A stretch of 64,000 bases of DNA, from assembly GCA_002205965.3 (NCBI GenBank), contig NADL03000096.1, forward strand, positions 1-64,000, written 5' to 3'. The stretch is from Kappaphycus alvarezii (lineage: Eukaryota; Rhodophyta; Florideophyceae; Gigartinales; Solieriaceae). The position numbers were made by a program, and so were the translations under genes. This document shows positions 1-64,000 of the stretch, piece after piece; position 1 is the first letter of the stretch; every line of letters begins with the position of its first letter. Below the pieces are notes generated by a model. It was not told the origin of the DNA and searched no databases. It saw only the letters and a program-made list of their open reading frames with translations.

Positions 1-300
1 TCAGGCAAGGTCACAATCAAGAACTGCGAGGCGATATTGCGGCTTGAATTTGGATGCGTTGGGGGCAAAAGAAAAAAATGTGCTTCATAAACTATCCGAA
101 CTGAATTGGAAGTATGAAGCAGATCACGAGTTGAAAGGTTTTTTTTCGAAAAACGAGGACTGACAGGGACCAAATCTTCAAACATAAAGTAGAAAATGGA
201 ACCGCACAATAATTTTGGACTCACAAAGGAGAAGAAGAATGACGCTTTATTGTTTGAAGAAAAGTCCGCACCACACAGGACCTCGGGTTCTGATAGACGG
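1..300 (-). mobile_element. LTR fragment, acidic-ORF LTR subfamily B
   Basis: This stretch aligns, in the same orientation, with the distal part of the LTR at 59809-61313 and, inverted, with the first part of the LTR at 34324-35414. Shared landmarks in order are a block around gatcacgag, a gagga...accaaa block and aaaatgga followed by a gaattttgga-like block. It is the promoter-distal (5') end of an LTR read on the minus strand; the acidic reading frame would lie before base 1. The inner boundary near 300 is approximate because no target duplication could be identified. Confidence 0.55.
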
Positions 301-1259
301 ACTAGATGTAATTTTATGATTTCTTTTATTGAAAGGCAAGATGAGAAGATTGGTTTACGCGATAAGAGGCCAAGAATGGATCTCGGGGTGAACGAACAAG
401 GAGTTTGCAAAAAGGTCCGGTCTCGTAGCAACACACACCACGACAACAAGACACCACATAACAACAAAGATAGGTTTAAATATTAAACCAATCAAAATTT
501 TTCTTAACGCTTCATCGGTCGCTCCATGGGAATGGTTTCTGAAATTGAAGGAATTCTTTACGACGACACTCCACATTTGCAGTAGCCTCCAATGCTGCTT
601 GTTCGTTTGCTGTCCTCCATTCTTTTTGCTGCTAGAATGAAGCCTCATCAGCGCCTGCAGCAACATTTCAGAAAAGGCTCTCTACCATCATACAAGTTGA
701 CTTGTTATCAGTCAGTTTATTTGTTACAGTAAATGAGCTCGCCGTGATTTGCCTCCTATTCTTCCCTCTTAAAGATTATATCCGTAGGTCTTCTCCCCAA
801 ATTTATTAGATCACGGTGGCATTTAGCGCCGCACTAAAAAGATTTTATTGCATATGCAATATATATATTCTATCTACGAGATTCTTTATCTGTGAGACAG
901 AAAGAACGTTGGACTTTGTCAGAACTTTGAATGAGAAGCATATCAAAAATGGTTCCTCCCCTTCGAATGGCGCGACGGACTAGATTCCTTTCATTTTGAA
1001 TTGAAACCATGTGTCGCGGTCTACGGAATAGATACGTGAACATTTAAACCCAATCAGCACCTGGTAGTCCGGTTGACAGGAGGCAATATCAAAAGGGAGC
1101 TGAGAACGGAGGACTATATTAGCAGCAAATCGGTATGTCAGACTCACCCTGGGGCGTCTCTTTGATAAGAATGAAGAACAGTAGTGCTTCGGTGCCAAAT
1201 AATGATCCCTTTTAAACTGCACCAACCCTCCATTTAAAGCCGGTTACTAATTCGTAATT
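301..1259. other. no recognisable gene
   Basis: AT-rich sequence with short open frames only, none of which resembles a known family or any other frame in the window. A TA-rich block (about 845-880) is the only notable composition change. Probably decayed repeat sequence. Confidence 0.4.
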
Positions 1260-1631
1260 AAAATCTGTCTCCATCATCGTCTCCGCCCCAGTTTCCACCG
1301 TCAAACAGCCCTACGGATAGCACGACGGATCATGCTAATTAAAAAACGTCGTGAAATTGGAGTGGTTGCGGAGATGGAATTTGATGGTTGAATTCATCGT
1401 CAAAGGACGGTTTCAAGAGGCTAGCTTGGATCTTATTAGGTATTTCTCAATAATCTATAGGTTGTGATAGCTTTAGATGGCACGTCACACCGTTCATACC
1501 CTCTGCGATTTCAAAGGGACCACAATACTTTGGGTTCAGTCTGCATGATCAAATCGCATCTTCGAGTGATAAGTTCTTTGTTGATAGGCAGAAATAAATA
1601 AACCTGAACGTAGACGGCTCTTTCTTCTTGT

Positions 1632-1901
1632 TTACATATTTTGAGGTGGATTCATTGGATTTTCAGATTTTTGATTCTGGGCTTTCCTTAATGATTCTTG
1701 CATATCTTTTAGAAAACCTTCCGCCACTTTATTATATGGAACTAAAACATCCAATTGTACCGTTCTTGGTTGAAGTCCGTAATTGAGCGAAAATGGTGGG
1801 AAAGTTGTGATTTCATTCGCAGAGGGTTCATGAGCAACTTCAAAGTCAGCCAGGTAGTCATAATAATTCGATTTGTCGAAGGTAACCAAAGCATGGATCA
1901 T
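1632..1901 (-). pseudogene. Ty3/gypsy integrase C-terminal half (remnant)
   Basis: The 89-residue frame contains the pattern found after the catalytic Glu of gypsy integrases: a Trp/His-rich host-like stretch HALVTFDKSNYY, then PFSLNYGLQPR (compare the family's SPF.L.YG..P) and an amphipathic KDMQESLRKAQ helix. It lies at the downstream end of the decayed element, as expected for the end of pol. The catalytic D,D-35-E core is not readable upstream because of frameshifts. Confidence 0.65.
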
Positions 1902-2639
1902 TTACTCTTCTTTCCTGCTCATTATCTCCAACTATCCATCAACTTGTGGGTGGTATACAGAAGAGGGGGATATCTCTGTTCCTAGTAGAGCAAATTGTTT
2001 TGTCCAAAACTTGCCCATGAAGATGGGATCTCGGTCACATATAATATTCTCTGGTAATCTATGATGTCTGTACATATTATTCATAAACAGCAGAGATTTT
2101 TTGAGGAGCGTCTGTGCTTGGTTTCGATGGTATTTTTCTTTCCATCTTAGAAAGTCCTTCTACGACTGTCAAAAAGCCATTTTTTCCACTTCTAAACTTT
2201 GAGAGATGTGTGATGAAATCCATGATTGTGTATACACATTCGGCTTTCGGTGATTCTAGTGGTTTATAAAGACCTGTGGGCTTCTAACTGGTTACTTTAG
2301 TTCTCTGTAATTGGCAGGAACGAGCGTCGAAATTTCTGAAAACCAATGCCTACAAAGTGTTTGCTTGAGTACTTCGAAGGAATTACCTTGGGCGCGGCTG
2401 CATTAGAAATTGAATTTTTCGTCAATGCTGTTAGAGCTTTAGCGAGAATTGATCAGCCTTTTATGAATCTCTGGTGTTAATTGACAAAAACAAGAAAATA
2501 CTGTACTTCTTGCTTATTTTTTTCTATCGGCCATCCCATTACTGCTCTAATCTTTTTTGGTTCAACAGAAATATCGCTTTAGAAAGGGTTGTATCCCAGG
2601 TACTCCAATTCTGTAACTTCAAAAAAACGAATTAAGAAA

Positions 2640-3160
2640 ATTTACCAAACAACTTTTCTTTTCTGAAGATTTCGAGTACAATTCGAATATTATCCAAGTG
2701 TCCTTTTCATGTATTACTATACATGAGAATTTCATCCAGATATAAGATAACAATTACGTCGAGCTGATCCTAGAAAATTTCATTCATTAGGTTAACGAAA
2801 GTTGGTGGGAAATGGTGTGTCCAAACGGCAGAAAAAGAAATTTGAAGTGCCCATATAGTGTTTTGAAGGCGATAAATCAAATCGAAACTTCATATAGTCT
2901 TATCTTAGTATAACAATACCTAAGATCAATTTTGCTGAAGTACTTTGCTCCTTTCAGCTGGTCTATAATTCCGTCATTCCGTAGTGAGAAATAACCGTTT
3001 TGCATTAGTTTAAGGATCTTAAATCTACAAACATCCGTAGAACACTATCCTTCTTGCACACGAATGGAAAGGGAGCTGCCTAGAGGCTCTTACTTGGTCT
3101 TATAAACTCAGCTTCTAGTAGCTCGTCCAACTGTTTTCGGAGTTCTGACATCTTTTTCTC
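2640..3160 (-). pseudogene. Ty3/gypsy reverse transcriptase remnant
   Basis: Minus-strand translation in shifting frames gives a typical gypsy RT opening (LRKQLDELLEAEFIRPSKS, then PFPFVCKKDS and RMFVDLRSLN), followed by KGAKYFSKIDLR and, near 2735, YLDEIL where the family has YLDDIL: the second catalytic Asp has become Glu. At least one in-frame stop (TAG after RPSKSL) and several frameshifts interrupt it. Not functional. Confidence 0.65.
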
Positions 3161-3650
3161 AGAAAGTCAATAGAGACCCTTTTTCCGTGGTTTTGCGCTT
3201 TCTTGTAATCCTATTTGAAAGTCTTGTTCCTTCTCGGTGGCCAAACTTGAAAGAGCTTCTTTTTAAATATATCAGCAAATGTTTCGAAAACCTTGTGTAC
3301 GTCTAGAGGTTACACTAGTGCGCTTGGTTCACTAGAACTTAAAGGTCTCAGTGAAACTGCAAATAACTCGTTTTTTCTCATCTAAATCACTAGCTATAGT
3401 ATGGAAAGATATAAACCACTCACTACAGTATCGTCAGCAATAACTACGAATGAATTTATCGTATATTCGAATTTCACCTCGTTATTAAGGCAATTGATTT
3501 TTGTTCCATGGGAAGAACGCTATTTCAAATAATGGCATCATAACGCTTCAATTTGCTTACCAAAAAGTACAAAAGTTCAGTATAGACCGTAGTATGTACA
3601 GTAGCAGCACTAAACAGCTATTAAATTATCTGGGCGGCACTTTTGGCCAT

Positions 3651-3884
3651 TTAACTAACCGCTCTAGAATCCATGGTTATTATTTGATGATATATGCAGA
3701 ATAGTTCAATAAAAAATTTGATCTCTCCACAATTGTCTACAAATATCTTTGTTAGCCCATTAGCAATGATATCTTTGATAATAAGAAGTCCTTTGAGCTT
3801 TATTCCAAATGCAGGGGAGCATATTTCAGTGAAATTTGCACTTGAACTGATGGTGGAAACCGTGGATCTTTTTGTTCGCTTCAA
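3651..3884 (-). pseudogene. retropepsin-like protease remnant
   Basis: The frame holds CSPAFGIKLKGLLI followed by IFVDNCGEIKFFI, which matches the layout of a gypsy aspartic protease where the active site is usually hDSGAxxxFI. Here the triplet reads DNCG, so the catalytic motif is damaged. It sits between the gag remnant and the RT, the usual position. Confidence 0.45.
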
Positions 3885-4779
3885 TGATAAATATCGGATT
3901 TCTCACCGTAGTTTAAAGATCTATAGTGTTTCATCAATGTGAGGAACTACCTGGGGACCTTCAATCAGTACCTCCGGGATTTTGGGCAGTTCAATGTGAT
4001 CTTTCTGTGTGCACCTGATACAGAGAACTTCACGCATACATCTTTCAATTTCTTCGTTTTAAAGCTTCTGTAAATTGGGAGTGATACTTTTCAGCCCCTG
4101 TATAATTTCTATGTTCCCAATTTACATTGCTACAGCCCCTGTATAACTTCTATGTTCCCAATTTCCATTGCTAAAGGACTGCTGCTGTTTCCAGCAGAAT
4201 ACCTCCCGTTTCCGTCATTCTTTTCCGATGATTTTAGTATGTTACGTGGTCCAGAACGTCGATAGGCCAATTAAACTCGCTCCATATCTCTAATAAGGTC
4301 GGAATGGTTGAATTATTCCCCGGAGCCCGATGGCTTCCAGATGTGGGGCTCCAAACCGCGAGAGTAATGTTCAATCTAGTCTTTACCCCCAATGTAGAGG
4401 ATTTCCAGTATAATTTTGTTTAAGTACTGAGAAGGTAAGAACATATTTGACCAGATTTCAGCGGGCAAGCTTGTCTCTAGCGATCTTTTGTTTGTTCAAT
4501 GTTTCAAAACGCTGGATCAAAGCACCTTTCAAGATCTATCATGAATATATTTGTTTCGCTTCATCTGTTTTGGAGTGGACCATCCTCCCGTCATGGGAGT
4601 TGCCAGCCAAGTAGCTAAACTATATATGTAGGGGTCCGTTGCCATCTTTCGGTCCGACTTATTTGTCTATCTGATCCCACTACCTGCCAAATGATCGTTT
4701 AAAGTGGCTGTAGTGGGCTTATTTTTTCTGGGCCGGCCTGGCTATCCAAAGGTGCATGAATTGTCGAACTGGCCTATTT

Positions 4780-5067
4780 TCAAGCGTTGACCATTTCAGA
4801 TTCTAAAAAATATACAATTTGCGCCACAATAGAATCTCTGATCTCTGTACGGCAATCTGGTAAATGGCATGCTCGAGATTCTGCTGTAGCTGACACCATT
4901 TGTGTGAGGGACTCTAAGGTGACTTGCGGCTGATCCACAGTGATCAGGCGCACCAAGGCAGTAGCAGTGGTTGGCCGGGTATCTGAGAGGAGTTTTCGGT
5001 CCAACACACGTGCACGTGTTGGTACGTGTACACTATTTCTGCTACACCCTGCGTAACAAACAGTCAT
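4780..5067 (-). pseudogene. possible gag remnant
   Basis: A 95-residue frame lies upstream of the protease and RT remnants on the same strand, the position expected of gag. I recognise no motif in it; the assignment rests on position only. Confidence 0.25.
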
Positions 5068-5080
5068 TTAGATGGTTCTC

Positions 5081-5499
5081 GGGATAACTAATACCGATGG
5101 AAAACCTAAAGCAGGCCGTTTTTTCAGAATATCAGAGAGAAAATTTGCTTCAATGAGTATCTATTGTGCAAAATACAGCTCCGACTATACGGCTAGGAAC
5201 TAACCGGATGTTCCACATCAGGAATGAGCAGTAAGGCTCGCGATAGAATCGCCATTGCAATAGAAGACCACAGTGTACAACTTTTACCCTGATTAATACG
5301 TCTGCGAATCACTCCTGTGGTTGTGTTAAACTTCTATGCGATGTACGGGATGAGTTCTTCTAAGTACGGAATAGAGAAGGAGAAAGAGAACCCAAAATCG
5401 AAATCCAGGGGCTGAAACTTGAAGTTTGGTTCCTGAAGGGTGTTTTGCTAGTAGCGCGGGATGGGACGTACCAGTTTGCGCTCTAATTATTTGAATTTG
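5081..5499. other. no recognisable gene
   Basis: Between the decayed gypsy element and decayed LINE sequence. It may hold the leader or LTR of the gypsy element, but no repeat of it was found elsewhere in the window. Confidence 0.35.
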
Positions 5500-6611
5500 T
5501 CTCGGTTAGCGATGTCGGCGGACACGCCGGCCCTTTTCGTGGCCTTTGTGTGTGCGCCTTGTTTGAAAGTAGAGACAGCGGTAAGATCGCAGGCTATTGG
5601 GCGGACTTATTGGTAGGTTGGCAGGGGCAGGGGTTGAACGAGAACGTCCCCAGGGAGGATATTCTCCTCTCTTTCTCTCCAAACCCCATTTATATTTCCC
5701 TCGCTGGAAGTGTCAGACGAAGAAATATAATACCCTATCATCCCCACCCCGGTATTTGTTCTCGGGACAAGAAGCGGGACCTCGTACTAGCATTCCAGGC
5801 CGGCGGCGCGAGCAAATTAGTAGGCGAAAACGATGTGTAGCGAATTGTAGCGGTGGAGGCGACCGAAGCCGGCAGGGCCAAGGTCCGCCAAGTGCTTATC
5901 TAGTGTGTCCATAGCTCGGTTATAGTGGGCACAGATGACCGGGCGGTAATCATCATATACGGGGAGTCCTAGATGCCAGCGAAGCATGGGCTCTCAGTGG
6001 GCCGAGGTCATCACCGTAGCGGCTGTGGGATGGGTGATGAGAAAAACGAAAGAGGGGCTGTTTTGGAATGCCAGGCCACGTATTCTATGCCCAAAATTGT
6101 CAGTGCTGTGGCCTGCCGGGTCGGAACGTGTCGCTCACGAGTCGTCACGCCAGTATAACATTGCCTGTGCATCCTTCTACACACAATTTAGGTTGGTTTG
6201 GAGGTTGGATGGTCTGGCAGCAAGCAGACAGGGGTCAAACAGGCCAAGGTCGACGGAGAAGGGAAGCCCATAGGTACATTATATGAAGTACTGGAGTCGC
6301 GGCAAGGCTTGTTGGACCAGAAACGCCCGGTGCCTCCGGTACCGATGACAGAAGAGGGCGGCGGAACGATGGGTGGTGTACGATGCCGATCTCTCACGAG
6401 ACGAAGCCGCTACGATGATTCTATCTGCAAACGCGCCGTGTAGGAATGGGGAAATGAGGCTAAGTCCCTGACTTCCCAGGCGGACAGGTATTTTGACTTG
6501 GTCCTATGCAGCATCCTACAAGAAGAACCCGTGGAGCTCCGTGTAAGAAGACCCCTTCAGTGCGTCGAAGGCCTGTGCAGCGGGGCTCAAGTGTTGTGGG
6601 TCGTCGAGATG
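5500..6611 (-). pseudogene. decayed LINE, RT C-terminus / zinc-finger region
   Basis: Minus-strand translation near 5800-6000 gives LRWHLGLPVYDDYRPVICAH, then NRAMDTLDKHLADLG. This matches the region after the RT thumb in the window's other LINEs, where L1 has ALRLGIALFPGATRCPVC followed by DPSGQHTLTC. It is the zinc-binding box that precedes the endonuclease; of the Cys/His ligands only C and H remain. The rest of the stretch is too mutated to read. The GC-rich composition agrees with the other LINE pieces. Confidence 0.4.
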
Positions 6612-6670
6612 AAACGCCTGGGGGAAAAGTTTGGGCGGTTTTACTGTTGGAAGATATATTCGATCTTGGG
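6612..6670 (-). mobile_element. LINE L2 3'-terminal stub
   Basis: Begins with the gggggaaaagtttggg terminus and continues through the L2 3' UTR (compare 43981 and 44988) for about 60 bases, then ends. A very short copy cut off on its 5' side, typical of incomplete LINE reverse transcription. Confidence 0.55.
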
Positions 6671-6689
6671 TGACGAGGAGTTTGTTTTT

Positions 6690-7935
6690 AGTCGTCTCCC
6701 TCCTCTGAATTTAACATACTGTAGTAAATTCTCCTTCACTAGTTTGCTTATAACTGCGGTCCTCACTCGTCCTCTTTTACTTTGCTCAGCCCTAAACAGA
6801 TGCTACCTAATCTTCCCTGTCCGTTCTTACCCTTCCTGTGGTCCTCAACAAATTTACGGTCGTTCTACCTACATATTCTAATACTGTACCCGCCCCTATA
6901 AATCGATCCAAAATCAAGTTCTTCCTCCCTTTTTTCTAATATCTTCCAAATTCATTTTTTCTGAGAAGAAGGGCGCAAATTAACTAGTGCAAATTACCGT
7001 TTGGATTTATTTTATCTATTTCAAATCTATATAATGCACTCGCGGGAGCCCATTCGATCCCCTTCCTTCCAAGTTTCAAACCTTCCCGATCATTCTATTA
7101 ACTACTCTACCCCTCCCACTCGAAACACACTCGATTGCCTGCCACTCTGCACTAAAAAATTATTGAAAAACTTATGCCTCTCCAACGCCATTTCCAAAAC
7201 TCGCCACCCCAGCCCTTTAAACGTTATTATCTTTCTCCCTTTCGGTCCTACTGACCGCGATGAATATCTCCACCGGAAAGCAAAGAAGAAGGTAATCGAT
7301 TTCGTTCGTCATGCATTCGTCAAGGATGGAGCTGAGGTTGACTTTTTGGGAGTGGGCGACAACCGGATTGGTTTACAAGGATGAGACGAGTATGAAAACG
7401 AAGATGACTACAAGAAGAGCTATAAGGACGAGGAGGACGAGGACAGGGACGATGAGGATGAGGAAGAATTGGAAAGTGTTGGTATGGTGGGGCAGGGGCT
7501 GGATAACATGGACCAGGTGGTCCCGAAGCTGGGAGCATATAGGGGCATCTTTAGTGATTTAGATATCTTTTAGGAGGAAATAGAGATTTGTAAGCCGCTT
7601 GCGGATATTTGTGGGAACGTTATGGTTGGTATGAATTTTTTGGATGATTTTTTGGATCCAGTGTGGATAATTGAAATTGTAAGTATTAGGATCGTTCCCC
7701 TGTCTATTTAGAACCTCCTAAGTATCCTCTACTGGGACTCTAACGTCCACAGAAATTATTTCTATGGAGTTTTTGATACCTAGTATGGTTTAAGCAAGGC
7801 TTTAGGGATAGAAAAAATTATATATAAGCTGGCTAAACTGCTTTTTCAAGCGGAGGTCAAGCAAGGTGGGAGACAAGTTGAAAGTCTTACTTGGGTAGGA
7901 ACAAAGTTGAGAGTCATAAATCGTTCTTGTTACCT
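6690..7935 (+). mobile_element. old acidic-ORF LTR, subfamily A
   Basis: Aligns along its length with the plus-strand LTR at 40348-42297: the tactgtagtaaattc-like block near the left side, gcggtcctc...aaatttac, atactgta, gagaag.gggcgcaaat, the reading frame, then the downstream TATA block tatataagctggctaaactg near 7825. Many substitutions mark it as one of the oldest copies. The upstream TATA found in other copies (TATTTAAA) is lost here. Both termini have decayed, so no target duplication can be read. Confidence 0.6.
7145..7384 (+). pseudogene. LTR-encoded acidic protein, decayed copy
   Basis: The frame keeps the family N-terminal half: LKNLCLSNAISKTRHPSP, then FGPTDRDEYLHR and KKVIDFVRHAF, corresponding to ISKNRxPRP, GPTDxDDYxRR and IEFVRRLF of other copies. 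The initiating Met-Asn-Asn is gone. After residue ~75 the frame leaves the acidic region through frameshifts; an out-of-frame remnant of the Asp/Glu repeats and of the SLVMVGQGLDNMDQVV-type segment follows up to about 7570. Confidence 0.6.
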
Positions 7936-8611
7936 TAGAAATCACGGTGCCTTTGCTGGATTCATGATTATTTTCTGATAGGTATAGAAATACGATTGAG
8001 TCATGTGGAGCTGTAGCCCACCACATCTAAATTTTCGGAGAGAAAAGTGCAAGTCTAAGCTTATGGTCTCCGGAGAAGACAGGATGCCAAATGCTTCCAC
8101 TAGTTTTTCGTGTTGGGCGACGGTGTACATGTCGTCGTGGTCTTACTGCTGTAAGAAGACATTCCAAACCTCTTCCTCCCTGTCGGAAAACGACAGTATT
8201 TGTTGTAGTTTTTGGGCCATTATCTATAGAACTAGATAGAAAAGTAGGCCGCGTAACGGGTCACCCTGCTAAGTACCAATGACACTAAGTATAGTACCGA
8301 GCCCGTTCAAAAAACATGGTGAGTCGTTGTTGTAACAGTACAGCGCCCACCTTAGCAAGTGGGGGAAATTACTTTCAGTCTCCTCGAGTAACGCAGAGCG
8401 ACTTCATATGCTGAAAGCGTTCTTCAAGTAGACAGAGAAGAGGGCGAACTCCATGCTTGTCTCACTTTGGTCACAATTCACCTTATGCCGTGAACTACGG
8501 CGACAACCCGTCTCTTGTCGTGATTACAACTTGGAGTGGCCGGAAGTGCTTTTCAGCCTCTCTTTTTGATTTATACATGACGCAGCTGCAGAAAACTCTT
8601 CGAAAGGGGGA
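7936..8611. other. no recognisable gene
   Basis: Short frames on both strands with no family resemblance. Probably decayed repeat between the old LTR and an L2 3' end. Confidence 0.35.
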
Positions 8612-9440
8612 AATGTTTGGGTGGTCTTACTCTCAGAAGAAATATTCAATCTATCCCAAAGTTTTCCAGACACTTCCAATCGACTCAAAAATGTGTGTCG
8701 ACACAGTAATGGGGTAATTATGCTCCGTAAAGGCCACCATCAAGCAGATTGAATTGGACATTACGGTTGTCGACGAAGTTTCCCGCCGACGGCGATGGGT
8801 GGCGGGACCATGTCCCATTTGGTAAGCGGGGTTGGCGGGGCGCCGGCAATCCATCGGGCGAGAGCAATTGGGGTTTTCTCTGCGGCGGGGACTTTGACGA
8901 ATTCCCTGAGCAAATCGAGAATTCCACCATTGGATGAGGAAGTTGAGTTGAGAAGTACTTCGTTAAGGTGGGAAAGACGTAAGCCTGAGCAGCCGGGGGA
9001 AGAGCTACGATTGAAGGAACGAACCGCAAGTATGACCTCTTCTGGTGGAATTTTTTTGGACGGAGGGAGAGCTTCGGCTGGGACAAATTTGTCGCCGTGG
9101 GGATTTGGTGTTCCGTGTGTGTTGTGCATCGGAAACATCTTGTGTTGACGGAAATATACCAAGTCAGCCCAGAGTACTGTAGTCCTGGTGGTAATTGATC
9201 TCCCCCTGAGGTCTAAACCGATCCATCCTACTAAGGGATTGGGCTTGTTGCGATTTGGTGTGGAAATCATTACGGTAGTGAAAAAGAAGCTGCGAAAGCT
9301 CCGTCGTAAGAGCCAGTCCCATTCCCGAGTTGAGGAGTACTTCAGGCCGTCGTAGACAAATATTTAACGTTGTTGCAGACCACTTAAATAACGGAGAGTC
9401 TATGGTTCGAGCTGGAATGACACAGAGGCCTTGCATGCTT
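8612..9440 (-). pseudogene. LINE L2, internally deleted (RT N-terminus joined to 3' end)
   Basis: From the right, the minus strand encodes the N-terminal RT region: PPEEVILAVRSFNRSSSPG then SGLRLSHLNEVL (the RT-0/1 'SPGpsGLR' block) and ALARWIAGAPPTPLTKWDMV followed by PIAVG. It then jumps directly to the last ~30 codons of the endonuclease and the L2 3' UTR, ending at gaaagggggaaatgtttggg (8612). The palm, thumb and endonuclease are therefore missing. RT-0/1 is related to the plus-strand copy at 58966-59808. Confidence 0.6.
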
Positions 9441-9505
9441 GTTCTCGCTTACCTGCATTTTCTGCTTTAGCTGCATGCAGAGTATTTCCACAAAATGCAT
9501 GCAAT

Positions 9506-10161
9506 TAGGTGTTGGTAAATCTTTATGGGTTGTACAATGTTGCAAAGAAGCGCGCGGAGGGTATTCATAAAATAAATACGAATGGGGGCGACGGGTGGAA
9601 ACCTATCGCGCCTGAGTTACTCGGAGACTAAAAGAAAAACGGATAACAAAGTCGCGGAGCTCCTGTTGAGGGGAAGAACCGCGACGAGAAGCAGTGAAGG
9701 AAGCAAGGTGGCGGAGAAAAACCTTGCCGTCGTCGCCCAAGGCGCCAAAGATACCAATTCTGAAGGGAGAGAGGAGCATATCGTTTTGTTTGCAGCAAGT
9801 ACCGTATTGACGATGTTTCTGGCGCTCTGAGAGTGTGGCGGCAGCGCCTGCGGTAACCGTACTTGGCGAGATGTGGCGGCGTGCGGAGGGTTGGGCAACA
9901 GAAACGTCGACGTCGATATCGGTACCGTGAATCCCGTATGCAGCAGGTATGTAAAGTCAGGGATGAAGGACGGCTATTTTCCCTAGGCTAAGGGGCACAG
10001 GTCTGTGTAATGGAGAGTCTGGAAATGAGGCCGAGACATGAGGTACTACCTCACAGGGCTGGTGTCAGGATGTCTATTCGTGGCGCGGAGGACTCCGAAT
10101 GCCCAGAAGAGTTGGGAACCTGGTAGAGGAGCGGATGCTGGACGAGGGCGACGATCCTAGC
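9506..10161 (-). pseudogene. LINE L1 endonuclease domain, 3' part (split by copia element)
   Basis: Matches the 3' end of the L1 copies at 29325-31486 and 57673-58590: the terminal block ggtaaatctttatgggttgtacaatg, then the antisense of the endonuclease C-terminus. The coding sequence is interrupted at 10161 by the copia element and resumes at 13970. Known for this class: the C-terminal PD-(D/E)XK nuclease nicks the target for target-primed reverse transcription. The copy is frameshifted and lacks the RT. Confidence 0.65.
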
Positions 10162-10501
10162 TGTTAGGTTTACATGCAATTCATGAAACATACAGGTTGG
10201 TCATTTAGACATTGACACACGTGCATTTGTTCACAGCGAGCCGTTGTCAATATCAAATGCATCGTCCTCACAATATTTGTTGTGTGAAGGTGATTACCTC
10301 AGCAATACTTTAGAGCTAGTGATTTAGAACTGTATATATGTAGGTTGAGCTATCCAAAGTCACTTAACTAAAAGTAACTAGTACGAATTACTCAGCTTGA
10401 CATCTAAGTTCAACACGACCAAGACTAACACCTTGGTATTCTTAAGTTTCGTACCTGGACTAACCGCCAGCTCTCGTTCAAACACCATCAAAACTTCCAC
10501 A
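10162..10501 (+). repeat. copia 5' LTR
   Basis: 340 bp, starts TGTTAGGTTTACATGC and ends CTTCCACA. It is repeated at 13629-13969 with about 3% difference. Contains a TA-rich core atatatgtag near 10335 that could act as a promoter. Confidence 0.85.
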
Positions 10502-10515
10502 GGTTCTGGGCCCAG
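10502..10515 (+). promoter_or_regulatory. primer-binding site for half initiator tRNA-Met
   Basis: GGTTCTGGGCCCAG directly abuts the 5' LTR. It matches, with one mismatch, the complement of the initiator tRNA-Met anticodon arm, the half-tRNA primer documented for Drosophila copia. The second copia element has the exact match at 22952-22965. Confidence 0.65.
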
Positions 10516-10520
10516 AAACC

Positions 10521-11035
10521 ATGATGAACAACATAAGATATACGATTGAAAAGTTAACTGAGAAGAAATACTCCGTGTGGGCGTTGCAGTTACGCCTTAT
10601 TTTGGAATCTCTTGATTTCTGGCGCTTTGTTGAAGAAAGCCCTGATGTTGAAACGGAGATTAAGAAGGATGATTCCGTGGATGCTGTGTCGAAGAAAAAG
10701 AAAGAGAATAGGCTACAGCAACAGTGCTTGGACTAAATTTAACTGAATGTTGACTCTAAATATTTGCCTTCATTGGCAAGGAAGAGGGACCCTAAAGAGG
10801 TATGGGATGCTCTATAAAGCTTACAAAGAAGCAATTCTGCAGCAAGTCAGTATACTCTGAGAACAAAATTGTTAAGACTCCGTGAGAAGGGGGGTCAGTC
10901 GATTAGGTCATACATTGAAGAAATATGTGAAATTGAAAATGATCAATCATTAAGGGGCTATGAACTAGAATCGAACGACAAAAAGTCTGCTCTTTTGCAG
11001 GGCTTGGGGAAGGATTAAGAAGTCACAAAAAAGGT
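10521..11035 (+). pseudogene. copia gag (broken)
   Basis: Starts at the ATGATGAAC five bases after the primer site: IEKLTEKKYSVWALQLRLIL is the conserved gag opening (L...NY..W...L...L). The frame meets a stop at 10735-10737. Further gag sequence continues with more stops (RDPKEVWDAL, then SSASQYTLRTKLLRLR and RSYIEEICEIEN), matching the gag UBN2-type helix region. In an intact element this protein would form the particle. Confidence 0.65.
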
Positions 11036-11048
11036 ACTTCAGAATAGT

Positions 11049-11783
11049 ATGGATTTGTCATTCGAGGAAATTGTCTCCAGGTTAGAAATAAGAGAGGAAG
11101 AACTGAACACAAAAGGAAGGAGTAGCAAAGATGAAACAACGGCAATCTACACTAGAAAGGGAAACAATAGGCGGAAACAATTTAATGGAAAGTGTCATGG
11201 TTGCGGCAAACCAGGCCATCAGTTTTACAAGTGCTACCTTAATCCAGAGTCAAAGAGTTATAGGCCTCATTTTAAAACTACACCTGAAATTGGGGAAAGA
11301 ATTCTCAGTCTAAATGAGAGGGCAAAGGATAAGGATGAGACAGACAATACTGCTGGTATTGGAGGCGGCATCAATGACACAGCATGTGTTGACTTTGGTA
11401 CTGGATTTGAGGACATGGGTACTTCATGGTTTTTAGACAGCTGCGCTACTGAACACATGACGAATCAACGTGATGCTTTATTTGACTATAAAACAGAAGA
11501 AAATGCTGAGAATACTGAAAGCACAGTATCCGATGGTGAGAAAGTTAAAGTGAAGGGTCATGGTACAGTGTATCTAAAACAGTATATAGACGATGAATGG
11601 AAGACCACTCGGTTAAATCGAGTCGCTTGTATGCCAGATATCATACAAGGTGAGTTTGATGTTCGTACATGGGACGGTATCCATGTCGGTTATGCCGCTG
11701 AGTCTGCATACAGAATTTATATACCGAATGATGTGAAGGTAATTGTATCAAGGGAGGTAGTCTTCATCGAAAATGTGGTCTAA
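11049..11783 (+). pseudogene. copia zinc knuckle + protease fused to integrase C-terminus
   Basis: 244-residue open frame. Residues ~55-75 hold a zinc knuckle CHGCGKPGHQFYKC (CX2CX4HX4C). Residues ~125-140 are a copia protease start, SWFLDSCATEHMT; the family has D-S-G-A, here D-S-C-A. The frame soon continues with GIHVGYAAESAYRIYIP and VSREVVFIE, which is the tail of copia integrases just before RT. The GAG-pre-integrase Cys/His box and the D,D,E core are absent, so an in-frame deletion of roughly 1 kb joined the two ends. Confidence 0.7.
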
Positions 11784-12049
11784 CCGCCTGTTAATGGTGT
11801 CAATTTTGGTTTAAATGATGGTTCAGAAACCTCAGACGGTGAAGATGATAGTCACAGTCAACTTGAAGACAAGGACTGTAATGATTCAGATTCAAATTTG
11901 GATATAGAAAAGCTCATACAAGAGAATGAGGATATGCTAATGCATATTTCATTCGGCGGAAAACGGAAAGCTGGGCGACCAAACAGATGGACATACGACA
12001 GCATGCTCGCTTATTTGGTTGCAGAAGAAATTAATAAGCATTCAGAGCA

Positions 12050-12845
12050 AAAGACACCATCTACTTTACATGAAGCAGTGAGTGGTCCATATAAAAAGGA
12101 TTAGATTGATGTAATTAAAACGGAAATGGACTCACTAATTGAATATGATGTGTTTGAAGTGGTCGAGCTGACTAAAAATAAAAAAAATCGAGCTTAGTGG
12201 GTTTTCGTTGTAAAAAACGAAGAGAATGGTACTATTGTAAGGCGTAAGAAAACGGCTGGTAGCGAAAGTTTTTTCCCAGATTCATGGTATTGACTACTAT
12301 GAACTGTTCGCTCCAATAAACAAGTTCACCACTGTAAGATTTTTATTGAGGATTGCTACTGTACAAGATATGGAGATTGAACAAATAGACACCAAAGCAG
12401 CCTTTCTAAACGGTAAACTTGGGGAGGAGATGTATCTGGGGCTGCCTAATCTACCAGTAGAACTACAAAGCAGTTTAATTACAAGTCTTGGCAGGGCAAG
12501 ACGTGGAGTTTAAAGAAAAGTATATACGGCCTACGGCAGGCATCGAGAGCTTTTAGTATTAAGTTCCATAGGTTAATGTTACACCTCTAATTCACGCAGT
12601 ATACCGCTGACCCGTGCCTTTACTTCAAGAAAATAGATGGAATTTATGTATATGTCATTGTGTATGTCGATGACGTACTGATATCATCGAAAAGCATTAA
12701 GGTATTTCAAGATGTGAGGGCCATGTTAAGACGGCATTTTGAAGTCAAAGACTTGAAGGCAGCAAAGCATTTTCTCGGTGCTGCCATTTGTCGCAATAGA
12801 AAGAAACGGACTATAACTATTGCTCAAAAAGCGATAAATACTTAA
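12050..12845 (+). pseudogene. copia reverse transcriptase (broken)
   Basis: In shifting frames: TPSTLHEAVSGPYKKD with the usual Trp-Ala replaced by a stop, then IEQIDTKAAFLNGKLGEEMY, YGLRQASRAF, and the catalytic box VIVYVDDVLISSKS at 12655-12700, followed by HFEVKDLKAAKHFLG. The YVDD catalytic aspartates are intact, but at least four stops or frameshifts disrupt the domain. Confidence 0.75.
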
Positions 12846-12942
12846 TGTTTTCGAGAATTTTTGAATGAGTTCTTCTAAAAGGACCAATACACCAATGGTT
12901 GCGAGGTCAAATCTTGACTATGATGATGAAAGCAGAAAATAG

Positions 12943-13634
12943 ATGAAATTGAAATACCGCGAGCTCGTCGGTTGTCTCATGTACTTGGCAGTGACAACAC
13001 GGCCTGACATTGTGTATGCAGTTGGAGTACTGGCGAGATACTACAGTTCGGCTGCAGAAATACATTGGATTGCAGCCAAAAGGGTGTTACGATACTTGAA
13101 ACATACCCTAGAGTACAGTATATGTTATATGGAAAGCAGTGAATCTGTCATAGACGGATTCACTGATTCTGATTGGGCTGGTAACAAGTCGAGGAAGTCA
13201 CCAGCGGTTACTTGTTTCGTGTTTATGGAGGAGCTTTTCCATGGAAGTCGAAACTTCATAATGTTGTTTCCGCGTCTACTACTGAAGCTGAATATATAGC
13301 TCAATCATTTACAACAAGGGAGGCTCTATGGATTAAGAAGATTTGAATTGATTTCCAAGGTCCTCAACAATCGATTCCTATCTACGCTGATAACATGACG
13401 GCGATTAAGCTTGCTAAAGAATCGCCTACTACAGAAAAGAGTAGTCATATAGATGTCTTTTACCATTTTATACGCGGCTATGTGAATAAGGGGGAAATCT
13501 TCCTGCAACACATACCCACAGAATCGATGATCGCCGACTGTATGACAAAACCATTACAAAATGTCAAGCTTCAAAGATGTATAAGCAAAATGGGAATGTC
13601 AGGATACAATGACAAACCTGAGGGGGAATGTTAG
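12943..13634 (+). pseudogene. copia RNase H (broken)
   Basis: YRELVGCLMYLAVTTRPDIV, AAKRVLRYLKHT, then DGFTDSDWAGNKSRKSP are the hallmark end of copia RT and start of RNase H. The end of pol, IDVFYHFIRGYVNKGE, then TESMIADCMTKPL, is in the frame at 13395-13634. A frameshift near 13300 separates the two. The final Cys codon overlaps the polypurine tract. Confidence 0.75.
13621..13628 (+). other. copia polypurine tract
   Basis: AGGGGGAA immediately precedes the 3' LTR TG. Such a tract primes plus-strand DNA synthesis. Confidence 0.7.
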
Positions 13635-13969
13635 GTTTACATGCAATTGCATGAAACATACAGATTGGTCATTTAGATATTGACGCACGTTCATTTGGTC
13701 ACAGCGAGCCGTTGTCAATATCAAATGCATCGTCCTCACAATATTTGTTGTGTGAAGGTGATTACCTCAGCAATACTTTAGAGCTAGTGATTTAGAACTT
13801 TATATATGTAGTTTGAGCTATCCAAAGTCACAGAACTAAAAGTTACTAGTACGAATTACTCAGCTTGACATCTAAGTTCAACACGACCAAGACTATCACC
13901 TTGGTATTCTTAAGTTTCGTACATAGACTAACCGCCAGCTCTCGTTCAAACTCCATCAAAACTACCACA
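13629..13969 (+). repeat. copia 3' LTR
   Basis: 341 bp, starts TGTTAGGTTTACATGC and ends CTACCACA; pairs with 10162-10501. Confidence 0.85.
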
Positions 13970-14110
13970 CCAACTTCCTTACAGTAGCGGGCAAGAATGT
14001 TGCGGAGGATGTGATGTCGACGAATCATTCCGTCTTCGTATTTGGAGGTCAACGGGAGTTGACCGCTTGGATCTAAGACAGGTGCGATATCGGCCGAGCG
14101 CGATTAAGAG
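13970..14110 (-). pseudogene. LINE L1 zinc-finger/endonuclease start (right side of copia insertion)
   Basis: Minus strand gives SKYEDGMIRRHHILRN then LARYCKEVG, the continuation of the L1 piece at 9506-10161. In complete L1 copies this is C-K-Y-E-D-G-M-T-R-R-H-H: the Cys of the zinc box has become Ser here. The L1 match ends near 14110. Confidence 0.6.
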
Positions 14111-14244
14111 TGAAATACTGTACTGCGCTAGGACATGACAACAGGTAGCCACGTAAAGCTGGCCACTGACAAGTAATGTTAGCCAAAAGATTGACCTTTT
14201 GAAAACTTTTTTTCCAAATATTTCATTTATTTCATGAGGCACTA
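14111..14244. other. no recognisable gene
   Basis: AT-rich, with runs of T and A. No match elsewhere in the window. Confidence 0.3.
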
Positions 14245-14490
14245 CTGGTCATCCTGTACAGATGGTTAGAGCCGTGCTTACCCAAAGGCACGCTGCCGCG
14301 ACCATTATGTCCAATGCGGCATGCTGTTCGCTGGCATTGAGCTGGTCCTGAAAGGAAGGTCATGTACTGTACATTAGTGTTACCCATCCGCGACGACTTT
14401 TCCCGCATAAAGGATTCACGGCGTAGGCATAACCGACCACATCTTCCATGCATTAAAATAACCCAAAAAAATTCCCCCAAACTTCCCATT
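14245..14490 (+). mobile_element. LINE L2 3'-end fragment
   Basis: Encodes in diverged form the end of the L2 endonuclease (HAAATIMSNAACCSLAL, compare AAVMSNAACLMTGLKVAF at 33827) and a 3' UTR ending near aaaaaaattccccc. The same terminal block, taaaataacccaaaa...ttcccc, recurs at 15300-15350. It is 5'-truncated. Confidence 0.45.
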
Positions 14491-14499
14491 ACTATTTCA

Positions 14500-15288
14500 T
14501 TTACTTCACCGCGTTCCTTTCTTCTTCCTCCTGTTCATCATCATCCTCGTCACCCTCGTAGACCAATTCCGGGGCCGCTCGACCCTCGGAAGTCTCCCCA
14601 GCACCCTCCTTGACTTCCAACTCCTGCCCCTCACCTACTACTTCCGCCTCATCCTCGACGAACAAGCGACGCACGAATTCGATCACCTTGTTTTTGGTTT
14701 GTCGGCGTAGGTAGTCATCACGGTGAGAAGGTCCGAAAGGGAGTAGGGGAATGGATTTTAGGGGGCGGAGGTGGCGATTTTTGGAAATTTCTTTCGAGGG
14801 ACATAGGTTGTTCATTTCGGTGGGCTTTGGGGAGTGGTACGCAATTTAGGGTGTTTTGAGTGGGCAGAGGGAGAGGAGTGGTGAGTACAATGATCGGGCA
14901 CATTTGAAACTTGGACTAAAAAGGTTTAAATTGGCTCCCGAGGGCGCATGACATAGGCTTTGAATATGTAAAGTAAATCTACATCGGAATTTGTAGTAGT
15001 ACACGTCCGCCATCTTTCTGAAAAAAATGAATTTGGAAGAGGAGGTAAGCGAAAAGAGAAAAGGACTTGATTCGGGATCGATTCGGAGGGGTAGATACAG
15101 TATAAAAATATCTAGATGAAATGGGAGTGAATTTGGAGAGGACCGCGATAAGGATAAGCAAGGCTCAGGGAGGGCGAGGAAGGGCCAGAACTACAAGCAA
15201 TTTTGGACAAGGGGAGGTAGTACAGTAAATTAAAAGTCAGTAGATGACGAAGACAAAATAATACGTTCTGATCCGAACGCGCCTAACA
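14500..15288 (-). mobile_element. acidic-ORF LTR, subfamily A, 3'-truncated
   Basis: The right edge ...cgcgcctaaca (15288) is the LTR terminus (TGTTAGGCGCG on the minus strand). Reading leftward it contains the expected blocks: tttactgtac, the atactgta block, ttttttcagaaagatgg, a TATA-like tttaaattgg near 14925, and the start of the reading frame at 14815. The LTR is lost after about codon 104, next to an L2 3' end. Confidence 0.65.
14501..14815 (-). pseudogene. LTR-encoded acidic protein, N-terminal half
   Basis: Frame of 104 residues starting MNNLCPSKEISKNRHLRPL, followed by FGPSHRDDYLRR and NKVIEFVRRLFVEDEAEVV, then an acidic run DEDDDEQEEEE. Start chosen at the conserved Met-Asn-Asn, with aaATGaac context as in the other copies. 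The frame runs out of the family at its truncated end, so the C-terminal FGSDLENGK block is missing. No stop interrupts the preserved part. Confidence 0.65.
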
Positions 15289-15289
15289 G

Positions 15290-15535
15290 ATATAATCGAC
15301 CACATCTTCCTTGCATTAAAATAACCAAAATATATTTCCCCCCTTTCCAGCAACAGCCGTCATGTCCAATGCGGCCTGCTTGATGGCCCGGCCTGAAGGT
15401 AGCCTTTTGGGGAGCGTAGTTCCTTCCCTTTACTGTGCCGGCATACATTTTTGAGTCGATTCTGGTTGTCTAGAAAACTACGGGATGCATCAGATATATC
15501 CTCCAAGAGTAAAACACCCAAACCTTTTCCCCCTA
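15290..15535 (+). mobile_element. LINE L2 3' end, with a duplicated terminal block
   Basis: 15350-15535 carries the end of the endonuclease frame (AAVMSNAACLMARPEGS-like), then the 3' UTR (gagtcgattctggttgtctag, ...cctccaagagtaaaacaccc) ending cttttcccc. Just before it, 15290-15350 holds a second diverged 3' terminal block that resembles the one at 14430-14480, so two 3' ends lie in tandem. Confidence 0.55.
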
Positions 15536-15539
15536 CTGT

Positions 15540-15879
15540 AAAAAAACCCCAAAAAATAGGGTTGAATAGGGTGGCTTAACTCTGCGTGCTGTGGGGCGCG
15601 ACATTTTACAGACGAGGCACACGTGGACCAAATCACATAATTAAGCTGCTGATAAAGCCGAGTCTTCGCTCCTCATTTCGAACTTCCACTACGGGTTGCG
15701 ACGGTGGCCCTGTATTCGGCGATTATCTTCGACGTCGTCGCAGACGGCGATCCAAGCGAGTCGAAGGGAAACGGCACAAACTTCCATCCCAATTTAGATC
15801 ATCCTAGCTAGAAGGGTCACACCAGGGATTGCTGCTACTTTTCTGGTAAGCTCCCTATTTTTCGTCTTTCCGCTACATT
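15540..15879. other. no recognisable gene
   Basis: One 73-residue plus-strand frame with an Arg-rich run and no family resemblance. Nothing further seen. Confidence 0.3.
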
Positions 15880-16062
15880 GGCAGCAGCCGTAATGTCTAA
15901 TGCGGTCTGTTTGATGGCTTGCCTCAAGGCGGCCTTTTATGGGGCGCAGTTCCTCCTCTAGTACTGTGTTGTCGAATATTTTTGGGCCTATTGAGGTTGT
16001 CTGAAAAACTGTATGATGATCGAATATATCTTCCAAAAGTAAAAACACCCAAAACTTTACAC
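15880..16062 (+). mobile_element. LINE L2 3'-end fragment
   Basis: gcagccgtaatgtctaatgc marks the C-terminal MSNA codons; the 3' UTR follows (gttgtctgaaaaactg, cttccaaaagtaaaaacaccc). 5'-truncated and ~15-20% diverged from the copy at 33500-33725. Confidence 0.55.
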
Positions 16063-16189
16063 TTGAATCGGCAATGGCGCGCGCCTCGCGCGCTCCAATA
16101 GACATGAACCCCTCTTGGAATGGCGATGTACTTGGAATGAGTTACAGCTATATGCAATATCGCCTGGGATGGTGACTGGACCACTGGAA

Positions 16190-16325
16190 TCTATCATCCT
16201 TTATTTGCGTGCTAAGTTTTGTACCGTATGATTTTACACATACATATGCAGATCCTCTTCTGTGCATACCTGGAGCGCATTTGCGCTGCACACACGGCGA
16301 AGTGTCTACGATATTGTTGTAACAA
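16190..16325. repeat. dispersed repeat, copy 1
   Basis: About 130 bp that recurs in the same orientation at 24586-24705. Both include cagatcctcttctgtgcata, ggagcgcatttgcgctgcac and cggcgaagtgtctacgatat. The middle holds the near-palindrome gcgcatttgcgc. No coding capacity seen; identity of the repeat unknown. Confidence 0.6.
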
Positions 16326-16352
16326 TCTCCGGTACAGATGTACAAATTGACT

Positions 16353-16460
16353 GGGTACCAACCCACATATGTACCACAGTAAATTAAACCCCCATTTCAA
16401 AAAACTGTGGTACCAACCCACATTTCTACCACAGTAAACTAACCCCCAATTTCAAAAAAA
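16353..16460. repeat. two-copy tandem repeat (~53 bp)
   Basis: ggtaccaacccaca, then gtaccacagtaaa, ccccca and atttcaaaaaa are present twice, about 53 bases apart, ending in A-runs. Confidence 0.7.
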
Positions 16461-16599
16461 AAAATTCAAAAAAAAGGCCTGGAGATCATAGACACGAGAT
16501 AGTGTTACCCAGGAGAGGAAATACTTGAAAACCAAAAAGGAAAAGCAACAAAAACCTGAAGGATGAACGCGTTTCGCGAGAAGAAACCTGCGAGCGCTG

Positions 16600-16990
16600 G
16601 TGCGAGACGCACGCGGTGGCGTTCAGTGCGGCGGAGACGACAAGAGAGAAGGGGTATAGAGGCGACAGATTTGTGCAAAAATATCGGAGAGTTCAGTCGA
16701 TTCGGGGCTTGTTCACTGATAACGTCAATATCTTGACTGATGGGAACAGAAATATTTTTGTGAGCGCTAGAGTTGCTCGTGAATTATCAGCAAGACAAGC
16801 GTTCACTGCATCGTCCATCAACTTTGCATACGTCTCTGCTAGACAACCGCGGAACTTTGTCGGTATATGAGACATGACTGGGGTGGGGGCTGTGAAGATC
16901 GCTTTTAGAGATAGCAGAGACTGTTCACATAAATCGGGGTTTTGTGATTCGATGTTGGGCCTCTGGTTTGGAGCTGCACAGGCTGGGTCA
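16600..16990 (-). pseudogene. LINE N-terminal region (remnant)
   Basis: Minus frame gives CLAETYAKLMDDAVNACLAD, then ALTKIFLFPSV, resembling the Leu-rich stretch with 'ALxKIxLxP' found upstream of RT in non-LTR elements of this kind. It directly abuts an L1 endonuclease end, so RT is missing between them. Assignment is tentative. Confidence 0.35.
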
Positions 16991-17546
16991 TCTAAAATCT
17001 AATACGGATGCGGGCGGCAGGTAGAACCCTATCGCGCCTGCATTATTTGGAGACTAAGCGCAAAACGCGTAACGAAGTCGCGGAGCTCCTGTTGAGGGGA
17101 GGAACCGCGACGGGAAGCAGCGAAGGATGCAAGGATGCGGAAAAAACCCTTGCCGTCGTCGCCCAAGGCGCCATAGATATCAATCCCGACGGGGGAGAGG
17201 AGGATATCGTTTTGGTTGCAGTAAGTGCCGTAATGACAATGTTTCTCGCGCTCTGCGTGTGTGGCGGCAGCACCTGCGGTAACCGTACTTGGTGAAATGT
17301 GGCGGCGTGCGAAGGGGTTGGCAACAGTAACGTCGACGGCGATATCAGTACTGTGAAGCTCGTATGCAGCGGGTATGTAAATGTCCATTCGTAACGCAGG
17401 GGACTCCGAATGCCCAGATGAGTCGGGAACCTGGTAGAGGAGCGGATGCTCGACGAAGGCGACGATCCCAACTTCCTTGCAGTAGCGGGCAAGATCGTTG
17501 CGGAGGATGTGATGGCTTGAGAGGCTTTCCTATAGGGTAAGGACAT
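16991..17546 (-). pseudogene. LINE L1 endonuclease domain
   Basis: Closely matches 29393-29884. Frames give DIYIPAAYELHSTDIAVDVT then VANP, the PD-(D/E)XK nuclease core (…D…DVTV), followed by HAEREKHCHYGTYCNQNDIL and GIDIYGALGDDGKGF. The upstream half is in another frame, and the RT is absent. The 3' terminal block of L1 is also missing. Confidence 0.65.
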
Positions 17547-17766
17547 CGATCGCGGTCTACGTAGTGGACTGGTGGGGGATATCCCGAACGGATTGCTGAG
17601 TCACACCGGAGTGTAGGTGTGATCAAAGCTGCTGGTGAGTCACTCTCTCCGCGGGTAGGGAGCCAACCCGTCGTCCAAGGACGAATCCCTCGCAGATTTC
17701 AACTTCAAGTGCTTGTAATCAAGTCTAGGTGTTGGTGTAAGGCTTTAAGTAAGAGGTTTGTTGAAC

Positions 17767-18400
17767 ATGTCTTTCTTCAAACCGAATAAGCCTGTGTTTG
17801 TTCGATGGGACTCGAGATGCGTTGACGGTTCGGCCATGGTTGCATTCAGTCGAAAAGTACCTGAGACTTATTCCGGTGGGCCATGAAGAAGTCATCAGTG
17901 CCCAGAATGCTATCGACTTTGCCTCGACATTCATGACCGGAACTGCCGCAAACTGGTGGTATACAGTTGTGTCCGAGAATGCTGTTCCGCCTACATGGGA
18001 AGCTTTCAAACTCCTTGTTGAGGCAGAGTTTGTCCCCCAGGACAGTGTCGTTCGAGCTCGCGACAAGCTTACCAAGATCCGCCAGAAAACAAGTGTGGCA
18101 GCGTACCTCTCGGAGTTCAAAAATTTGGTTATCAATATTCCGGGTATCAGTGAGTCGGAAAAATTGGCGCGGTTCTGTGAAGGTCCCAAACCCCACATTC
18201 TGTTGGAGGTTCGTAAAGGGACCCATCCAAGTTTGAAGCTGCGACCACCATTGCTCTTAACGTTGATGCAGCATTTTACTGTGCAGGGTTCTTCACTGGC
18301 AGAGGCTCATTTCACACCAATCGAAATGCCTCAGGTCCTATGCCGATGGAGATCGGAAACCTGGAACGTAAAAACGATGGGCAGCGTCAGAAAGACTTGA
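17767..18400 (+). pseudogene. chromovirus gag (frameshifted)
   Basis: Starts ATG at 17767 (MSFFKPNKPVF), shifts frame near 17797 and continues FDGTRDALTVRPWLHSVEKY, then ANWWYTVV and PPTWEAFKLLVEAEFVP. The last two are the capsid signature (A..W...). It ends around KLARFCEGPKPHI before leaving the family. In an active element it forms the capsid shell. Confidence 0.7.
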
Positions 18401-18561
18401 TGGAGAACCGATGCTTTACGTACCATAAGGTAGGATGCAGACCTTGGAAACACAGAAAAGAAAACTGGAATAAGGGTAACAGGAGTGGTGCTCGCATAGT
18501 AGCGAAAAATACACAGGCAGGACACAGTACTGATTTGAATGGCTTTGACTCGGAAAAATAG
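18331..18561 (+). pseudogene. gag zinc-knuckle remnant
   Basis: RCFTYHKVGCRPWKH resembles a CX2CX4HX4C knuckle with ligands scrambled (the second Cys has become Tyr and the final Cys His). It lies between gag and protease as usual. Followed by a basic segment and a stop. Confidence 0.5.
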
Positions 18562-18578
18562 TTGGTCCACCAGACTTA

Positions 18579-19278
18579 GTGAACACTCAGGTGAGACCAG
18601 TAGTGAGTGTGAACAGATGTCCCAATGAGCAGAGTGAAACTGTTTTGGACATCACCGGAGCTAAATTTTCAGAGGACGGGGAAAAGTCGAGAATCTCCGA
18701 AGCCGAATCTAATGGAATCACGTCTAGTCATGATGACAGCATCCCCACTGATGGACCTATACCAGTGGAGCCTTTGTTAGTACTTGAAGGTAGACTGAAT
18801 GGAATAGCAGTCAAAGTACTAAAAGACGATGGATGCAATACAAACGTGGTTTCAGCCGAGTTCCTGAAGCGAAATAGGAACTTGTTTGAGATTCGGCGTG
18901 AACGAGTCATTGTTTGCCATTCACAGAAGGGAGTTACTGAGGAAGTATCTGAGATCATTTCCAACGGAACTATAACATTACGCGAACATACATATACTTC
19001 TAGTTGGGCTGTGTCCCAAACCAGGTATGATGTTCTTGGGAATGCCGTGGCATGTTGCCCACAATCCACGTGTCGACTATCGGAAACGGATTGTGATGGT
19101 GAAAGATGCTTCCATTCCAGTGATTGATCCAGATAACGAAAACCGTTTTGATGTGTCCAATTTGGGAGTGAAGAAATTTAGACGAATGCTGAGGCATGGG
19201 GGTGACTTCGAAGTATTTCAGTTACTTGAAGTTCACAGTATGAGAGGAGTGACAGATTCAAAGTTGATGGAAGACTGA
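18579..19278 (+). pseudogene. chromovirus protease region
   Basis: VEPLLVLEGRLNGIAVKVLK then DDGCNTNVVSAEFL corresponds to a retropepsin hxDDGCTxNxhS active site. The flap-side YDVLLGMPWHVAHNP motif is split by a frameshift near 19035 (the sister copy at 39413-39757 retains YDVLLGMPWHVAHNPRVDYR in frame). Cleaves Gag-Pol in an active element. Confidence 0.7.
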
Positions 19279-19389
19279 GCAGATTACTGGATAATTTAAA
19301 GAGGTCTTTCAGGATGAATTGCCAAGAGGCTTCCTCCGATTCGATCAGTTGATCATGAGATCAAAGTGGAGGAAGGAGCAAAGGCACCT

Positions 19390-20155
19390 CATCGACCTTT
19401 ATTCCAGTTGTCCCATCCGAACTTAGGGCAGCAAAAGAGTACGTCGAGTCTCTTTTGAGGAAAGGGAAGATCAGGTCCAGTAAATCGCCATATGGAGCAC
19501 CACTTTTCTTTGTGAAAGAAAGGATGGAAAACTTAGAGGTGTTGTCGATTATCGCGCTTTGAATCGCATCACCAAAAAGAATAATGCTCCACTCCCTCGT
19601 TCTGATGAAATGTTCGATCGACTTGGAGATGCGAGATTTTTCTCCAAGCTTGATCTGAAAACGGGATTCCATCAGATAAGGGTGAAACCAGAGGACATCG
19701 AAAAGACTGCGTTCAATACAAAGTATGGGCAATTTGAATATCTTGTTATGCCAATGGGACTTTGCAACGCTCCTGCTACGTTCCAAACTTTGATGAACCA
19801 GATCTTCTATGATTGCATCGATGTCTTCTTGGTTGTCTATATGGATGATCTTCTTATATTCAGTAAGAATGAGGAAGAACATTACGAACATCTGGAAATT
19901 GTATTAAAGAGACTTAAGGATCACAAGCTGTACATCTCTCCAAAGAAATGCTCTTTCTTTCAGACTGAGCTGGAGTTTTTGGGTTTAATAGTCGGGAAGG
20001 ACGGCATTCGTGTCAATCCTGAGAAGGCCGAAGTGCTACAAACTTGGCCGAAACCTGAATCTCTAACGGAGTTGAGAAGTTTCTTAGGTCTTATACAGTT
20101 TTTCCGTAGGTTCATTCGAAGTTCTCTGCAATTGCTGCACCTCTCACAGATCTGA
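19390..20155 (+). pseudogene. chromovirus reverse transcriptase
   Basis: Upstream part (RAAKEYVESLLRKGKIRSSK, then SPYGAPLFF) is in a different frame. The main frame gives LNRITKKNNAPLPR, FFSKLDLKTGFHQIRV, MPMGLCNAPATFQTLMNQIF, the catalytic VVYMDDLLIFSK near 19840, ECSFF-type KKCSFFQTELEFLG, and LTELRSFLGL. YMDD and the FSKLDL aspartate are intact. Joined to RNase H by a frameshift near 20150. Confidence 0.85.
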
Positions 20156-20214
20156 CAAAGAAAGGTCGAGGTATAGGGAAATGGGATCAACAGTGTGATA
20201 AAGCTTTCCAGAAG

Positions 20215-21308
20215 CTAAAGGAAGCGATGACAGGCTCCAATCTTAGTTGCTCCTAATTGGAAAAAGCCATTTCGTGGTCATGTAGATGCTTCACAGCTTG
20301 CTGTCGGTGGAACTCTAACACAGTTGGATGAGAATGGAAGGGATCGTGTAATTTCTTTCTATTCAAAGAAACTTTCACCAACTGAGTCGGACTACACTGC
20401 AAATGACAGAGAGCTTCTGGCTTTGATTAATTTTCTGGGAAGATTCAGGTGCTATCTTGAAGGTTCTGAGTTTGAGATTTTCACAGACAACCAGGTGCTT
20501 AAGAGCTTCTTCACAAAACCGAAACTGAGTCGGAAAGAAGCTCGTTGGTTGGAAACTCTCGGTAACTTCGGAATCTTTCCCATCACACTGAAGCCTGGAA
20601 GAATTCACGTCTTAGGAGACGCATTATCCGAGCTCCGCACGTGCGGAGGAGATCGTGACGTCTCAGTGAATGACGTTGAAGTTCCCTACCTTGATGTTGA
20701 TCAGATCATTCCTCGGTATGATGACGACCAGTTCTTTGGTCCAGTCGTAAAAGCCATGGAAGGAGAGTGGCCTGAGGATACGGTTCAGAAGCAGAAACTT
20801 GAAAGAATTCTGCCGATGTTCCGAAAAGATGGTTCGAGGCTGTTTTACAATGGAAAGTTGTGCGTACCAAGAAGGTCAGTTTCGGATATTTTGCAAATTG
20901 CTCACGACTCGAAAGTTGGTGGACATTTTAAATTTGCGAAGACACTGTCCAGATTGGATAACTTCCATTGGAAACATAAGAGCCGGGATGTTCGAAAGTA
21001 TTGTGAAGGATGTCTCACGTGTCAGCAGTATAAGGACTCTAATCAAAAAAAGTTGACTGATCCAATGTCACTGGAATTGCCTGACCGCAGATGGGGATCA
21101 TTAGCTACAGATTTCATTGTGAGGCTACCCCTGACGAGGAGCGGTCATGATGCGATCACGACTTGGGTTGATCGACTTACTCGTCGAGTCCATTTTCTGA
21201 AATCTAAAACATCAGATACTGCTGAGGACACGGCTCGAGACTTCTTCGCGAACATCTTCAAGAACCACGGGTTGCCGGATGATGTGACTTCAGATAGGGA
21301 CAGCTAGT
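20215..21308 (+). pseudogene. chromovirus RNase H and integrase N-terminal half
   Basis: RNase H: GHVDASQLAVGGTLTQ, RVISFYSKKLSPTE, DRELLALINFL, FTDNQVLKSFF. Integrase: HDSKVGGHFKFAKT then KYCEGCLTCQQYK (HHCC zinc box, first His shifted), DRRWGSLATDFIVRLP with the first catalytic Asp, and DDVTSDRDS with the second. The frame ends in TAG (21307 region) where the sister copy has AAG, Lys. Confidence 0.8.
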
Positions 21309-21730
21309 TCATTTCAAAGTTTTGGAAGACACTGATGAATCTTTGTGGGGTAAAATTAAGAATGTCTACAAGTAGACACCCACAAACAGATGGTGCTTCC
21401 GAAATTATGAATAGGATGATCGAGAACTATCTCCGTTGCTATTGCTCGTATCATCAGGATGACTGGGATGAACTGCTTCCTTCTGCAGAATTTGCGTACA
21501 ACTAGGCTGTGAGCGATGATCTGGGTATGTCACCATTTGAGCTTGACTTAGGATGGACACCTAAATCTCCATTGGACTTCTTGGCTAACAGCAGCATACC
21601 TCTTCAGAGTTTGGAGGAATTTCGTGCCAAGCTCAAGGTTTCTCTTGAGGATGCGCAATTTGCCTACAAAGTGGCAAAAGCTCGGCAAGCTGCATATGCT
21701 TCAAGGCGATACAAAAGTTCCATATTATGA
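21309..21730 (+). pseudogene. chromovirus integrase, second half of core
   Basis: FISKFWKTLMNLCGVKLRMS then SRHPQTDGASEIMNR carries the catalytic Glu. DWDELLPSAEFAYN is followed by TAG where the sister copy encodes Ser, and then AVSDDLGMSPFELDLG, the usual substrate-proximal block. The frame is open apart from these nonsense codons. Confidence 0.75.
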
Positions 21731-22209
21731 AAGTCGGTTCAAAGCTATGGATCAATCGTTCGTTGTTTACGTATGTTTATTCTAGGTCCCAGGATTCTAA
21801 AAAGCTTGGTTTGCGCAGGTATGGGCCATTTGTGGTTAAGGAGATAATTGGTAAGAATGCTGTTCGACTGGATCTCCCTGCTCATTTTAGAATCCACCCA
21901 GTTACTCATATCATTCACACCACACCATATTTGGAGCAGCACGATGACATTTCTTTGCCCATTCCTCCTGCACCTGCACCGCGTGAACTACCTGGTGGAC
22001 CAGAACAGGAAATTGAGGTTATCCTGGATCATAAAAAGGTTAGACGCGGTTTCAAGTTCTTGGTTTTGATGCTTGGTGTGCCACGTCATGAGTCTGAGTG
22101 GCAAGCAACAAAGGACTTTGTTGACGTTACGGAAGATGGATATGCTGTAGTAATGGAAGCTTTCCAAGAGTATACTCGGAAACACGATATACTCCCGCAG
22201 TATCATTGA
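21727..22209 (+). pseudogene. integrase C-terminus with chromodomain-like segment
   Basis: KVGSKLWINRSLF, then KLGLRRYGPFVVKEIIGKN and RIHPVTHIIHTTPYLEQ form the GPY/F module. It is followed by EVILDHKKVRRGFKFLVLML then GVPRHESEWQATKDF, which has the chromodomain layout (IL..R..RG...YLV.W.G.P..E..W), although the usual W is Leu. Chromodomains of this class direct integration to modified chromatin. Confidence 0.7.
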
Positions 22210-22224
22210 CGAGGACGTCAACAG

Positions 22225-22241
22225 TCCGGGGGAGGGAATAG
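22225..22241 (+). other. chromovirus polypurine tract
   Basis: agtccgggggagggaatag just before the LTR TG; conserved in the inverted copy at 36536-36552. Confidence 0.65.
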
Positions 22242-22667
22242 TGTAGCAATGTCTCTGTTACACCACTGTGTAATAGAGACTTGTTCGCTGTCGCTATTCC
22301 AGTTCTCTATTACACAGTGGTGTAACAGAGAAACTGTACTGTCTTGAATGATTTTAGAAATTTGATTTTCCTTCAATGTTTTTATTTGACGTGGAGCCCC
22401 ACGTCATCGTTTTATTTACGTAATTATATTCTAGATAGTACAATTCTATAGTTACACCTCTACTTTCTAGTAAGTTCTACTGAGCTAACAAAGTATATAA
22501 TTTCTAGAGTAGAGCTACCGTACTGTCTATAAAAGGGGGGGCTCATCTGTATTCTTGTGGGAATCCAGGTACACTCCAAAAACCCTTTGCCCCAACTTTC
22601 TGAAACCCTTTACCATCGCCTCTACTGTTCCTTTAGCAGCGCCCCGGCTGCATCCCTCTTTGTTTCA
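22242..22667 (+). repeat. chromovirus LTR (3')
   Basis: 426 bp, TGTAGCAATG...TTTGTTTCA, matched inverted by 36109-36535. Contains the 28-bp inverted repeat at 22252-22331 and a TATA-like tctataaaagg near 22527. Its right edge lies two bases from a copia LTR. Confidence 0.8.
22252..22331. repeat. perfect 28-bp inverted repeat in LTR
   Basis: Arms 22252-22279 and 22304-22331 are exact reverse complements with a 24-base loop. Each arm contains the smaller palindrome-like tacaccactgtgta. It is conserved in the inverted LTR (about 36445-36525). Could form a hairpin in RNA or a cruciform, or be a paired protein-binding site. Confidence 0.85.
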
Positions 22668-22669
22668 GT

Positions 22670-22948
22670 TGTACTGTGTTGTACGATGCTTTTCAGGGAC
22701 TATTCTTGAACAACGTCCAGTTCTAATGGCAGAAGAAAATGTAGGAAGTAATACTGGCATCGTGGGCATCTCTATTAAGTAATTTTCCGTTCTCTTAGAT
22801 TGCGTTGAGTAATCATGAGTACGCTGCAAGTATCTCGTTTAGTGTGGACATCTCAAAACTTGAGTACTTCCGCAGGTAGAGATTTAAACAAAAGGAGAGT
22901 GCTCATCATTATTCCCTCATTTTGTCCATCCACAATGGCTTTATTTCA
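22670..22948 (+). repeat. copia-2 left LTR
   Basis: About 279 bp, ~88% identical by eye to 24706-24980. Shared blocks include gcttttcagggac, cattcttgaacaacgtc, and tggcagaagaaaatgtagga. Confidence 0.7.
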
Positions 22949-22951
22949 AGT

Positions 22952-22965
22952 GGTTATGGGCCCAG
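22952..22965 (+). promoter_or_regulatory. primer-binding site, half initiator tRNA-Met
   Basis: GGTTATGGGCCCAG, three bases after the LTR, is the exact 14-base complement of the metazoan-type initiator tRNA-Met anticodon arm used by Drosophila copia. Confidence 0.7.
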
Positions 22966-23053
22966 TGCCTGCCCATCTCTGATTCCTCAGTTTTACATTT
23001 TTCTTCTTTCCCAACCGCTTTCATCTCTCGTTCCCCTTTTTAGATTCAATATC

Positions 23054-23470
23054 ATGTAGGATAGTCGTAAGGTCTACAAGTTTGTGGGAAAGATAGGAGA
23101 GGACTTTCAGTTATGATTGGTACGCACCGAGGGGGCTCTGGAATCAAAAGAGTTGTTCGAGATTGTCAAGAAGAACGGCTTGGATGATATAGATTCGACA
23201 AAGGACACGACTGTCGCAAAGAAGGTAGCAGCTGCCCGGGCTATCATCATCCGAGGTTTGAGTGATCGTCCTCTTCGTCTTTGTCTACCGTTTAAGAAGA
23301 ATCCGCATAAACTGTGGACTCGGCTTGCAGACTGCTACACTGTATCGAACACAGCGACGATGGTTAGACTCCAAGCTAAGCTGTGTCGAATGGCTTATAC
23401 GAACGAAAGCATGAATGAATATGCGGATAACTTCGAGGAAATATTTAATCGTATGGCAACAGCGGCTTAA
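23054..23470 (+). pseudogene. copia-2 gag (broken)
   Basis: ATG at 23054 is followed at once by TAG, then DSRKVYKFVGKIGEDFQL, TGA where a Trp is expected, and LVRTEGALESKELFEIVKKN. NPHKLWTRLADCYTVSN and MNEYADNFEEIFNRM match the copia gag helix region (W..L...Y). The frame then enters integrase sequence without the protease. Confidence 0.65.
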
Positions 23471-23885
23471 TCACGCTGGGGTTTCCAGTATAGTGCGCCT
23501 TTTGAAGAGTGGAGCGGTTACTTCGAAGCACTCTCCTAAGGTTTCCAAGGGGAGGGGATGCGAAAGTTGTATCCTTGACAAACAAACTAAACAAACGTTG
23601 AGTACGAATACTTCGCGCTCAAACGAACCCGAGGCTGTCATCCATTCTGATCTCTGTGGCCCAATGTCCGTGAACTACTTCTCAGGTTGCAAATATTTTG
23701 TCCCGTTTGTGGACGATTACACTGGCTTTGTTTCTGTTTATCCGATTCGGAGAAAGAGTGATTCGCTCGAGCAGTCTAAGTATTACCACGGCTGGATCGA
23801 TAAAAAGTACGGAAAACTTTGGAACAGCTCCGGATCGATAATGGTGGAGAGTACGTTGCATTTCGGGGCTACTGATGTGCGCTAA
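23466..23885 (+). pseudogene. copia-2 integrase N-terminal part
   Basis: RLNHAGVSSIVRLLKSGAVT, then RGCESCILDKQTK is the GAG-pre-integrase HHCC box. VIHSDLCGPMSVNYFSGCKY then FVPFVDDYTGFVSVYPIRRK contains the first and second landmark Asp residues of the copia core. The frame breaks before the catalytic Glu. A deletion at 23466 removed the knuckle and protease. Confidence 0.7.
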
Positions 23886-24149
23886 ATTTGCACTCGAAAA
23901 AATCTAGAAGAGGACCAAATTCTGATACAGTATCGGAATTTGCAAGATATTTTTATAGTATCTGAATTTGCAAGATATTTTTATTTGGATGAGTGTGGCA
24001 AATTTATGGGTGAATTTTTTTAGGACACGCTGTCATAATAGATGCCAGTACAGTTCCAGGTTCTGGGTGACTCTAAGCGCGACTCTGAATGGTCTATATA
24101 ATGGCCAAATTAATTCCCACCCGTGGCCGATGGGTGGCGGGCATGGGTA

Positions 24150-24585
24150 TGGCACCTAGATATTCACCTTGAGGAAATATCTTCTAATAGTCTCTCTGAT
24201 TCACACGATTTCCTTGAACGTGATATATGGTTATTGCTACGTTTGTTTGAGACTTTATGGGTAGCAAAAGTCTATATAAGCCGAGTAAACTGCTTCCTCT
24301 TGTGGAGGTCAAGCAAGTTGTCAGACAACTTCAAGTCATGTCCCGAGTAGTTGGAAGCTAAGAGTCAACTTCAGACCCAAGAAACATTTTTCCTGCGCTG
24401 GTCGCAGAGCATCAGTGGTATATCCTGCCCCTTCAATTCTTGCTTGTAGCCCTCTCAACTGTCTTCCTTATTCATTCCTTTTTTTCGTTCAACTAAACCT
24501 CGGTAGCACTTTTGTAGCTTGGAAAACATCCTTCTTGGGGTAATTGGTTCTGAGTATCTCTACTCCGGGCGTTTTACCCCTATCA
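24150..24585 (+). mobile_element. acidic-ORF LTR, 3' third
   Basis: Matches the end of the 40348-42297 LTR: the TATA block gtctatataagccgagtaaac (24270), caacttcaagtc, gcatcagtggta, cggtagcacttttg, and the terminus ttttacccctatca (24585). The reading frame is missing. Inserted within copia-2 sequence; left edge approximate. Confidence 0.65.
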
Positions 24586-24705
24586 CCATCATCCTTTATT
24601 TTCGTACTGCGTTTTGTACTGTATGATTTTACACATATACAGATCCTCTTCTGTGCATACCTGGAGCGCATTTGCGCTGCACACACGGCGAAGTGTCTAC
24701 GATAT
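24586..24705. repeat. dispersed repeat, copy 2
   Basis: Matches 16190-16325 up to cggcgaagtgtctacgatat and then stops exactly at the copia LTR start (24706). Copy 1 continues beyond that point, so the break here is the insertion or recombination site. Confidence 0.6.
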
Positions 24706-24980
24706 TGTACTGTGATGTAAGATGCTTTTCAGGGACCATTCTTGAACAACGTCTAGTTCTAATGGCAGAAGAAAATGTAGGAAGGACTACTAGCAACGTG
24801 GGCATCTCTATTAGGAAATTTGTCGTTCTCTTAGATTGCGTTGATTAGTCACGAATACGCCGCAAGTATCTCTTTTAGTGTGGATATCTGAATACTTAAG
24901 TACTTCTACGAGTAGAGACTTGAACAAAAGGATAGGACTTATCACTGTTCCCTCATTTTGTCCATGCACATTTCATTTCA
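24706..24980 (+). repeat. copia-2 right LTR
   Basis: 275 bp, TGTACTGTGATG...TTTCATTTCA; pairs with 22670-22948. Confidence 0.65.
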
Positions 24981-25159
24981 AGTGATGCTACTCTGACGTC
25001 GTACGCCACCACGAAAGGTGGCGAGGTATTGATGAAGTCCGACCTCAGGTGCACTAGTATGTCAGCAGGCCGTGCATTCAGTCCGGTAAGTAAGTACTTA
25101 ACCTCATAGTGGGCGTCGACTCCTGCTGCCTTGCACCTTTGTCGTCCAAATACCTTCAC
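24953..25159 (-). pseudogene. LINE endonuclease fragment
   Basis: The downstream part of this minus frame reads CKAAGVDAHYEVKYL, then NARPADILVHLRSDF and PPFVVAYDVRVAS. RPADI...YDVRV fits the PD-(D/E)XK nuclease core seen in the other LINEs here (R.DI...VDVTV). The last ~10 residues overlap the copia LTR and are not part of it. Confidence 0.5.
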
Positions 25160-25584
25160 TACGGCATTTGAGCTTCCTCGCGGGTATTTATCGTTGCGAA
25201 TTTCGGATCGAGGATGAGGGAAGAGCGTGGCAGGTATTGCTTTCCTCGCCGTTTGCCAAGGAGAAAGGTAGCACCTTGTTACATTGTGTGGCGTGGAACT
25301 TTGTGGGAACCCGGCGAGTCGAGGATGGGAGCGGAAGCTTGGGTAGGTCCACGCCCTTGGCTAAGTGGAGGGAAATCGTGAAGGGAGGAGGAAGTTTGGA
25401 AACAAATATGTACCGGAAGTTGAGAAAAGGGTTTGGGCCGATGGCGGGGCTCTACCCATAGTGCGAGGGGGGGCGCTATGCGCAATCGAGTGTGTGAACG
25501 GGAGGGAGGAGGAAAGGAGGGAAGGTATACAAGGTCGGACAGGAGTAATCTCGATATGAAAGGGATGGCAAACATCAAGGGTAT
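25160..25584. other. GC-rich flank, unassigned LINE-like sequence
   Basis: Left flank of the solo LTR. Its continuation at 27115-27335 is L2-type endonuclease sequence, so this is probably the same broken LINE, but no motif is readable here. Confidence 0.35.
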
Positions 25585-27114
25585 TGACAGCGGTAAATCG
25601 TCGGGGAAAGAAGTACTCAGACCCAACTTCCCCAAGAAGGAGGTGTTGCAAGCGACAAAAGTGCTACCGTGGTAAAGTTGAACGAACAAAAAGGAGTGTA
25701 TCTGGAAGAGCGTTGAGAGTTCTACAAGCAAGTATGGAAGTAGCAGGGTCTACCACTGATGCTCTGTGACCAGCATAGGAAAAGTTTTTCTTGGGTATGA
25801 AGTTGACTCTCAACTTCCTACTACTCGGTACTTGGCTTGAAGTTGTCTGCCAACTTGCTTGACCTCTCCATAAGGAAGCAGTTTACCCAGCTTATATAGA
25901 ATTTTGGCTACCTCTAAAATCCGAACAAAACCACAGAAGGTACCACGAAATTCATAAAAATAATTTATGTGGACGATATACTCTAAACAAAAGATGCTTA
26001 AGAAACTAACAATCAATGAGGTCCTCTTATTTCCCATTCTCTAAATCAGATCCAAAAAACTCCTCGAAAATATCCATGCTCTCCAAGCAGTCCCCACAAA
26101 TATCTGCGAACGGCTCATAGCTCTCCATTCCCTCCTGGGAGATATCTAAACTACTAAAGATATCTCCATCCGGTTCCAGCGTCGGCACCACTTTTTCCAT
26201 ATTCTCCAGTCCAGGAACCACCAGTCCAACACTTTCCATGCCCTCTGTTCCCTCATCCACCTCGTCCTCGTCCTCATCATAACCCCCCTTCCTCCCCTGC
26301 CTCCTATTATTATTCTTCCTCTTCCTCCTCTTTTTCCTCTTCCTCCTCTTCCTCCTCTTCATCCCCCCCCTTTATTAACCTCGTAGACCAATTCAGGGGC
26401 TACTTACTCCTCGAAGGTCTTCCCAGCTCCCTCCTCGACGTCCCATTCCCGCCCCTTACCTACCTTCTCCGCCTCATCCCCAATAAAAAGGCGACGCACG
26501 AATTCGATCACCTTCTTTTTGGTTTGCCGGCGCAGGTAGTCATCACGGTCAGTAGGTCCGAAAGGGAGTAGGGGAATAGAGTTTAGGGGGCGGGGATGGC
26601 GATTTTTGGATATGACTTTCGAGGGGCATAGATTGTTCATTTTGGTAGGCTTTGGGGCATGGGAGGCAATAGAGGGTGTTTTGGGTGCGTAAGGGGAAAG
26701 GGTGATGAGTAAAATGATCGGGGACGTTTGAAACTTGGAATAAAATGGTTTAAATAGGCTTCCGGGGCAGGTTCTATAGATTAGTAATAGGTAAAATAAA
26801 TCTGCAAGGGATTTTTCAGTAGTGCATTTGCGCCCTTTTTCTCAAAAAAAGCGAATTTGGAGGAGGACGTAAGCTAAAAGGGGAAAAGAACTTGATTCGG
26901 GATCGATTCAGAAAAGCAGATACAGTATAAAAATATCTAAGTAAAATGGAAGTAAATTTGGAGAGGACCGCGGTAATGATAAGCAAGGCTCTCGGAGGAC
27001 GAGGATGGACCGGGACTATAAGCAATTTTGGACACGGGGAGGTAGTACAGTGTAAACTAAAAGTCTGTAGATGACGGCCACAAAAAATCCGTTCCTATCA
27101 GCACGCGCCTAACA
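25585..27114 (-). mobile_element. solo acidic-ORF LTR with target duplication GGTAT
   Basis: The minus strand starts TGTTAGGCGCG (27114) and ends ACCGCTGTCA (25585). GGTAT is present at 25580-25584 and at 27115-27119. Length 1530 bp. Contains a TATA tatttaaacc near 26755, the reading frame 26640-26027, a second TATA tatataagctgg near 25893, and the usual end region. A single LTR with intact duplication means the internal region was lost by LTR-LTR recombination. Confidence 0.9.
26027..26640 (-). pseudogene. LTR-encoded acidic protein, broken copy
   Basis: N-terminal frame (26404-26640): MNNLCPSKVISKNRHPRPLN, FGPTDRDDYLRR, VIEFVRRLFIGDEAEKVG, then a stop at EE*VAPEL, shared with the copy at 41304-41855. 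After an acidic tract with a frameshift, the frame 26027-26362 carries DEDEVDEGTEGMESVGLVVP, LEPDGDIFSSLDISQEGMES, DICGDCLESMDIFEEF and FGSDLENGK. Both conserved ends are thus well kept while the middle is broken. Confidence 0.75.
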
Positions 27115-27340
27115 GGTATATTGGGGACAGGAGGAGATGTGTTTACTGCGAGATTACGGATGGCTTTGAATCGGGGGAGTCTTGGAAGGTTTACATTCAC
27201 TGTTCTTTCCCGAAAATCTATCCTCACCCTCGCAGGTTGGCGCACAGATGCATCCGCGGTGCTAAATTATGTGGCAGGGAACGTTGCTGTGAGGAAAATA
27301 GAGACATGTGGAAGGGGGGCATCTTTACGGCAGTGGGAAC
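27115..27340 (+). pseudogene. L2-type LINE endonuclease C-terminal fragment
   Basis: LAGWRTDASAVLNYVAGNVA then VRKIETCGRGASLRQ parallels GGWHPDACAVINDVASNVAV and ALETYGKVRGVLMQRH of the minus-strand L2 copy at 33827. Right-hand continuation of the LINE that received the solo LTR. Confidence 0.5.
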
Positions 27341-27377
27341 AAGCACTCAGAGGCGCCGGGGAGGAGTAGGATAGAAA

Positions 27378-28007
27378 CTAATCAGAGAGACGTCGGGAGA
27401 GGACCTGACGGGTTTGCATGTCGTGCAGAAAAAAGGTGAAATGGGAAACGAAATCGTGAAACTCTTGAAGGGGAGGGGAATTACAGCGCCTAGCGGCGTA
27501 GGTGGCAAGGCAGTGGAAGAACTGTACACCTTTGGGCCCGAGGACACCATAGATGTCGGTGCCGATTGGAATAAGCAGGATATCGGAGGAACGGCAAACG
27601 TCCCCGTAAGGTGAATATTTGGACCGTTTGGCGACGGCTGCTGCGGCGACTCCGCACAGAGTGACCTGATGGACTCGGGACTGGACGATGGGATGAGCGA
27701 CAGTAACATCCAAGGCTAGATCGCGGTGATCGACGCCGTAAGCTCCTGGAATATAAACGTCAACACGAAGCGCCAAAAGGCGAAGAAGCAGAGGTGAAGC
27801 TAGATGGAAGGGGGTGTCCGACGAAAGCGGTAATGCCAACATCCTTGCAAAAGCGGTGCATAGCATTGCGAAGGACATTGTGACGGCGGGTCTGACCATA
27901 TTCGTACTTGCAAGTAAGAGCCTGCCATCGAGATCGAGAAGCGAGGCCCCCTCATTAGAGGGCCTTAAGCAGACGGGACAGCGTGTGTTGCCAGGAAAGA
28001 GAGGCAT
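27378..28007 (-). pseudogene. L3 zinc-finger and PD-(D/E)XK endonuclease
   Basis: 209 residues. FPGNTRCPVCLRPSNEGASL then DLDGRLLLAST is the zinc box (CxxC kept, later His/Cys lost). RVDVYIPGAYGVDHRDLALD then VTVAHPIV is the nuclease core, and AVAKRSKYSPYG provides the following Lys/Tyr segment. SDILLIPIGTDIYGVLGPKG corresponds to NDILLSPIGIDTYGALGDDG of L1. No stop within these 209 codons. Confidence 0.65.
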
Positions 28008-28163
28008 GCCGAGATGGAGGGATACAGCATCAACCCATGATTGCGTAGAGAGTTATGTGCCACGGTGAGGGTGAGAGAGAGTGGAGAACGCAGAGCAAAA
28101 AGAGGGCTCGCAGGAAGAGAGCAAGCGCGCCCTGTTGGCGGCAGATGGGACTGCAAAAGGCGG

Positions 28164-28651
28164 TCAAACTTCGGAAAGCAGTTCAGACGTGATAGTGGAA
28201 TGGAGGCGTTCATCAGGGACAGGAGCAATGCAGCGCTCGAAAAGAGCAGTGCTGTTCAGGGCAGAGGAAAGTGATGGATGGCGGGTTGTGAGCAGAGAAA
28301 TAGCCGACCTGGGCACTTCCTGGACGTGAAGATCGGCGGAAAACTCGAGGAGAGCAGACAAGAGGCGAAACGAATTGATCGCGGAGGCAGCGTAGGCAGC
28401 TTCAGCGATATCAGTACCCAGAAGTAAACCAAGGCCGCCTTGGAGATCGGGAGGAAAGCTTGGTCCCACGCCCGCTCCAAGCAAGGGCCGTGAACCAATT
28501 TGAATACTTCCTGCTGCTTCTTGTCGAAGCTGACGGCTAAAGCCGTAGATTGATTACTGGAAAGAGTTCTTACCAGATAGAAGACCTTGCAGGTGCTGGC
28601 ACAGAAACGAAGGAGATGATAAGCCAGCTGAGCGTCATCTAGAGCCAACAA
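28164..28651 (-). pseudogene. L3 RT thumb region
   Basis: DDAQLAYHLLRFCASTCKVF then YLVRTLSSNQSTALAVSFDK equals L1's DDPQLAFHLHRFCANTSKV and LLRTLPFTQ. GGLGLLLGTDIAEAAYAASA matches the conserved GGLGL..A...A..A block. Split into two overlapping frames by one frameshift. Confidence 0.65.
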
Positions 28652-28712
28652 GTGGGAGATGAAGAGATCGTTATCAGCTTAACGGAATGCGAAGAAGTCC
28701 GAAATAAAAGCA

Positions 28713-29040
28713 TTAGAACCAACTGGGGAGCCCCAAACCCGTAAAGTCCTGGGGCGTTGAGTAAGGAAAAGGTAGGCTAAGGACCGGGAGAGCAGAGGAA
28801 AGGCCATAAACTTGTGTTTGGGTGAGGTTCAAAGAGAAACCGATCTCTACTCCAAGCTCTTGGAAAAAACGGAGGGCTGCGGGAGAGAGCAGAAGAGCGA
28901 GAGACAACCAATTTACCATCATCTGCATACCAAGCATTCAAAGAAGGACGGAAACGTTCCTGAAACGAGAGGACTAGCGGGTGCAGGGCGACGGCGAAAA
29001 GTAGAGGCCCACGGGGGTCGCCCTGTCGAGTCCCAGTCGC
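28713..29040 (-). pseudogene. L3 RT palm (catalytic box intact)
   Basis: GTRQGDPRGPLLFAVALHPL is RT motif 4-5; SLNAWYADDGKLVVS has the catalytic Y-A-D-D with a TGG Trp codon before it, unlike L1 and L4 where this codon is TAG. A frameshift follows shortly after. Confidence 0.7.
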
Positions 29041-29290
29041 GCTGCGTATGGAAGTATTTGGGGGTTTTTGATGCAAAGGTACGCAGAACCAGCTGTCGTG
29101 TCCAATGTGGCCTGCTTGATGGCTGGCTTTAAGATGGCCTTGTACGGAGCGTAGTTCATCCCACATTACTGTGTCGTCATGCTCTTTTGACTAGATTGTG
29201 ATTGTCTGGGGTACTTTCGGATAGATCGAATGTATCCTCCAAGAGTAGAACACCCAATCCGTCCCCATTTCATGAAAACTTTGTGAAAGG
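29041..29290 (+). mobile_element. LINE L2 3' end
   Basis: Begins at gaagtatttgggggtttttgatgc (the coding YGKVxGVLM segment), continues through the endonuclease C-terminus and 3' UTR to ccaatccgtcccc. Junction with L3 at about 29040 is in the opposite orientation. Confidence 0.6.
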
Positions 29291-29392
29291 AATAGATTTT
29301 TGACGTCGGATATCCCTTCGATGTGGTAGTGGTAAATCTTTACGGGTTGTACAATGTCGCACAGAAGCGTGCGGAGGGTATTCATAAATCAA

Positions 29393-30066
29393 CTACGGAT
29401 GCGGGCGGCGGGTAGAAACCTGTCGCGCCTGCATTATTTGGAGACTAAATGCAAAACGCTTAACGAAGTCGCGGAGCTCCTGTTGAGGGGAGGAACCGCG
29501 ACGGGAAGCAGCGAAGGATGCAAGGATGCGGAAAAACCTCTTGCCGTCGTCGCCCAAGGCGCCATAGATATCAATCCCGACGGGGGAGAGGAGGATATCG
29601 TTTTGGTTGCAGTAAGTGCCGTAATGACGATGTTTCTCGCGCTCTGCGAGTGTTGCGGCAGCGCCTGCGGTAACCGTACTTGGTGAAATGTGGCGGCGTG
29701 CGGAGGGGGTGGGCAACAGTAACGTCGACGGCGATATCGGTACTGTGAAGCCCGTATGCAGCAGGTGTGTAAATGTCCATTCGTAGCGCGGGGCACTCCG
29801 AATGCCCAGATGAGTCGGGAACCTGGTAGAGGAGCGGATGCTCGACGAAGGCGACGATCCCAACTTCCTTGCAGTAGCGGGCAAGATCGTTGCGGAGGAT
29901 GTGATGACGACGAGTCATTCCGTCTTCGTATTTGCAGGTCAACGTGTGTTGACCACTTGGATCTAAGACGGGTGCGATTTCGGCCGAGCGGCGGGAGCAG
30001 ACCGGACAGCGAGTAGCTCCAGGGAATAGCGCGATGCCGAGACGTAGAGCCAGAGCGACTTTCCAC
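29393..30066 (-). pseudogene. L1 endonuclease domain (frameshifted)
   Basis: DPSGQHTLTCKYEDGMTRRH is the Zn ligand region. ALRMDIYTPAAYGLHSTDIA then VDVTVAHP is the nuclease core. LAEREKHRHYGTYCNQNDIL follows. The core and the C-terminal GIDIYGALGDDGKRF region are in different frames because of a frameshift near 29720. Confidence 0.7.
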
Positions 30067-30950
30067 GTAGAAGAGGACATGTACGTACCGCGGTGGGGGT
30101 GATGAAGCGAAGAGAGAACAGATGAGGCGGAGGATGTGCGCACAGAGAGGAGCCGTGCTTGGCCGTGGGCTGCCGCGGACGAGAACAAGCTATCGGACTT
30201 CGATAGCATGAGCTCAGTTGTGATCGCAGACTGGAGCCTTTCGCAGAGGACCGGCGATGAACAGTGCTCGAAAAGAGCCGTAGCTGTAAGCGACGAAGAC
30301 AGCTGCGGGTGGCGGGAGGATAAGAGCGAGATGGCGGACCGAGGGATCTCTTCCAAGTAGCGGTCCTGGGAAAGAGTGAGCAGGTCGGAGATAAGTCCAA
30401 AAGAATCAATTACAGATGCTGCGTAAGCAGCGTCGGTAATGTCTGAAGTTTGCAGGAGACCTAGACCGCCCATGGAGAAGGGGAGAGGAGCTTGGAGCCA
30501 GGCTCGCTCTGGACAGGATATCTGCAATTGGTGGAACCCTTCCCCCTGCTTCTGATCGAAGCTAGCGGCGAGTACCGCAGATTGAGTGAAGGGAAGCGTA
30601 CGTAGCAAGTGCATGACCTTGGAGGTGTTCGCGCAGAAGCGGTGTAAGTGGAAAGCCAATTGAGGATCATCCAAGTCTCGAAAGGATTGGAGGATGCGGT
30701 CAACTGCGTTTTGGCGGCCTGCGAAAAATTGGGAAACAAAAGGGTCCGAGCCAATCGGGGATCCCAGCACGATGAAACCAGGGGGGGGTTGAAAAGGGGC
30801 AAGAAAGTGCCAAAGGGGAGTGGGAAGGGGAGAAGCCGTAAACTTGGGTCTTGGCAAGGTTGAGCTGGAACCGTAGTGGACCTCCTTCAAGCTGGATGAA
30901 ACGGACGGCAGCGGCGGCTTGGGACCGAGGAAGAACAATGTTACCGTCAT
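29571..30950 (-). pseudogene. L1 RT thumb to endonuclease (longest LINE frame)
   Basis: 459-residue frame beginning just after the catalytic box. PPGFIVLGSPIGSDPFVSQF, AVDRILQSFRDLDDPQLAFH, HRFCANTSKVMHLLRTLP, and MGGLGLLQTSDITDAAYAAS are the thumb. ALRLGIALFPGATRCPVC, DPSGQHTLTC and RRHHILRNDLARYC are the zinc box, followed by ALRMDIYTPAAY...VDVTVAHP. Ends shortly after the nuclease core by a frameshift. Confidence 0.75.
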
Positions 30951-30957
30951 CTGCGTA

Positions 30958-31480
30958 CTAAGCGTTCAGAGCAGGTGACAAGTTCTCCTGTAACGATAGC
31001 AAGAGAGGATGGAGAGCCAGGGCAAAGAACAAGGGACCGAGGGGATCACCTTGCTGAGTGCCCTCTGAACTACGGACATAGTAGGGTCCGAAAGCAAGCT
31101 TTGTAGGAGCATCGTAACAAGAGTGTGCCCACCGTGCGAGGCCTGGGGCATGTGTCTGTACGGCTTCCAGAATGCGCTGGCGGGAGGTGCAATTGAAAGC
31201 GTTGCGAGCATCGGTCTGGACCAAGACGTGATCGTGGAACTCGGATCTCTGGGAAAGACGACGCACAGAAATGAATTATTGCATCGGTGCCGTTCTTGAC
31301 GCCTATCCCGACCTGATGGGGCAGAAGGTAGGAGCGGATGGCGGGGGTGGCTTTGTGTGCCGCGAGCCTAGAAATTAGGCGTCGGTAGAGAAGCCCAACC
31401 GCGATCGGACGGATTCCCCCGTTTGGCTTCGGCAGCGCAGTAAGACGGCCTCCGCAGAAATACGAGCGGCACGCGGCATC
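30958..31480 (-). pseudogene. L1 RT N-terminal part, TAG before YADD
   Basis: YFCGGRLTALPKPNGGIRPI then AVGLLYRRLISRLAAHKATP, a frameshift, RRLSQRSEFHDHVLVQTDAR then NAFNCTSRQRILEAV, and SSEGTQQGDPLGPLFFALAL. The frame ends LNA-TAG (30958-30960), and the next codons encode YADDGNIVL. The TAG therefore replaces the Trp that precedes the active site. Confidence 0.75.
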
Positions 31481-31486
31481 CGATAC

Positions 31487-31650
31487 AAGCCATTCAGTAT
31501 TAAAGACCTTCACATGTATCACACTATAACGTATCACACCCACTGTTTAAAGAGTCTACCTGTTTCAGATTTTCCTATTGAGAGTTGTTACGCGGCAAAA
31601 AAAGTTACTCCATTTCTCATGTGATGATTTCAGATCTAGCCCAAATCAAA
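31487..31650. other. intergenic, upstream of MYB gene
   Basis: Between the truncated L1 end and the MYB promoter. AT-rich, no frame of note; contains a duplicated tatcacac near 31520. Confidence 0.35.
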
Positions 31651-31660
31651 TATATAAATA
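31651..31660 (+). promoter_or_regulatory. TATA box of MYB-like gene
   Basis: tatataaata lies 115 bases before the ATG at 31775, followed by an unremarkable A/C-rich leader ending ccaaaATGaac. The spacing resembles that of the TATTTAAA box and ATG in the acidic-ORF LTRs (about 110 bases). Confidence 0.55.
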
Positions 31661-31774
31661 GGCCTGGTTAACCGTCAAACTCAACTTCCCAGTTTCAACA
31701 AGTTTGTACTCTCAGTCGCTTCCAAACACAACCGCCACAAATCGAACCAACCACGTGCGTAAACCGATCCCAAA

Positions 31775-32605
31775 ATGAACCACAAGCAAACTTCATTCAT
31801 TGCCGAGAATGGGTATCAAGTTGCCGGGCAGTCACCAGCTATCCCAAAGAGACCGGGTGTGTTCGGTCTAGTTGAACCAAATTTATCGCAATATGCGCAT
31901 TTGCAAGGCGATGATGGTTCGTTCCAGTTCGGACCACGACAGTCAAGCTCTAGTGCACTTTCTGCTTTGAACCCTGCTCTGAACAACCAGGAAATCTCGA
32001 TGAGCAAAAGGCAAAGCGGAATGAGCAGTGATAATTTAGCGGCAAAACCAATCGAAGGATATAAGAAATCTTTTCTTGAACCCCCAGTCTATCCGAATCA
32101 TACACGACAACCCGTTCCAAGAGAACAAGCCAACCCACCCGGCTTTCTTTCCCCAAATATTTTGCATTTTCCTCGTCCTGGTGATTCCTCTGTCATTGAA
32201 AAGGCGCGAGATGGTAACTGCACGAAGAGGAACAGTAGCTGCGATAAGAAACAAAAAAATGAAAGCATGGTGAAGAAGCCACGTTACTGGTTGCCAGAGG
32301 AACATGCTAAATTTGTTACTGCTTTGGGTCAGGCTGGAAGACCAGACTATAAGAAAATTTCAAAGGCAGTGAAATCTCGAACACCAGTGCAAACACGTTC
32401 TCATTATCAAAAATATGTGCAAAAAGTAATGAGAGAAGCCGCGAAAACAGCGATAAAACATGCTAACTCAGACACAAGAAGAGACTTGTCACCTGAAATG
32501 AAGCGCGAGCATTACATGGGCATGTCAATTTTGTCCGTTGTTTCTGAGGAACACTTTAACTTGTTTGCAGATGTCAAACCACCTGGAGATGTAAGGAAGG
32601 AATAG
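31775..32605 (+). CDS. single-repeat MYB protein, SHAQKYF-like
   Basis: 276 residues, intronless, complete. Residues ~170-217 form one MYB/SANT repeat: YWLPEEHAKFVTALGQAGRP, then YKKISKAVKSRTPVQTRSHY and QKYVQKV. The third helix TRSHYQKY is a variant of the plant/protist SHA[Q]KYF signature, and the first aromatic position is Trp. Such proteins bind DNA as transcription factors. The N-terminal ~160 residues are Ser/Pro/Gln-rich and probably disordered; a Lys-rich patch DKKQKNESMVKKPR just before the repeat may be a nuclear localisation signal. No repeat of this gene is seen in the window, its codons are undamaged, and it has its own TATA box, so it looks like a genuine host gene surrounded by mobile DNA. 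Which target genes it controls cannot be told. Confidence 0.85.
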   Translation: MNHKQTSFIAENGYQVAGQSPAIPKRPGVFGLVEPNLSQYAHLQGDDGSFQFGPRQSSSSALSALNPALNNQEISMSKRQSGMSSDNLAAKPIEGYKKSFLEPPVYPNHTRQPVPREQANPPGFLSPNILHFPRPGDSSVIEKARDGNCTKRNSSCDKKQKNESMVKKPRYWLPEEHAKFVTALGQAGRPDYKKISKAVKSRTPVQTRSHYQKYVQKVMREAAKTAIKHANSDTRRDLSPEMKREHYMGMSILSVVSEEHFNLFADVKPPGDVRKE

Positions 32606-32999
32606 CGAGTCGAAAAGAATTGACAGTGTAGTATATGTATGTAATCGGTTCACCACAGTATGAGATTTTCTCTTCCTAGCTAGTATATCGGTTTCTTTGA
32701 CTTATGTCATCTATGTTGAATCTTTCTTTCTTTTTCGATGAAAGCGAACGAGAGGGAAAGTATTCAAAGTGGAAAAAAGGAGATGTACTCACAAAAGCGG
32801 GAATGATGGGGTACTTTTCTTCGTCGCCTGACACTTCCAGCGGGGGGATCTAAATAGAGTGACAAAAGCCACGAACACAGATGATCTCAAAAGGTTTGCC
32901 ACGTTTTGAGGATATATTGCAGTGATTGATCTTTATGTGAGGAGTCTTAGGGATGTTTGATTCGGGGGAGGCCGGATTGATTTATTGATTGATTGGCAA
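32606..32999. other. intergenic, downstream of MYB gene
   Basis: No frame of note. Possible 3' UTR just after the stop; no obvious AATAAA. Confidence 0.35.
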
Positions 33000-33085
33000 T
33001 AGGGGAGATGAAAGATTTGGGTGTCTTTACTGGTGGAAGAAATATTCGATCTATCCCAAAGTTTTCAGGACTAACGCAATCGACT
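33000..33085 (-). mobile_element. LINE L2 3'-terminal stub
   Basis: aggggagatgaaagatttgg terminus, then ...cttactggtggaagaaatattcg and gcaatcgact, matching the L2 3' UTR. Ends after ~85 bases. Confidence 0.5.
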
Positions 33086-33472
33086 GGGGAGAGTGATGAC
33101 ACATGATTTAGAAAAGGTTCCCTTTTGTGGTTTCCAGAAGGCTTTTCCCTTCTGGCGGATGAAGCACAATCCGTCGCGAACCGAGCGGATCACTATTATC
33201 CGAAGGCTAAAGCCATCTTTTCTCAAAGACGTGCCGCGTTACAGTTTGCGTCGAACGCGGCAAACCTGTTCACAGTACTGATAGCTGCTGTGTAGCACTT
33301 TCACTCCTCGTTTTACAGTCGATCCTTACCACATAGCTTCCTAGGGCTCTAACTTACTTTTCCATGGCAATAAACGATTTTTACATTTCCCCTTGTACGG
33401 AATTCGTTGGCAGCGCAAAAATCTGAGAAAAAGGAAAGGGTTGCAATGTTCGATAATTTCTGAGAAAGGGGG
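33086..33472. other. no recognisable gene
   Basis: Short frames only. No match to other parts of the window was seen. Confidence 0.3.
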
Positions 33473-33725
33473 AAAGGTTTGGGTGTTTTACTCTTGAAAT
33501 AGAAACGGAAAGGTTCGGGGGGTTTTGATGCAAAGGCACGCTGCAGCAGCCGTCATGTCCAATGCGGCCTGCTTGATGGCTGGCCTGAAGGTAGCATTTT
33601 AGGAAGCGTAGTTCCTTCCCCATTACGCTGTAGGTATACCCTTTTTGAGTCGATTGCGGTTGTCTGGAAAACCATGGGATAGGTCGAAAATATCTTCCAA
33701 CAGTAAAACACCCAAACGTTCCCCC
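33473..33725 (+). mobile_element. LINE L2 3' end, plus orientation
   Basis: Starts with about 35 bases of 3' terminal sequence in the opposite sense (gggggaaaggtttggg...), then codes YGKVRGVLMQRHAAAAVMSN then AACLMAGLKVAF-stop, then the 3' UTR to cccaaacgttcccccc. Forms the left arm of a head-to-head pair with 33726-33925. Confidence 0.65.
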
Positions 33726-34323
33726 CTCTTGAAATATATATCCGATCTATCCCATGGTTTTCAAGACAACCGCAATCGACTCAAAAAGGGTATATCGACA
33801 CATTAATGGGGAAGGAACTACGCTCCCTAAAATGCTACCTTCAGGCCAGTCATCAAGCAGGCCGCATTGGACATGACGGCTGCTGCGGCGTGCCTTTGCA
33901 TCAAAACCCCCCGAACCTTTCCGTACGTCTCCAGTGCCCTTACGGCCACATTACTTGCCACGTCATTTATTACCGCACATGCATCCGGGTGCCACCCTCC
34001 AAGAGTGGAGATTTGCACAGGCACGAGCCTACCTCTGGTGGAGGTCGCGATAAAGGATTGATATCTTCTCTGCTTTGCATTTCGCGCAGCATTCAGAGAG
34101 GACATCGGGTTGAAGGCCCTCACTCTCCTGTTGGAGGGAGCGAGGGGATCCACGAAGGTAACATCAAAAAAGTCGGTCCCTCCGCTGCTTCCCATTGCCT
34201 GTTTGTCTGGTCTCGTGCGGCGGAGACCATGGCGTGGCTCTACGACAGGATGACGAGCAGCTCTTGCCAGGTCTTTCGCAAGAAGGTTTACCTGGCGATC
34301 ATGTCGGTTGATCCTGCGGGCTC
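33726..34323 (-). mobile_element. LINE L2 endonuclease C-terminus and 3' UTR
   Basis: Minus frame 33827-34323 codes RARRINRHDRQVNLLAKDLA, RPDKQAMGSSGGTDFFDVTF then VDPLAPSNRR, LGGWHPDACAVINDVASNVA and the C-terminus AACLMTGLKVAF. PD...FFDVTF is the nuclease core. Split at 34323 by the LTR 34324-35414; the upstream part continues at 35415. Confidence 0.7.
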
Positions 34324-35414
34324 TGTCGGAACGAAAAAGGTCCTCTTCGCATCTTGAAATCCGTCTTTGACCAATCGTCCTACCTTTGTCTTCCCAAGAC
34401 AATTTCTGAATATCTTTTTTCTTTATGAATCCAAATTCACTGTACAACTCCATTTTCTATTTTATGTTTGAATATTTGGTCCTCCCCCTTCAAAGAGACG
34501 CCTTTCAATTCGTGGTCTTTTCGCCCCCCAAATTCAGTTCCGATATTTTATCACGCAGATTTTTATGATGTCCCCGAATTCATGCAAATCTAAGGCCGCA
34601 GTATCGCCTTTTTTTTGACCAAGGCCATGATCTTTACCAAAGACATGCCCCTATTTAAAGTGCTATAGCATTGTCGCTGAAGCATCACTACTACCACCAA
34701 CAATTTGATAAGCTGATTACCCTTTCTGTCAACATCCGCAACCCCGCTCACCCCTTTTCCAGAAATATGACGTCAACTCGCCCCTCTGTCCCTATCTCCA
34801 AAAACCGCCCTTCTCGTCCCATCACGGGCCTCCGTCTCGCCGCCTACGGGCCAAACGATGCCGACGACTACATCCAGCGGCAAACTAAGAACAAAATCAT
34901 CGAGTTCGTTGGCCGCCTCTTCATAGAAGAAGAGGCGAGGGAGGTAAGTGAGGATGAGACTGAGAAAGTCGAGGAGGAGAGCGGGGAGTCCTTCGAGGAA
35001 TGGTTAGCCCCTGAGCTAGTGTATAAGACTCAGGAGAAGGATGGGGAGGAAGACGAGGAAGACTAGGAAGGCGAGGAAGACGAGGAAGACGAGGAAGACG
35101 AGGAGGAGGCAGAAGATGAGGATGATGAGGACGAGGACGAGGAAGAGGTGGATGAGGGAACAGAGGGCATGGAAAGTGTTGGACTGGTGGGCCCTGGACT
35201 GGAGAGTATGGAAAAAGTTGTGCCGACGCTGGAACCGGATGGAGATATCTTTAGTAGTTTAGATATATCCCAGGAGGGAATATAGAGCTATGAGCCGTTC
35301 GCAGATATTTGTGGGGACTGCTTGGACAGCATGGATATCCACGGTAGCACTTTTGTCGCTTGCGACACCTCCTTTTTGGGGTATATATCTTCTCCCGACG
35401 ATTTACCCCTATCA
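34324..35414 (+). mobile_element. solo acidic-ORF LTR, subfamily B, duplication GGCTC
   Basis: Starts TGTCGGAACG, ends TTACCCCTATCA. GGCTC flanks it at 34319-34323 and 35415-35419. Its first ~380 bases match the copies at window start and 61313 rather than subfamily A, while the reading frame and the 3' end match A. TATA tatttaaagtg at 34653. About 390 bases between the frame's end and the cggtagcac block, including the second TATA, are deleted, giving 1091 bp. Confidence 0.85.
34767..35342 (+). pseudogene. LTR-encoded acidic protein, two nonsense codons only
   Basis: ATG 34767 (aaATGac) starts MTSTRPSVPISKNRPSRPIT, then YGPNDADDYIQR, IIEFVGRLFIEEEAREV, EEWLAPELVYK and a long Glu/Asp run. 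TAG interrupts at 35064 and again at 35283 (both GAG in other copies), yet the frame is otherwise continuous from Met to the DICGDCLDSMDI block, with no indel in the 500 bases between. The C-terminal FGSDLENGK is removed by the deletion that follows. Confidence 0.75.
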
Positions 35415-36108
35415 GGCTCCATGAAAGCAGTACATGAGATGATCGCCATGCACATCGAGTGTGTCCGGGCAATTCCGTCTCCGGCATGGCGTTCCAGGGT
35501 GAAAAGTGGGACTTGATAGTAGTATTGAAGCCACACCGAGAATTCTCGAGGATCAATTCTTGTCTGTAGTCCGGGGCATGAGGGACAATACACCCATTCC
35601 TTAGCTCCCGGGAGAGCCATAGACGCGCGAAACGCCTGCCTCCTCGAATCCCGAAGAGGAATTCGTTCTCGCACTGCTTCATGGATTGTGTCCGTCAGCG
35701 TCTTTTGCGATGGTGTCTTTTGCGAGCAAATTACACTGAACGGGATAATCCTAGACGGCAGGCAAGAGGTCGACCACCTCCAATGGGCGTCTGCAGCTGC
35801 TTCGTATGTTCCCAGCTCCTTAATAGGATTTGGGAGCAAGGTCTTGCAAAGCTTGCTGGATGATGAGCTTGAAGCCAAGAACGCCGCAGCCGCGATGTTC
35901 TTCGCGGAGGTGAGTCCGATCCCAAGAGATGGGTTTTTCTTGTATTTTCTAGTGAATTTCTTTTCTTACTGTAAAGAACCGATTGCACTCGCATCTTGGA
36001 TTGTCGAAGCCCCGATCACACCGCTCGCAAAGAACGACATAATGCCTGGCCCCGTTACAGTGGGAAGGCTTTTAGCAGGTTATTGAGCAACTGCAATCCA
36101 AGGCTGGT
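35415..36108 (-). pseudogene. LINE L2, upstream part of endonuclease region
   Basis: Continuation of 33726-34323 on the far side of the LTR. Minus frame 35415-35878 (about 155 residues) includes GAKEWVYCPSCPGLQTRIDP then REFSVWLQYYYQVPLFTLER and HAGDGIARTHSMC. This is where the zinc box and RT thumb of L1 lie. At 35965-36085, a plus-strand frame gives LASWIVEAPITPLAKNDIMP then GPVTVGR, an RT N-terminal fragment of opposite orientation. Confidence 0.55.
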
Positions 36109-36535
36109 TGAAACAAAGAGGGATGCAGCCGGGGCGCTGCTAAAGGAACAGTAGAGGCGATGGTAAAGGGTTTCAGAAAGTTGGGGGCAAAGGGTTTTTG
36201 GAGTGTACCTGGATTCCCACAAGAATACAGATGAGCCCCCCCTTTTATAGACAGTACGGTAGCTCTACTCTAGAAATTATATACTTTGTTAGCTCAGTAG
36301 AACTTACTAGAAAGTAGAGGTGTAACTATAGAATTGTACTATCTAGAATATAACTACGTAAATAAAACGATGACGTGGGGCTCCACGTCAAATAAAAACA
36401 TTGAAGGAAAATCAAATTTCTAAAATCATTCAAGACAGTACAGTTTCTCTGTTACACCACTGTGTAATAGAGAACTGGAATAGCGACAGCGAACAAGTCT
36501 CTATTACACAGTGGTGTAACAGAGACATTGTTACA
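36109..36535 (-). repeat. chromovirus LTR, inverted copy
   Basis: 427 bp; minus strand begins TGTTACAATG and ends GTTTCA. Contains the same 28-bp inverted repeat as 22252-22331, undamaged. Polypurine tract at 36536-36552. Confidence 0.8.
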
Positions 36536-37444
36536 CTATTCCCTCCCCCGGACTGTTGACGTCCTCGTCAATGATACTGCGGGAGTATATGTGTTTCCGA
36601 ATATACTCTTGGAAAGCTTCCGTTACTACAGCAGATCCATCTTCCGTAACATCAACAAAGTCCTTTGTTGGTTGCCACTCCGCCTCATGACGTGGCACAC
36701 CACGCATCAAAACCAAGAACTTGAAACCGCGTCAACCTTTTTGTGATCCAAGATAACCTCAACTTCCTGTTCTGGTCCATCAGGCAGTTCAAGCGGTGCA
36801 GGTGCAGGAGGAATGGGCAAAGCAATGTCATCGGCTGCTCCAAATGTGGTGTGGTGTGAATGATATGAATGACTGGATGGATTCTAAAATGAGCAGGGAG
36901 ATCCAGTCGAACAGCATTCTTACCAATTATCTCCTTAACCACAAATGGCCCATACTGCGCACCAAGCTTTTTAGAATCCTGGGACCTAGAATAAACATCG
37001 TAAACAACGAACGATTGATCCATAGCTTTGAACCGACTTTATAATCTGGAACCTTGTATCGCCTTGAAGCATATGCAGCTTGCCGAGCTTTTGCCACTTT
37101 GTAGGCAAATTGCGCATCCTCAAGAGAAACCTTGAGCTTGGCACGAAAGTCGTCCAAACTCTGAAGAGGTATGCTGCTGCTAGCCAAGAAGTCCAATGGC
37201 GATTTAGGTGTCCATCCAAGTCCAGCTCAAATGGTGACATACCCAGATCATCGCTCACAGCCGAGTTGTACGCAAATTCTGCAGAAGGAAGCAGTTCATC
37301 CCAGTCATCCTGATGATACGAGCAATAGCAACGGAGATAGTTCTCGATCATCCTATTCATAATCTCGGAAGCACCATCTGTTTGTGGGTGTCTACTTGTA
37401 GACATTCTTAATTTACCCCACAAAGATTCATCAGTGTCTTCCAA
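36531..37444 (-). pseudogene. chromovirus integrase second half and chromodomain
   Basis: STSRHPQTDGASEIMNRMIE has the catalytic Glu; SAEFAYNSAVSDDLGMSPFE retains Ser where the left copy has TAG. The GPY/F module (GPFVVKEIIGKN) and chromodomain segment (VPRHEAEWQPTKDF) follow in two other frames. Confidence 0.75.
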
Positions 37445-38128
37445 AACTTTGAAATGAACTTGCTGTCCCTATCTGAAGTCACATCATCCGGCAACCCGTG
37501 GTTCTTGAAGATGTTCGCGAAGAAGTCTCGAGCCGTGTCCTCAGCAGTATCTGATGTTTTAGATTTCAGAAAATGGACTCGACGAGTAAGTCGATCAACC
37601 CAAGTCGTGATCGCATCATGACCGCTCCTCGTCAGGGGTAGCCTCACAATGAAATCTGTAGCTAATGATCCCCATCTGCGGTCAGGCAATTCCAGTGACA
37701 TTGGATCAGTCAACTTTTTTTGATTAGAGTCCTTATACTGCTGACACGTGAGACATCCTTCACAATACTTTCGAACATCCCGGCTCTTATGTTTCCAATG
37801 GAAGTTATCCAATCTGGACAGTGTCTTCGCAAATTTAAAATATGTCCACCAACTTTCGAGCGTGAGCAATTTGCAAAATATCCGAAACTGACCTTCTTGG
37901 TACGCACAACTTTCCATTGTAAAACAGCCTCGAACCATCTTTTCGGAACATCGGCAGAATTCTTTCAAGTTTCTGCTTCTGAACCGTATCCTCAGGCCAC
38001 TCTCCTTCCATGGCTTTTACGACTGGACCAAAGAACTGGTCGTCATCATACCGAGGAATGATCTGATCAACATCAAGGTAGGGAACTTCAACGTCATTCA
38101 CTGAGACGTCACGATCTCCTCTCGTCAC
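37408..38128 (-). pseudogene. chromovirus integrase N-terminal half
   Basis: Frames give KSRDVRKYCEGCLTCQQYKD, WGSLATDFIVRLPLTRSGHD and PDDVTSDRDSKFISKFWKTL with two catalytic Asp residues; DRDSKF is intact, unlike the left copy. Confidence 0.75.
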
Positions 38129-39342
38129 GTGTGGAGCTCGGATAATGCGTCTCCTAAGACGTGAATTCTTCCAGGCTTCAGTGTGATGGGAAAGATTCCG
38201 AAGTTACCGAGAGTTTCCAACCAACGAGCTTCTTTCCGACTCAGTTTCGGTTTTGTGAAGAAGCTCTTAAGCACCTGGTTGTCTGTGAAAATCTCAAATC
38301 AGAACCTTCAAGATAGTACCTGAATCTTCCCAGAAAATTAATCAAAGCCAGAAGCTCTCTGTCATTTGCAGTGTAGTCCGACTCAGTTGGTGAAAGTTTC
38401 TTTGAATAGAAAGAAATTACACGATCCTTCCATTCTCATCCAACTGTGTTAGAGTTCCACCGACAGCAAGCTGTGAAGCATCTACATGACCACGAAATGG
38501 CTTTTTCCAATTAGGAGCACTAAGATTGGAGCCAATGTCATCGCTTCCTTTAGCTTCTGGAAAGCTTTATCACACTGTTGATCCCATTTCCCTATACCTC
38601 GACCTTTCTTTGTCAGATCTGTGAGAGGTGCAGCAATTGCAGAGAACTTCGGAATGAACCTACGGAAAAACTGTATATAGACCTAAGAAACTTCTCAACT
38701 CCGTTAGAGATTCAGGTTTCGGCCAAGTTTGTAGCTTCGACCTTCTCAGGATTGACACGAATGCCGTCCTTCCCGACTATTAAACCCAAAAACTCCAGCT
38801 CAGTCTGAAAGAAAGAGCATTTCTTCGGAGAGATGTACAGCTTGTGATCCTTAAGTCTCTTTAATACAATTTCCAGATGTTCGTAATGTTCTTCCTCATT
38901 CTTACTGAATATAAGAAGATCATCCATATAGACAACCAAGAAGACATCGATGCAATCATAGAAGATCTGGTTCATCAAAGTTTGGAACGTAGCAGGAGCG
39001 TTGCAAAGTCCCATTGGCATAACAAGATATTCAAATTGCCCATACTTTGTATTGAACGCAGTCTTTTCGATGTCCTCGGTTTCACCCTTATCTGATGGAA
39101 TCCGTTTTCAGATCAAGCTTGGAGAAAAATCTCGCATCTCCAAGTCGATCGAACATTTCATCAGAACGAGGGAGTGGAGCATTATTCTTTTTGGTGATGC
39201 GATTCAAAGCGCGATAATCGACAACACCTCTAAGTTTTCCATCCTTTCTTTCACAAAGAAAAGTGGTGCTCCATATGGCGATTTACTGGACCTGATCTTC
39301 CCTTTCCTCAAAGAGACTCGACGTACTCTTTTGCTGCCCTAA
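38129..39342 (-). pseudogene. chromovirus RT and RNase H
   Basis: The clean frame 38712-39020 has MPMGLCNAPATFQTLMNQIF, VVYMDDLLIFSK and LEFLGLIVGKDGIRVNPEKV. RNase H (38130-38530) and the RT N-terminus (39020-39342) are in other frames because of small indels. Confidence 0.75.
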
Positions 39343-39412
39343 GTTCGGATGGGACAACTGGAATAAAGGTCGATGAGGTGCCTTTGCTCCTTCCTCCACT
39401 TTGATCTCATGA

Positions 39413-40041
39413 TCAACTGATCGAATCGGAGGAAGCCTCTTGGCAATTCATCCTGAAAGACCTCTTTAAATTATCCAGTAATCTGCTCAGTCTTCCATCG
39501 AACTTTGAATCTGTCACTCCTCTCATACTGTGAACTTCAAGTAACTGAAATACTTCGAAGTCACCCCCATGCCTCAGCATTCGTCTAAATTTCTTCACTC
39601 CCAAATTGGACATATCAGAACGGGTTTCGTTATCTGGATCAATCACTGTAATGGAAGCATCTTTCACCATCACAATCCGTTTCCGATAGTCGACACGTGG
39701 ATTGTGGGCAACATGCCACGGCATTCCCAATAGAACATCATACCTGGTTTGGGACACAGCCCAACTAGAAGTATATTTATGTTCGCGTAATGCTATAGTT
39801 CCGTTGGAAATGATCTCAGATACTTCCGCAGTAACTCCCTTCTGTGAATATCAAACAATGACTCGTTCACGCCGAATCTCAAACAAGTTCCTATTTCGCT
39901 TCAGGAACTCGGTTGAAACCACGTTTGTATTGCATCCATCGTCTTTTAGTACTTCGACTGCTATTCCATTCAGTCCACCTTCAAGTACTAACAAAGGCTC
40001 CACTGGTATAGGTTCATCAGTGGGGATGCTGTCATCATGAC
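39413..40041 (-). pseudogene. chromovirus protease region
   Basis: SQTRYDVLLGMPWHVAHNPR then VDYRKRIVMVKD in frame (39413-39757). Upstream, KDDGCNTNVVSTEF-like codons carry the D-D-G active-site box. Ends at 40041 in the segment before the box. Confidence 0.7.
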
Positions 40042-40347
40042 TAGAGGCTGTATTTAGCCCGGATAGAGGTGAGAGACGTTGAGATCAAGGGCGATATGTC
40101 AAAGCAATCACCGAGGAGGAGGCGGAGAAGTGGGTAGGAGAAGAGAACAGAGCCAGCATAGCATGCGTCTGCCATGGTTTCGGTTTGTGGAACTTCGAGC
40201 CCTCCCATACGAAGTGGAAGCTGGGCGGTGAGCCAGGCACTGTGTGGGAGACGACGGTGCATGTCTTCGAACACCCTTCGCATTCCAGAGTCAAAGATTT
40301 GGGCGCCGGAAAGAGTGAGATGCGGCGGGGTGCAGCGAAGAACATAG
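40042..40347 (-). pseudogene. LINE L4 thumb fragment (left of solo LTR)
   Basis: MRRVFEDMHRRLPHSAWLTA then QLPLRMGGLEVPQTETMADA and CYAGSV is the L4 counterpart of L1's LPFSMGGLGLLQTSDITDAA-YAAS. Cut by the chromovirus junction at 40041 and by the LTR at 40348. Confidence 0.65.
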
Positions 40348-40583
40348 TGTTAGGCGCGTGCTGATACGAACGTACTTTTTGTCACTGTCATCGACAGGCT
40401 TTTAGTTTACTGTACTACCTCCCCTTGTCCAAAATTGCTTATAGTTCCGGTCCTTCCTCGTCCTTCGAGCGCCTTGCTTATCATTACCGCGGTCCTCTCC
40501 AAATTTACTTCCAATTTATCTAGATATTTTTATACTGTATCTACCCCTCTGAATAGATCACGAATCAAGTTCTATTCCCCTTT

Positions 40584-41061
40584 TGTCATGCATAACGAAT
40601 ACATCCACGTATGCACTAATTTGAAATAGCGGTTAACATTCTAGGTTTTTATTTTAGATTTACTAGATTTCCATTCTCTTTAATTTGATAGGCTAGTATG
40701 TATTTCTACTGCTGACTCAGCAGTTCCACACTCTCTGTGCTTCTCTAGTCTGTAAAAACCGGACCTGACCCGACTTCTGGGTCAGCCACCGACTGCACCT
40801 TTGGTCAGAGTAAAGACGTGGCTGCGACAAGTATTGAACGTTCTTTTTCTTTATCTTTCTATTCATCGTTCTATCTTCAACTTTCTCAACAACCTCCCGA
40901 AGAAGTGGTCGGCTGCCATCCCTTACGCGGTCTACCAGCAGAAGACGAACAAGGCAACAGCTGTGCTCAACGATCTATCTTTCACCGTTAGCTCTACTAC
41001 GAAAACATCTCAAGTACAAGCATCCCCATCGACTAGCAGACTCGTGAATCAACACGCAACA
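40584..41061. mobile_element. 478-bp solo LTR nested in the acidic-ORF LTR, duplication CCTTT
   Basis: Starts TGTCATGC and ends ACGCAACA, with CCTTT on both sides (40579-40583 and 41062-41066). It interrupts a segment that is continuous in all other copies (ctattcccctttt...acttacctcctcc). Contains no long frame and matches nothing else in the window; family unknown, perhaps copia. Strand cannot be told. Confidence 0.8.
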
Positions 41062-41303
41062 CCTTTTTACTTACCTCTTCCTCCAAATTCGGTTTTTTTG
41101 AGAAAAAGGGCTCAATTTCACTACTAAAAAATCCCTTGCAGATTTATTTTACCTTTTACTAATCTATAGAACCTGCCCCGGGAGCCTATTTAAACCCCTT
41201 TATTCCAAGTTCGAAACGACCCCGATCATTTTACTCATCATTCATCTCCCCCCACACACCCAAGACACCCTCTATTGCCTCCCATCCCCCAAAGCCTGCC
41301 AAA

Positions 41304-41855
41304 ATGAACAATCTATGCCCCTCGAAAGTCATATCCAAAAATCGCCATCCCCGCCCCCTAAACTCTATTCTACTCCCTTTCGGACCTACTGATCGTAATG
41401 ACTACCTGCGCCTGTAAACAAAAAAGAAAGTGATCGAATTCGTGCGTCGCCTTTTTATTGAGGATGAGGCGGAGGAGGTAGGTAAGGGGCGGGAGTGGGA
41501 CATCTAGGAGGGAGCTGGGGAGACCTCCGAGGAGTAAGTAGCCCCTGAATTGTTCTACAAGGTTAATAAGGGGGAGGATGATGAGGAAGAAGAGGAGTAA
41601 GAGGAGGATGATGAGGACGAGGTGGGTGAGGGAACAGAGGGCATGGAAAGTGTTGGACTGGTGGGGCCTGGACTGGAGAGTATGGAAAGAGTTGTGCTGA
41701 CGCTGGAACCGGATGGAGATATCATTAGTAGTTTAGATATCTCCCAGGAGGGAATAGAGAGCTATGAGCCGTTCGCAGATATTTGTGGGGACTGCTTGGA
41801 GAGCATGGATATTTTACAGGAGTTGTTTGGATCTGATTTAGAGAATGGGAAATAA
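41304..41855 (+). pseudogene. LTR-encoded acidic protein, nonsense codons but no frameshift
   Basis: ATG in aaaATGaac. MNNLCPSKVISKNRHPRPLN, FGPTDRNDYLR, VIEFVRRLFIEDEAEEVG, a Glu/Asp tract, EGTEGMESVGLVGPG, LEPDGDIISSLDISQEGIES and DICGDCLESMDI through FGSDLENGK-stop are all in one frame of 183 codons. Four stops interrupt it: TAA for Gln of RRQTK, TAG after WDI, TAA after EE (shared with 26404) and TAA in the acidic tract. Confidence 0.8.
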
Positions 41856-42302
41856 GAGGACCTCATTGATCGTTAGTTTCTTAAGTATCTTTTGTTTAGA
41901 GTATATCATCCACACAACTCTTTTTTATGCATTTCCTGGTACCTTCTGTAGTTTTGTTCGGACTTTATGGGTAGCCAAAAGTCTATATAAGCTGAGTAAA
42001 CTGCTTTGTCATGGAGAGGTCAAGCAAGTTGGCAGACAACTTCAAGCCAAGTCCTGAGTAGTAGGGAGTTGAGAGTCAACTTCAGACCCAAGAAACTTTT
42101 TTCCTACGCTGCTCACGTAGCATCAGTGGTAGACCTTGCGCTTTCCATACTTGCTTGTAGACCTCTCAACTCTCTTCCATATACAATCCTTTTTGTTTGT
42201 TCAACTATACCACGGTAGCACTTTTGTCGCTTGCAACACCTCCTTCTTGGGGTAGTTGGTTCTGAGTATATCTTCTCCCGACGATTTACCCCTATCACAT
42301 AG

Positions 42303-42559
42303 ATCAGGCGACAGGAACTGGCACAGCGTCTTGGTAGTTGGTAGCCCAGTTGAGGGTCATTCAATCCGGAGATGCGCGACCAAACCTCGGAAATGGCATG
42401 TACGCGGGATGCAAGAAAAGACTGGCAGCTTTGAGGGGTGCCAATTGCGGATCCAAGGACTGTCACGGAATTGTGGGAAAGTATCGTGCAGGGTATGGCA
42501 CACCGAAGGGACGTGGGGAGGGGATCCGGGCCATGACGCCATAGCGTTGTTTCCTCCAT
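42303..42559 (-). pseudogene. L4 RT thumb start
   Basis: TILSHNSVTVLGSAIGTPQS then FLASRVHAISEVWSRI and SGLNDPQLGYQLPRRCASSC parallel L1's PPGFIVLGSPIGSDPF, RQNAVDRI and DDPQLAFHLHRFCANT. Confidence 0.65.
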
Positions 42560-42651
42560 GTTGATAGAGAACCCGAGTGGTTTTTCACGATCTGAGATGA
42601 AGCGGAGAACCTCAGAAGCGAGTTTGACAGGGGCGATGAGTTGTCGGCGAA

Positions 42652-43212
42652 CTAAGCGTTTAGGCGTATGGCGGGAAAGCGTGATGAGAGCTGGGTGACC
42701 AATGGATGGATGCCAAGGGCGAACAGGATGCTTCCGAGCGGATATCCCTGGTGGGTGCCTGTGCGACTGTGCAGGATGTGTGAACCGAACATGAGGGTGG
42801 AATCACCTCCATACAAGTAGTGCACAAACCGGGCGAGGTTGGGGATATGGTTGGCCGTCTCGAGCAGAATGTTGTGACGCTCGATGTTGTTGAACGTGTT
42901 TGACGCGTCAATTTGAAGGAGAGCGAAGCTGGCGCTGTCAGGGCGGGTGGAGAGAACCCGTGTCGCATGAATGATGGCTTCTGTTCCGTGGTGGACTCCG
43001 ACGGCGAGCTGGTGAGGAAGGAAGTAAGAGACGACGGTGGGTTGTGTCGACAAGCGCCGAACGAAGAGGCGGCAGATGAAGCGTCGGAGAACCGTACCTA
43101 TGGCGATGGGGTGGAGACTGTCGCCGTGGGCTTTTGGGATGCCGAGTAGGGTAGCCCCGGCGAAGAGATGACTGAGCTCAGTTGGGAGTCGACCGTCCAC
43201 GGCAGAGTTCAC
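42652..43212 (-). pseudogene. L4 RT fingers and palm, TAG before catalytic box
   Basis: LFAGATLLGIPKAHGDSLHP then IAIGTVLRRFICRLFVRRLS is the PIAVG.xLRR block. LLQIDASNTFNNIERHNILL has the first catalytic Asp; SRTGTHQGYPLGSILFALGI is the QGDP block with Asp replaced by Tyr. The frame ends ...RLNA-TAG and continues FADNSSP, a damaged FADD. Confidence 0.7.
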
Positions 43213-43796
43213 AAAGATTTTGAGCTGAGACAGGGCGGAGCGATCTGCGGTATCACCGCCTGGTGCATGGGGAGAGGGATTTGAAGAATGATGGGGCGGA
43301 GGCCGTCAGGGCCCGGAGAGCTGTGGTGCGGTAGGAAGGCGAGCTGACGGCGAACCTCGGCCTCCGTAAAGACAAATGCGGGGGGCAGCAAGTGGCGCAA
43401 AGTTGGGGTAACCGGGACACTTGGAGAGGGATGCAGGGAAGCAAGGAGGGATTTGTTATGGAGAGTAGCCGGTGCCGGTGGGGTGGTAGAGCAGAGGGCG
43501 GCGACAACCTTAGCGAGGGCCCCTTGCTGGATAAAGCGGGGGCAGCGGGTGGTGGGAGAGGGGTGGGAATAGGAAGTGGATGGCAATGGGGAACCGAAGG
43601 CGTCCAGTGCATCTGAGTAGAGCGTTTGCCAGCGTCCTTCCAGGGCCATGGAGATGCGGGATCGGAGAAGCCGGTGGACGGAGGCGCGGTTGCGATTACG
43701 GGGTTCCCGCCGGCCGTTTTTCCGAAGGACCAGCATGCGTATATTGGCCAAGCCAATTGTGAGACCATACAATGCATCGGAAACTGTAGATAGCAC
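43209..43796 (-). pseudogene. L4 pre-RT region
   Basis: ALAKVVAALCSTTPPAPATL, then FVFTEAEVRRQLAFLPHHSS and PGPDGLRP form the 'SPGPDGLR' block at the RT start. Preceded by RGA-rich sequence of unknown role. Overlaps the next frame by four bases. Confidence 0.65.
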
Positions 43797-43799
43797 TCC

Positions 43800-43980
43800 A
43801 ATCTACCAGAGGGTGGAAGGGAGGTCAGCCAGCAAACAAGCGGCACTGGACATTACTGTCAATGCGGAGTGCCGCTGTAAAAGAATGCATCTAACCTTCG
43901 AAAACCGTTCCATTGCGCGAGTGGCAACAGTTCTCGCGAGTTCCTTGACGACGGAGAACGCCGCTGGATGCCATCCTGGG
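43800..43980 (-). pseudogene. L2-related LINE endonuclease C-terminus
   Basis: Minus strand PGWHPAAFSVVKELARTVAT, RAMERFSKVRCILLQRHSAL and TVMSSAACLLADL parallel the L2 end GGWHPDACAVINDVASNVAV, ALETYGKVRGVLMQRHAAAA and VMSNAACLMTGLK. A diverged subfamily; its 3' UTR is not recognisable. Confidence 0.5.
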
Positions 43981-44594
43981 GGAAAAGGTTTGGTGTTTTA
44001 CTCTTGGAAGATATATCCGATCTATCCCATGGTTTTCCAGACAACCGCAATCGACTCAAAAAGATTATACCGACACAGTAATGGGGAAAGAACTACGCTC
44101 CCTAAAATGCTACCTTCAGGCCAGTCATCAAGCAGGCCGCATTGGACATGACGGCTGCTGCGGCGTGCCTTCGCATCAAAACCCCCCAAACCTTTCCGTA
44201 CGTCTCCAGTGCCCTTACGGCCATATTCCTTGCCACGTCATTTATTACCGCACATGCATCCGGGTGCCACCCTCCAAGAGTGTAGATTGGCACAGGCACG
44301 AGCCTACCTGTGGTGGAGGTCGCGATAAAGGATTGATATCTTCTTTTCTTTGCATTTCGCGCAGCATTCAGAGAGGACATCGGGTTGAAGGCCCTCATTC
44401 TCCTGTTGGAGGGAGCGAGGGGATCCACGAAGGTAACATAAAAAAGTTGGTCCCTCCGCTGCTTCCCATTGCCTGGATGTCTGGTGTCGTGCGGTGGAGA
44501 GCATGGCGTGGCTCTACAACAGGATGACGAGCAGATCTTGTCAGGTCTTTCGCAAGAAGGTTTACCTGGCGATCATGTCGGTTGATCCTCCGAG
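43981..44594 (-). mobile_element. LINE L2 3' end
   Basis: gggggaaaaggtttggtgtt terminus, 3' UTR to about 44100, endonuclease codons ending AACLMTGLKVAF to the junction at ARRINRHDRQV (about 44594). Very similar to 33726-34323. Confidence 0.7.
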
Positions 44595-44886
44595 CTGAGA
44601 TGGGAACAGGAACCGGCCTGTTTCTCCGAGGCAGCTCAGCAAGGAACCCTTGGTATTTCCGCTGCTTCTCTGCGTGGGCTGCGTTGAGGCTTGTGAGTGG
44701 GTTGAAAGCCCTGGATCTTGTGTGGGACGGAGCGAGCGGGTTGATAAAGGTTACTTCAAAATAATCCGTGGCACCGACGGCTCCCATCGCCCTGATATCC
44801 GGGCTTGTCCTACTTTGGAAGTGTAAACGAGGTTCAATGGAAGGACGTAGGGCGGCTCTTGCGAGATAGTTCCCCAGTAAAGTCAC
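44395..44886 (-). pseudogene. fused LINE endonuclease frame (two partial domains)
   Basis: 163 residues. The first ~95: GNYLARAALRPSIEPRLHFQ, SPDIRAMGAVGATDYFEVTF then INPLAPSHTRSRAFNPL and SLNAAHAEKQRKYQGFL. After VPVPIS it starts again: ARRINRHDRQVNLLAKDLTR, TPDIQAMGSSGGTNFF. Each has the PD-I core, so one LINE inserted into or joined to another in the same frame and orientation. Confidence 0.65.
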
Positions 44887-44987
44887 CTGGTTCTTGTGGG
44901 GAGTATTCCGCTCGCAGCCAAAGCGACAAATTTAGCAAGTCGTTCGCCACCGCTCTTCGGGGCATCGATACCAATATACTTGCCAAA
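44887..44987. other. LINE remnant, unreadable
   Basis: Short GC-rich stretch between two L2 pieces. No motif identified. Confidence 0.3.
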
Positions 44988-45108
44988 CGGGGAAATGGTT
45001 TGGGTGTTTTACTCTTGGAAGATAAATCCGGTCTATCCCATGGTTTTCAAATCAACCGCAATCAGCTCAAAAAGGGTATATCGACACAGTAATGGGGAAG
45101 GAACTACG
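44988..45108 (-). mobile_element. LINE L2 3'-terminal stub (split by LTR)
   Basis: ggggaaatggtttgggtgttttac terminus and 3' UTR up to ggaactacg. Its continuation, ctacgctccctaaaatgctacc, is at 46490-46517 beyond the solo LTR. Confidence 0.7.
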
Positions 45109-45524
45109 TGATAGGGGTAAATCGTCGGGAGAAGAGATACTTAGAACCAACTACCCCAAGACGGAGGTGTTGCGAGCGACAAAAGTGCTACCGTGGTATA
45201 GTTGAACAAATAAAAAGGAGTGTATATGGGAGAGAGTTGAGAGGGCTACAAGAAAGTATAAAAGGGGCAGGGTCTACCACTGATGCTCTGCGACCAGCTT
45301 AGGAAAAAGTTTTCTTTGGTCTGAAGTTGACTCCTCAACTTCCTACTACTCGGAGCTTGACCTGAAGTTGTCTGCCAACTTGCTTGACATCTCAAGGTGG
45401 AAGCACTTTACACAGCTTATATAGACTTTTCGGCTCATCCTAAAGTCTCGATCAAACATACTTAATACCATAAAACGCATAAAAGGGCATCTTGTGGATG
45501 TGATTGGCCAGAGGGAAGATATTA

Positions 45525-46041
45525 TCAAGGAAAATATCTGTATCTACTCCTCACAATCGTTATTCTCAAGATCAGAACCAAATAACTCCTCCAAAATATC
45601 CATACTCCCAATGCAATCCCTACAAATTCCCTCGAACGGCTCAGATGATAAATGGCTTCATCAGACATATCAAGATCCTCCAACCCTTCCTCGCGACCCT
45701 CAGCCTCCGCGCCAACCCCATCCGAAGAATCCGAGACAACGATCACGCCCTCACTATCCCTCCATCCCCACAGCAACTCCCCACGATTATACACCATCGG
45801 TTCCCACGGAGCTACAAAGTCTTCCTCATCCTCGGATCCTCCACGTCCGACTCAGTCCCCTCTGACTCTCCTCCTCCGCCTCCTCCAAGAAGTGCCGACG
45901 AACCCACTCCCGAACACGCTCACGGTCCATCCTCCTGAAGTAGTCGTCGTAGTCTGTTGGCCCATTATTCATTAGAGCTAGGCCGTTGATGGGCGAGAGG
46001 GGCGGCTTTTGGGATGGGGGCGGAGGGCGAAGTTTGTTCAT
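45525..46041 (-). pseudogene. LTR-encoded acidic protein with SUMO-motif-like stretch, frameshifted
   Basis: First frame: MNKLRPPPPSQKPPLSPING, NNGPTDYDDYFRR, RVREWVRRHFLEEAEEE. After a frameshift near 45830: VYNRGELLWGWRDSEGVIVV then SDSSDGVGAEAEGREE. The VIVVSDSSD segment is the hydrophobic-plus-acidic pattern of SUMO-interacting motifs. The C-terminal block is only recognisable out of frame (ccaaataactcctcc, equivalent to the EELFGSD codons). Closest to the copy at 60270-60779. Confidence 0.6.
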
Positions 46042-46406
46042 TCTGATAGACGTTGGGGAATGGGAGGCAATGTAGGGTGTTTTGGGGGAGGAGTGATGAG
46101 TAAAATGATCGGGGACATTTGGAACTTGGAATAAAGGGGTTTAAATAGGCTCCCGGGACAGGTTCTATAGATTAGGAATAGGTAAAATAAATCTGCAAGG
46201 GATTTTGCAGTAGTGCATTTGCGCCCTTATTCTCAAAAAAGGTGAATTTGGAGGAGGAAGTAAGCTAAAAGGGAAAAGGAACTTGATTCGGGGTCGATTC
46301 AGAGGGCTAAATACAGTATAAAAATATCTAGATAAAATGGAAGTAAATTTGGAAATGACGGTGGGAGAAGTTAGGGGCGGGACCGTTGTAGGTTGCTGGA
46401 TTACAC

Positions 46407-46489
46407 GAAGGGAGGACCATTTCCTGTATTACATGGAGGGAGGACCATTTCCTGTATTACATGGAGGGAGGACCATTTCCTGTATTACA
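46407..46489. repeat. three 28-bp tandem units at the LTR terminus
   Basis: Unit ggagggaggaccatttcctg + tattacat at 46407-46434, 46435-46462 and 46463-46489; the first has one change (gaag). Replaces the normal LTR end. Confidence 0.85.
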
Positions 46490-46773
46490 CTACGCTCCCT
46501 AAAATGCTACCTTCACTTGCCAAACTGTCGGGCCTCCCTGGTTTCACTGGAGCAGTCCCTCTGCCTCCCCCACCAGCAGTGGCAGGTGGATTCACACTTC
46601 GCCGTACTCAGAATGCCCCTGTTCCGCCTCAAACGGATGGCTGGATTACGGTCGGTGCCCCCAATGCCCAATCTCCCATCCCCCCGCTCCCTACTGCACC
46701 AGCAGACACCAACCCCATTGGTCTCCTTGAACACATTCCCGCGCCCGATGCCGACATGGATCCTAACGCATGA
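46490..46773 (+). pseudogene. L1 leader frame, Pro-rich
   Basis: MLPSLAKLSGLPGFTGAVPL from 46504, then PPPPAVAGGFTLRR and DGWITVGAPNAQS, to a stop at 46771. Pro/Ala-rich with no recognisable domain. Could be the start of L1's protein. The first few codons derive from the L2 fragment. Confidence 0.4.
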
Positions 46774-47099
46774 ATCTCCCAGCTGTGAATCAAGTTTCAG
46801 GACCATCCCAGTCACCCCTCACCTTCCGCTCCCTCCTCTCCGCCCCCTTCCCTGTTCTCACCTTCATTCCTCGCCCAGTCCAAGCCGCGGCTTACGACTT
46901 ATACTTTGCTGCCTTGTACCGCGTTATATGTGCTCCCTCGCCAGAGCACAGGACTCGAGCCCTTCTGGAACGTCTTGCCATCCCGAAGTTGGTTTTCCGA
47001 CACAACCGCCCCCGCGCTCTTGGCCGTCGCCGCGGGGAAAATTGCTCCAGCCTTGTTGACCGCATCCGCATGGCTCCAGCCGCCTCTATGATGACCACT

Positions 47100-48074
47100 T
47101 CAACGAGGCCACCTCGTTGTTCATCTCCGCCCTCCCCTCTAAGTTTCCATCCCCTCCCAGCCTCGCCCGCCCTGACACGGCCCTTCGCAGATGCTGCCGC
47201 TTCCTCTCCCGGGGTAGCCCTTCCCGGGCCACAGCAGCCCTTCTCCAAGTCGATCCCCCACTCTCCCCCAGCGAAGCTACCTTTCAATCCTTGGCTTCTC
47301 TTCATCCCCCGTCCCCCATTCCATTCACTCCCATGCCCCCTCACAGTTTGCCTCCGGTGCTAAGGTTCTCGGTCTCGGGTGTCCGCCGTGCCATTCACAG
47401 CCTGGATCCTTCAATCGCTCCTGGGGCCGATGGGGTCTATCCCTAGTGTTCCTGCGAATGCTGCTTCGCCCGGCAGGTGGGGTCACGCCCGGGAGGGATT
47501 GTCTACATGCCCTGACAAAGCTCCTCAACCTCTGCTTGAACGGCGATCTGCCGGCCGCGTGCCGCCCGTATTTCTGCGGAGGCCGTCTTACTGCGCTGCC
47601 GAAGCCAAACGGGGGAATCCGTCCGATCGCGGTTGGGCTTCTCTACCGACGCCTAATTTCTAGGCTCGCGGCACACAAAGCCACCCCCGCCATCCGCTCC
47701 TACGTTCTGCCCCCCATCAGATCGGGGTAGGCGTCAAGAACGGCACCGATGCAATAATTCATTCTGTGCGTCGTCTTTCCCAGAGATCCGAGTTCCACGA
47801 TCACGTCTTGGTCCAGATCGATGCTCGCAACGCTTTCAATTGCACCTCCCGCCAGCGCATTCTGGAAGCCGTACAGACACATGCCCCAGGCCTCGCACGG
47901 TGGGCACACTCTTGTTACGATGCTCCTACAAAGCTTGCTTTCGGACCCTACTATGTCCGTAGTTCAGAGGGCACTCAGCAAGGTGATCCCCTCGGTCCCT
48001 TGTTCTTTGCCCTGGCTCTCCATCCTCTCTTGCTATCGTTACAGGAGAACTTGTCACCTGCTCTGAACGCTTAG
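47100..48074 (+). pseudogene. L1 reverse transcriptase, TAG before YADD
   Basis: GVRRAIHSLDPSIAPGADGV is the RT start, YFCGGRLTALPKPNGGIRPI then AVGLLYRRLISRLAAHKATP the conserved PIAVG block, LVQIDARNAFNCTSRQRILE the first catalytic Asp, TQQGDPLGPLFFALALHPLL the next block. The frame ends LNA-TAG (48072-48074), followed by YADDGNIVL. Frameshifts at about 47440 and 47720. Confidence 0.75.
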
Positions 48075-48081
48075 TACGCAG

Positions 48082-48768
48082 ATGACGGTAACATTGTTCT
48101 TCCTCGGTCCCAAGCCGCCGCTGCCGTCCGTTTCATCCAGCTTGAAGGAGGTCCACTACGGTTCCAGCTCAACCTTGCCAAGACCCAAGTTTACGGCTTC
48201 TCCCCTTCCCACTCCCCTTTGGCACTTTCTTGCCCCTTTTCAACCCCCCCTGGTTTCATTGTGCTGGGATCCCCCGATTGGCTCGGACCCTTTTGTTTCC
48301 CAATTTTTCGCAGGCCGCCAAAACGCAGTTGACCGCATCTTCCAATCCTTTCGAGACTTGGATGATCCTCAATTGGCTTTCCACTTACACCGCTTCTGCG
48401 CGAACACCTCCAAGGTCATGCACTTGCTACGTACGCTTCCCTTCACTCAATTTGCGGTACTCGCCGCTAGCTTCGATCAGAAGCAGGGGGAAGGGTTCCA
48501 CCAATTGCAGATATCCTGTCCAGAGCGAGCCTGGCTCCAAGCCTCTCTCCCCTTCTCCATGGGCGGTCTAGGTCTCCTGCAAACTTCAGGCATTACCAAC
48601 GCTGCTTACGCAGCATCTATAATTGATTCTTTTGGACTTATCTCCGACCTGCTCACTCTTTCCAGGACCGCAATTGGAAGAGATCCCTCGGTCCGCCATC
48701 TCGCTCTTATCCTCCCGCCACCCGCAGCTGTCTTCGTCGCTTACAGCTACGGCTCTTTTCGAGCACTG
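48082..48768 (+). pseudogene. L1 RT thumb
   Basis: SDPFVSQFFAGRQNAVDRIF then QSFRDLDDPQLAFHLHRFCA, PFSMGGLGLLQTSGITNAAY and AASIIDSFGLISDL. Ends at the gypsy insertion. The last codons before it (SYGSFRAL) are in a shifted frame. Confidence 0.7.
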
Positions 48769-49075
48769 TGATAGGGGTAAATCGTCGGGAGAAGAGATAC
48801 TTAGAACCAACTACCCCAAGACGGAGGTGTTGCGAGCGACAAAAGTGCTACCGTGGTATAGTTGAACAAATAAAAAGCAGTGTATATGGGAGAGAGTTGA
48901 GAGGGCTACAAGCAAGTATAAAAGGGGCAGCGTCTACCACTGATGCTCTGCGACCAGCTTAGGAAAAAGTTTTCTTGGGTTTGAAGTTGACTCTCAACTT
49001 CCTACTACTCGGAGCTTGACCTGAAGTTGTCTGCCAACTTGCTTGACCTCTCCATGAGGAAGCAGTTTACTCAGC

Positions 49076-49083
49076 TTATATAG
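49076..49083 (-). promoter_or_regulatory. TATA 2, downstream of LTR acidic ORF
   Basis: TATATAAG on the minus strand, in ctatataagctgagtaaac. It is retained even in the most decayed copies (7825, 24270). It lies about 300 bases before the LTR end and so could start the genomic RNA, placing the acidic ORF in U3. Confidence 0.6.
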
Positions 49084-49210
49084 ACTTTTGGCTACCTGTA
49101 AAGTCCGAACAAAACTACAGAAGATACCAAGAAATGCATAAAAATACTTTGTGTGGACAATATGCTCTAAGCAAAAGATACTTAAGAAACTAACAATTAA
49201 TTTGGTCCTC

Positions 49211-49750
49211 TTATTTCCCATTCTCTAAATCAGATCCAAACAACTCCTCTAAAATATCCATGCTGTCCAAGCAGTCCCCACAAATATCTGCGAATGGCTC
49301 ACAGCTCTCTATTCCCCCCTGGGAGATATCTAGATTACTAAATATATCTCCATCCGGTTCCATCGTGGGCACAACTTGATCCATACTCTCCATTCCAGGC
49401 CCCACCAGTCCAACACTTTCCATTCCCCCTGTTCCCTCATCCTCCTCCTCCTCCTCATCCTCCTCATCCTCCTCATCCTTCTCCCGAGCCTCGTGCACTA
49501 GCTCAGGGGCTAACCATTCCTCGAAGGATTCCCCGCTCTCCTCCTCGACCTTCTCAGCCTCTCCCTCACTTACCTCCCTCGCTTCTTCTTCTATGAAGAG
49601 GCGGCGAACGAACTCGATGATTTGCTTCTTTGTTTGCCGCCGGATGTAGTCGTCGGCATCGGTTGGCCCGTAGGCGGCGAGACGAAGGCCATTGATGGGA
49701 CGGGAAGGGCGGTTTTTGGAAATAGGGACAGAGGGGCGAAGGTTGTTCAT
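49211..49750 (-). CDS. LTR-encoded acidic protein, intact reference copy
   Basis: 179 residues, complete, no known domain recognised. MNNLRPSVPISKNRPSRPIN, then LAAYGPTDADDYIRR and IIEFVRRLFIEEEAREV form the conserved N-terminal half (residues 1-60), probably helical. FEEWLAPELVHEA follows, then an acidic run of Asp/Glu (residues ~98-112). The C-terminal half has GMESVGLVGPGMESMDQVVP, EPDGDIFSNLDISQGGIES, DICGDCLDSMDILEEL and FGSDLENGK. Net charge strongly negative; no signal peptide or membrane segment. ATG chosen because it is conserved with context tcaaaATGaac about 105 bases after TATA 1. It lies in the LTR, so every copy of the LTR, including solo LTRs, carries it with its promoter. Its position in U3 recalls LTR-encoded accessory proteins of some retroviruses, but there is no sequence resemblance; role unknown. 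Confidence 0.8.
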   Translation of the reverse strand: MNNLRPSVPISKNRPSRPINGLRLAAYGPTDADDYIRRQTKKQIIEFVRRLFIEEEAREVSEGEAEKVEEESGESFEEWLAPELVHEAREKDEEDEEDEEEEEDEGTGGMESVGLVGPGMESMDQVVPTMEPDGDIFSNLDISQGGIESCEPFADICGDCLDSMDILEELFGSDLENGK

Positions 49751-49859
49751 TTTGATAGACGTCGGGGAACGGGAGGCAATGTAGGGTGTTTTGGGTGTGT
49801 GGGGGGAGAGAGGTGATGAGTAAAATGATCGGGGGCATTTGGAACTTAGAATAAAGGGG

Positions 49860-49867
49860 TTTAAATA
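49860..49867 (-). promoter_or_regulatory. TATA 1, upstream of LTR acidic ORF
   Basis: TATTTAAA on the minus strand, within gcctatttaaacccc; present in the copies at 26755, 34653, 41189, 46142, 57320 and, as tttaaata, at 60930. About 105 bases before the ATG, like the TATA-ATG distance of the MYB gene. Confidence 0.65.
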
Positions 49868-50209
49868 GGCTCCCGGGCAGGTTCTATAGATTAGGAATAG
49901 GTAAAATAAATCTGCAAGGGATTTTGTAGTATTGCATTTGCGCCCTTTTTCTCAAAAAAAACGAATTTGGAGGAGGAGGTAAGCAAAAAGGGAAAAAGAA
50001 CTTGATTCGGGATCGATCAGAGGGGTAGATACAGTATAAAAATATCTAGATAAAATGGAAGTAAATTTGGGAGGACCGCGGTAATGATAAGCGAGGTTCA
50101 GGGAGGACGAGGAAGGACCGGAACTATAAGCAAATTTGGACAAGGAGAGGTAGTACAGTAAACTATAGGCCTGTAGATGACGGCGACAAAAAAAAATCTG
50201 CGCCTAACA

Positions 50210-50220
50210 CCCCCCGGACT
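50210..50220 (-). other. gypsy polypurine tract
   Basis: AGTCCGGGGGG on the minus strand, directly before the 3' LTR TGTTAGG. Confidence 0.75.
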
Positions 50221-50244
50221 TAGGTCGAACGTCCCGTCTCGTTC

Positions 50245-50661
50245 TCAATGCTCTTGTTGTTCTTGTGGGAGTTCTATCCATTCATCAGGGAGAGTATAGG
50301 GTTCACTATAAGGATATGGTAGTAGCTCATTTCCAATATGATGAGAGAGTGTGTACCGTGCGATGACCGGCTCATCTCCTTGGTCAAGAGTTTCGTAGAT
50401 TCGGCGTATAGTTTCATAGTGTTCTCTAATGAGCTCCTCCCGTTTCACTTCTCCAAACCTTCCAAATGTGAGGTAATAAACGTAGTATGCAAACTTTTCT
50501 GGCAACGGGTCCAGAAACGGGTATCTGAAGGAGAAAAAAACTCGCAACATAAGGACTGAGTCCTCACGAGTAAGGTGCGCCCCGTGAATGGTCTGGAAGC
50601 ACATGCAAATACTAATTGCAAAAAAGGAAATTACTTCTGCTTCTCGTGGGTCCTCTGTCAT
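50245..50661 (-). CDS. second copy of post-integrase domain
   Basis: 138 residues from ATG 50661; the same frame is open further upstream (ILNYWTAAIRRWLRE just before the Met) and overlaps the end of the preceding frame. EAEVISFFAISICMCFQTIH then GAHLTREDSVLMLRVFFSFR, EKFAYYVYYLTFGRFGEVKR, YETIRRIYETLDQGDEPVIA and YTLSHHIGNELLPYPYSEPY align with the equivalent blocks of the previous frame. Not an envelope: no signal peptide or long membrane span. Probably expressed as a fusion by frameshift, or once in frame and later shifted. Function unknown. Confidence 0.65.
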   Translation of the reverse strand: MTEDPREAEVISFFAISICMCFQTIHGAHLTREDSVLMLRVFFSFRYPFLDPLPEKFAYYVYYLTFGRFGEVKREELIREHYETIRRIYETLDQGDEPVIARYTLSHHIGNELLPYPYSEPYTLPDEWIELPQEQQEH

Positions 50662-50698
50662 TTCGCGAAGCCAACGTCTAATTGCAGCCGTCCAATAA

Positions 50699-51601
50699 TT
50701 AAGGATGCATAGTTTCCCCCTGGGAGACTAGGCGGTGTTTGAGGCGATCTTCTTGGCGATCTTCCTCGCTGCTCCCGACGCCTTGCCTCTTCGATGATCC
50801 GCCCCGATCACTTGATGGTCCAGCTCGTATCATCATCACGGCCTCGGGAGGATCCTGGTCTTCGGCTGAGGTTGTGTTTCTGAGCGGAGCAACGTAAGGT
50901 TCCCATAGAGGATACGGGACCAGTCGATATTCCATATCAGGGGGCAAGCTGTAACCTCTCAGTCGCACATCTTGGTTGTTCTTAAGAAATACGTAAACCG
51001 GACGGATAATGTTCAGATATGTTTGCGACAAGTCTCCGATAGCTACCATTCCATACCTTCCTATAGAGTAATGATATATGACTTCCACAAACTCTGGACC
51101 TGCTTCCGTGAACCTTCCGTTTTGGAATGAGAATAGAATTCTGATCAATAGTCGGAAATCTTCTTGAGGTAGCAATGGTCCGTTCAACGTACGAAAACAT
51201 AGGCATATATTAATGTAGAAATGGACGATTACGTGGAGTTCGTAGTAGTCACGCGTAATCGAGATGATCCATTCCCAGGCCCTTTTTCCTCCCATAGGAA
51301 TCATTCTATAGTTAAAGATGAGTATGCCCCGTGGTTGCGCATAGTCCTGTGTGAGAAGGAATTCTTCAGGCCTCTGATGGTAAGGGACTAGACGACGTGC
51401 ATGGATGGCCCTCCTTGATCTCTTCCCTGAGCTTGAACATAGCTTATAGTGCGGGTGTCTTTCCTCCGTGACGACGCAAGGATTCGAGTACTTTGTTTGG
51501 AAGGCCGGCCACTTCACAGCCTGCTGCATTGCTTTCCCATGTACTACAAGTACTTTAGAGCCGACTGAAAGGTTTGGACTGGAGGCTCTTCATTCTTATT
51601 T
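50699..51601 (-). pseudogene. integrase C-terminus plus first copy of post-integrase domain
   Basis: The 276-residue frame 50699-51529 is open upstream to about 51601 (SVGSKVLVVHGKAMQQAVKW), i.e. the integrase C-terminal module with HPHYKLCSSSGKRSRRAIHA then RRLVPYHQ. The new domain follows: RAWEWIISITRDYYELHVIV, INICLCFRTLNGPLLPQEDF, LLIRILFSFQNGRFTEAGPE, HYSIGRYGMVAIGDLSQTYL, IIRPVYVFLKNNQD and LPPDMEYRLVPYPLWEPYVA. The last ~60 residues are Ser/Arg/Glu-rich. A frameshift near 51590 separates it from the core. Confidence 0.65.
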
Positions 51602-52786
51602 CTTGTCTGTGTTAGCGCGCGGTGTGATCTCCAGCCTTCAGTGGCCAGTAGTTCGACTTCTCTACTCTCTTCATCGATAATATTTGTTTCCATGTCTCTC
51701 TGTAACATTCTAGGAGCCCTTCCGTACATTAGCTCGAATGGTGACCGTCCGCTTCTTCCTCTTCTTCGACGATAGCCGTATAACACTTTTGGTAAGGCAT
51801 CTTCCCACTGGATTTCATTCTCGACATAGTTTTCGATATTGCTCGTTTGATGGTTCCAACCATCCTCTCCGCTTTACCGTTTGACATAGGAGCGTATGCG
51901 AGAACTGTCTTCAGCTGAATCCCTTCTCTTCCAAGAAACGAAGCAGTGAAGTTGCAGTAAAACAAAGGGCGTTATCTGAGATGATCCTTTTTGGAAGACC
52001 AAACGGTTCAATTATTTCTTTTTCGATGAATCTCAGGACCACCTCAGCATTGGCCTCCTCAACTGCAACTGCTATTGGCCATCCAGTAAGATGTTCCACC
52101 CCTATAAGGAGGTATTTGTTTCCGGAAGAGGTTTCCTTGAATGGGCCGGCAAAGTCAATTGAGAAGGTTTCAAAGAGAGCGGAAACTGGGAAGCTTAGGG
52201 TTGTCTTATACTTTCGTATCGGAGTGAATTTTTGACAGTTGTCACAGCTTTTCACGAAATTATAGACGTCCTTATGGATACTGGGCCACCAGAATCTCTC
52301 CGTAATGAATTTTTTGGTTGTTTCGAGATCCCAATGCCCTAACTCATCATGAAAAGTCCTCAAGATCTTGATTCTTTCTTTCAAAGGGGCCACTAGTCGA
52401 GGACCGGCTTTTGTGTGTCGGAAGAGTTTCCCATTCCACAATGTAAAGGCCTTTTGGTTCCTGCGTACCCAATTTCTGTGTTCGAGATCAACCTTTCTCA
52501 TTTCTAGTCCATCAAGGAATTTAATAAGTCCGTGAATATAAGCTTCGTACTCGTTATCGATCGGCACTTGAACTTCGGCAACTCCGACGATGTCTTCGGA
52601 AGCTTTTTCATTTGGAATCAATGGATCCCTCAAGCGGGATAGGTAATCGGCAGGCTGATTATTGCGTCCGGGCCTATACACAATTTCAAACCGATATTCT
52701 GCGAAAATGTCGAGCCATCGGGCCAAGCGGTGATGTACATCTTTCTTTTGGAATGCTGTCTTAAGTGCCTGGTGATCAGTTATCAA
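51544..52786 (-). pseudogene. gypsy RNase H end and integrase core
   Basis: Frame 51911-52786: ITDHQALKTAFQKKDVHHRL and FEIVYRPGRNNQPADYLSRL end RNase H; HDELGHWDLETTKKFITERF, WWPSIHKDVYNFVKSCDNCQ form the HHCC box; FETFSIDFAGPFKETSSGNK and GLPKRIISDNALCFTATSLL carry two catalytic Asp. After a frameshift, YAPMSNGKAERMVGTIKRAI has the Glu (51729-51965). SGRSPFELMYGRAPRML follows in a third frame. Catalytic residues all present. Confidence 0.8.
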
Positions 52787-52845
52787 GACAAATTTCTCGA
52801 GTGATAAAAGGTAAACACGAAACTTTTTCAGTGCGAAGACGACAG

Positions 52846-53715
52846 CTAGCGCTTCTTTCTCCAGACTGAGTATCTCTTTTCCGCATCATTCAGAGTGCGA
52901 CTTGCGAATTGAACAGGGTGTAGTCTTCCGTTTTCGTCTTTTTGGGACAAAATGGCACCCAAAGACCGTTCTGAGGCATCTGTCTCCACAACAATGGTCT
53001 CTTGAAATCTGGATACATGAGCACTGGGGGACACATAGCTTATCTTTAAGCTCCTCAAATGCAGTCTGCATTTCCTTGTTCCAGTAAAATTTTCCGTTCT
53101 TCGTAGTGCTGGCATGTAACGGTGCTGCAGTTTTGGCGAAATCTTTGATAAATCTTCTGTAATATGAGGCCAGTCCTAAGAAGCTTCGAACCTCCGTCTT
53201 TGAAGCGGGCCTGGGTGCCAACTTGATTTTTTTCGTTTTCTCTGGATCCACTTTAATTCCCTCTTGATCGACGATATGACCGAGTAATTGGATAGACGTT
53301 TTCGCAAAGAAGCATTTGCTTAACTTAATTTTCAGGCTGTACGCATCTATTTCTCCACCACAGTCTTGACATGCGATATGTGCTGATCCAAGGTTTTTGA
53401 GAATATCACCACATCATCGATATAAACTCTTGCAAATGGAAGTCCTTTCAAAACCTCGTTCATCATTCTTTGGAATGTAGCTGGGGCATTCATGAGACCA
53501 AAAGGCATCACTTCGAACCTGAATGTACCGGCTTTGCTGGTAAAAGTTGTTATTTCCTTACATTTTTCATCTAATGGAATCTGCCAATAACCAGTGTAAA
53601 GATCAATTGAGGTGAAGTATCTCCCGTCCTTCAAGTCCTCGAGGATTTCTCCATGTTTGGAATCGGAAATCGATCGGGTATCATTCTCTGGTTCAGTTGT
53701 CGGTAATCGACGCAA
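52846..53715 (-). pseudogene. gypsy reverse transcriptase and RNase H start
   Basis: YFTSIDLYTGYWQIPLDEKC, PFGLMNAPATFQRMMNEVLK, RVYIDDVVIFSKTLDQ (YIDD intact), then in another frame ASKTEVRSFLGLASYYRRFI, and VVETDASERSLGAILSQKDE then PVQFASRTLNDAEKRYS (RNase H). A frameshift near 53730 divides RT from the preceding protease frame. Confidence 0.8.
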
Positions 53716-53742
53716 AAACGAAGTTTTCCATCTTCTTTGGTG

Positions 53743-55095
53743 CTACACAACTGGAAATGACCATGGGGATGAAACTGGCCGAATAATATCATTTTCCAGC
53801 ATACTTGTAACATTCTCTGAGATAAATTGGTCATATTTTGGCGGTTGACGTCTAGGCCTGTGGTAAATTGGTTGAGTATCGGTAAGTTCAAATGAGTGAG
53901 TGACCGGTACACTTGCTTGTCTTAAATCTGATACACTCCATGCAATTACTTCGGAAGATGCTAACATGTCGGATATTTTCAGTGAGGCGGCGGCGGGAAG
54001 GTGCTGCACTTTTCCTTGGATTTCTGCCATTTGGCGCCCTTTTTCTTCTTGATTCTCAACCTCAATATTTTGAAGGACCTTTTCCGGCGTGCTCACATCT
54101 TCAGATATGGAATCCGATATATTCCTGTTTTCCTTGCAATTGTAATCTTCTTTCATGCTCCGAATTCCGTCCTTTGATTCGATATTATCGCAAAAAGAAA
54201 CACATTCAGGTGTCACACCTACCCTAGAATTCCAGTCTTCATCTGTTTCAAACCCAGAATCATAATCATCCCATGCCATGTTCAGTATCCCCCGAGCGTA
54301 CCCTTCTCCACTTCCGAAAGTGTTAGTTGGTTCGAAATCTTCGCTGTCATAGCTAGAAGTGAAATCTTCACTGTCCGTTTCTTTCAAATCTACCGGATGT
54401 GTGCTTTTGTCGAAATCCAGGGGCATCTTCACGGTTCTGCCGTCAACATTAACTGAAACGATTTGGTTGCCCAAGTCAATGCAGGTCCCTAGTCTTTCCA
54501 TGGTAGGGCAGCCAATGATTGCATCGAAAGGGAGATCAGGCATGACAAGAAAGTCTAAATCAACTTTAGAGTCCCCAAAGAACACGGAAACCTTGTCAAC
54601 AGTGCCCATGCATTTTGATACGGTTCCATCCGCCACAGTTATTCTTCGAGTAGTTGGAATAATTTCAAGACCTAGATCTGTCACCAAAGTTTCTGAAATA
54701 AGGTTTGGAACAGCGCCCGAATCGAAAAGAGCTTGGGTTTGCATTCCCAATACTTTGACTGGTACTAGTTTAAGACGTCTTGGTGCTGTCGAGGCCGATT
54801 GAAGAAACAGTTTCTTACCCTTAGCGGACTTATTAGACCTGATAATTTTTTTGAGTTCTTTCCTCGCGTCCTCTGCGTCGCCCCTCAAAAGTTGACCAAA
54901 CGTTATCCCAGTTGGGGCTGATGCAAGCTCAGCCACCAAATTGTACTTCTTCACATATTCTAGTACGTCCTTTGGGATATTCTTAAATTTCTTACTCTTT
55001 TTCGTCTTCTTGGCCGGAGTGACTCCAACTCCTGGAACAACTTGATCAGACCTCTTGGTTCGAGGAGGTACAGGTGCTGGGATATGTTCCAGCAT
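53743..55095 (-). pseudogene. gypsy protease and RT N-terminus
   Basis: 450 residues. Basic start TKRSDQVVPGVGVTPAKKTK then KSKKFKN. Protease: MQTQALFDSGAVPNLISETL with the DSGA active site, LPFDAIIGCPTMERLG. Then a spacer rich in Asp/Glu, and PIYHRPRRQPPKYDQFISEN then MLENDIIRPVSSPWSFPVV, the beginning of RT. Enters by the -1 shift at 55113-55119. Confidence 0.75.
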
Positions 55096-55103
55096 TCCAT
55101 AAT

Positions 55104-55643
55104 CTAGCCTAGGTTTTTCGATAAAATGTTCCCTTCCCCATCCCTTTTTGTCACATTGACTTGACTGATTTCTTCAGCGATGGATACGTTACCGGCATCC
55201 GTCAACTTGTGATCCTTTCTGTTTTGTAAGATTTTCATCTCTGGTCCTGACTCGCTCCTTGCGTCCGATAAATTTGCTTTTCTGTTGTCTTTAGACCAGC
55301 AGTTACTTTCATGATGCCCATATCGACCGCACTTTCCACAACGAGTGTTTCTATGTGGATTATCAGGACACCTATTTGCAAAGTGTCCAGGCTTGTGACA
55401 GTAGGAACAGACTTCTGCGGCCTTGGGGGCCCCAGACTGGTTCTTCTTAATGGTAAGAGTAAGGCTTTCCAACTGCGAGGTTATCATGTCAAGTCGATTA
55501 TCGAATCGGGTTTCCAACCTTTCTTCCAAGTTTTTGACATCGCTCCTGACTGATTCCAATGCTGCTGCGCTAGTCGCTGGCCTTTGATAATTCTTTTCAG
55601 GATGTACGATAGACAGATGTACGGGTTTCCCTCGGTATTTCAC
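55104..55643 (-). CDS. gypsy gag, coiled-coil and double zinc knuckle
   Basis: 179 residues; the true start is in the preceding frame, joined by a +1 shift near 55620. SVRSDVKNLEERLETRFDNR is a coiled-coil-like segment; CSYCHKPGHFANRC and CGKCGRYGHHESNC are two CX2CX4HX4C zinc knuckles for RNA binding. The C-terminus ends at the gag stop 55104-55106. Confidence 0.75.
   Translation of the reverse strand: MKYRGKPVHLSIVHPEKNYQRPATSAAALESVRSDVKNLEERLETRFDNRLDMITSQLESLTLTIKKNQSGAPKAAEVCSYCHKPGHFANRCPDNPHRNTRCGKCGRYGHHESNCWSKDNRKANLSDARSESGPEMKILQNRKDHKLTDAGNVSIAEEISQVNVTKRDGEGNILSKNLG
55113..55119 (-). other. apparent -1 frameshift site between gag and pol
   Basis: GAAAAAC in the gag frame TCG AAA AAC, nine bases before the gag stop. 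Slipping back one base puts ribosomes in the frame EKPRLDYGMLEHIPAPV of the protease ORF. The heptamer follows the X XXY YYZ layout except that X is G. A real programmed site is plausible, but pol has other indels too, so chance is not excluded. Confidence 0.5.
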
Positions 55644-56160
55644 TTAGTGACTGAAACGTCTCCGAATTTTTGACAAATTCTACTATGGTACCCTTCAGTT
55701 CATTAAAAGTGTGAGGGCCCTTGATGAGGAGGAAATCGGAGAGCCGCTTATCCCCCATCGCCGCCTTACGCAGCATTCCGTACTTGGCTTGGGCGTTGAA
55801 CCCAGCCTTTTCATAGAGATCACACAAGTATACCAATGAGCTTAACAAATCGTCGAAGTTGAGCCGGGCCTCTATGGCGGTACGAATCATCTCATCTGGT
55901 TCTACCTCCTTAGCATATTCTTTCACAAGCCACTCACATACCTCACCGAAGTTACGCCCATTCCCGTTAAGAGACCACCCGTTGATAAACTTGGCCTTAT
56001 ATTTGTGCTTTGCGTCACCATGAAGATAGGCGAAGATACTTTCGGCCTTCTCTTCATCGCTCTTCTCACGCATCACAACGTTGACATATGTATAGAGAAA
56101 CTCCTCAACGTCTTCATTCTTGCCCCCTGTGAACGTTATACGAGCAGCGTTGAGATCCAT
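55597..56160 (-). pseudogene. gypsy gag, capsid region
   Basis: 187 residues from ATG 56160, 70 bases after the primer site. MDLNAARITFTGGKNEDVEE then FLYTYVNVVMREKSDEEKAE and SIFAYLHGDAKHKYKAKF have the capsid layout (F.G....V..FL......A...L.G.A...). The frame ends at 55597 where it overlaps the knuckle frame. Confidence 0.75.
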
Positions 56161-56230
56161 GATTACAGAAAAGAAATCCCCTCGAATGGTTCCCTAAGAC
56201 TGCTCAACTCGAATACCTCGGGTGCAAACC

Positions 56231-56248
56231 CCCTCCACAAGAGTACCA
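56231..56248 (-). promoter_or_regulatory. gypsy primer-binding site
   Basis: TGGTACTCTTGTGGAGGG on the minus strand, two bases inside the 5' LTR. The TGG start matches a tRNA 3' CCA. The tRNA could not be identified by eye. Confidence 0.55.
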
Positions 56249-56250
56249 AA

Positions 56251-57672
56251 TGATAGGGGTAAATCGTCGGGAGAAGAGATACTTAGAACCAACTACCCCA
56301 AGACGGAGGTGTTGCGAGCGACAAAAGTGCTACCGTGGTATAGTTGAACAAATAAAAAGGAGTGTATATGGGAGAGAGTTGAGAGGGCTACAAGCAAGTA
56401 TAAAAGGGGCAGGGTCTACCACTGATGCTCTGCGACAGCTTAGGAAAAAGTTTTCTTGGGTTGAAGTTGACTCTCAACTTCCTACTACTCGGAGCTTGAC
56501 CTGAAGTTGTCTGCCAACTTGCTTGACCTCTCCATGAGGAAGCAGTTTACTCAGCTTATATAGACTTTTGGCTACCTGTAAAGTCCGAACAAAACTACAG
56601 AAGATACCAGAAATGCATAAAAATACTTTGTGTGGACAATATGCTCTAACAAAAGATACTTAAGAAACTAACAATAATTTGGTCCTCTTATTTCCCATTC
56701 TCTAAATCAGATCCAAACAACTCCTCTAAAATATCCATGCTGTCCAAGCAGTCCCCACAAATATCTGCGAATGGCTCACAGCTCTCTATTCCCCCTGGGA
56801 GATATCTAGATTACTAAATATATCTCCATCCGGTTCCATCGTGGGCACAACTTGATCCATACTCTCCATTCCAGGCCCCACCAGTCCAACACTTTCCATT
56901 CCCCCTGTTCCCTCATCCTTCCTCCTCCTCATCCTCCTCATCCTTCTCCGAGCCTCGTGCACTAGCTCAGGGGCTAACCATTCCTCGAAGGATTCCCCGC
57001 TCTCCTCCTCGACCTTCTCAGCCTCTCCTCACTTACCTCCCTCGCTTCTTCTTCTATGAAGAGGCGGCGAACGAACTCGATGATTTGCTTCTTTGTTTGC
57101 CGCCGGATGTAGTCGTCGGCATCGGTTGGCCCGTAGGCGGCGAGACGAAGGCCATTGATGGGACGGGAAGGGCGGTTTTTGGAAATAGGGACAGAGGGGC
57201 GAAGGTTGTTCATTTTGATAGACGTCGGGGAACGGGAGGCAATGTAGGGTGTTTGGGTGTGTGGGGGAGAGAGGTGATGAGTAAAATGATCGGGGCATTT
57301 GGAACTTAGAATAAAGGGGTTTAAATAGGCTCCCGGGCAGGTTCTATAGATTAGGAATAGGTAAAATAAATCTGCAAGGGATTTTGTAGTATTGCATTTG
57401 CGCCCTTTTTCTCAAAAAAAACGAATTTGGAGGAGGAGGTAAGCAAAAAGGGAAAAAGAACTTGATTCGGGATCGAATCAGAGGGGTAGATACAGTATAA
57501 AAATATCTAGATAAAATGGAAGTAAATTTGGGGAGGACCGCGGTAATGATAAGCGAGGTTCAGGGAGGACGAGGAAGGACCGGAACTATAAGCAAATTTG
57601 GACAAGGAGAGGTAGTACAGTAAACTATAGGCCTGTAGATGACGGCGACAAAAAAAAAATCTGCGCCTAACA
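56251..57672 (-). repeat. gypsy 5' LTR
   Basis: 1422 bp; pairs with 48769-50209. Most differences are one-base deletions in this copy, often in short runs (e.g. gaccagc/gacagc, cccccctggg/ccccctggg), and very few are substitutions. Confidence 0.95.
56690..57213 (-). pseudogene. LTR-encoded acidic protein, 5' LTR copy (indels)
   Basis: Same as 49211-49750 through EEEAREVSE, then a one-base deletion (ctctcctcac versus ctctccctcac) sends it out of frame at residue ~65. Several further one-base deletions follow. If these are assembly errors, the true copy would be intact. Confidence 0.7.
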
Positions 57673-58590
57673 CACTGTTCATCGCCGGTCCTCTGCGAAA
57701 GGCTCCAGTCTGCGATCACAACTGAACTCATGCTATCGAAGTCCCATAGGTTGTTCTCGTCGGCGGCATCCCACGACCAAGCACGGCTCCTCTCCGTGCG
57801 CACATCCTCCGCCTCATTTGGTTTCTCTTCGCTTCCTCACCCCCACCGCGGTACGTACATGTCCTCTTCTACGTGGAAGGTCGCTCTGGCTCTACGTCTC
57901 GGCATCGCGTTTTCCCTGGATCCACTCGCTGTCCGGTCTGCTCCCGCCGCTCGGCCGACATCACACCGTCTTAGATCCAAGTGGTCAACACACGTTGACC
58001 TGCAAATACGAAGACGGAATGACTCGTCGTCATCACATCCTCCGCAACGATCTTGCCCGCTACTGCAAGGAAGTTGGGATCGTCGCCCTCGTCGAACATC
58101 CGCTCCTCTACCAAGTTCACAACCCATCTGGGCATTCGGAGTCCCCCGCGCTACGAATGGACATTTACACACCTGCTGCATACGGGCTTCACAGTACCGA
58201 TATCGCCGTGGACGTTACTGTTGCCCACCCCTCCGCACGCCGCCACATTTCGCCAAGTACGGTTACCGCAGGCGCGGCCGCAACACTCGCAGAGCGCGAG
58301 AAACATCGTCATTACGGCACTTACTGCAACCAAAACGATATCCTCCTCTCCCCCATCGGGATAGATACCTATGGCGCCTTGGGCGACGACGGCAAGGGTT
58401 TTTCCGCGTCCTTGCTTCTTTCGCTGCTTCCAGTCGCGGTTCCTCCCCTCAACAGGAGCTCCGCAACTTCGTTACTCCAAATAATGCAGGTGCGACAGGT
58501 TTATACCCGCCGCCCGCATCCGTAGTTGATTTATGAATACCCTCCGCACGCTCCTGTGCAACATTGTACAACCCATAAAGATTCACCACC
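57673..58590 (+). pseudogene. LINE L1, 3' part with endonuclease (right of gypsy element)
   Basis: Resumes at cactgttcatcgccgg. TVLDPSGQHTLTCKYEDGMT then RRHHILRNDLARYCKEVGIV is the zinc box; ALRMDIYTPAAYGLHSTDIA then VDVTVAHP the nuclease core; LAEREKHRHYGTYCNQNDIL and GIDTYGALGDDGKGF follow. 3' terminus cataaagattcaccac near 58590. Confidence 0.75.
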
Positions 58591-58629
58591 AGTTATGCTT
58601 ACGAACATTCACTCATCAGATTCCTGCTC

Positions 58630-59808
58630 CAGTGAATACCAGTGGCACTCTGTTATGCACAAAATGAGGGAAAGAATAGATTTATGGAACGCGGGGCACT
58701 TCAGAACACTATGGGCGCAAGCACTCGACTAGCCCAAAAACCGCACGGCATCAGCTCGTTCAACTTCGGACCAGCAGCAGGTCAATGTAAAAAGGGCGAC
58801 AAAACTGGCCAAAGAAAGTGTGTACGGAAAGGCTGCACAAGCTTTGCGCTCGCTAGGCGTTCTACCAGCTACCAGTGATGTAATCGATGCCCTTATCGAT
58901 AAACAACCCAGCAGGCCCCCGATGAAACAACTCTACTCAGTGGAACATTTTCTACCAACTACAGTTTGCGACCGATCACTGAAGACGAAGTCCTTGGCGC
59001 TATCAAAGCTTTCGAACCAGGATCCTCTCCCGGAAGCTCAGATCTAAAGCCTTGCCATCTGGTAGAATTGCTAAGATGTCCATCCTCATCGGGGAACTCC
59101 GGCTTTTTGGCAGCTCTTACGAAACTTGTTAATGTTTTAGCAACTGGAAAAGCACTAGCCGTTCTTGCTCCTTGGATCGCTGGTGCTCCACTAACCCCGT
59201 TGGCGAGGAAAGACATGTCGCCTAGGCCAATCGCCGTTGGGGAGACGGTGCGCAGGTTGCTCGGTTGCTGCTTAATGAAGCGAGTGTCCCAGAAGGCGGC
59301 AGACTACCTCCAACCTCTCCAAGTGGGTAACGCGACAAAGTCCGGCACCGACACAGTCGTGCACAGAATCCGACGAGTCGTCCAGGAGTACGGCAGTGAC
59401 CCAGCATATAGGTTATTGACGGTCGATCTCAAGAACGCTTTTAATATGTGCAGCAGACCCGCTTTTCTGACCGCGGCGAGACAGCTATTCCCAGAGTTAC
59501 AGCCTTTGGCCTCATATTGCTATGCAAACGAGCCCGCATTCCTGTGGATAGGTAGTCACACAATAAGAAGCGTCTGCGGGACCCAACAGGGAGACAACCT
59601 GGGAGGCCTCCTCGTCGACCTGGTGTTGCACCCTATAATCCTCAAAATACAAGAACTCTTCAGTTCAGAGGAAAGGGAGAACAGAGATCTAGCAAATTTG
59701 TTACTTCAACTGTGGTATCACAATGACGGGTACATTATCGGGCGCCACGACCAACTCGTCAGAGCCATCGAAGTACTTCGCTCCGTGGATGCTAATAGCC
59801 GAGGACTG
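58630..59808 (+). mobile_element. LINE L2, N-terminal and RT region
   Basis: Frames give MHKMRERIDLWNAGHFRTLW, AKESVYGKAAQALRSLGVLP then ATSDVIDALIDKQPSRPPMK, and the RT ORF below. Cut at 59808 by a subfamily-B LTR. The first good evidence for the L2 N-terminus. Confidence 0.65.
58966..59808 (+). pseudogene. L2 reverse transcriptase, YHND box
   Basis: 281-residue frame, no frameshift. MRPITEDEVLGAIKAFEPGS then SPGSSDLKPCHL, ALAVLAPWIAGAPLTPLARK then PRPIAVGETVRRLLGCCLMK, LLTVDLKNAFNMCSRPAFLT (first catalytic Asp), SVCGTQQGDNLGGLLVDLVL and LWYHNDGYIIGRHD. Where the family has [FY]xDD the box reads Y-H-N-D, so the first Asp of the pair has become Asn. Ends at a TGA supplied by the inserted LTR. 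Confidence 0.75.
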
Positions 59809-61313
59809 TGATAGGGGTTAATCGTCCGGAGAAGAGACACTCAGAACCAACTACCCCAAGAAGGAGGTGTTGCAAGCGACAAAAGTGCTACCGCGGTATA
59901 GTTGAACGAAAAAAAAGGAGTGGATAAAGAAGACAGTTGAGAGGGCTACAAGCAAAAATCGAAGGGGTAGGGTCTACCACTGATGCTTTGCGACCAGCGT
60001 AGGAAAAACTCTTCTTGGGTCTGAAGTTGACTCTAAACTTCCTACTACTCGAGACTTGACTTGAAGTCGTCTGCTAACTTTCTTGACCTCCACAAGAGGA
60101 AGCAGTTTACTCCGCTTATATGTACTTTTTGGCTAACCCTAAAGTCTCAAAAAGACATATTTAGAACCATAAAATGCATCAATTGGAACCGTGTGAACGA
60201 GAAAGACTAACAGCAGGTACTATTAGGATAAATATCTAGGTTCATTCCTTAATATCTTAGTCCTCTATATCAGAGCCAAACAGTTCCCCCAAAATATCCA
60301 TTCCACCCAGGCAGTCCGAATTTTTTTCCCCCGAACGGCTTAGAATTCTCCATTGCCTCTTGGGAGATATCTAGACCACTGAGGATGCCCCTATCCGGTT
60401 CAAGAGTCGGGACCACCTGGTCCATATTTTCCGGTCCCTTCCCCACTATTCCAGCACTTTCCATGTCTCTCTCCTCCTCATCACCCTCATCCTCCTCATC
60501 CTCCTCTTCACTACTATCTTCATCTTCATCAGAAGAGTCAGAGATCACAATTACTCCCTCAGTCTCCTCTTCGTTCTCCATAGGAGCCCCTCCACCGTTG
60601 TACACTAGTGACTCCCACGGGTCCACCCAGTCCTCCTCTTCCTCTTCATCCTTCTCTTCCTCCTCCTCCTCCTCTGCCTCTTCTGCTTGCTCGAAGCAGT
60701 TACGATGGACCCACTCCCGAACTCCTTCCCAGTCAAATCTTCTACAGTAATCGTCGTGGTCGATTGGATCATTTGCCATCAGGGCCAGAGAGTTGAAGGG
60801 ACGGTGGCCTCTGGATGACTTGGCGATAGGGAAGGGCGGAGGATGGTCATGTTAAGGGCCAAAAAAGGGGTGAGCCTATGGGGTAGTTGATAGCGGGAGG
60901 GTTGCCTCAAAGACGTCGATTTCGGACTTTAAATAGGGCAACGTATTCGAAAAGTTTCACGGCCTTGGACGAAATAAAAAATGTGAGTCAATGCCACAGC
61001 TTTGAATTTGCATGCGATTAGGACAATAGCTAAAAATCTGCTTGATAAAATATCGGAACTGAATTTGGAGGACGAATAGGATCACGAGTCGAAAGATTCC
61101 TATTTTGAAAAAGGAGGACCAAAATGCTCAAACAAAAAATAAAAATGGAGTTTCACAGTGAATTTGGATTCATGGGGAAAAATTGTTTCAGTATTTTGTT
61201 CGTAAAAGAGAATTGGTTTGAAGAGTCGTTTTTGAAAACTCATTGGGAAGGAGAAGACAGAGGTTTGTGGAGAGCACCACTCTCCTACAGATAGGACCGT
61301 TTTCGTACCAGCA
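59809..61313 (-). mobile_element. acidic-ORF LTR, subfamily B
   Basis: Left end TGATAGGGG; right end ...tttcgtaccagca (61313) parallels TGTCGGAACGAAAA of the copy at 34324. Left flank GACTG, right flank GTGGA: no duplication, so it may be part of a deleted element or a rearrangement. Contains frame 60270-60779, second TATA (ttatatgtac, about 60120, damaged) and TATA 1 (tttaaata near 60930). Confidence 0.65.
60250..60855 (-). pseudogene. LTR-encoded acidic protein with SUMO-motif-like stretch
   Basis: The ATG aligned with other copies (60852) gives MTILRPSLSPS and runs into a stop through a one-base shift; the frame from 60779 is open for 169 codons: MANDPIDHDDYCRR, GVREWVHRNCFEQAEEA, a Glu run, WESLVYNGGGAPMENEEETE then GVIVISDSSDEDEDSSEEED, MESAGIVGKGPENMDQVVPT and LEPDRGILSGLDISQEAMEN. 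The final block is in a shifted frame. GVIVISDSSDEDED is a textbook-like SUMO-interacting motif: four hydrophobics, then Ser/Asp. Confidence 0.7.
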
Positions 61314-61716
61314 GTGGAACGCCTAAACCGCACGCTCATGTCCAAAGTCTAAGAATATCCACTCAGCCAACCTCTTTTCGACAAGTATTTGGTCATTTGC
61401 GTACTGGACACTATCACATATACTAATGTCACTCATCATCAACCATCGATGATATCTTGCGTCGGCTCTGGGAGAAAGTTTGACATCTGCACTCACCGTT
61501 TCCGAGGCGCACACTGGATCTCCGTCAGTTCAGAATTTTTGGTTAATATGGTAACATTCTCATACTACATGGCCTTAACAAGAAAGTTGGCCCCGCAAAG
61601 CCGCCTTATCCGCTAATTATACACAACCGACGGTAAGCACTAGAGACTTCCTGACCCAAAAAGTTGACAACTACTTACAGCGCGGACAATTTGCCCTCGG
61701 CCATACACTCCAAAGT
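61314..61716. other. no recognisable gene
   Basis: Short frames without family resemblance. If the LTR were a simple insertion, L2 sequence should continue here, but it does not. Confidence 0.35.
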
Positions 61717-63480
61717 ATGATCCCCAGCGGCTCAACCACCATTCGCTCCCTACCGCGGAGATCCAACACTCTCGTGTCACACGACATCACTAGCTTACAC
61801 ATAATTCCCACGCAGCAAGAAACTCGTCCACGTCAGCCGAAAATAATTCGGCAACAACCTCCGAGGCAGTACCCCATGATGAGTCTCCGCAAAAAATCCA
61901 CGAGGCGGGCAAACCCTACGATGCCCACTAATGGCGCCAGGCATACAATACCAAAGTGGAGATGCATGCTCGATTCGTGAAGGTGAAGAAAGTTGCACGA
62001 GACCAGTTTCCACCTTGTGCAAAGTGTAAAAACCAGTCGTTGCTTTCACATATAGGTACAACGCGGCTGGAAGAGTCTCTGGCCGAAAGGCGCAAATCAA
62101 TTGACCCGGCCATCTACTACAGCCCGGGATTCTCTTCGATCCTAACTTCCTCGAGGTAACTAAGTCTAACAGAAACCCGGTCCGCCTCCGCTTCTCCATA
62201 GTAGTCAGCGCTGGCACCATCTCTTAATCGAGACTGAGCGATGGACCTTTACTGATTGCCGCTCCGCCGAACTTTTCGGCAAGATCTCGAAGTAAATCTA
62301 GGTACCTATATAATTCCACGAGCCCAACAGTACAGGATCACTGATGTCGCGCAATAAACAGAAGTTCCCATCAAGATACTCTAGACCCTTAAAGTTCACA
62401 CGGCAAGACCCTTCCGTCGTAAGGTCCAGAACAAATCAACTGCAACTTTATTATCCAAAGACAAAACATAAACGCATAATTATAAATCTCTAGAAGGTAT
62501 GAATTCTCCAAAAGGCATTTTCGATTCATCCTTGCTAACCATGACAACCTGTAAGACTACAATAGTCACATAACTCTATGCTGTAGCTTATCGGATGAGG
62601 CATCCAGACTAACATCACAGTAAACTCTTCCTTTAACACATATCAAAGAGAGGCCCTATGGATCTCGTTACGGGTCTTCCCTTCCGGTAGTCGAGGAGAG
62701 ATCGCACTAAAACGTTCTGGACCAAGTCTTTTGTCACATCGATATGAAGAATTTATTCCTGCACGAAGAAATTATCGAGGCCGAAACCTATCCTTCATGG
62801 AAGCGTTTCCCAGCATCTAAAGACAGCAACAAGAAATCAACTCTGTGTCCCAGATCCTCAAAAATATCCATAGCATGCCACAAGCCACGAAGATATTTGC
62901 CGCCGGTATGCGTAAGAAATTTACCAGACATGGATACATGCAACTTTTCAAAGATCGCGGCCTCTACCACAAACGAATTGGGGGATAGTTCATCACCATG
63001 GCGGTCCTAATCGATGACTTTGCATTCATCGCCAACCCCGAGGAACTGTGCACTGAAAACCTGACAGCGCCACGATTGAAGTACGAAATAAAGGGTCTGG
63101 GGACGGCCACACACCTCATCGGCTGGTCCATATACCAAAGGCCTGAGTACAAGGAATCATAGTTCTGGTAGCCCCTCCTCTAGCAGTCATTTATGAGAGA
63201 GCTAAACATGATAACAATCAACACCCCCCATTTCCTACCTTTCAGGAGCAGACCTCTCAGATATCAAGCCCGAAGAGGACATGCTCGACACTGTAAGATA
63301 CCCGTACGCCAGAGCAGTGGGATCGCTTCGATACCTGGTCGACTCGGCGAGAATAGATCTGGGACACATCGCTGGCTTTCTCGCAAGTACCACTATCAAA
63401 CCATACCAGAGATGTTGAAACTCACTCAAGCACATTTTGCATTACATGAGACACAGTAACGGACAAGAGCAACTTTAAAC
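61717..63480 (+). mobile_element. decayed Ty1/copia pol remnant
   Basis: In shifting plus-strand frames. RT is recognisable at 62998-63165: VLIDDFAFIANPEELCTENL then LKYEIKGLGTATHLIGWSIY (copia VDDhhh...G...H.LG...I, with YVDD as LIDD). RNase H approach at 63250-63470: VRYPYARAVGSLRYLVDSAR then IDLGHIAGFLAST. The parts before 62740 are unreadable. No LTRs found. Confidence 0.55.
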
Positions 63481-63800
63481 AACTGGTTCTCGCACCATCC
63501 ATGACTATTCAGTTCTTTCTCCGCGCACTTTCTTTTCTTTTTCGACACAAAATTTAACATTCATTACACTCTTTTCTTTTTCTTTTTTCTCTTTTATGAG
63601 CGATTGTCTTCACGTTTTAGGTTGATTATTTTAGTCTTATCCTTTTATTTGATCTTATTCGCCCCTAAGAATCTTGTTCATAATCAATATTTTTACACAT
63701 GATTTTCACCATAAATTAACCTTTTTGAACGCGGTTTTCACTAAATCCCACTACAAGACCATTTTCCGCTTGCTTAGTTGATTCAGAGGGTCTATTAATC
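63481..63800. other. no recognisable gene, T-rich
   Basis: Long T/C-rich runs near 63515-63610. Possibly the promoter-distal half of the LTR that starts the next feature. Confidence 0.3.
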
Positions 63801-64000
63801 TGAACCTTTTTGCGCTTTTTAAACATGTCGCGCCCGCCTAAAATTTATCTTCTTCCCTATAAGAACAAAGATTCGGAAACTCCCAGCCCTCCTTGACAGC
63901 CATCATGCACCGACTACCTCTTTCTTGCCCTATTTCGAAAACCCGTCACCCTCGCCCCATCATCGTCTCTCCTTTATTCCCTTCCTGCCAAACCGAAGTC
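63800..64000 (+). mobile_element. acidic-ORF LTR, start of another copy (runs off window)
   Basis: tttttaaacatg TATA-like box at 63815, ATG 63905, frame MHRLPLSCPISKTRHPRPII to the window end. PISKTRHPRP matches the conserved N-terminal block. The subfamily cannot be told. Confidence 0.55.
63905..64000 (+). CDS. LTR-encoded acidic protein, partial
   Basis: 32 codons open to the edge of the window; the ISKNRxPRP block is present as ISKTRHPRP. The remainder lies beyond base 64000. Confidence 0.55.
   Translation, partial: MHRLPLSCPISKTRHPRPIIVSPLFPSCQTEV

What the first reader, a model, noticed from the sequence alone, without database searches (positions are those of the whole stretch)
49211..49750. 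LTR family that encodes its own conserved acidic protein
The LTR pair of the element 48769-57672 carries an intact 179-residue frame entirely inside the LTR. About ten LTRs in this window contain the same frame or its remains (7145, 14501, 26027, 34767, 41304, 45525, 49211, 56690, 60250, 63905). Seen: the same N-terminal (ISKNRxPRP, GPTDxDDYxRR, EFVRRLF) and C-terminal (DICGDCL, FGSDLENGK) blocks recur across diverged copies, while the acidic middle varies. Inference: protein-level selection has acted on it while the LTRs spread. LTR-encoded proteins are known in a few retroviruses; I know of none of this kind in Ty3/gypsy elements.
Basis: partly seen in the sequence, partly recalled or inferred. 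Interest (0 to 1): 0.88.

Follow-up and report, generated by a model that had tools for sequence, protein, structure and literature searches.

The report
Jumping gene's end repeats encode protein
A family of virus-like jumping genes in a eukaryotic genome carries, inside its end repeats (usually just control DNA), a gene for a small acidic protein that natural selection has preserved as a protein while the family spread, an arrangement otherwise known mainly from a mouse tumour virus and its relatives.

Summary
Confirmed and extended. A Ty3/gypsy-order element (48769-57672, minus strand, 5-bp target duplication) has a 179-codon frame wholly inside its 3' LTR; the frame in the paired 5' LTR is frameshifted. 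In the 336-Mb host assembly, three searches each listed 40 near-full-length places (2,665-3,308 unconfirmed first-look candidates). I compared 58 copies of types I and II and 21 of type III. Within a type, synonymous and non-synonymous rates are similar (dead copies decaying). Between types, N-terminal synonymous sites are near saturation (pS 0.75-0.96) while pN is 0.22-0.41. Shifted frames and non-coding LTR do not show this, so selection acted on the protein. The frame has its own TATA box 117 nt upstream (about 85 nt in type III, whose upstream DNA is unrelated). A second TATA box, the most conserved 10-mer tested outside the frame, lies 129 nt downstream, so the frame probably sits in U3. 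No homologue was found in the libraries searched. Closest parallel: MMTV Sag, by layout only. Most likely a nuclear, acidic regulator of the element's own LTRs; that function is inferred, not shown.

The parts
48769..57672 (-). Ty3/gypsy-order LTR retrotransposon; gag-pol lies in several frames
   Evidence: LTR pair; 5-bp duplication; PR, INT and a weak RNase H match; frames
48769..50209 (-). 3' LTR, 1441 bp, TG..CA
56251..57672 (-). 5' LTR, 1422 bp, 98.1% identical to the 3' LTR
48764..48768 (.). target-site duplication CACTG (other copy 57673-57677)
49211..49750 (-). LTR-encoded frame, 179 codons plus stop, type I: basic N-terminus (+7), acidic middle (-26), acidic-hydrophobic C-terminus (-16), pI 4.05
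49860..49867 (-). P1: TATTTAAA box, first base 117 nt upstream of the ATG
49075..49082 (-). P2: TATATAAG box, 129 nt downstream of the stop; CTATATAAGC is the most conserved 10-mer tested outside the ORF
56688..57213 (-). frameshifted copy of the frame in the 5' LTR
56232..56248 (-). primer-binding-site-like TGGTACTCTTGTGGAGG just after the 5' LTR
50210..50221 (-). polypurine-tract-like AAGTCCGGGGGG directly before the 3' LTR
7163..7648 (+). diverged type II frame in an LTR remnant (65.6% DNA identity)
14513..14815 (-). type II N-terminal half, open
26030..26640 (-). type II frame, interrupted
34767..35339 (+). type I frame behind an upstream region unlike that of the reference LTR; two stops
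41304..41852 (+). type II frame with several in-frame stops
45525..46041 (-). type III frame, decayed
60260..60839 (-). type III frame with the GVIVISDSSDE motif; 169 codons open from 60779
63905..64000 (+). start of a very diverged copy (about 41% aa identity) that runs on to about base 64442 of the contig

Best explanation
The LTR is a promoter and end repeat that also holds a small gene. SHOWN by sequence: the frame is a protein gene that evolved under purifying selection in the spreading lineages of this element. It is found intact in 5', 3' and solo LTRs, exists in at least three deep types, and its N-terminal half differs between LTR backgrounds far more than the DNA around it, as if exchanged. 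INFERRED: it lies in U3, because the best conserved TATA box (P2) is downstream of it. It is transcribed from its own TATA box (P1), so every LTR, solo LTRs included, could in principle make it. INFERRED, less sure: the 20-22 kDa product (basic N-terminus; long acidic run; C-terminal acidic-hydrophobic clusters such as GDIFSSLDIS and SMDILEELFGSDLE) is a nuclear regulator, most likely an activator of the family's own LTR promoters in trans.
For: Selection: 28 x 30 copies; fixed against polymorphic changes, p=7.5e-5 for the ORF outside the acidic run, 0.003 for the N-terminus; eight shifted-frame or flank controls all p>0.05, closest 0.057 and in the opposite direction; eight window copies; types I, II, III in two domains; fixed differences most frequent at codon position 3 in six of six comparisons, significantly so in five. 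Intact frames: 20 of 58, among them 5' LTRs such as L005, 3' LTRs such as L006 and two solo LTRs with exact 5-bp duplications, L007 and L024. Two TATA boxes. P1 is present in 16 of 21 type III copies, in 10 of the 14 measurable ones 84-86 nt before the start, although the type III upstream DNA is unrelated to that of the reference (best BLAST match 23 bp, E 0.005, opposite strand). Shared charge plan, pI 4.05, in one protein of each type. Module pattern: outside the first 150 positions and the ORF the types I and II differ by about 0.05-0.21, positions 481-780 by 0.24-0.55.
Against: No transcript, peptide or homologue is at hand. The structure tool was off. The activator role rests on charge and motif pattern alone. 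P1 is only at the 90th percentile of conservation in types I and II and about the 92nd in type III. A shared 1-bp deletion in each of three ORF blocks, each in three or more copies, suggests that some broken copies also multiplied or that the site is unstable. Types I and II in the C-terminus alone give a weak signal (ratio 0.54; nine fixed differences, p=0.72; p=0.11). One antisense frame gives 0.48, as it shares third positions.
Confidence: 0.55

Rival explanations
1. Same selected LTR gene, but the protein acts on the host: a counter-silencing or chromatin/SUMO-directed accessory factor. Type III carries GVIVISDSSDE, which looks like a SUMO-interacting motif followed by acidic residues (motif recalled).
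For: Motif present in 12 of 21 type III copies. The N-terminal module is the most diverged part of the LTR between types I and II once the swapped first 150 bases are set aside, as expected of a host-facing part; in MMTV the sag region is likewise the most variable (passage).
Against: I saw no such motif in the type I and II proteins printed. No homology to any known suppressor.
Confidence: 0.27
2. The frame is the first cistron of the genomic RNA: P1 starts the genomic RNA, the frame lies in R-U5, and the product is a structural, packaging or translational partner of Gag.
For: P1 is placed like a normal promoter, followed by a C/T/A-rich leader and an AAAATG start. P1 is kept in unrelated upstream DNA.
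Against: P2 is better conserved than P1. An R-U5 of about 1.07 kb would be unusual (recalled knowledge).
Confidence: 0.12
3. No protein: the frame stays open by nucleotide-level LTR constraint or chance.
For: The last codons of the frame are conserved at all positions. Copies within a type show little or no coding signal.
Against: Third-position excess between types in this frame. Few in-frame stops against 8.5-16 in the other forward frames.
Confidence: 0.02
4. A host gene captured by the LTR, or an LTR gene now kept by the host at single loci.
For: Intact frames occur in solo LTRs.
Against: No homologue found. Within-type ratios of about 0.6-1 show no clear selection on individual insertions. 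The host genome was not searched for a single-copy relative.
Confidence: 0.04

Closest known systems
Superantigen (Sag) gene in the LTR of mouse mammary tumour virus and related betaretroviruses
   Same: Gene in an unusually long LTR (MMTV about 1.3 kb because it encodes Sag, passages of PMC3026287; here 1.44 kb). Solo LTRs preserve it (490 of 527 shortlisted sag contigs judged solo LTRs), and a one-ratio dN/dS of 0.289 is reported for a set of the sequences (passages of PMC4667437).
   Different: Betaretroviruses of mammals; Sag is translated from spliced transcripts that start in the 5' LTR or in env, with a promoter inside U3 also described. Here: Ty3/gypsy-order element, a TATA box directly upstream, no sequence relationship found, acidic protein.
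Additional ORFs of plant Ty3/gypsy elements (Grande, RIRE2, Retand and others)
   Same: Conserved extra proteins carried by most copies of a family, with suggested accessory or nuclear roles (passages of PMC7264820).
   Different: Those lie in the internal region, mostly between pol and the 3' LTR, in either orientation; this one lies inside the LTR itself, in sense.
Foamy virus Tas (Bel1)
   Same: Proposed role: element-encoded regulator of its own transcription; 'Tas-mediated transcription regulation' is named in passages of PMC7828637.
   Different: No sequence similarity found; the Tas gene lies mostly upstream of the LTR (recalled); activation not tested here.

Membership tests
Ty3/gypsy (Metaviridae) LTR retrotransposon | pol order PR-RT-RNase H-INT | tested here: met
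   Sense order: PR in 53743-55095 and INT (H2C2 and rve) in 51911-52786 above Pfam cut-offs; an RNase H piece just before INT is below its cut-off (21.1 against 24.8 bits). RT lies between PR and INT: recognised by eye from the YIDD-containing frame 53350-53742, not by a profile.
Ty3/gypsy (Metaviridae) LTR retrotransposon | LTRs with TG..CA ends, target duplication, PBS and polypurine tract | tested here: met
   the tRNA matching the PBS was not identified
Ty3/gypsy (Metaviridae) LTR retrotransposon | RT phylogeny inside Metaviridae | not tested
   No tree was built; the pol search gave seven relatives, four with protease domains listed and one of these also with RT
Sag-type LTR gene (betaretrovirus) | frame lies inside the LTR | tested here: met
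   in MMTV itself the majority of sag lies in U3
Sag-type LTR gene (betaretrovirus) | frame lies in U3 | tested here: inconclusive
   P2 TATA downstream is the most conserved, but no RNA 5' ends are available
Sag-type LTR gene (betaretrovirus) | sequence homology to Sag | tested here: not met
   No Pfam family below E 0.1; no Sag family among the weak matches at E up to 5; no relevant PDB match. No Sag sequence was fetched for a direct comparison.
Plant-type additional ORF (aORF) | located in the internal region | tested here: not met
   Wholly inside the LTR
Transcriptional transactivator | activates the cognate promoter in trans | not testable with these tools
   Only the charge pattern is known

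The most novel reading that the evidence does not exclude
A lineage of Ty3/gypsy elements turned its LTR into a self-contained regulatory gene (own promoter, frame, shared 3' end) encoding a self-activating factor with exchangeable N-terminal modules. Solo LTRs left by recombination then remain potential gene copies, perhaps in their thousands, that could feed activity of the surviving elements, so loss of the internal region does not remove the element's regulator from the genome.
Probability: 0.3. Interest if true: 0.88.

Novelty: new variant of a known kind. Interest (0 to 1): 0.74.

Why it matters
LTRs are treated as non-coding control DNA. A selected protein gene inside the LTR of a Ty3/gypsy element would be a second, independent origin of the arrangement known from betaretroviral Sag. 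It would change how solo LTRs are viewed (possible genes, not only promoters), and annotation that masks LTRs would miss it. It also makes an old idea testable: that an element can encode its own transcriptional regulator and that remnants can act on active copies in trans.

Tried and rejected
Rejected: nucleotide-only conservation. Rejected: chance open frame. Rejected: capture of a known protein (no relevant match; weak PDB, Pfam and NCBIfam matches at E about 0.04-5 look like low-complexity or chance matches). The two protein searches scored 4,387 and 7,999 candidates only.

Naming the host failed: search listings for Kappaphycus alvarezii held no paper that I could match to the assembly; 336 Mb fits what I recall of that red alga, but this is unverified. 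The sigma-70 scan does not apply to a eukaryote. Indel length classes did not separate ORF from flank, since most indels are private decay. tRNA search of the window: none. A link between N-terminal type and upstream type was considered and dropped: type I occurs behind at least two upstream types. and the last part failed with errors; searches are the mended scripts.

Caveats: the 58 copies are the best-scoring hits of two DNA searches, so the intact share (20 of 58) is biased upward. L051 and L053 share their flanks and are probably one locus assembled twice; L053 was dropped (with L041, L009, L013, L034, L017). Rows with an indel inside a block were left out: the N domain used 24 of 27 (after L053), 15 of 30 and 19 of 21 copies of types I, II and III, the C domain 20, 23 and 15. 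Three type III rows (L062, L076, w60) have shifted first codons there.

Full report
WHAT IS THERE. The window is from an assembly of 336,021,096 bases in 884 contigs; its repeats are those of a eukaryote. On its minus strand lies an LTR retrotransposon, 48769-57672, with LTRs of 1441 and 1422 bp that are 98.1% identical, TG..CA ends, the 5-bp duplication CACTG, a primer-binding-site-like stretch and a polypurine tract. Sense order is gag-like frame (55597-56160), zinc-knuckle frame (55104-55643), protease (53743-55095), RT, a weak RNase H match and integrase (51911-52786); the RT was recognised by eye, not by a profile. Its pol is in several frames, so this copy looks dead. In the 3' LTR a 179-codon frame is intact; in the 5' LTR the same frame is frameshifted.

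HOW MANY AND WHERE. Three genome searches (type I, II and III queries) had 2,665, 2,910 and 3,308 first-look candidates; only the best 40 were scored each time, and each listed 40 near-full-length places (one search also lists two short pieces). Candidate numbers are not confirmed counts. Of 58 copies fetched with flanks, 55 reach LTR position 1438 or more and were examined at their junctions: 9 are followed by the primer-binding-site-like stretch (5' LTRs), 10 are preceded by the polypurine tract (3' LTRs), 13 are single LTRs with an exact 5-bp duplication around them (solo LTRs), and 23 stay unassigned, some because the LTR start was not found. Two of the solo LTRs (L007, L024) keep the frame intact. 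In all, 20 of 58 frames are intact end to end, 17 of 28 type I and 3 of 30 type II.

SELECTION. Between types I and II (28 x 30 copies; counting method of Nei and Gojobori) the first 92 codons give dN 0.314, dS 1.607, ratio 0.20; the whole frame 0.32; the C-terminal 73 codons 0.54. Within types the whole-frame ratio is 0.72 and 0.74. The same region read in the five wrong frames gives 1.01-1.36 in four and 0.48 in the antisense frame that shares third positions; LTR DNA upstream and downstream gives 0.57-0.98. Fixed against polymorphic changes: frame outside the acidic run 48.5 N and 41.5 S fixed, 382 N and 130 S polymorphic, p=7.5e-5; N-terminus p=0.003; C-terminus alone p=0.11; eight control frames all above 0.05, the lowest 0.057 in the opposite direction. 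With type III added, the N-terminal domain (57 codons) has pN 0.22, 0.375 and 0.41 against pS 0.75, 0.895 and 0.96 (I-II, I-III, II-III), while within types pN and pS are close (0.024/0.023, 0.069/0.096, 0.100/0.139). The C-terminal domain (67 codons) has dN 0.22 and 0.21 against dS 1.16 and 0.90 to type III, and 0.088 against 0.188 between I and II; shifted frames do not show the excess. Fixed differences are most frequent at codon position 3 in all six comparisons, significantly in five; the exception is I-II in the C-terminus with nine differences. Eight window copies alone show the same between types. So the protein was under selection in the lineages that multiplied, and individual insertions then decayed about neutrally, as expected of a useful gene of a mobile element.

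MODULES. Outside the first 150 positions, types I and II differ by about 5-21% in the non-coding LTR but by 24-55% from LTR position 481 to 780, that is from just after the ATG to the end of the acidic run. The N-terminal half has therefore probably been exchanged as a unit, for instance by template switching (inference). 26 of 28 type I copies match the window's element only from LTR position 141 on; the rows printed begin with another head that has tandem units of about 28 bp. Type III and the copy at 34767 have upstream DNA unlike that of the window's element.

PROMOTERS. In the window copy a TATTTAAA box (P1) begins 117 nt before the ATG, followed by a C/T/A-rich leader and AAAATG; a TATATAAG box (P2) begins 129 nt after the stop. 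P2 (as CTATATAAGC) is intact in 51 of 57 copies, and no 10-mer tested outside the frame is higher; P1 (as CTATTTAAAC) is intact in 46 of 58, at the 90th percentile. In type III the unrelated upstream DNA also keeps TATTTAAA in 16 of 21 copies, in 10 of the 14 measurable ones 84-86 nt before the start; about 8% of upstream 8-mers are better conserved. I infer that P2 starts the genomic RNA and P1 the protein's own mRNA, which places the frame in U3. No RNA data were available.

PROTEIN. 179-199 residues, 20-22 kDa, pI 4.05. Charge +7 to +10 in the first 52 residues, -26 to -40 in the middle, -14 to -16 in the last 70, in one protein of each type. Conserved hydrophobic residues sit in acidic surroundings at the C-terminus. 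Type III also has GVIVISDSSDE in 12 of 21 copies. No homologue was found in a set of 5.8 billion proteins (capped candidate lists), Pfam, NCBIfam, PDB sequences or IMG/VR (77). Protein sets often leave out mobile elements (recalled), so this is weak evidence of absence.

MECHANISM. I commit to an element-encoded accessory regulator, most likely a nuclear activator of the family's own LTRs. Shown: gene, selection, position in the LTR, presence in solo LTRs. Inferred: U3 placement, own promoter, nuclear role, activation. A host-directed accessory role is the main rival.

LITERATURE. MMTV Sag is the close parallel in layout and history (passages of PMC3026287, PMC4667437 and PMC10223558). The plant review PMC7264820 (outline and passages) places additional ORFs in the internal region. 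Term searches inside PMC11963269 and PMC5408684 showed nothing on LTR-located frames. I found no report of an LTR-located frame in a Ty3/gypsy element in the listings of searches; only open-access papers are held, and I did not read the listed papers beyond those named.

Noticed in passing
window 50245-50661 and 50699-51529, minus strand: Between integrase and the 3' LTR the element carries two tandem relatives of one unknown domain (34% identical over 125 aa), the first joined to what looks by eye like the integrase C-terminus; no Pfam match.
   Followed up: partly
L006, L002, L046 and other type I loci, LTR start: 26 of 28 type I LTRs match the window's element only from LTR position 141 on; rows printed show another head with tandem units of about 28 bp (TAATACAGGAAATGGTCCTCCC..), so U3 heads are swapped.
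   Followed up: partly
window 60839-60260 and L059-L078: Type III proteins carry GVIVISDSSDE, resembling a SUMO-interacting motif with acidic tail (12 of 21 copies).
   Followed up: partly
window 31775-32605, plus strand: 276-aa open frame with a Myb-like DNA-binding domain (E 6e-9); possible host gene in this repeat-rich stretch.
   Followed up: no
window 18723-22667 and 36109-40045: Two inverted copies of another element, 98% identical over 3.96 kb, with Ty3-like pol frames by eye.
   Followed up: no
window 30261-30266 against 48764-48769 and 57673: The element sits inside another repeat (LINE-like by eye); a copy of that repeat at 29329-31477 appears uninterrupted at the same point.
   Followed up: no
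window 10162-10501 and 13629-13969: Direct repeat pair of about 340 bp, 95% identical, flanking a zinc-knuckle frame at 11049: possibly the LTRs of another element.
   Followed up: no
L051 and L053: Two contigs carry the same LTR with the same flanks: duplicated assembly or alleles.
   Followed up: no
L059-L078, about 205-235 bases upstream of the ATG: Type III upstream DNA has a well conserved ATATTTTTACAGTTTCTGAATTT stretch, part of which recurs 28 bp further on in most copies.
   Followed up: no
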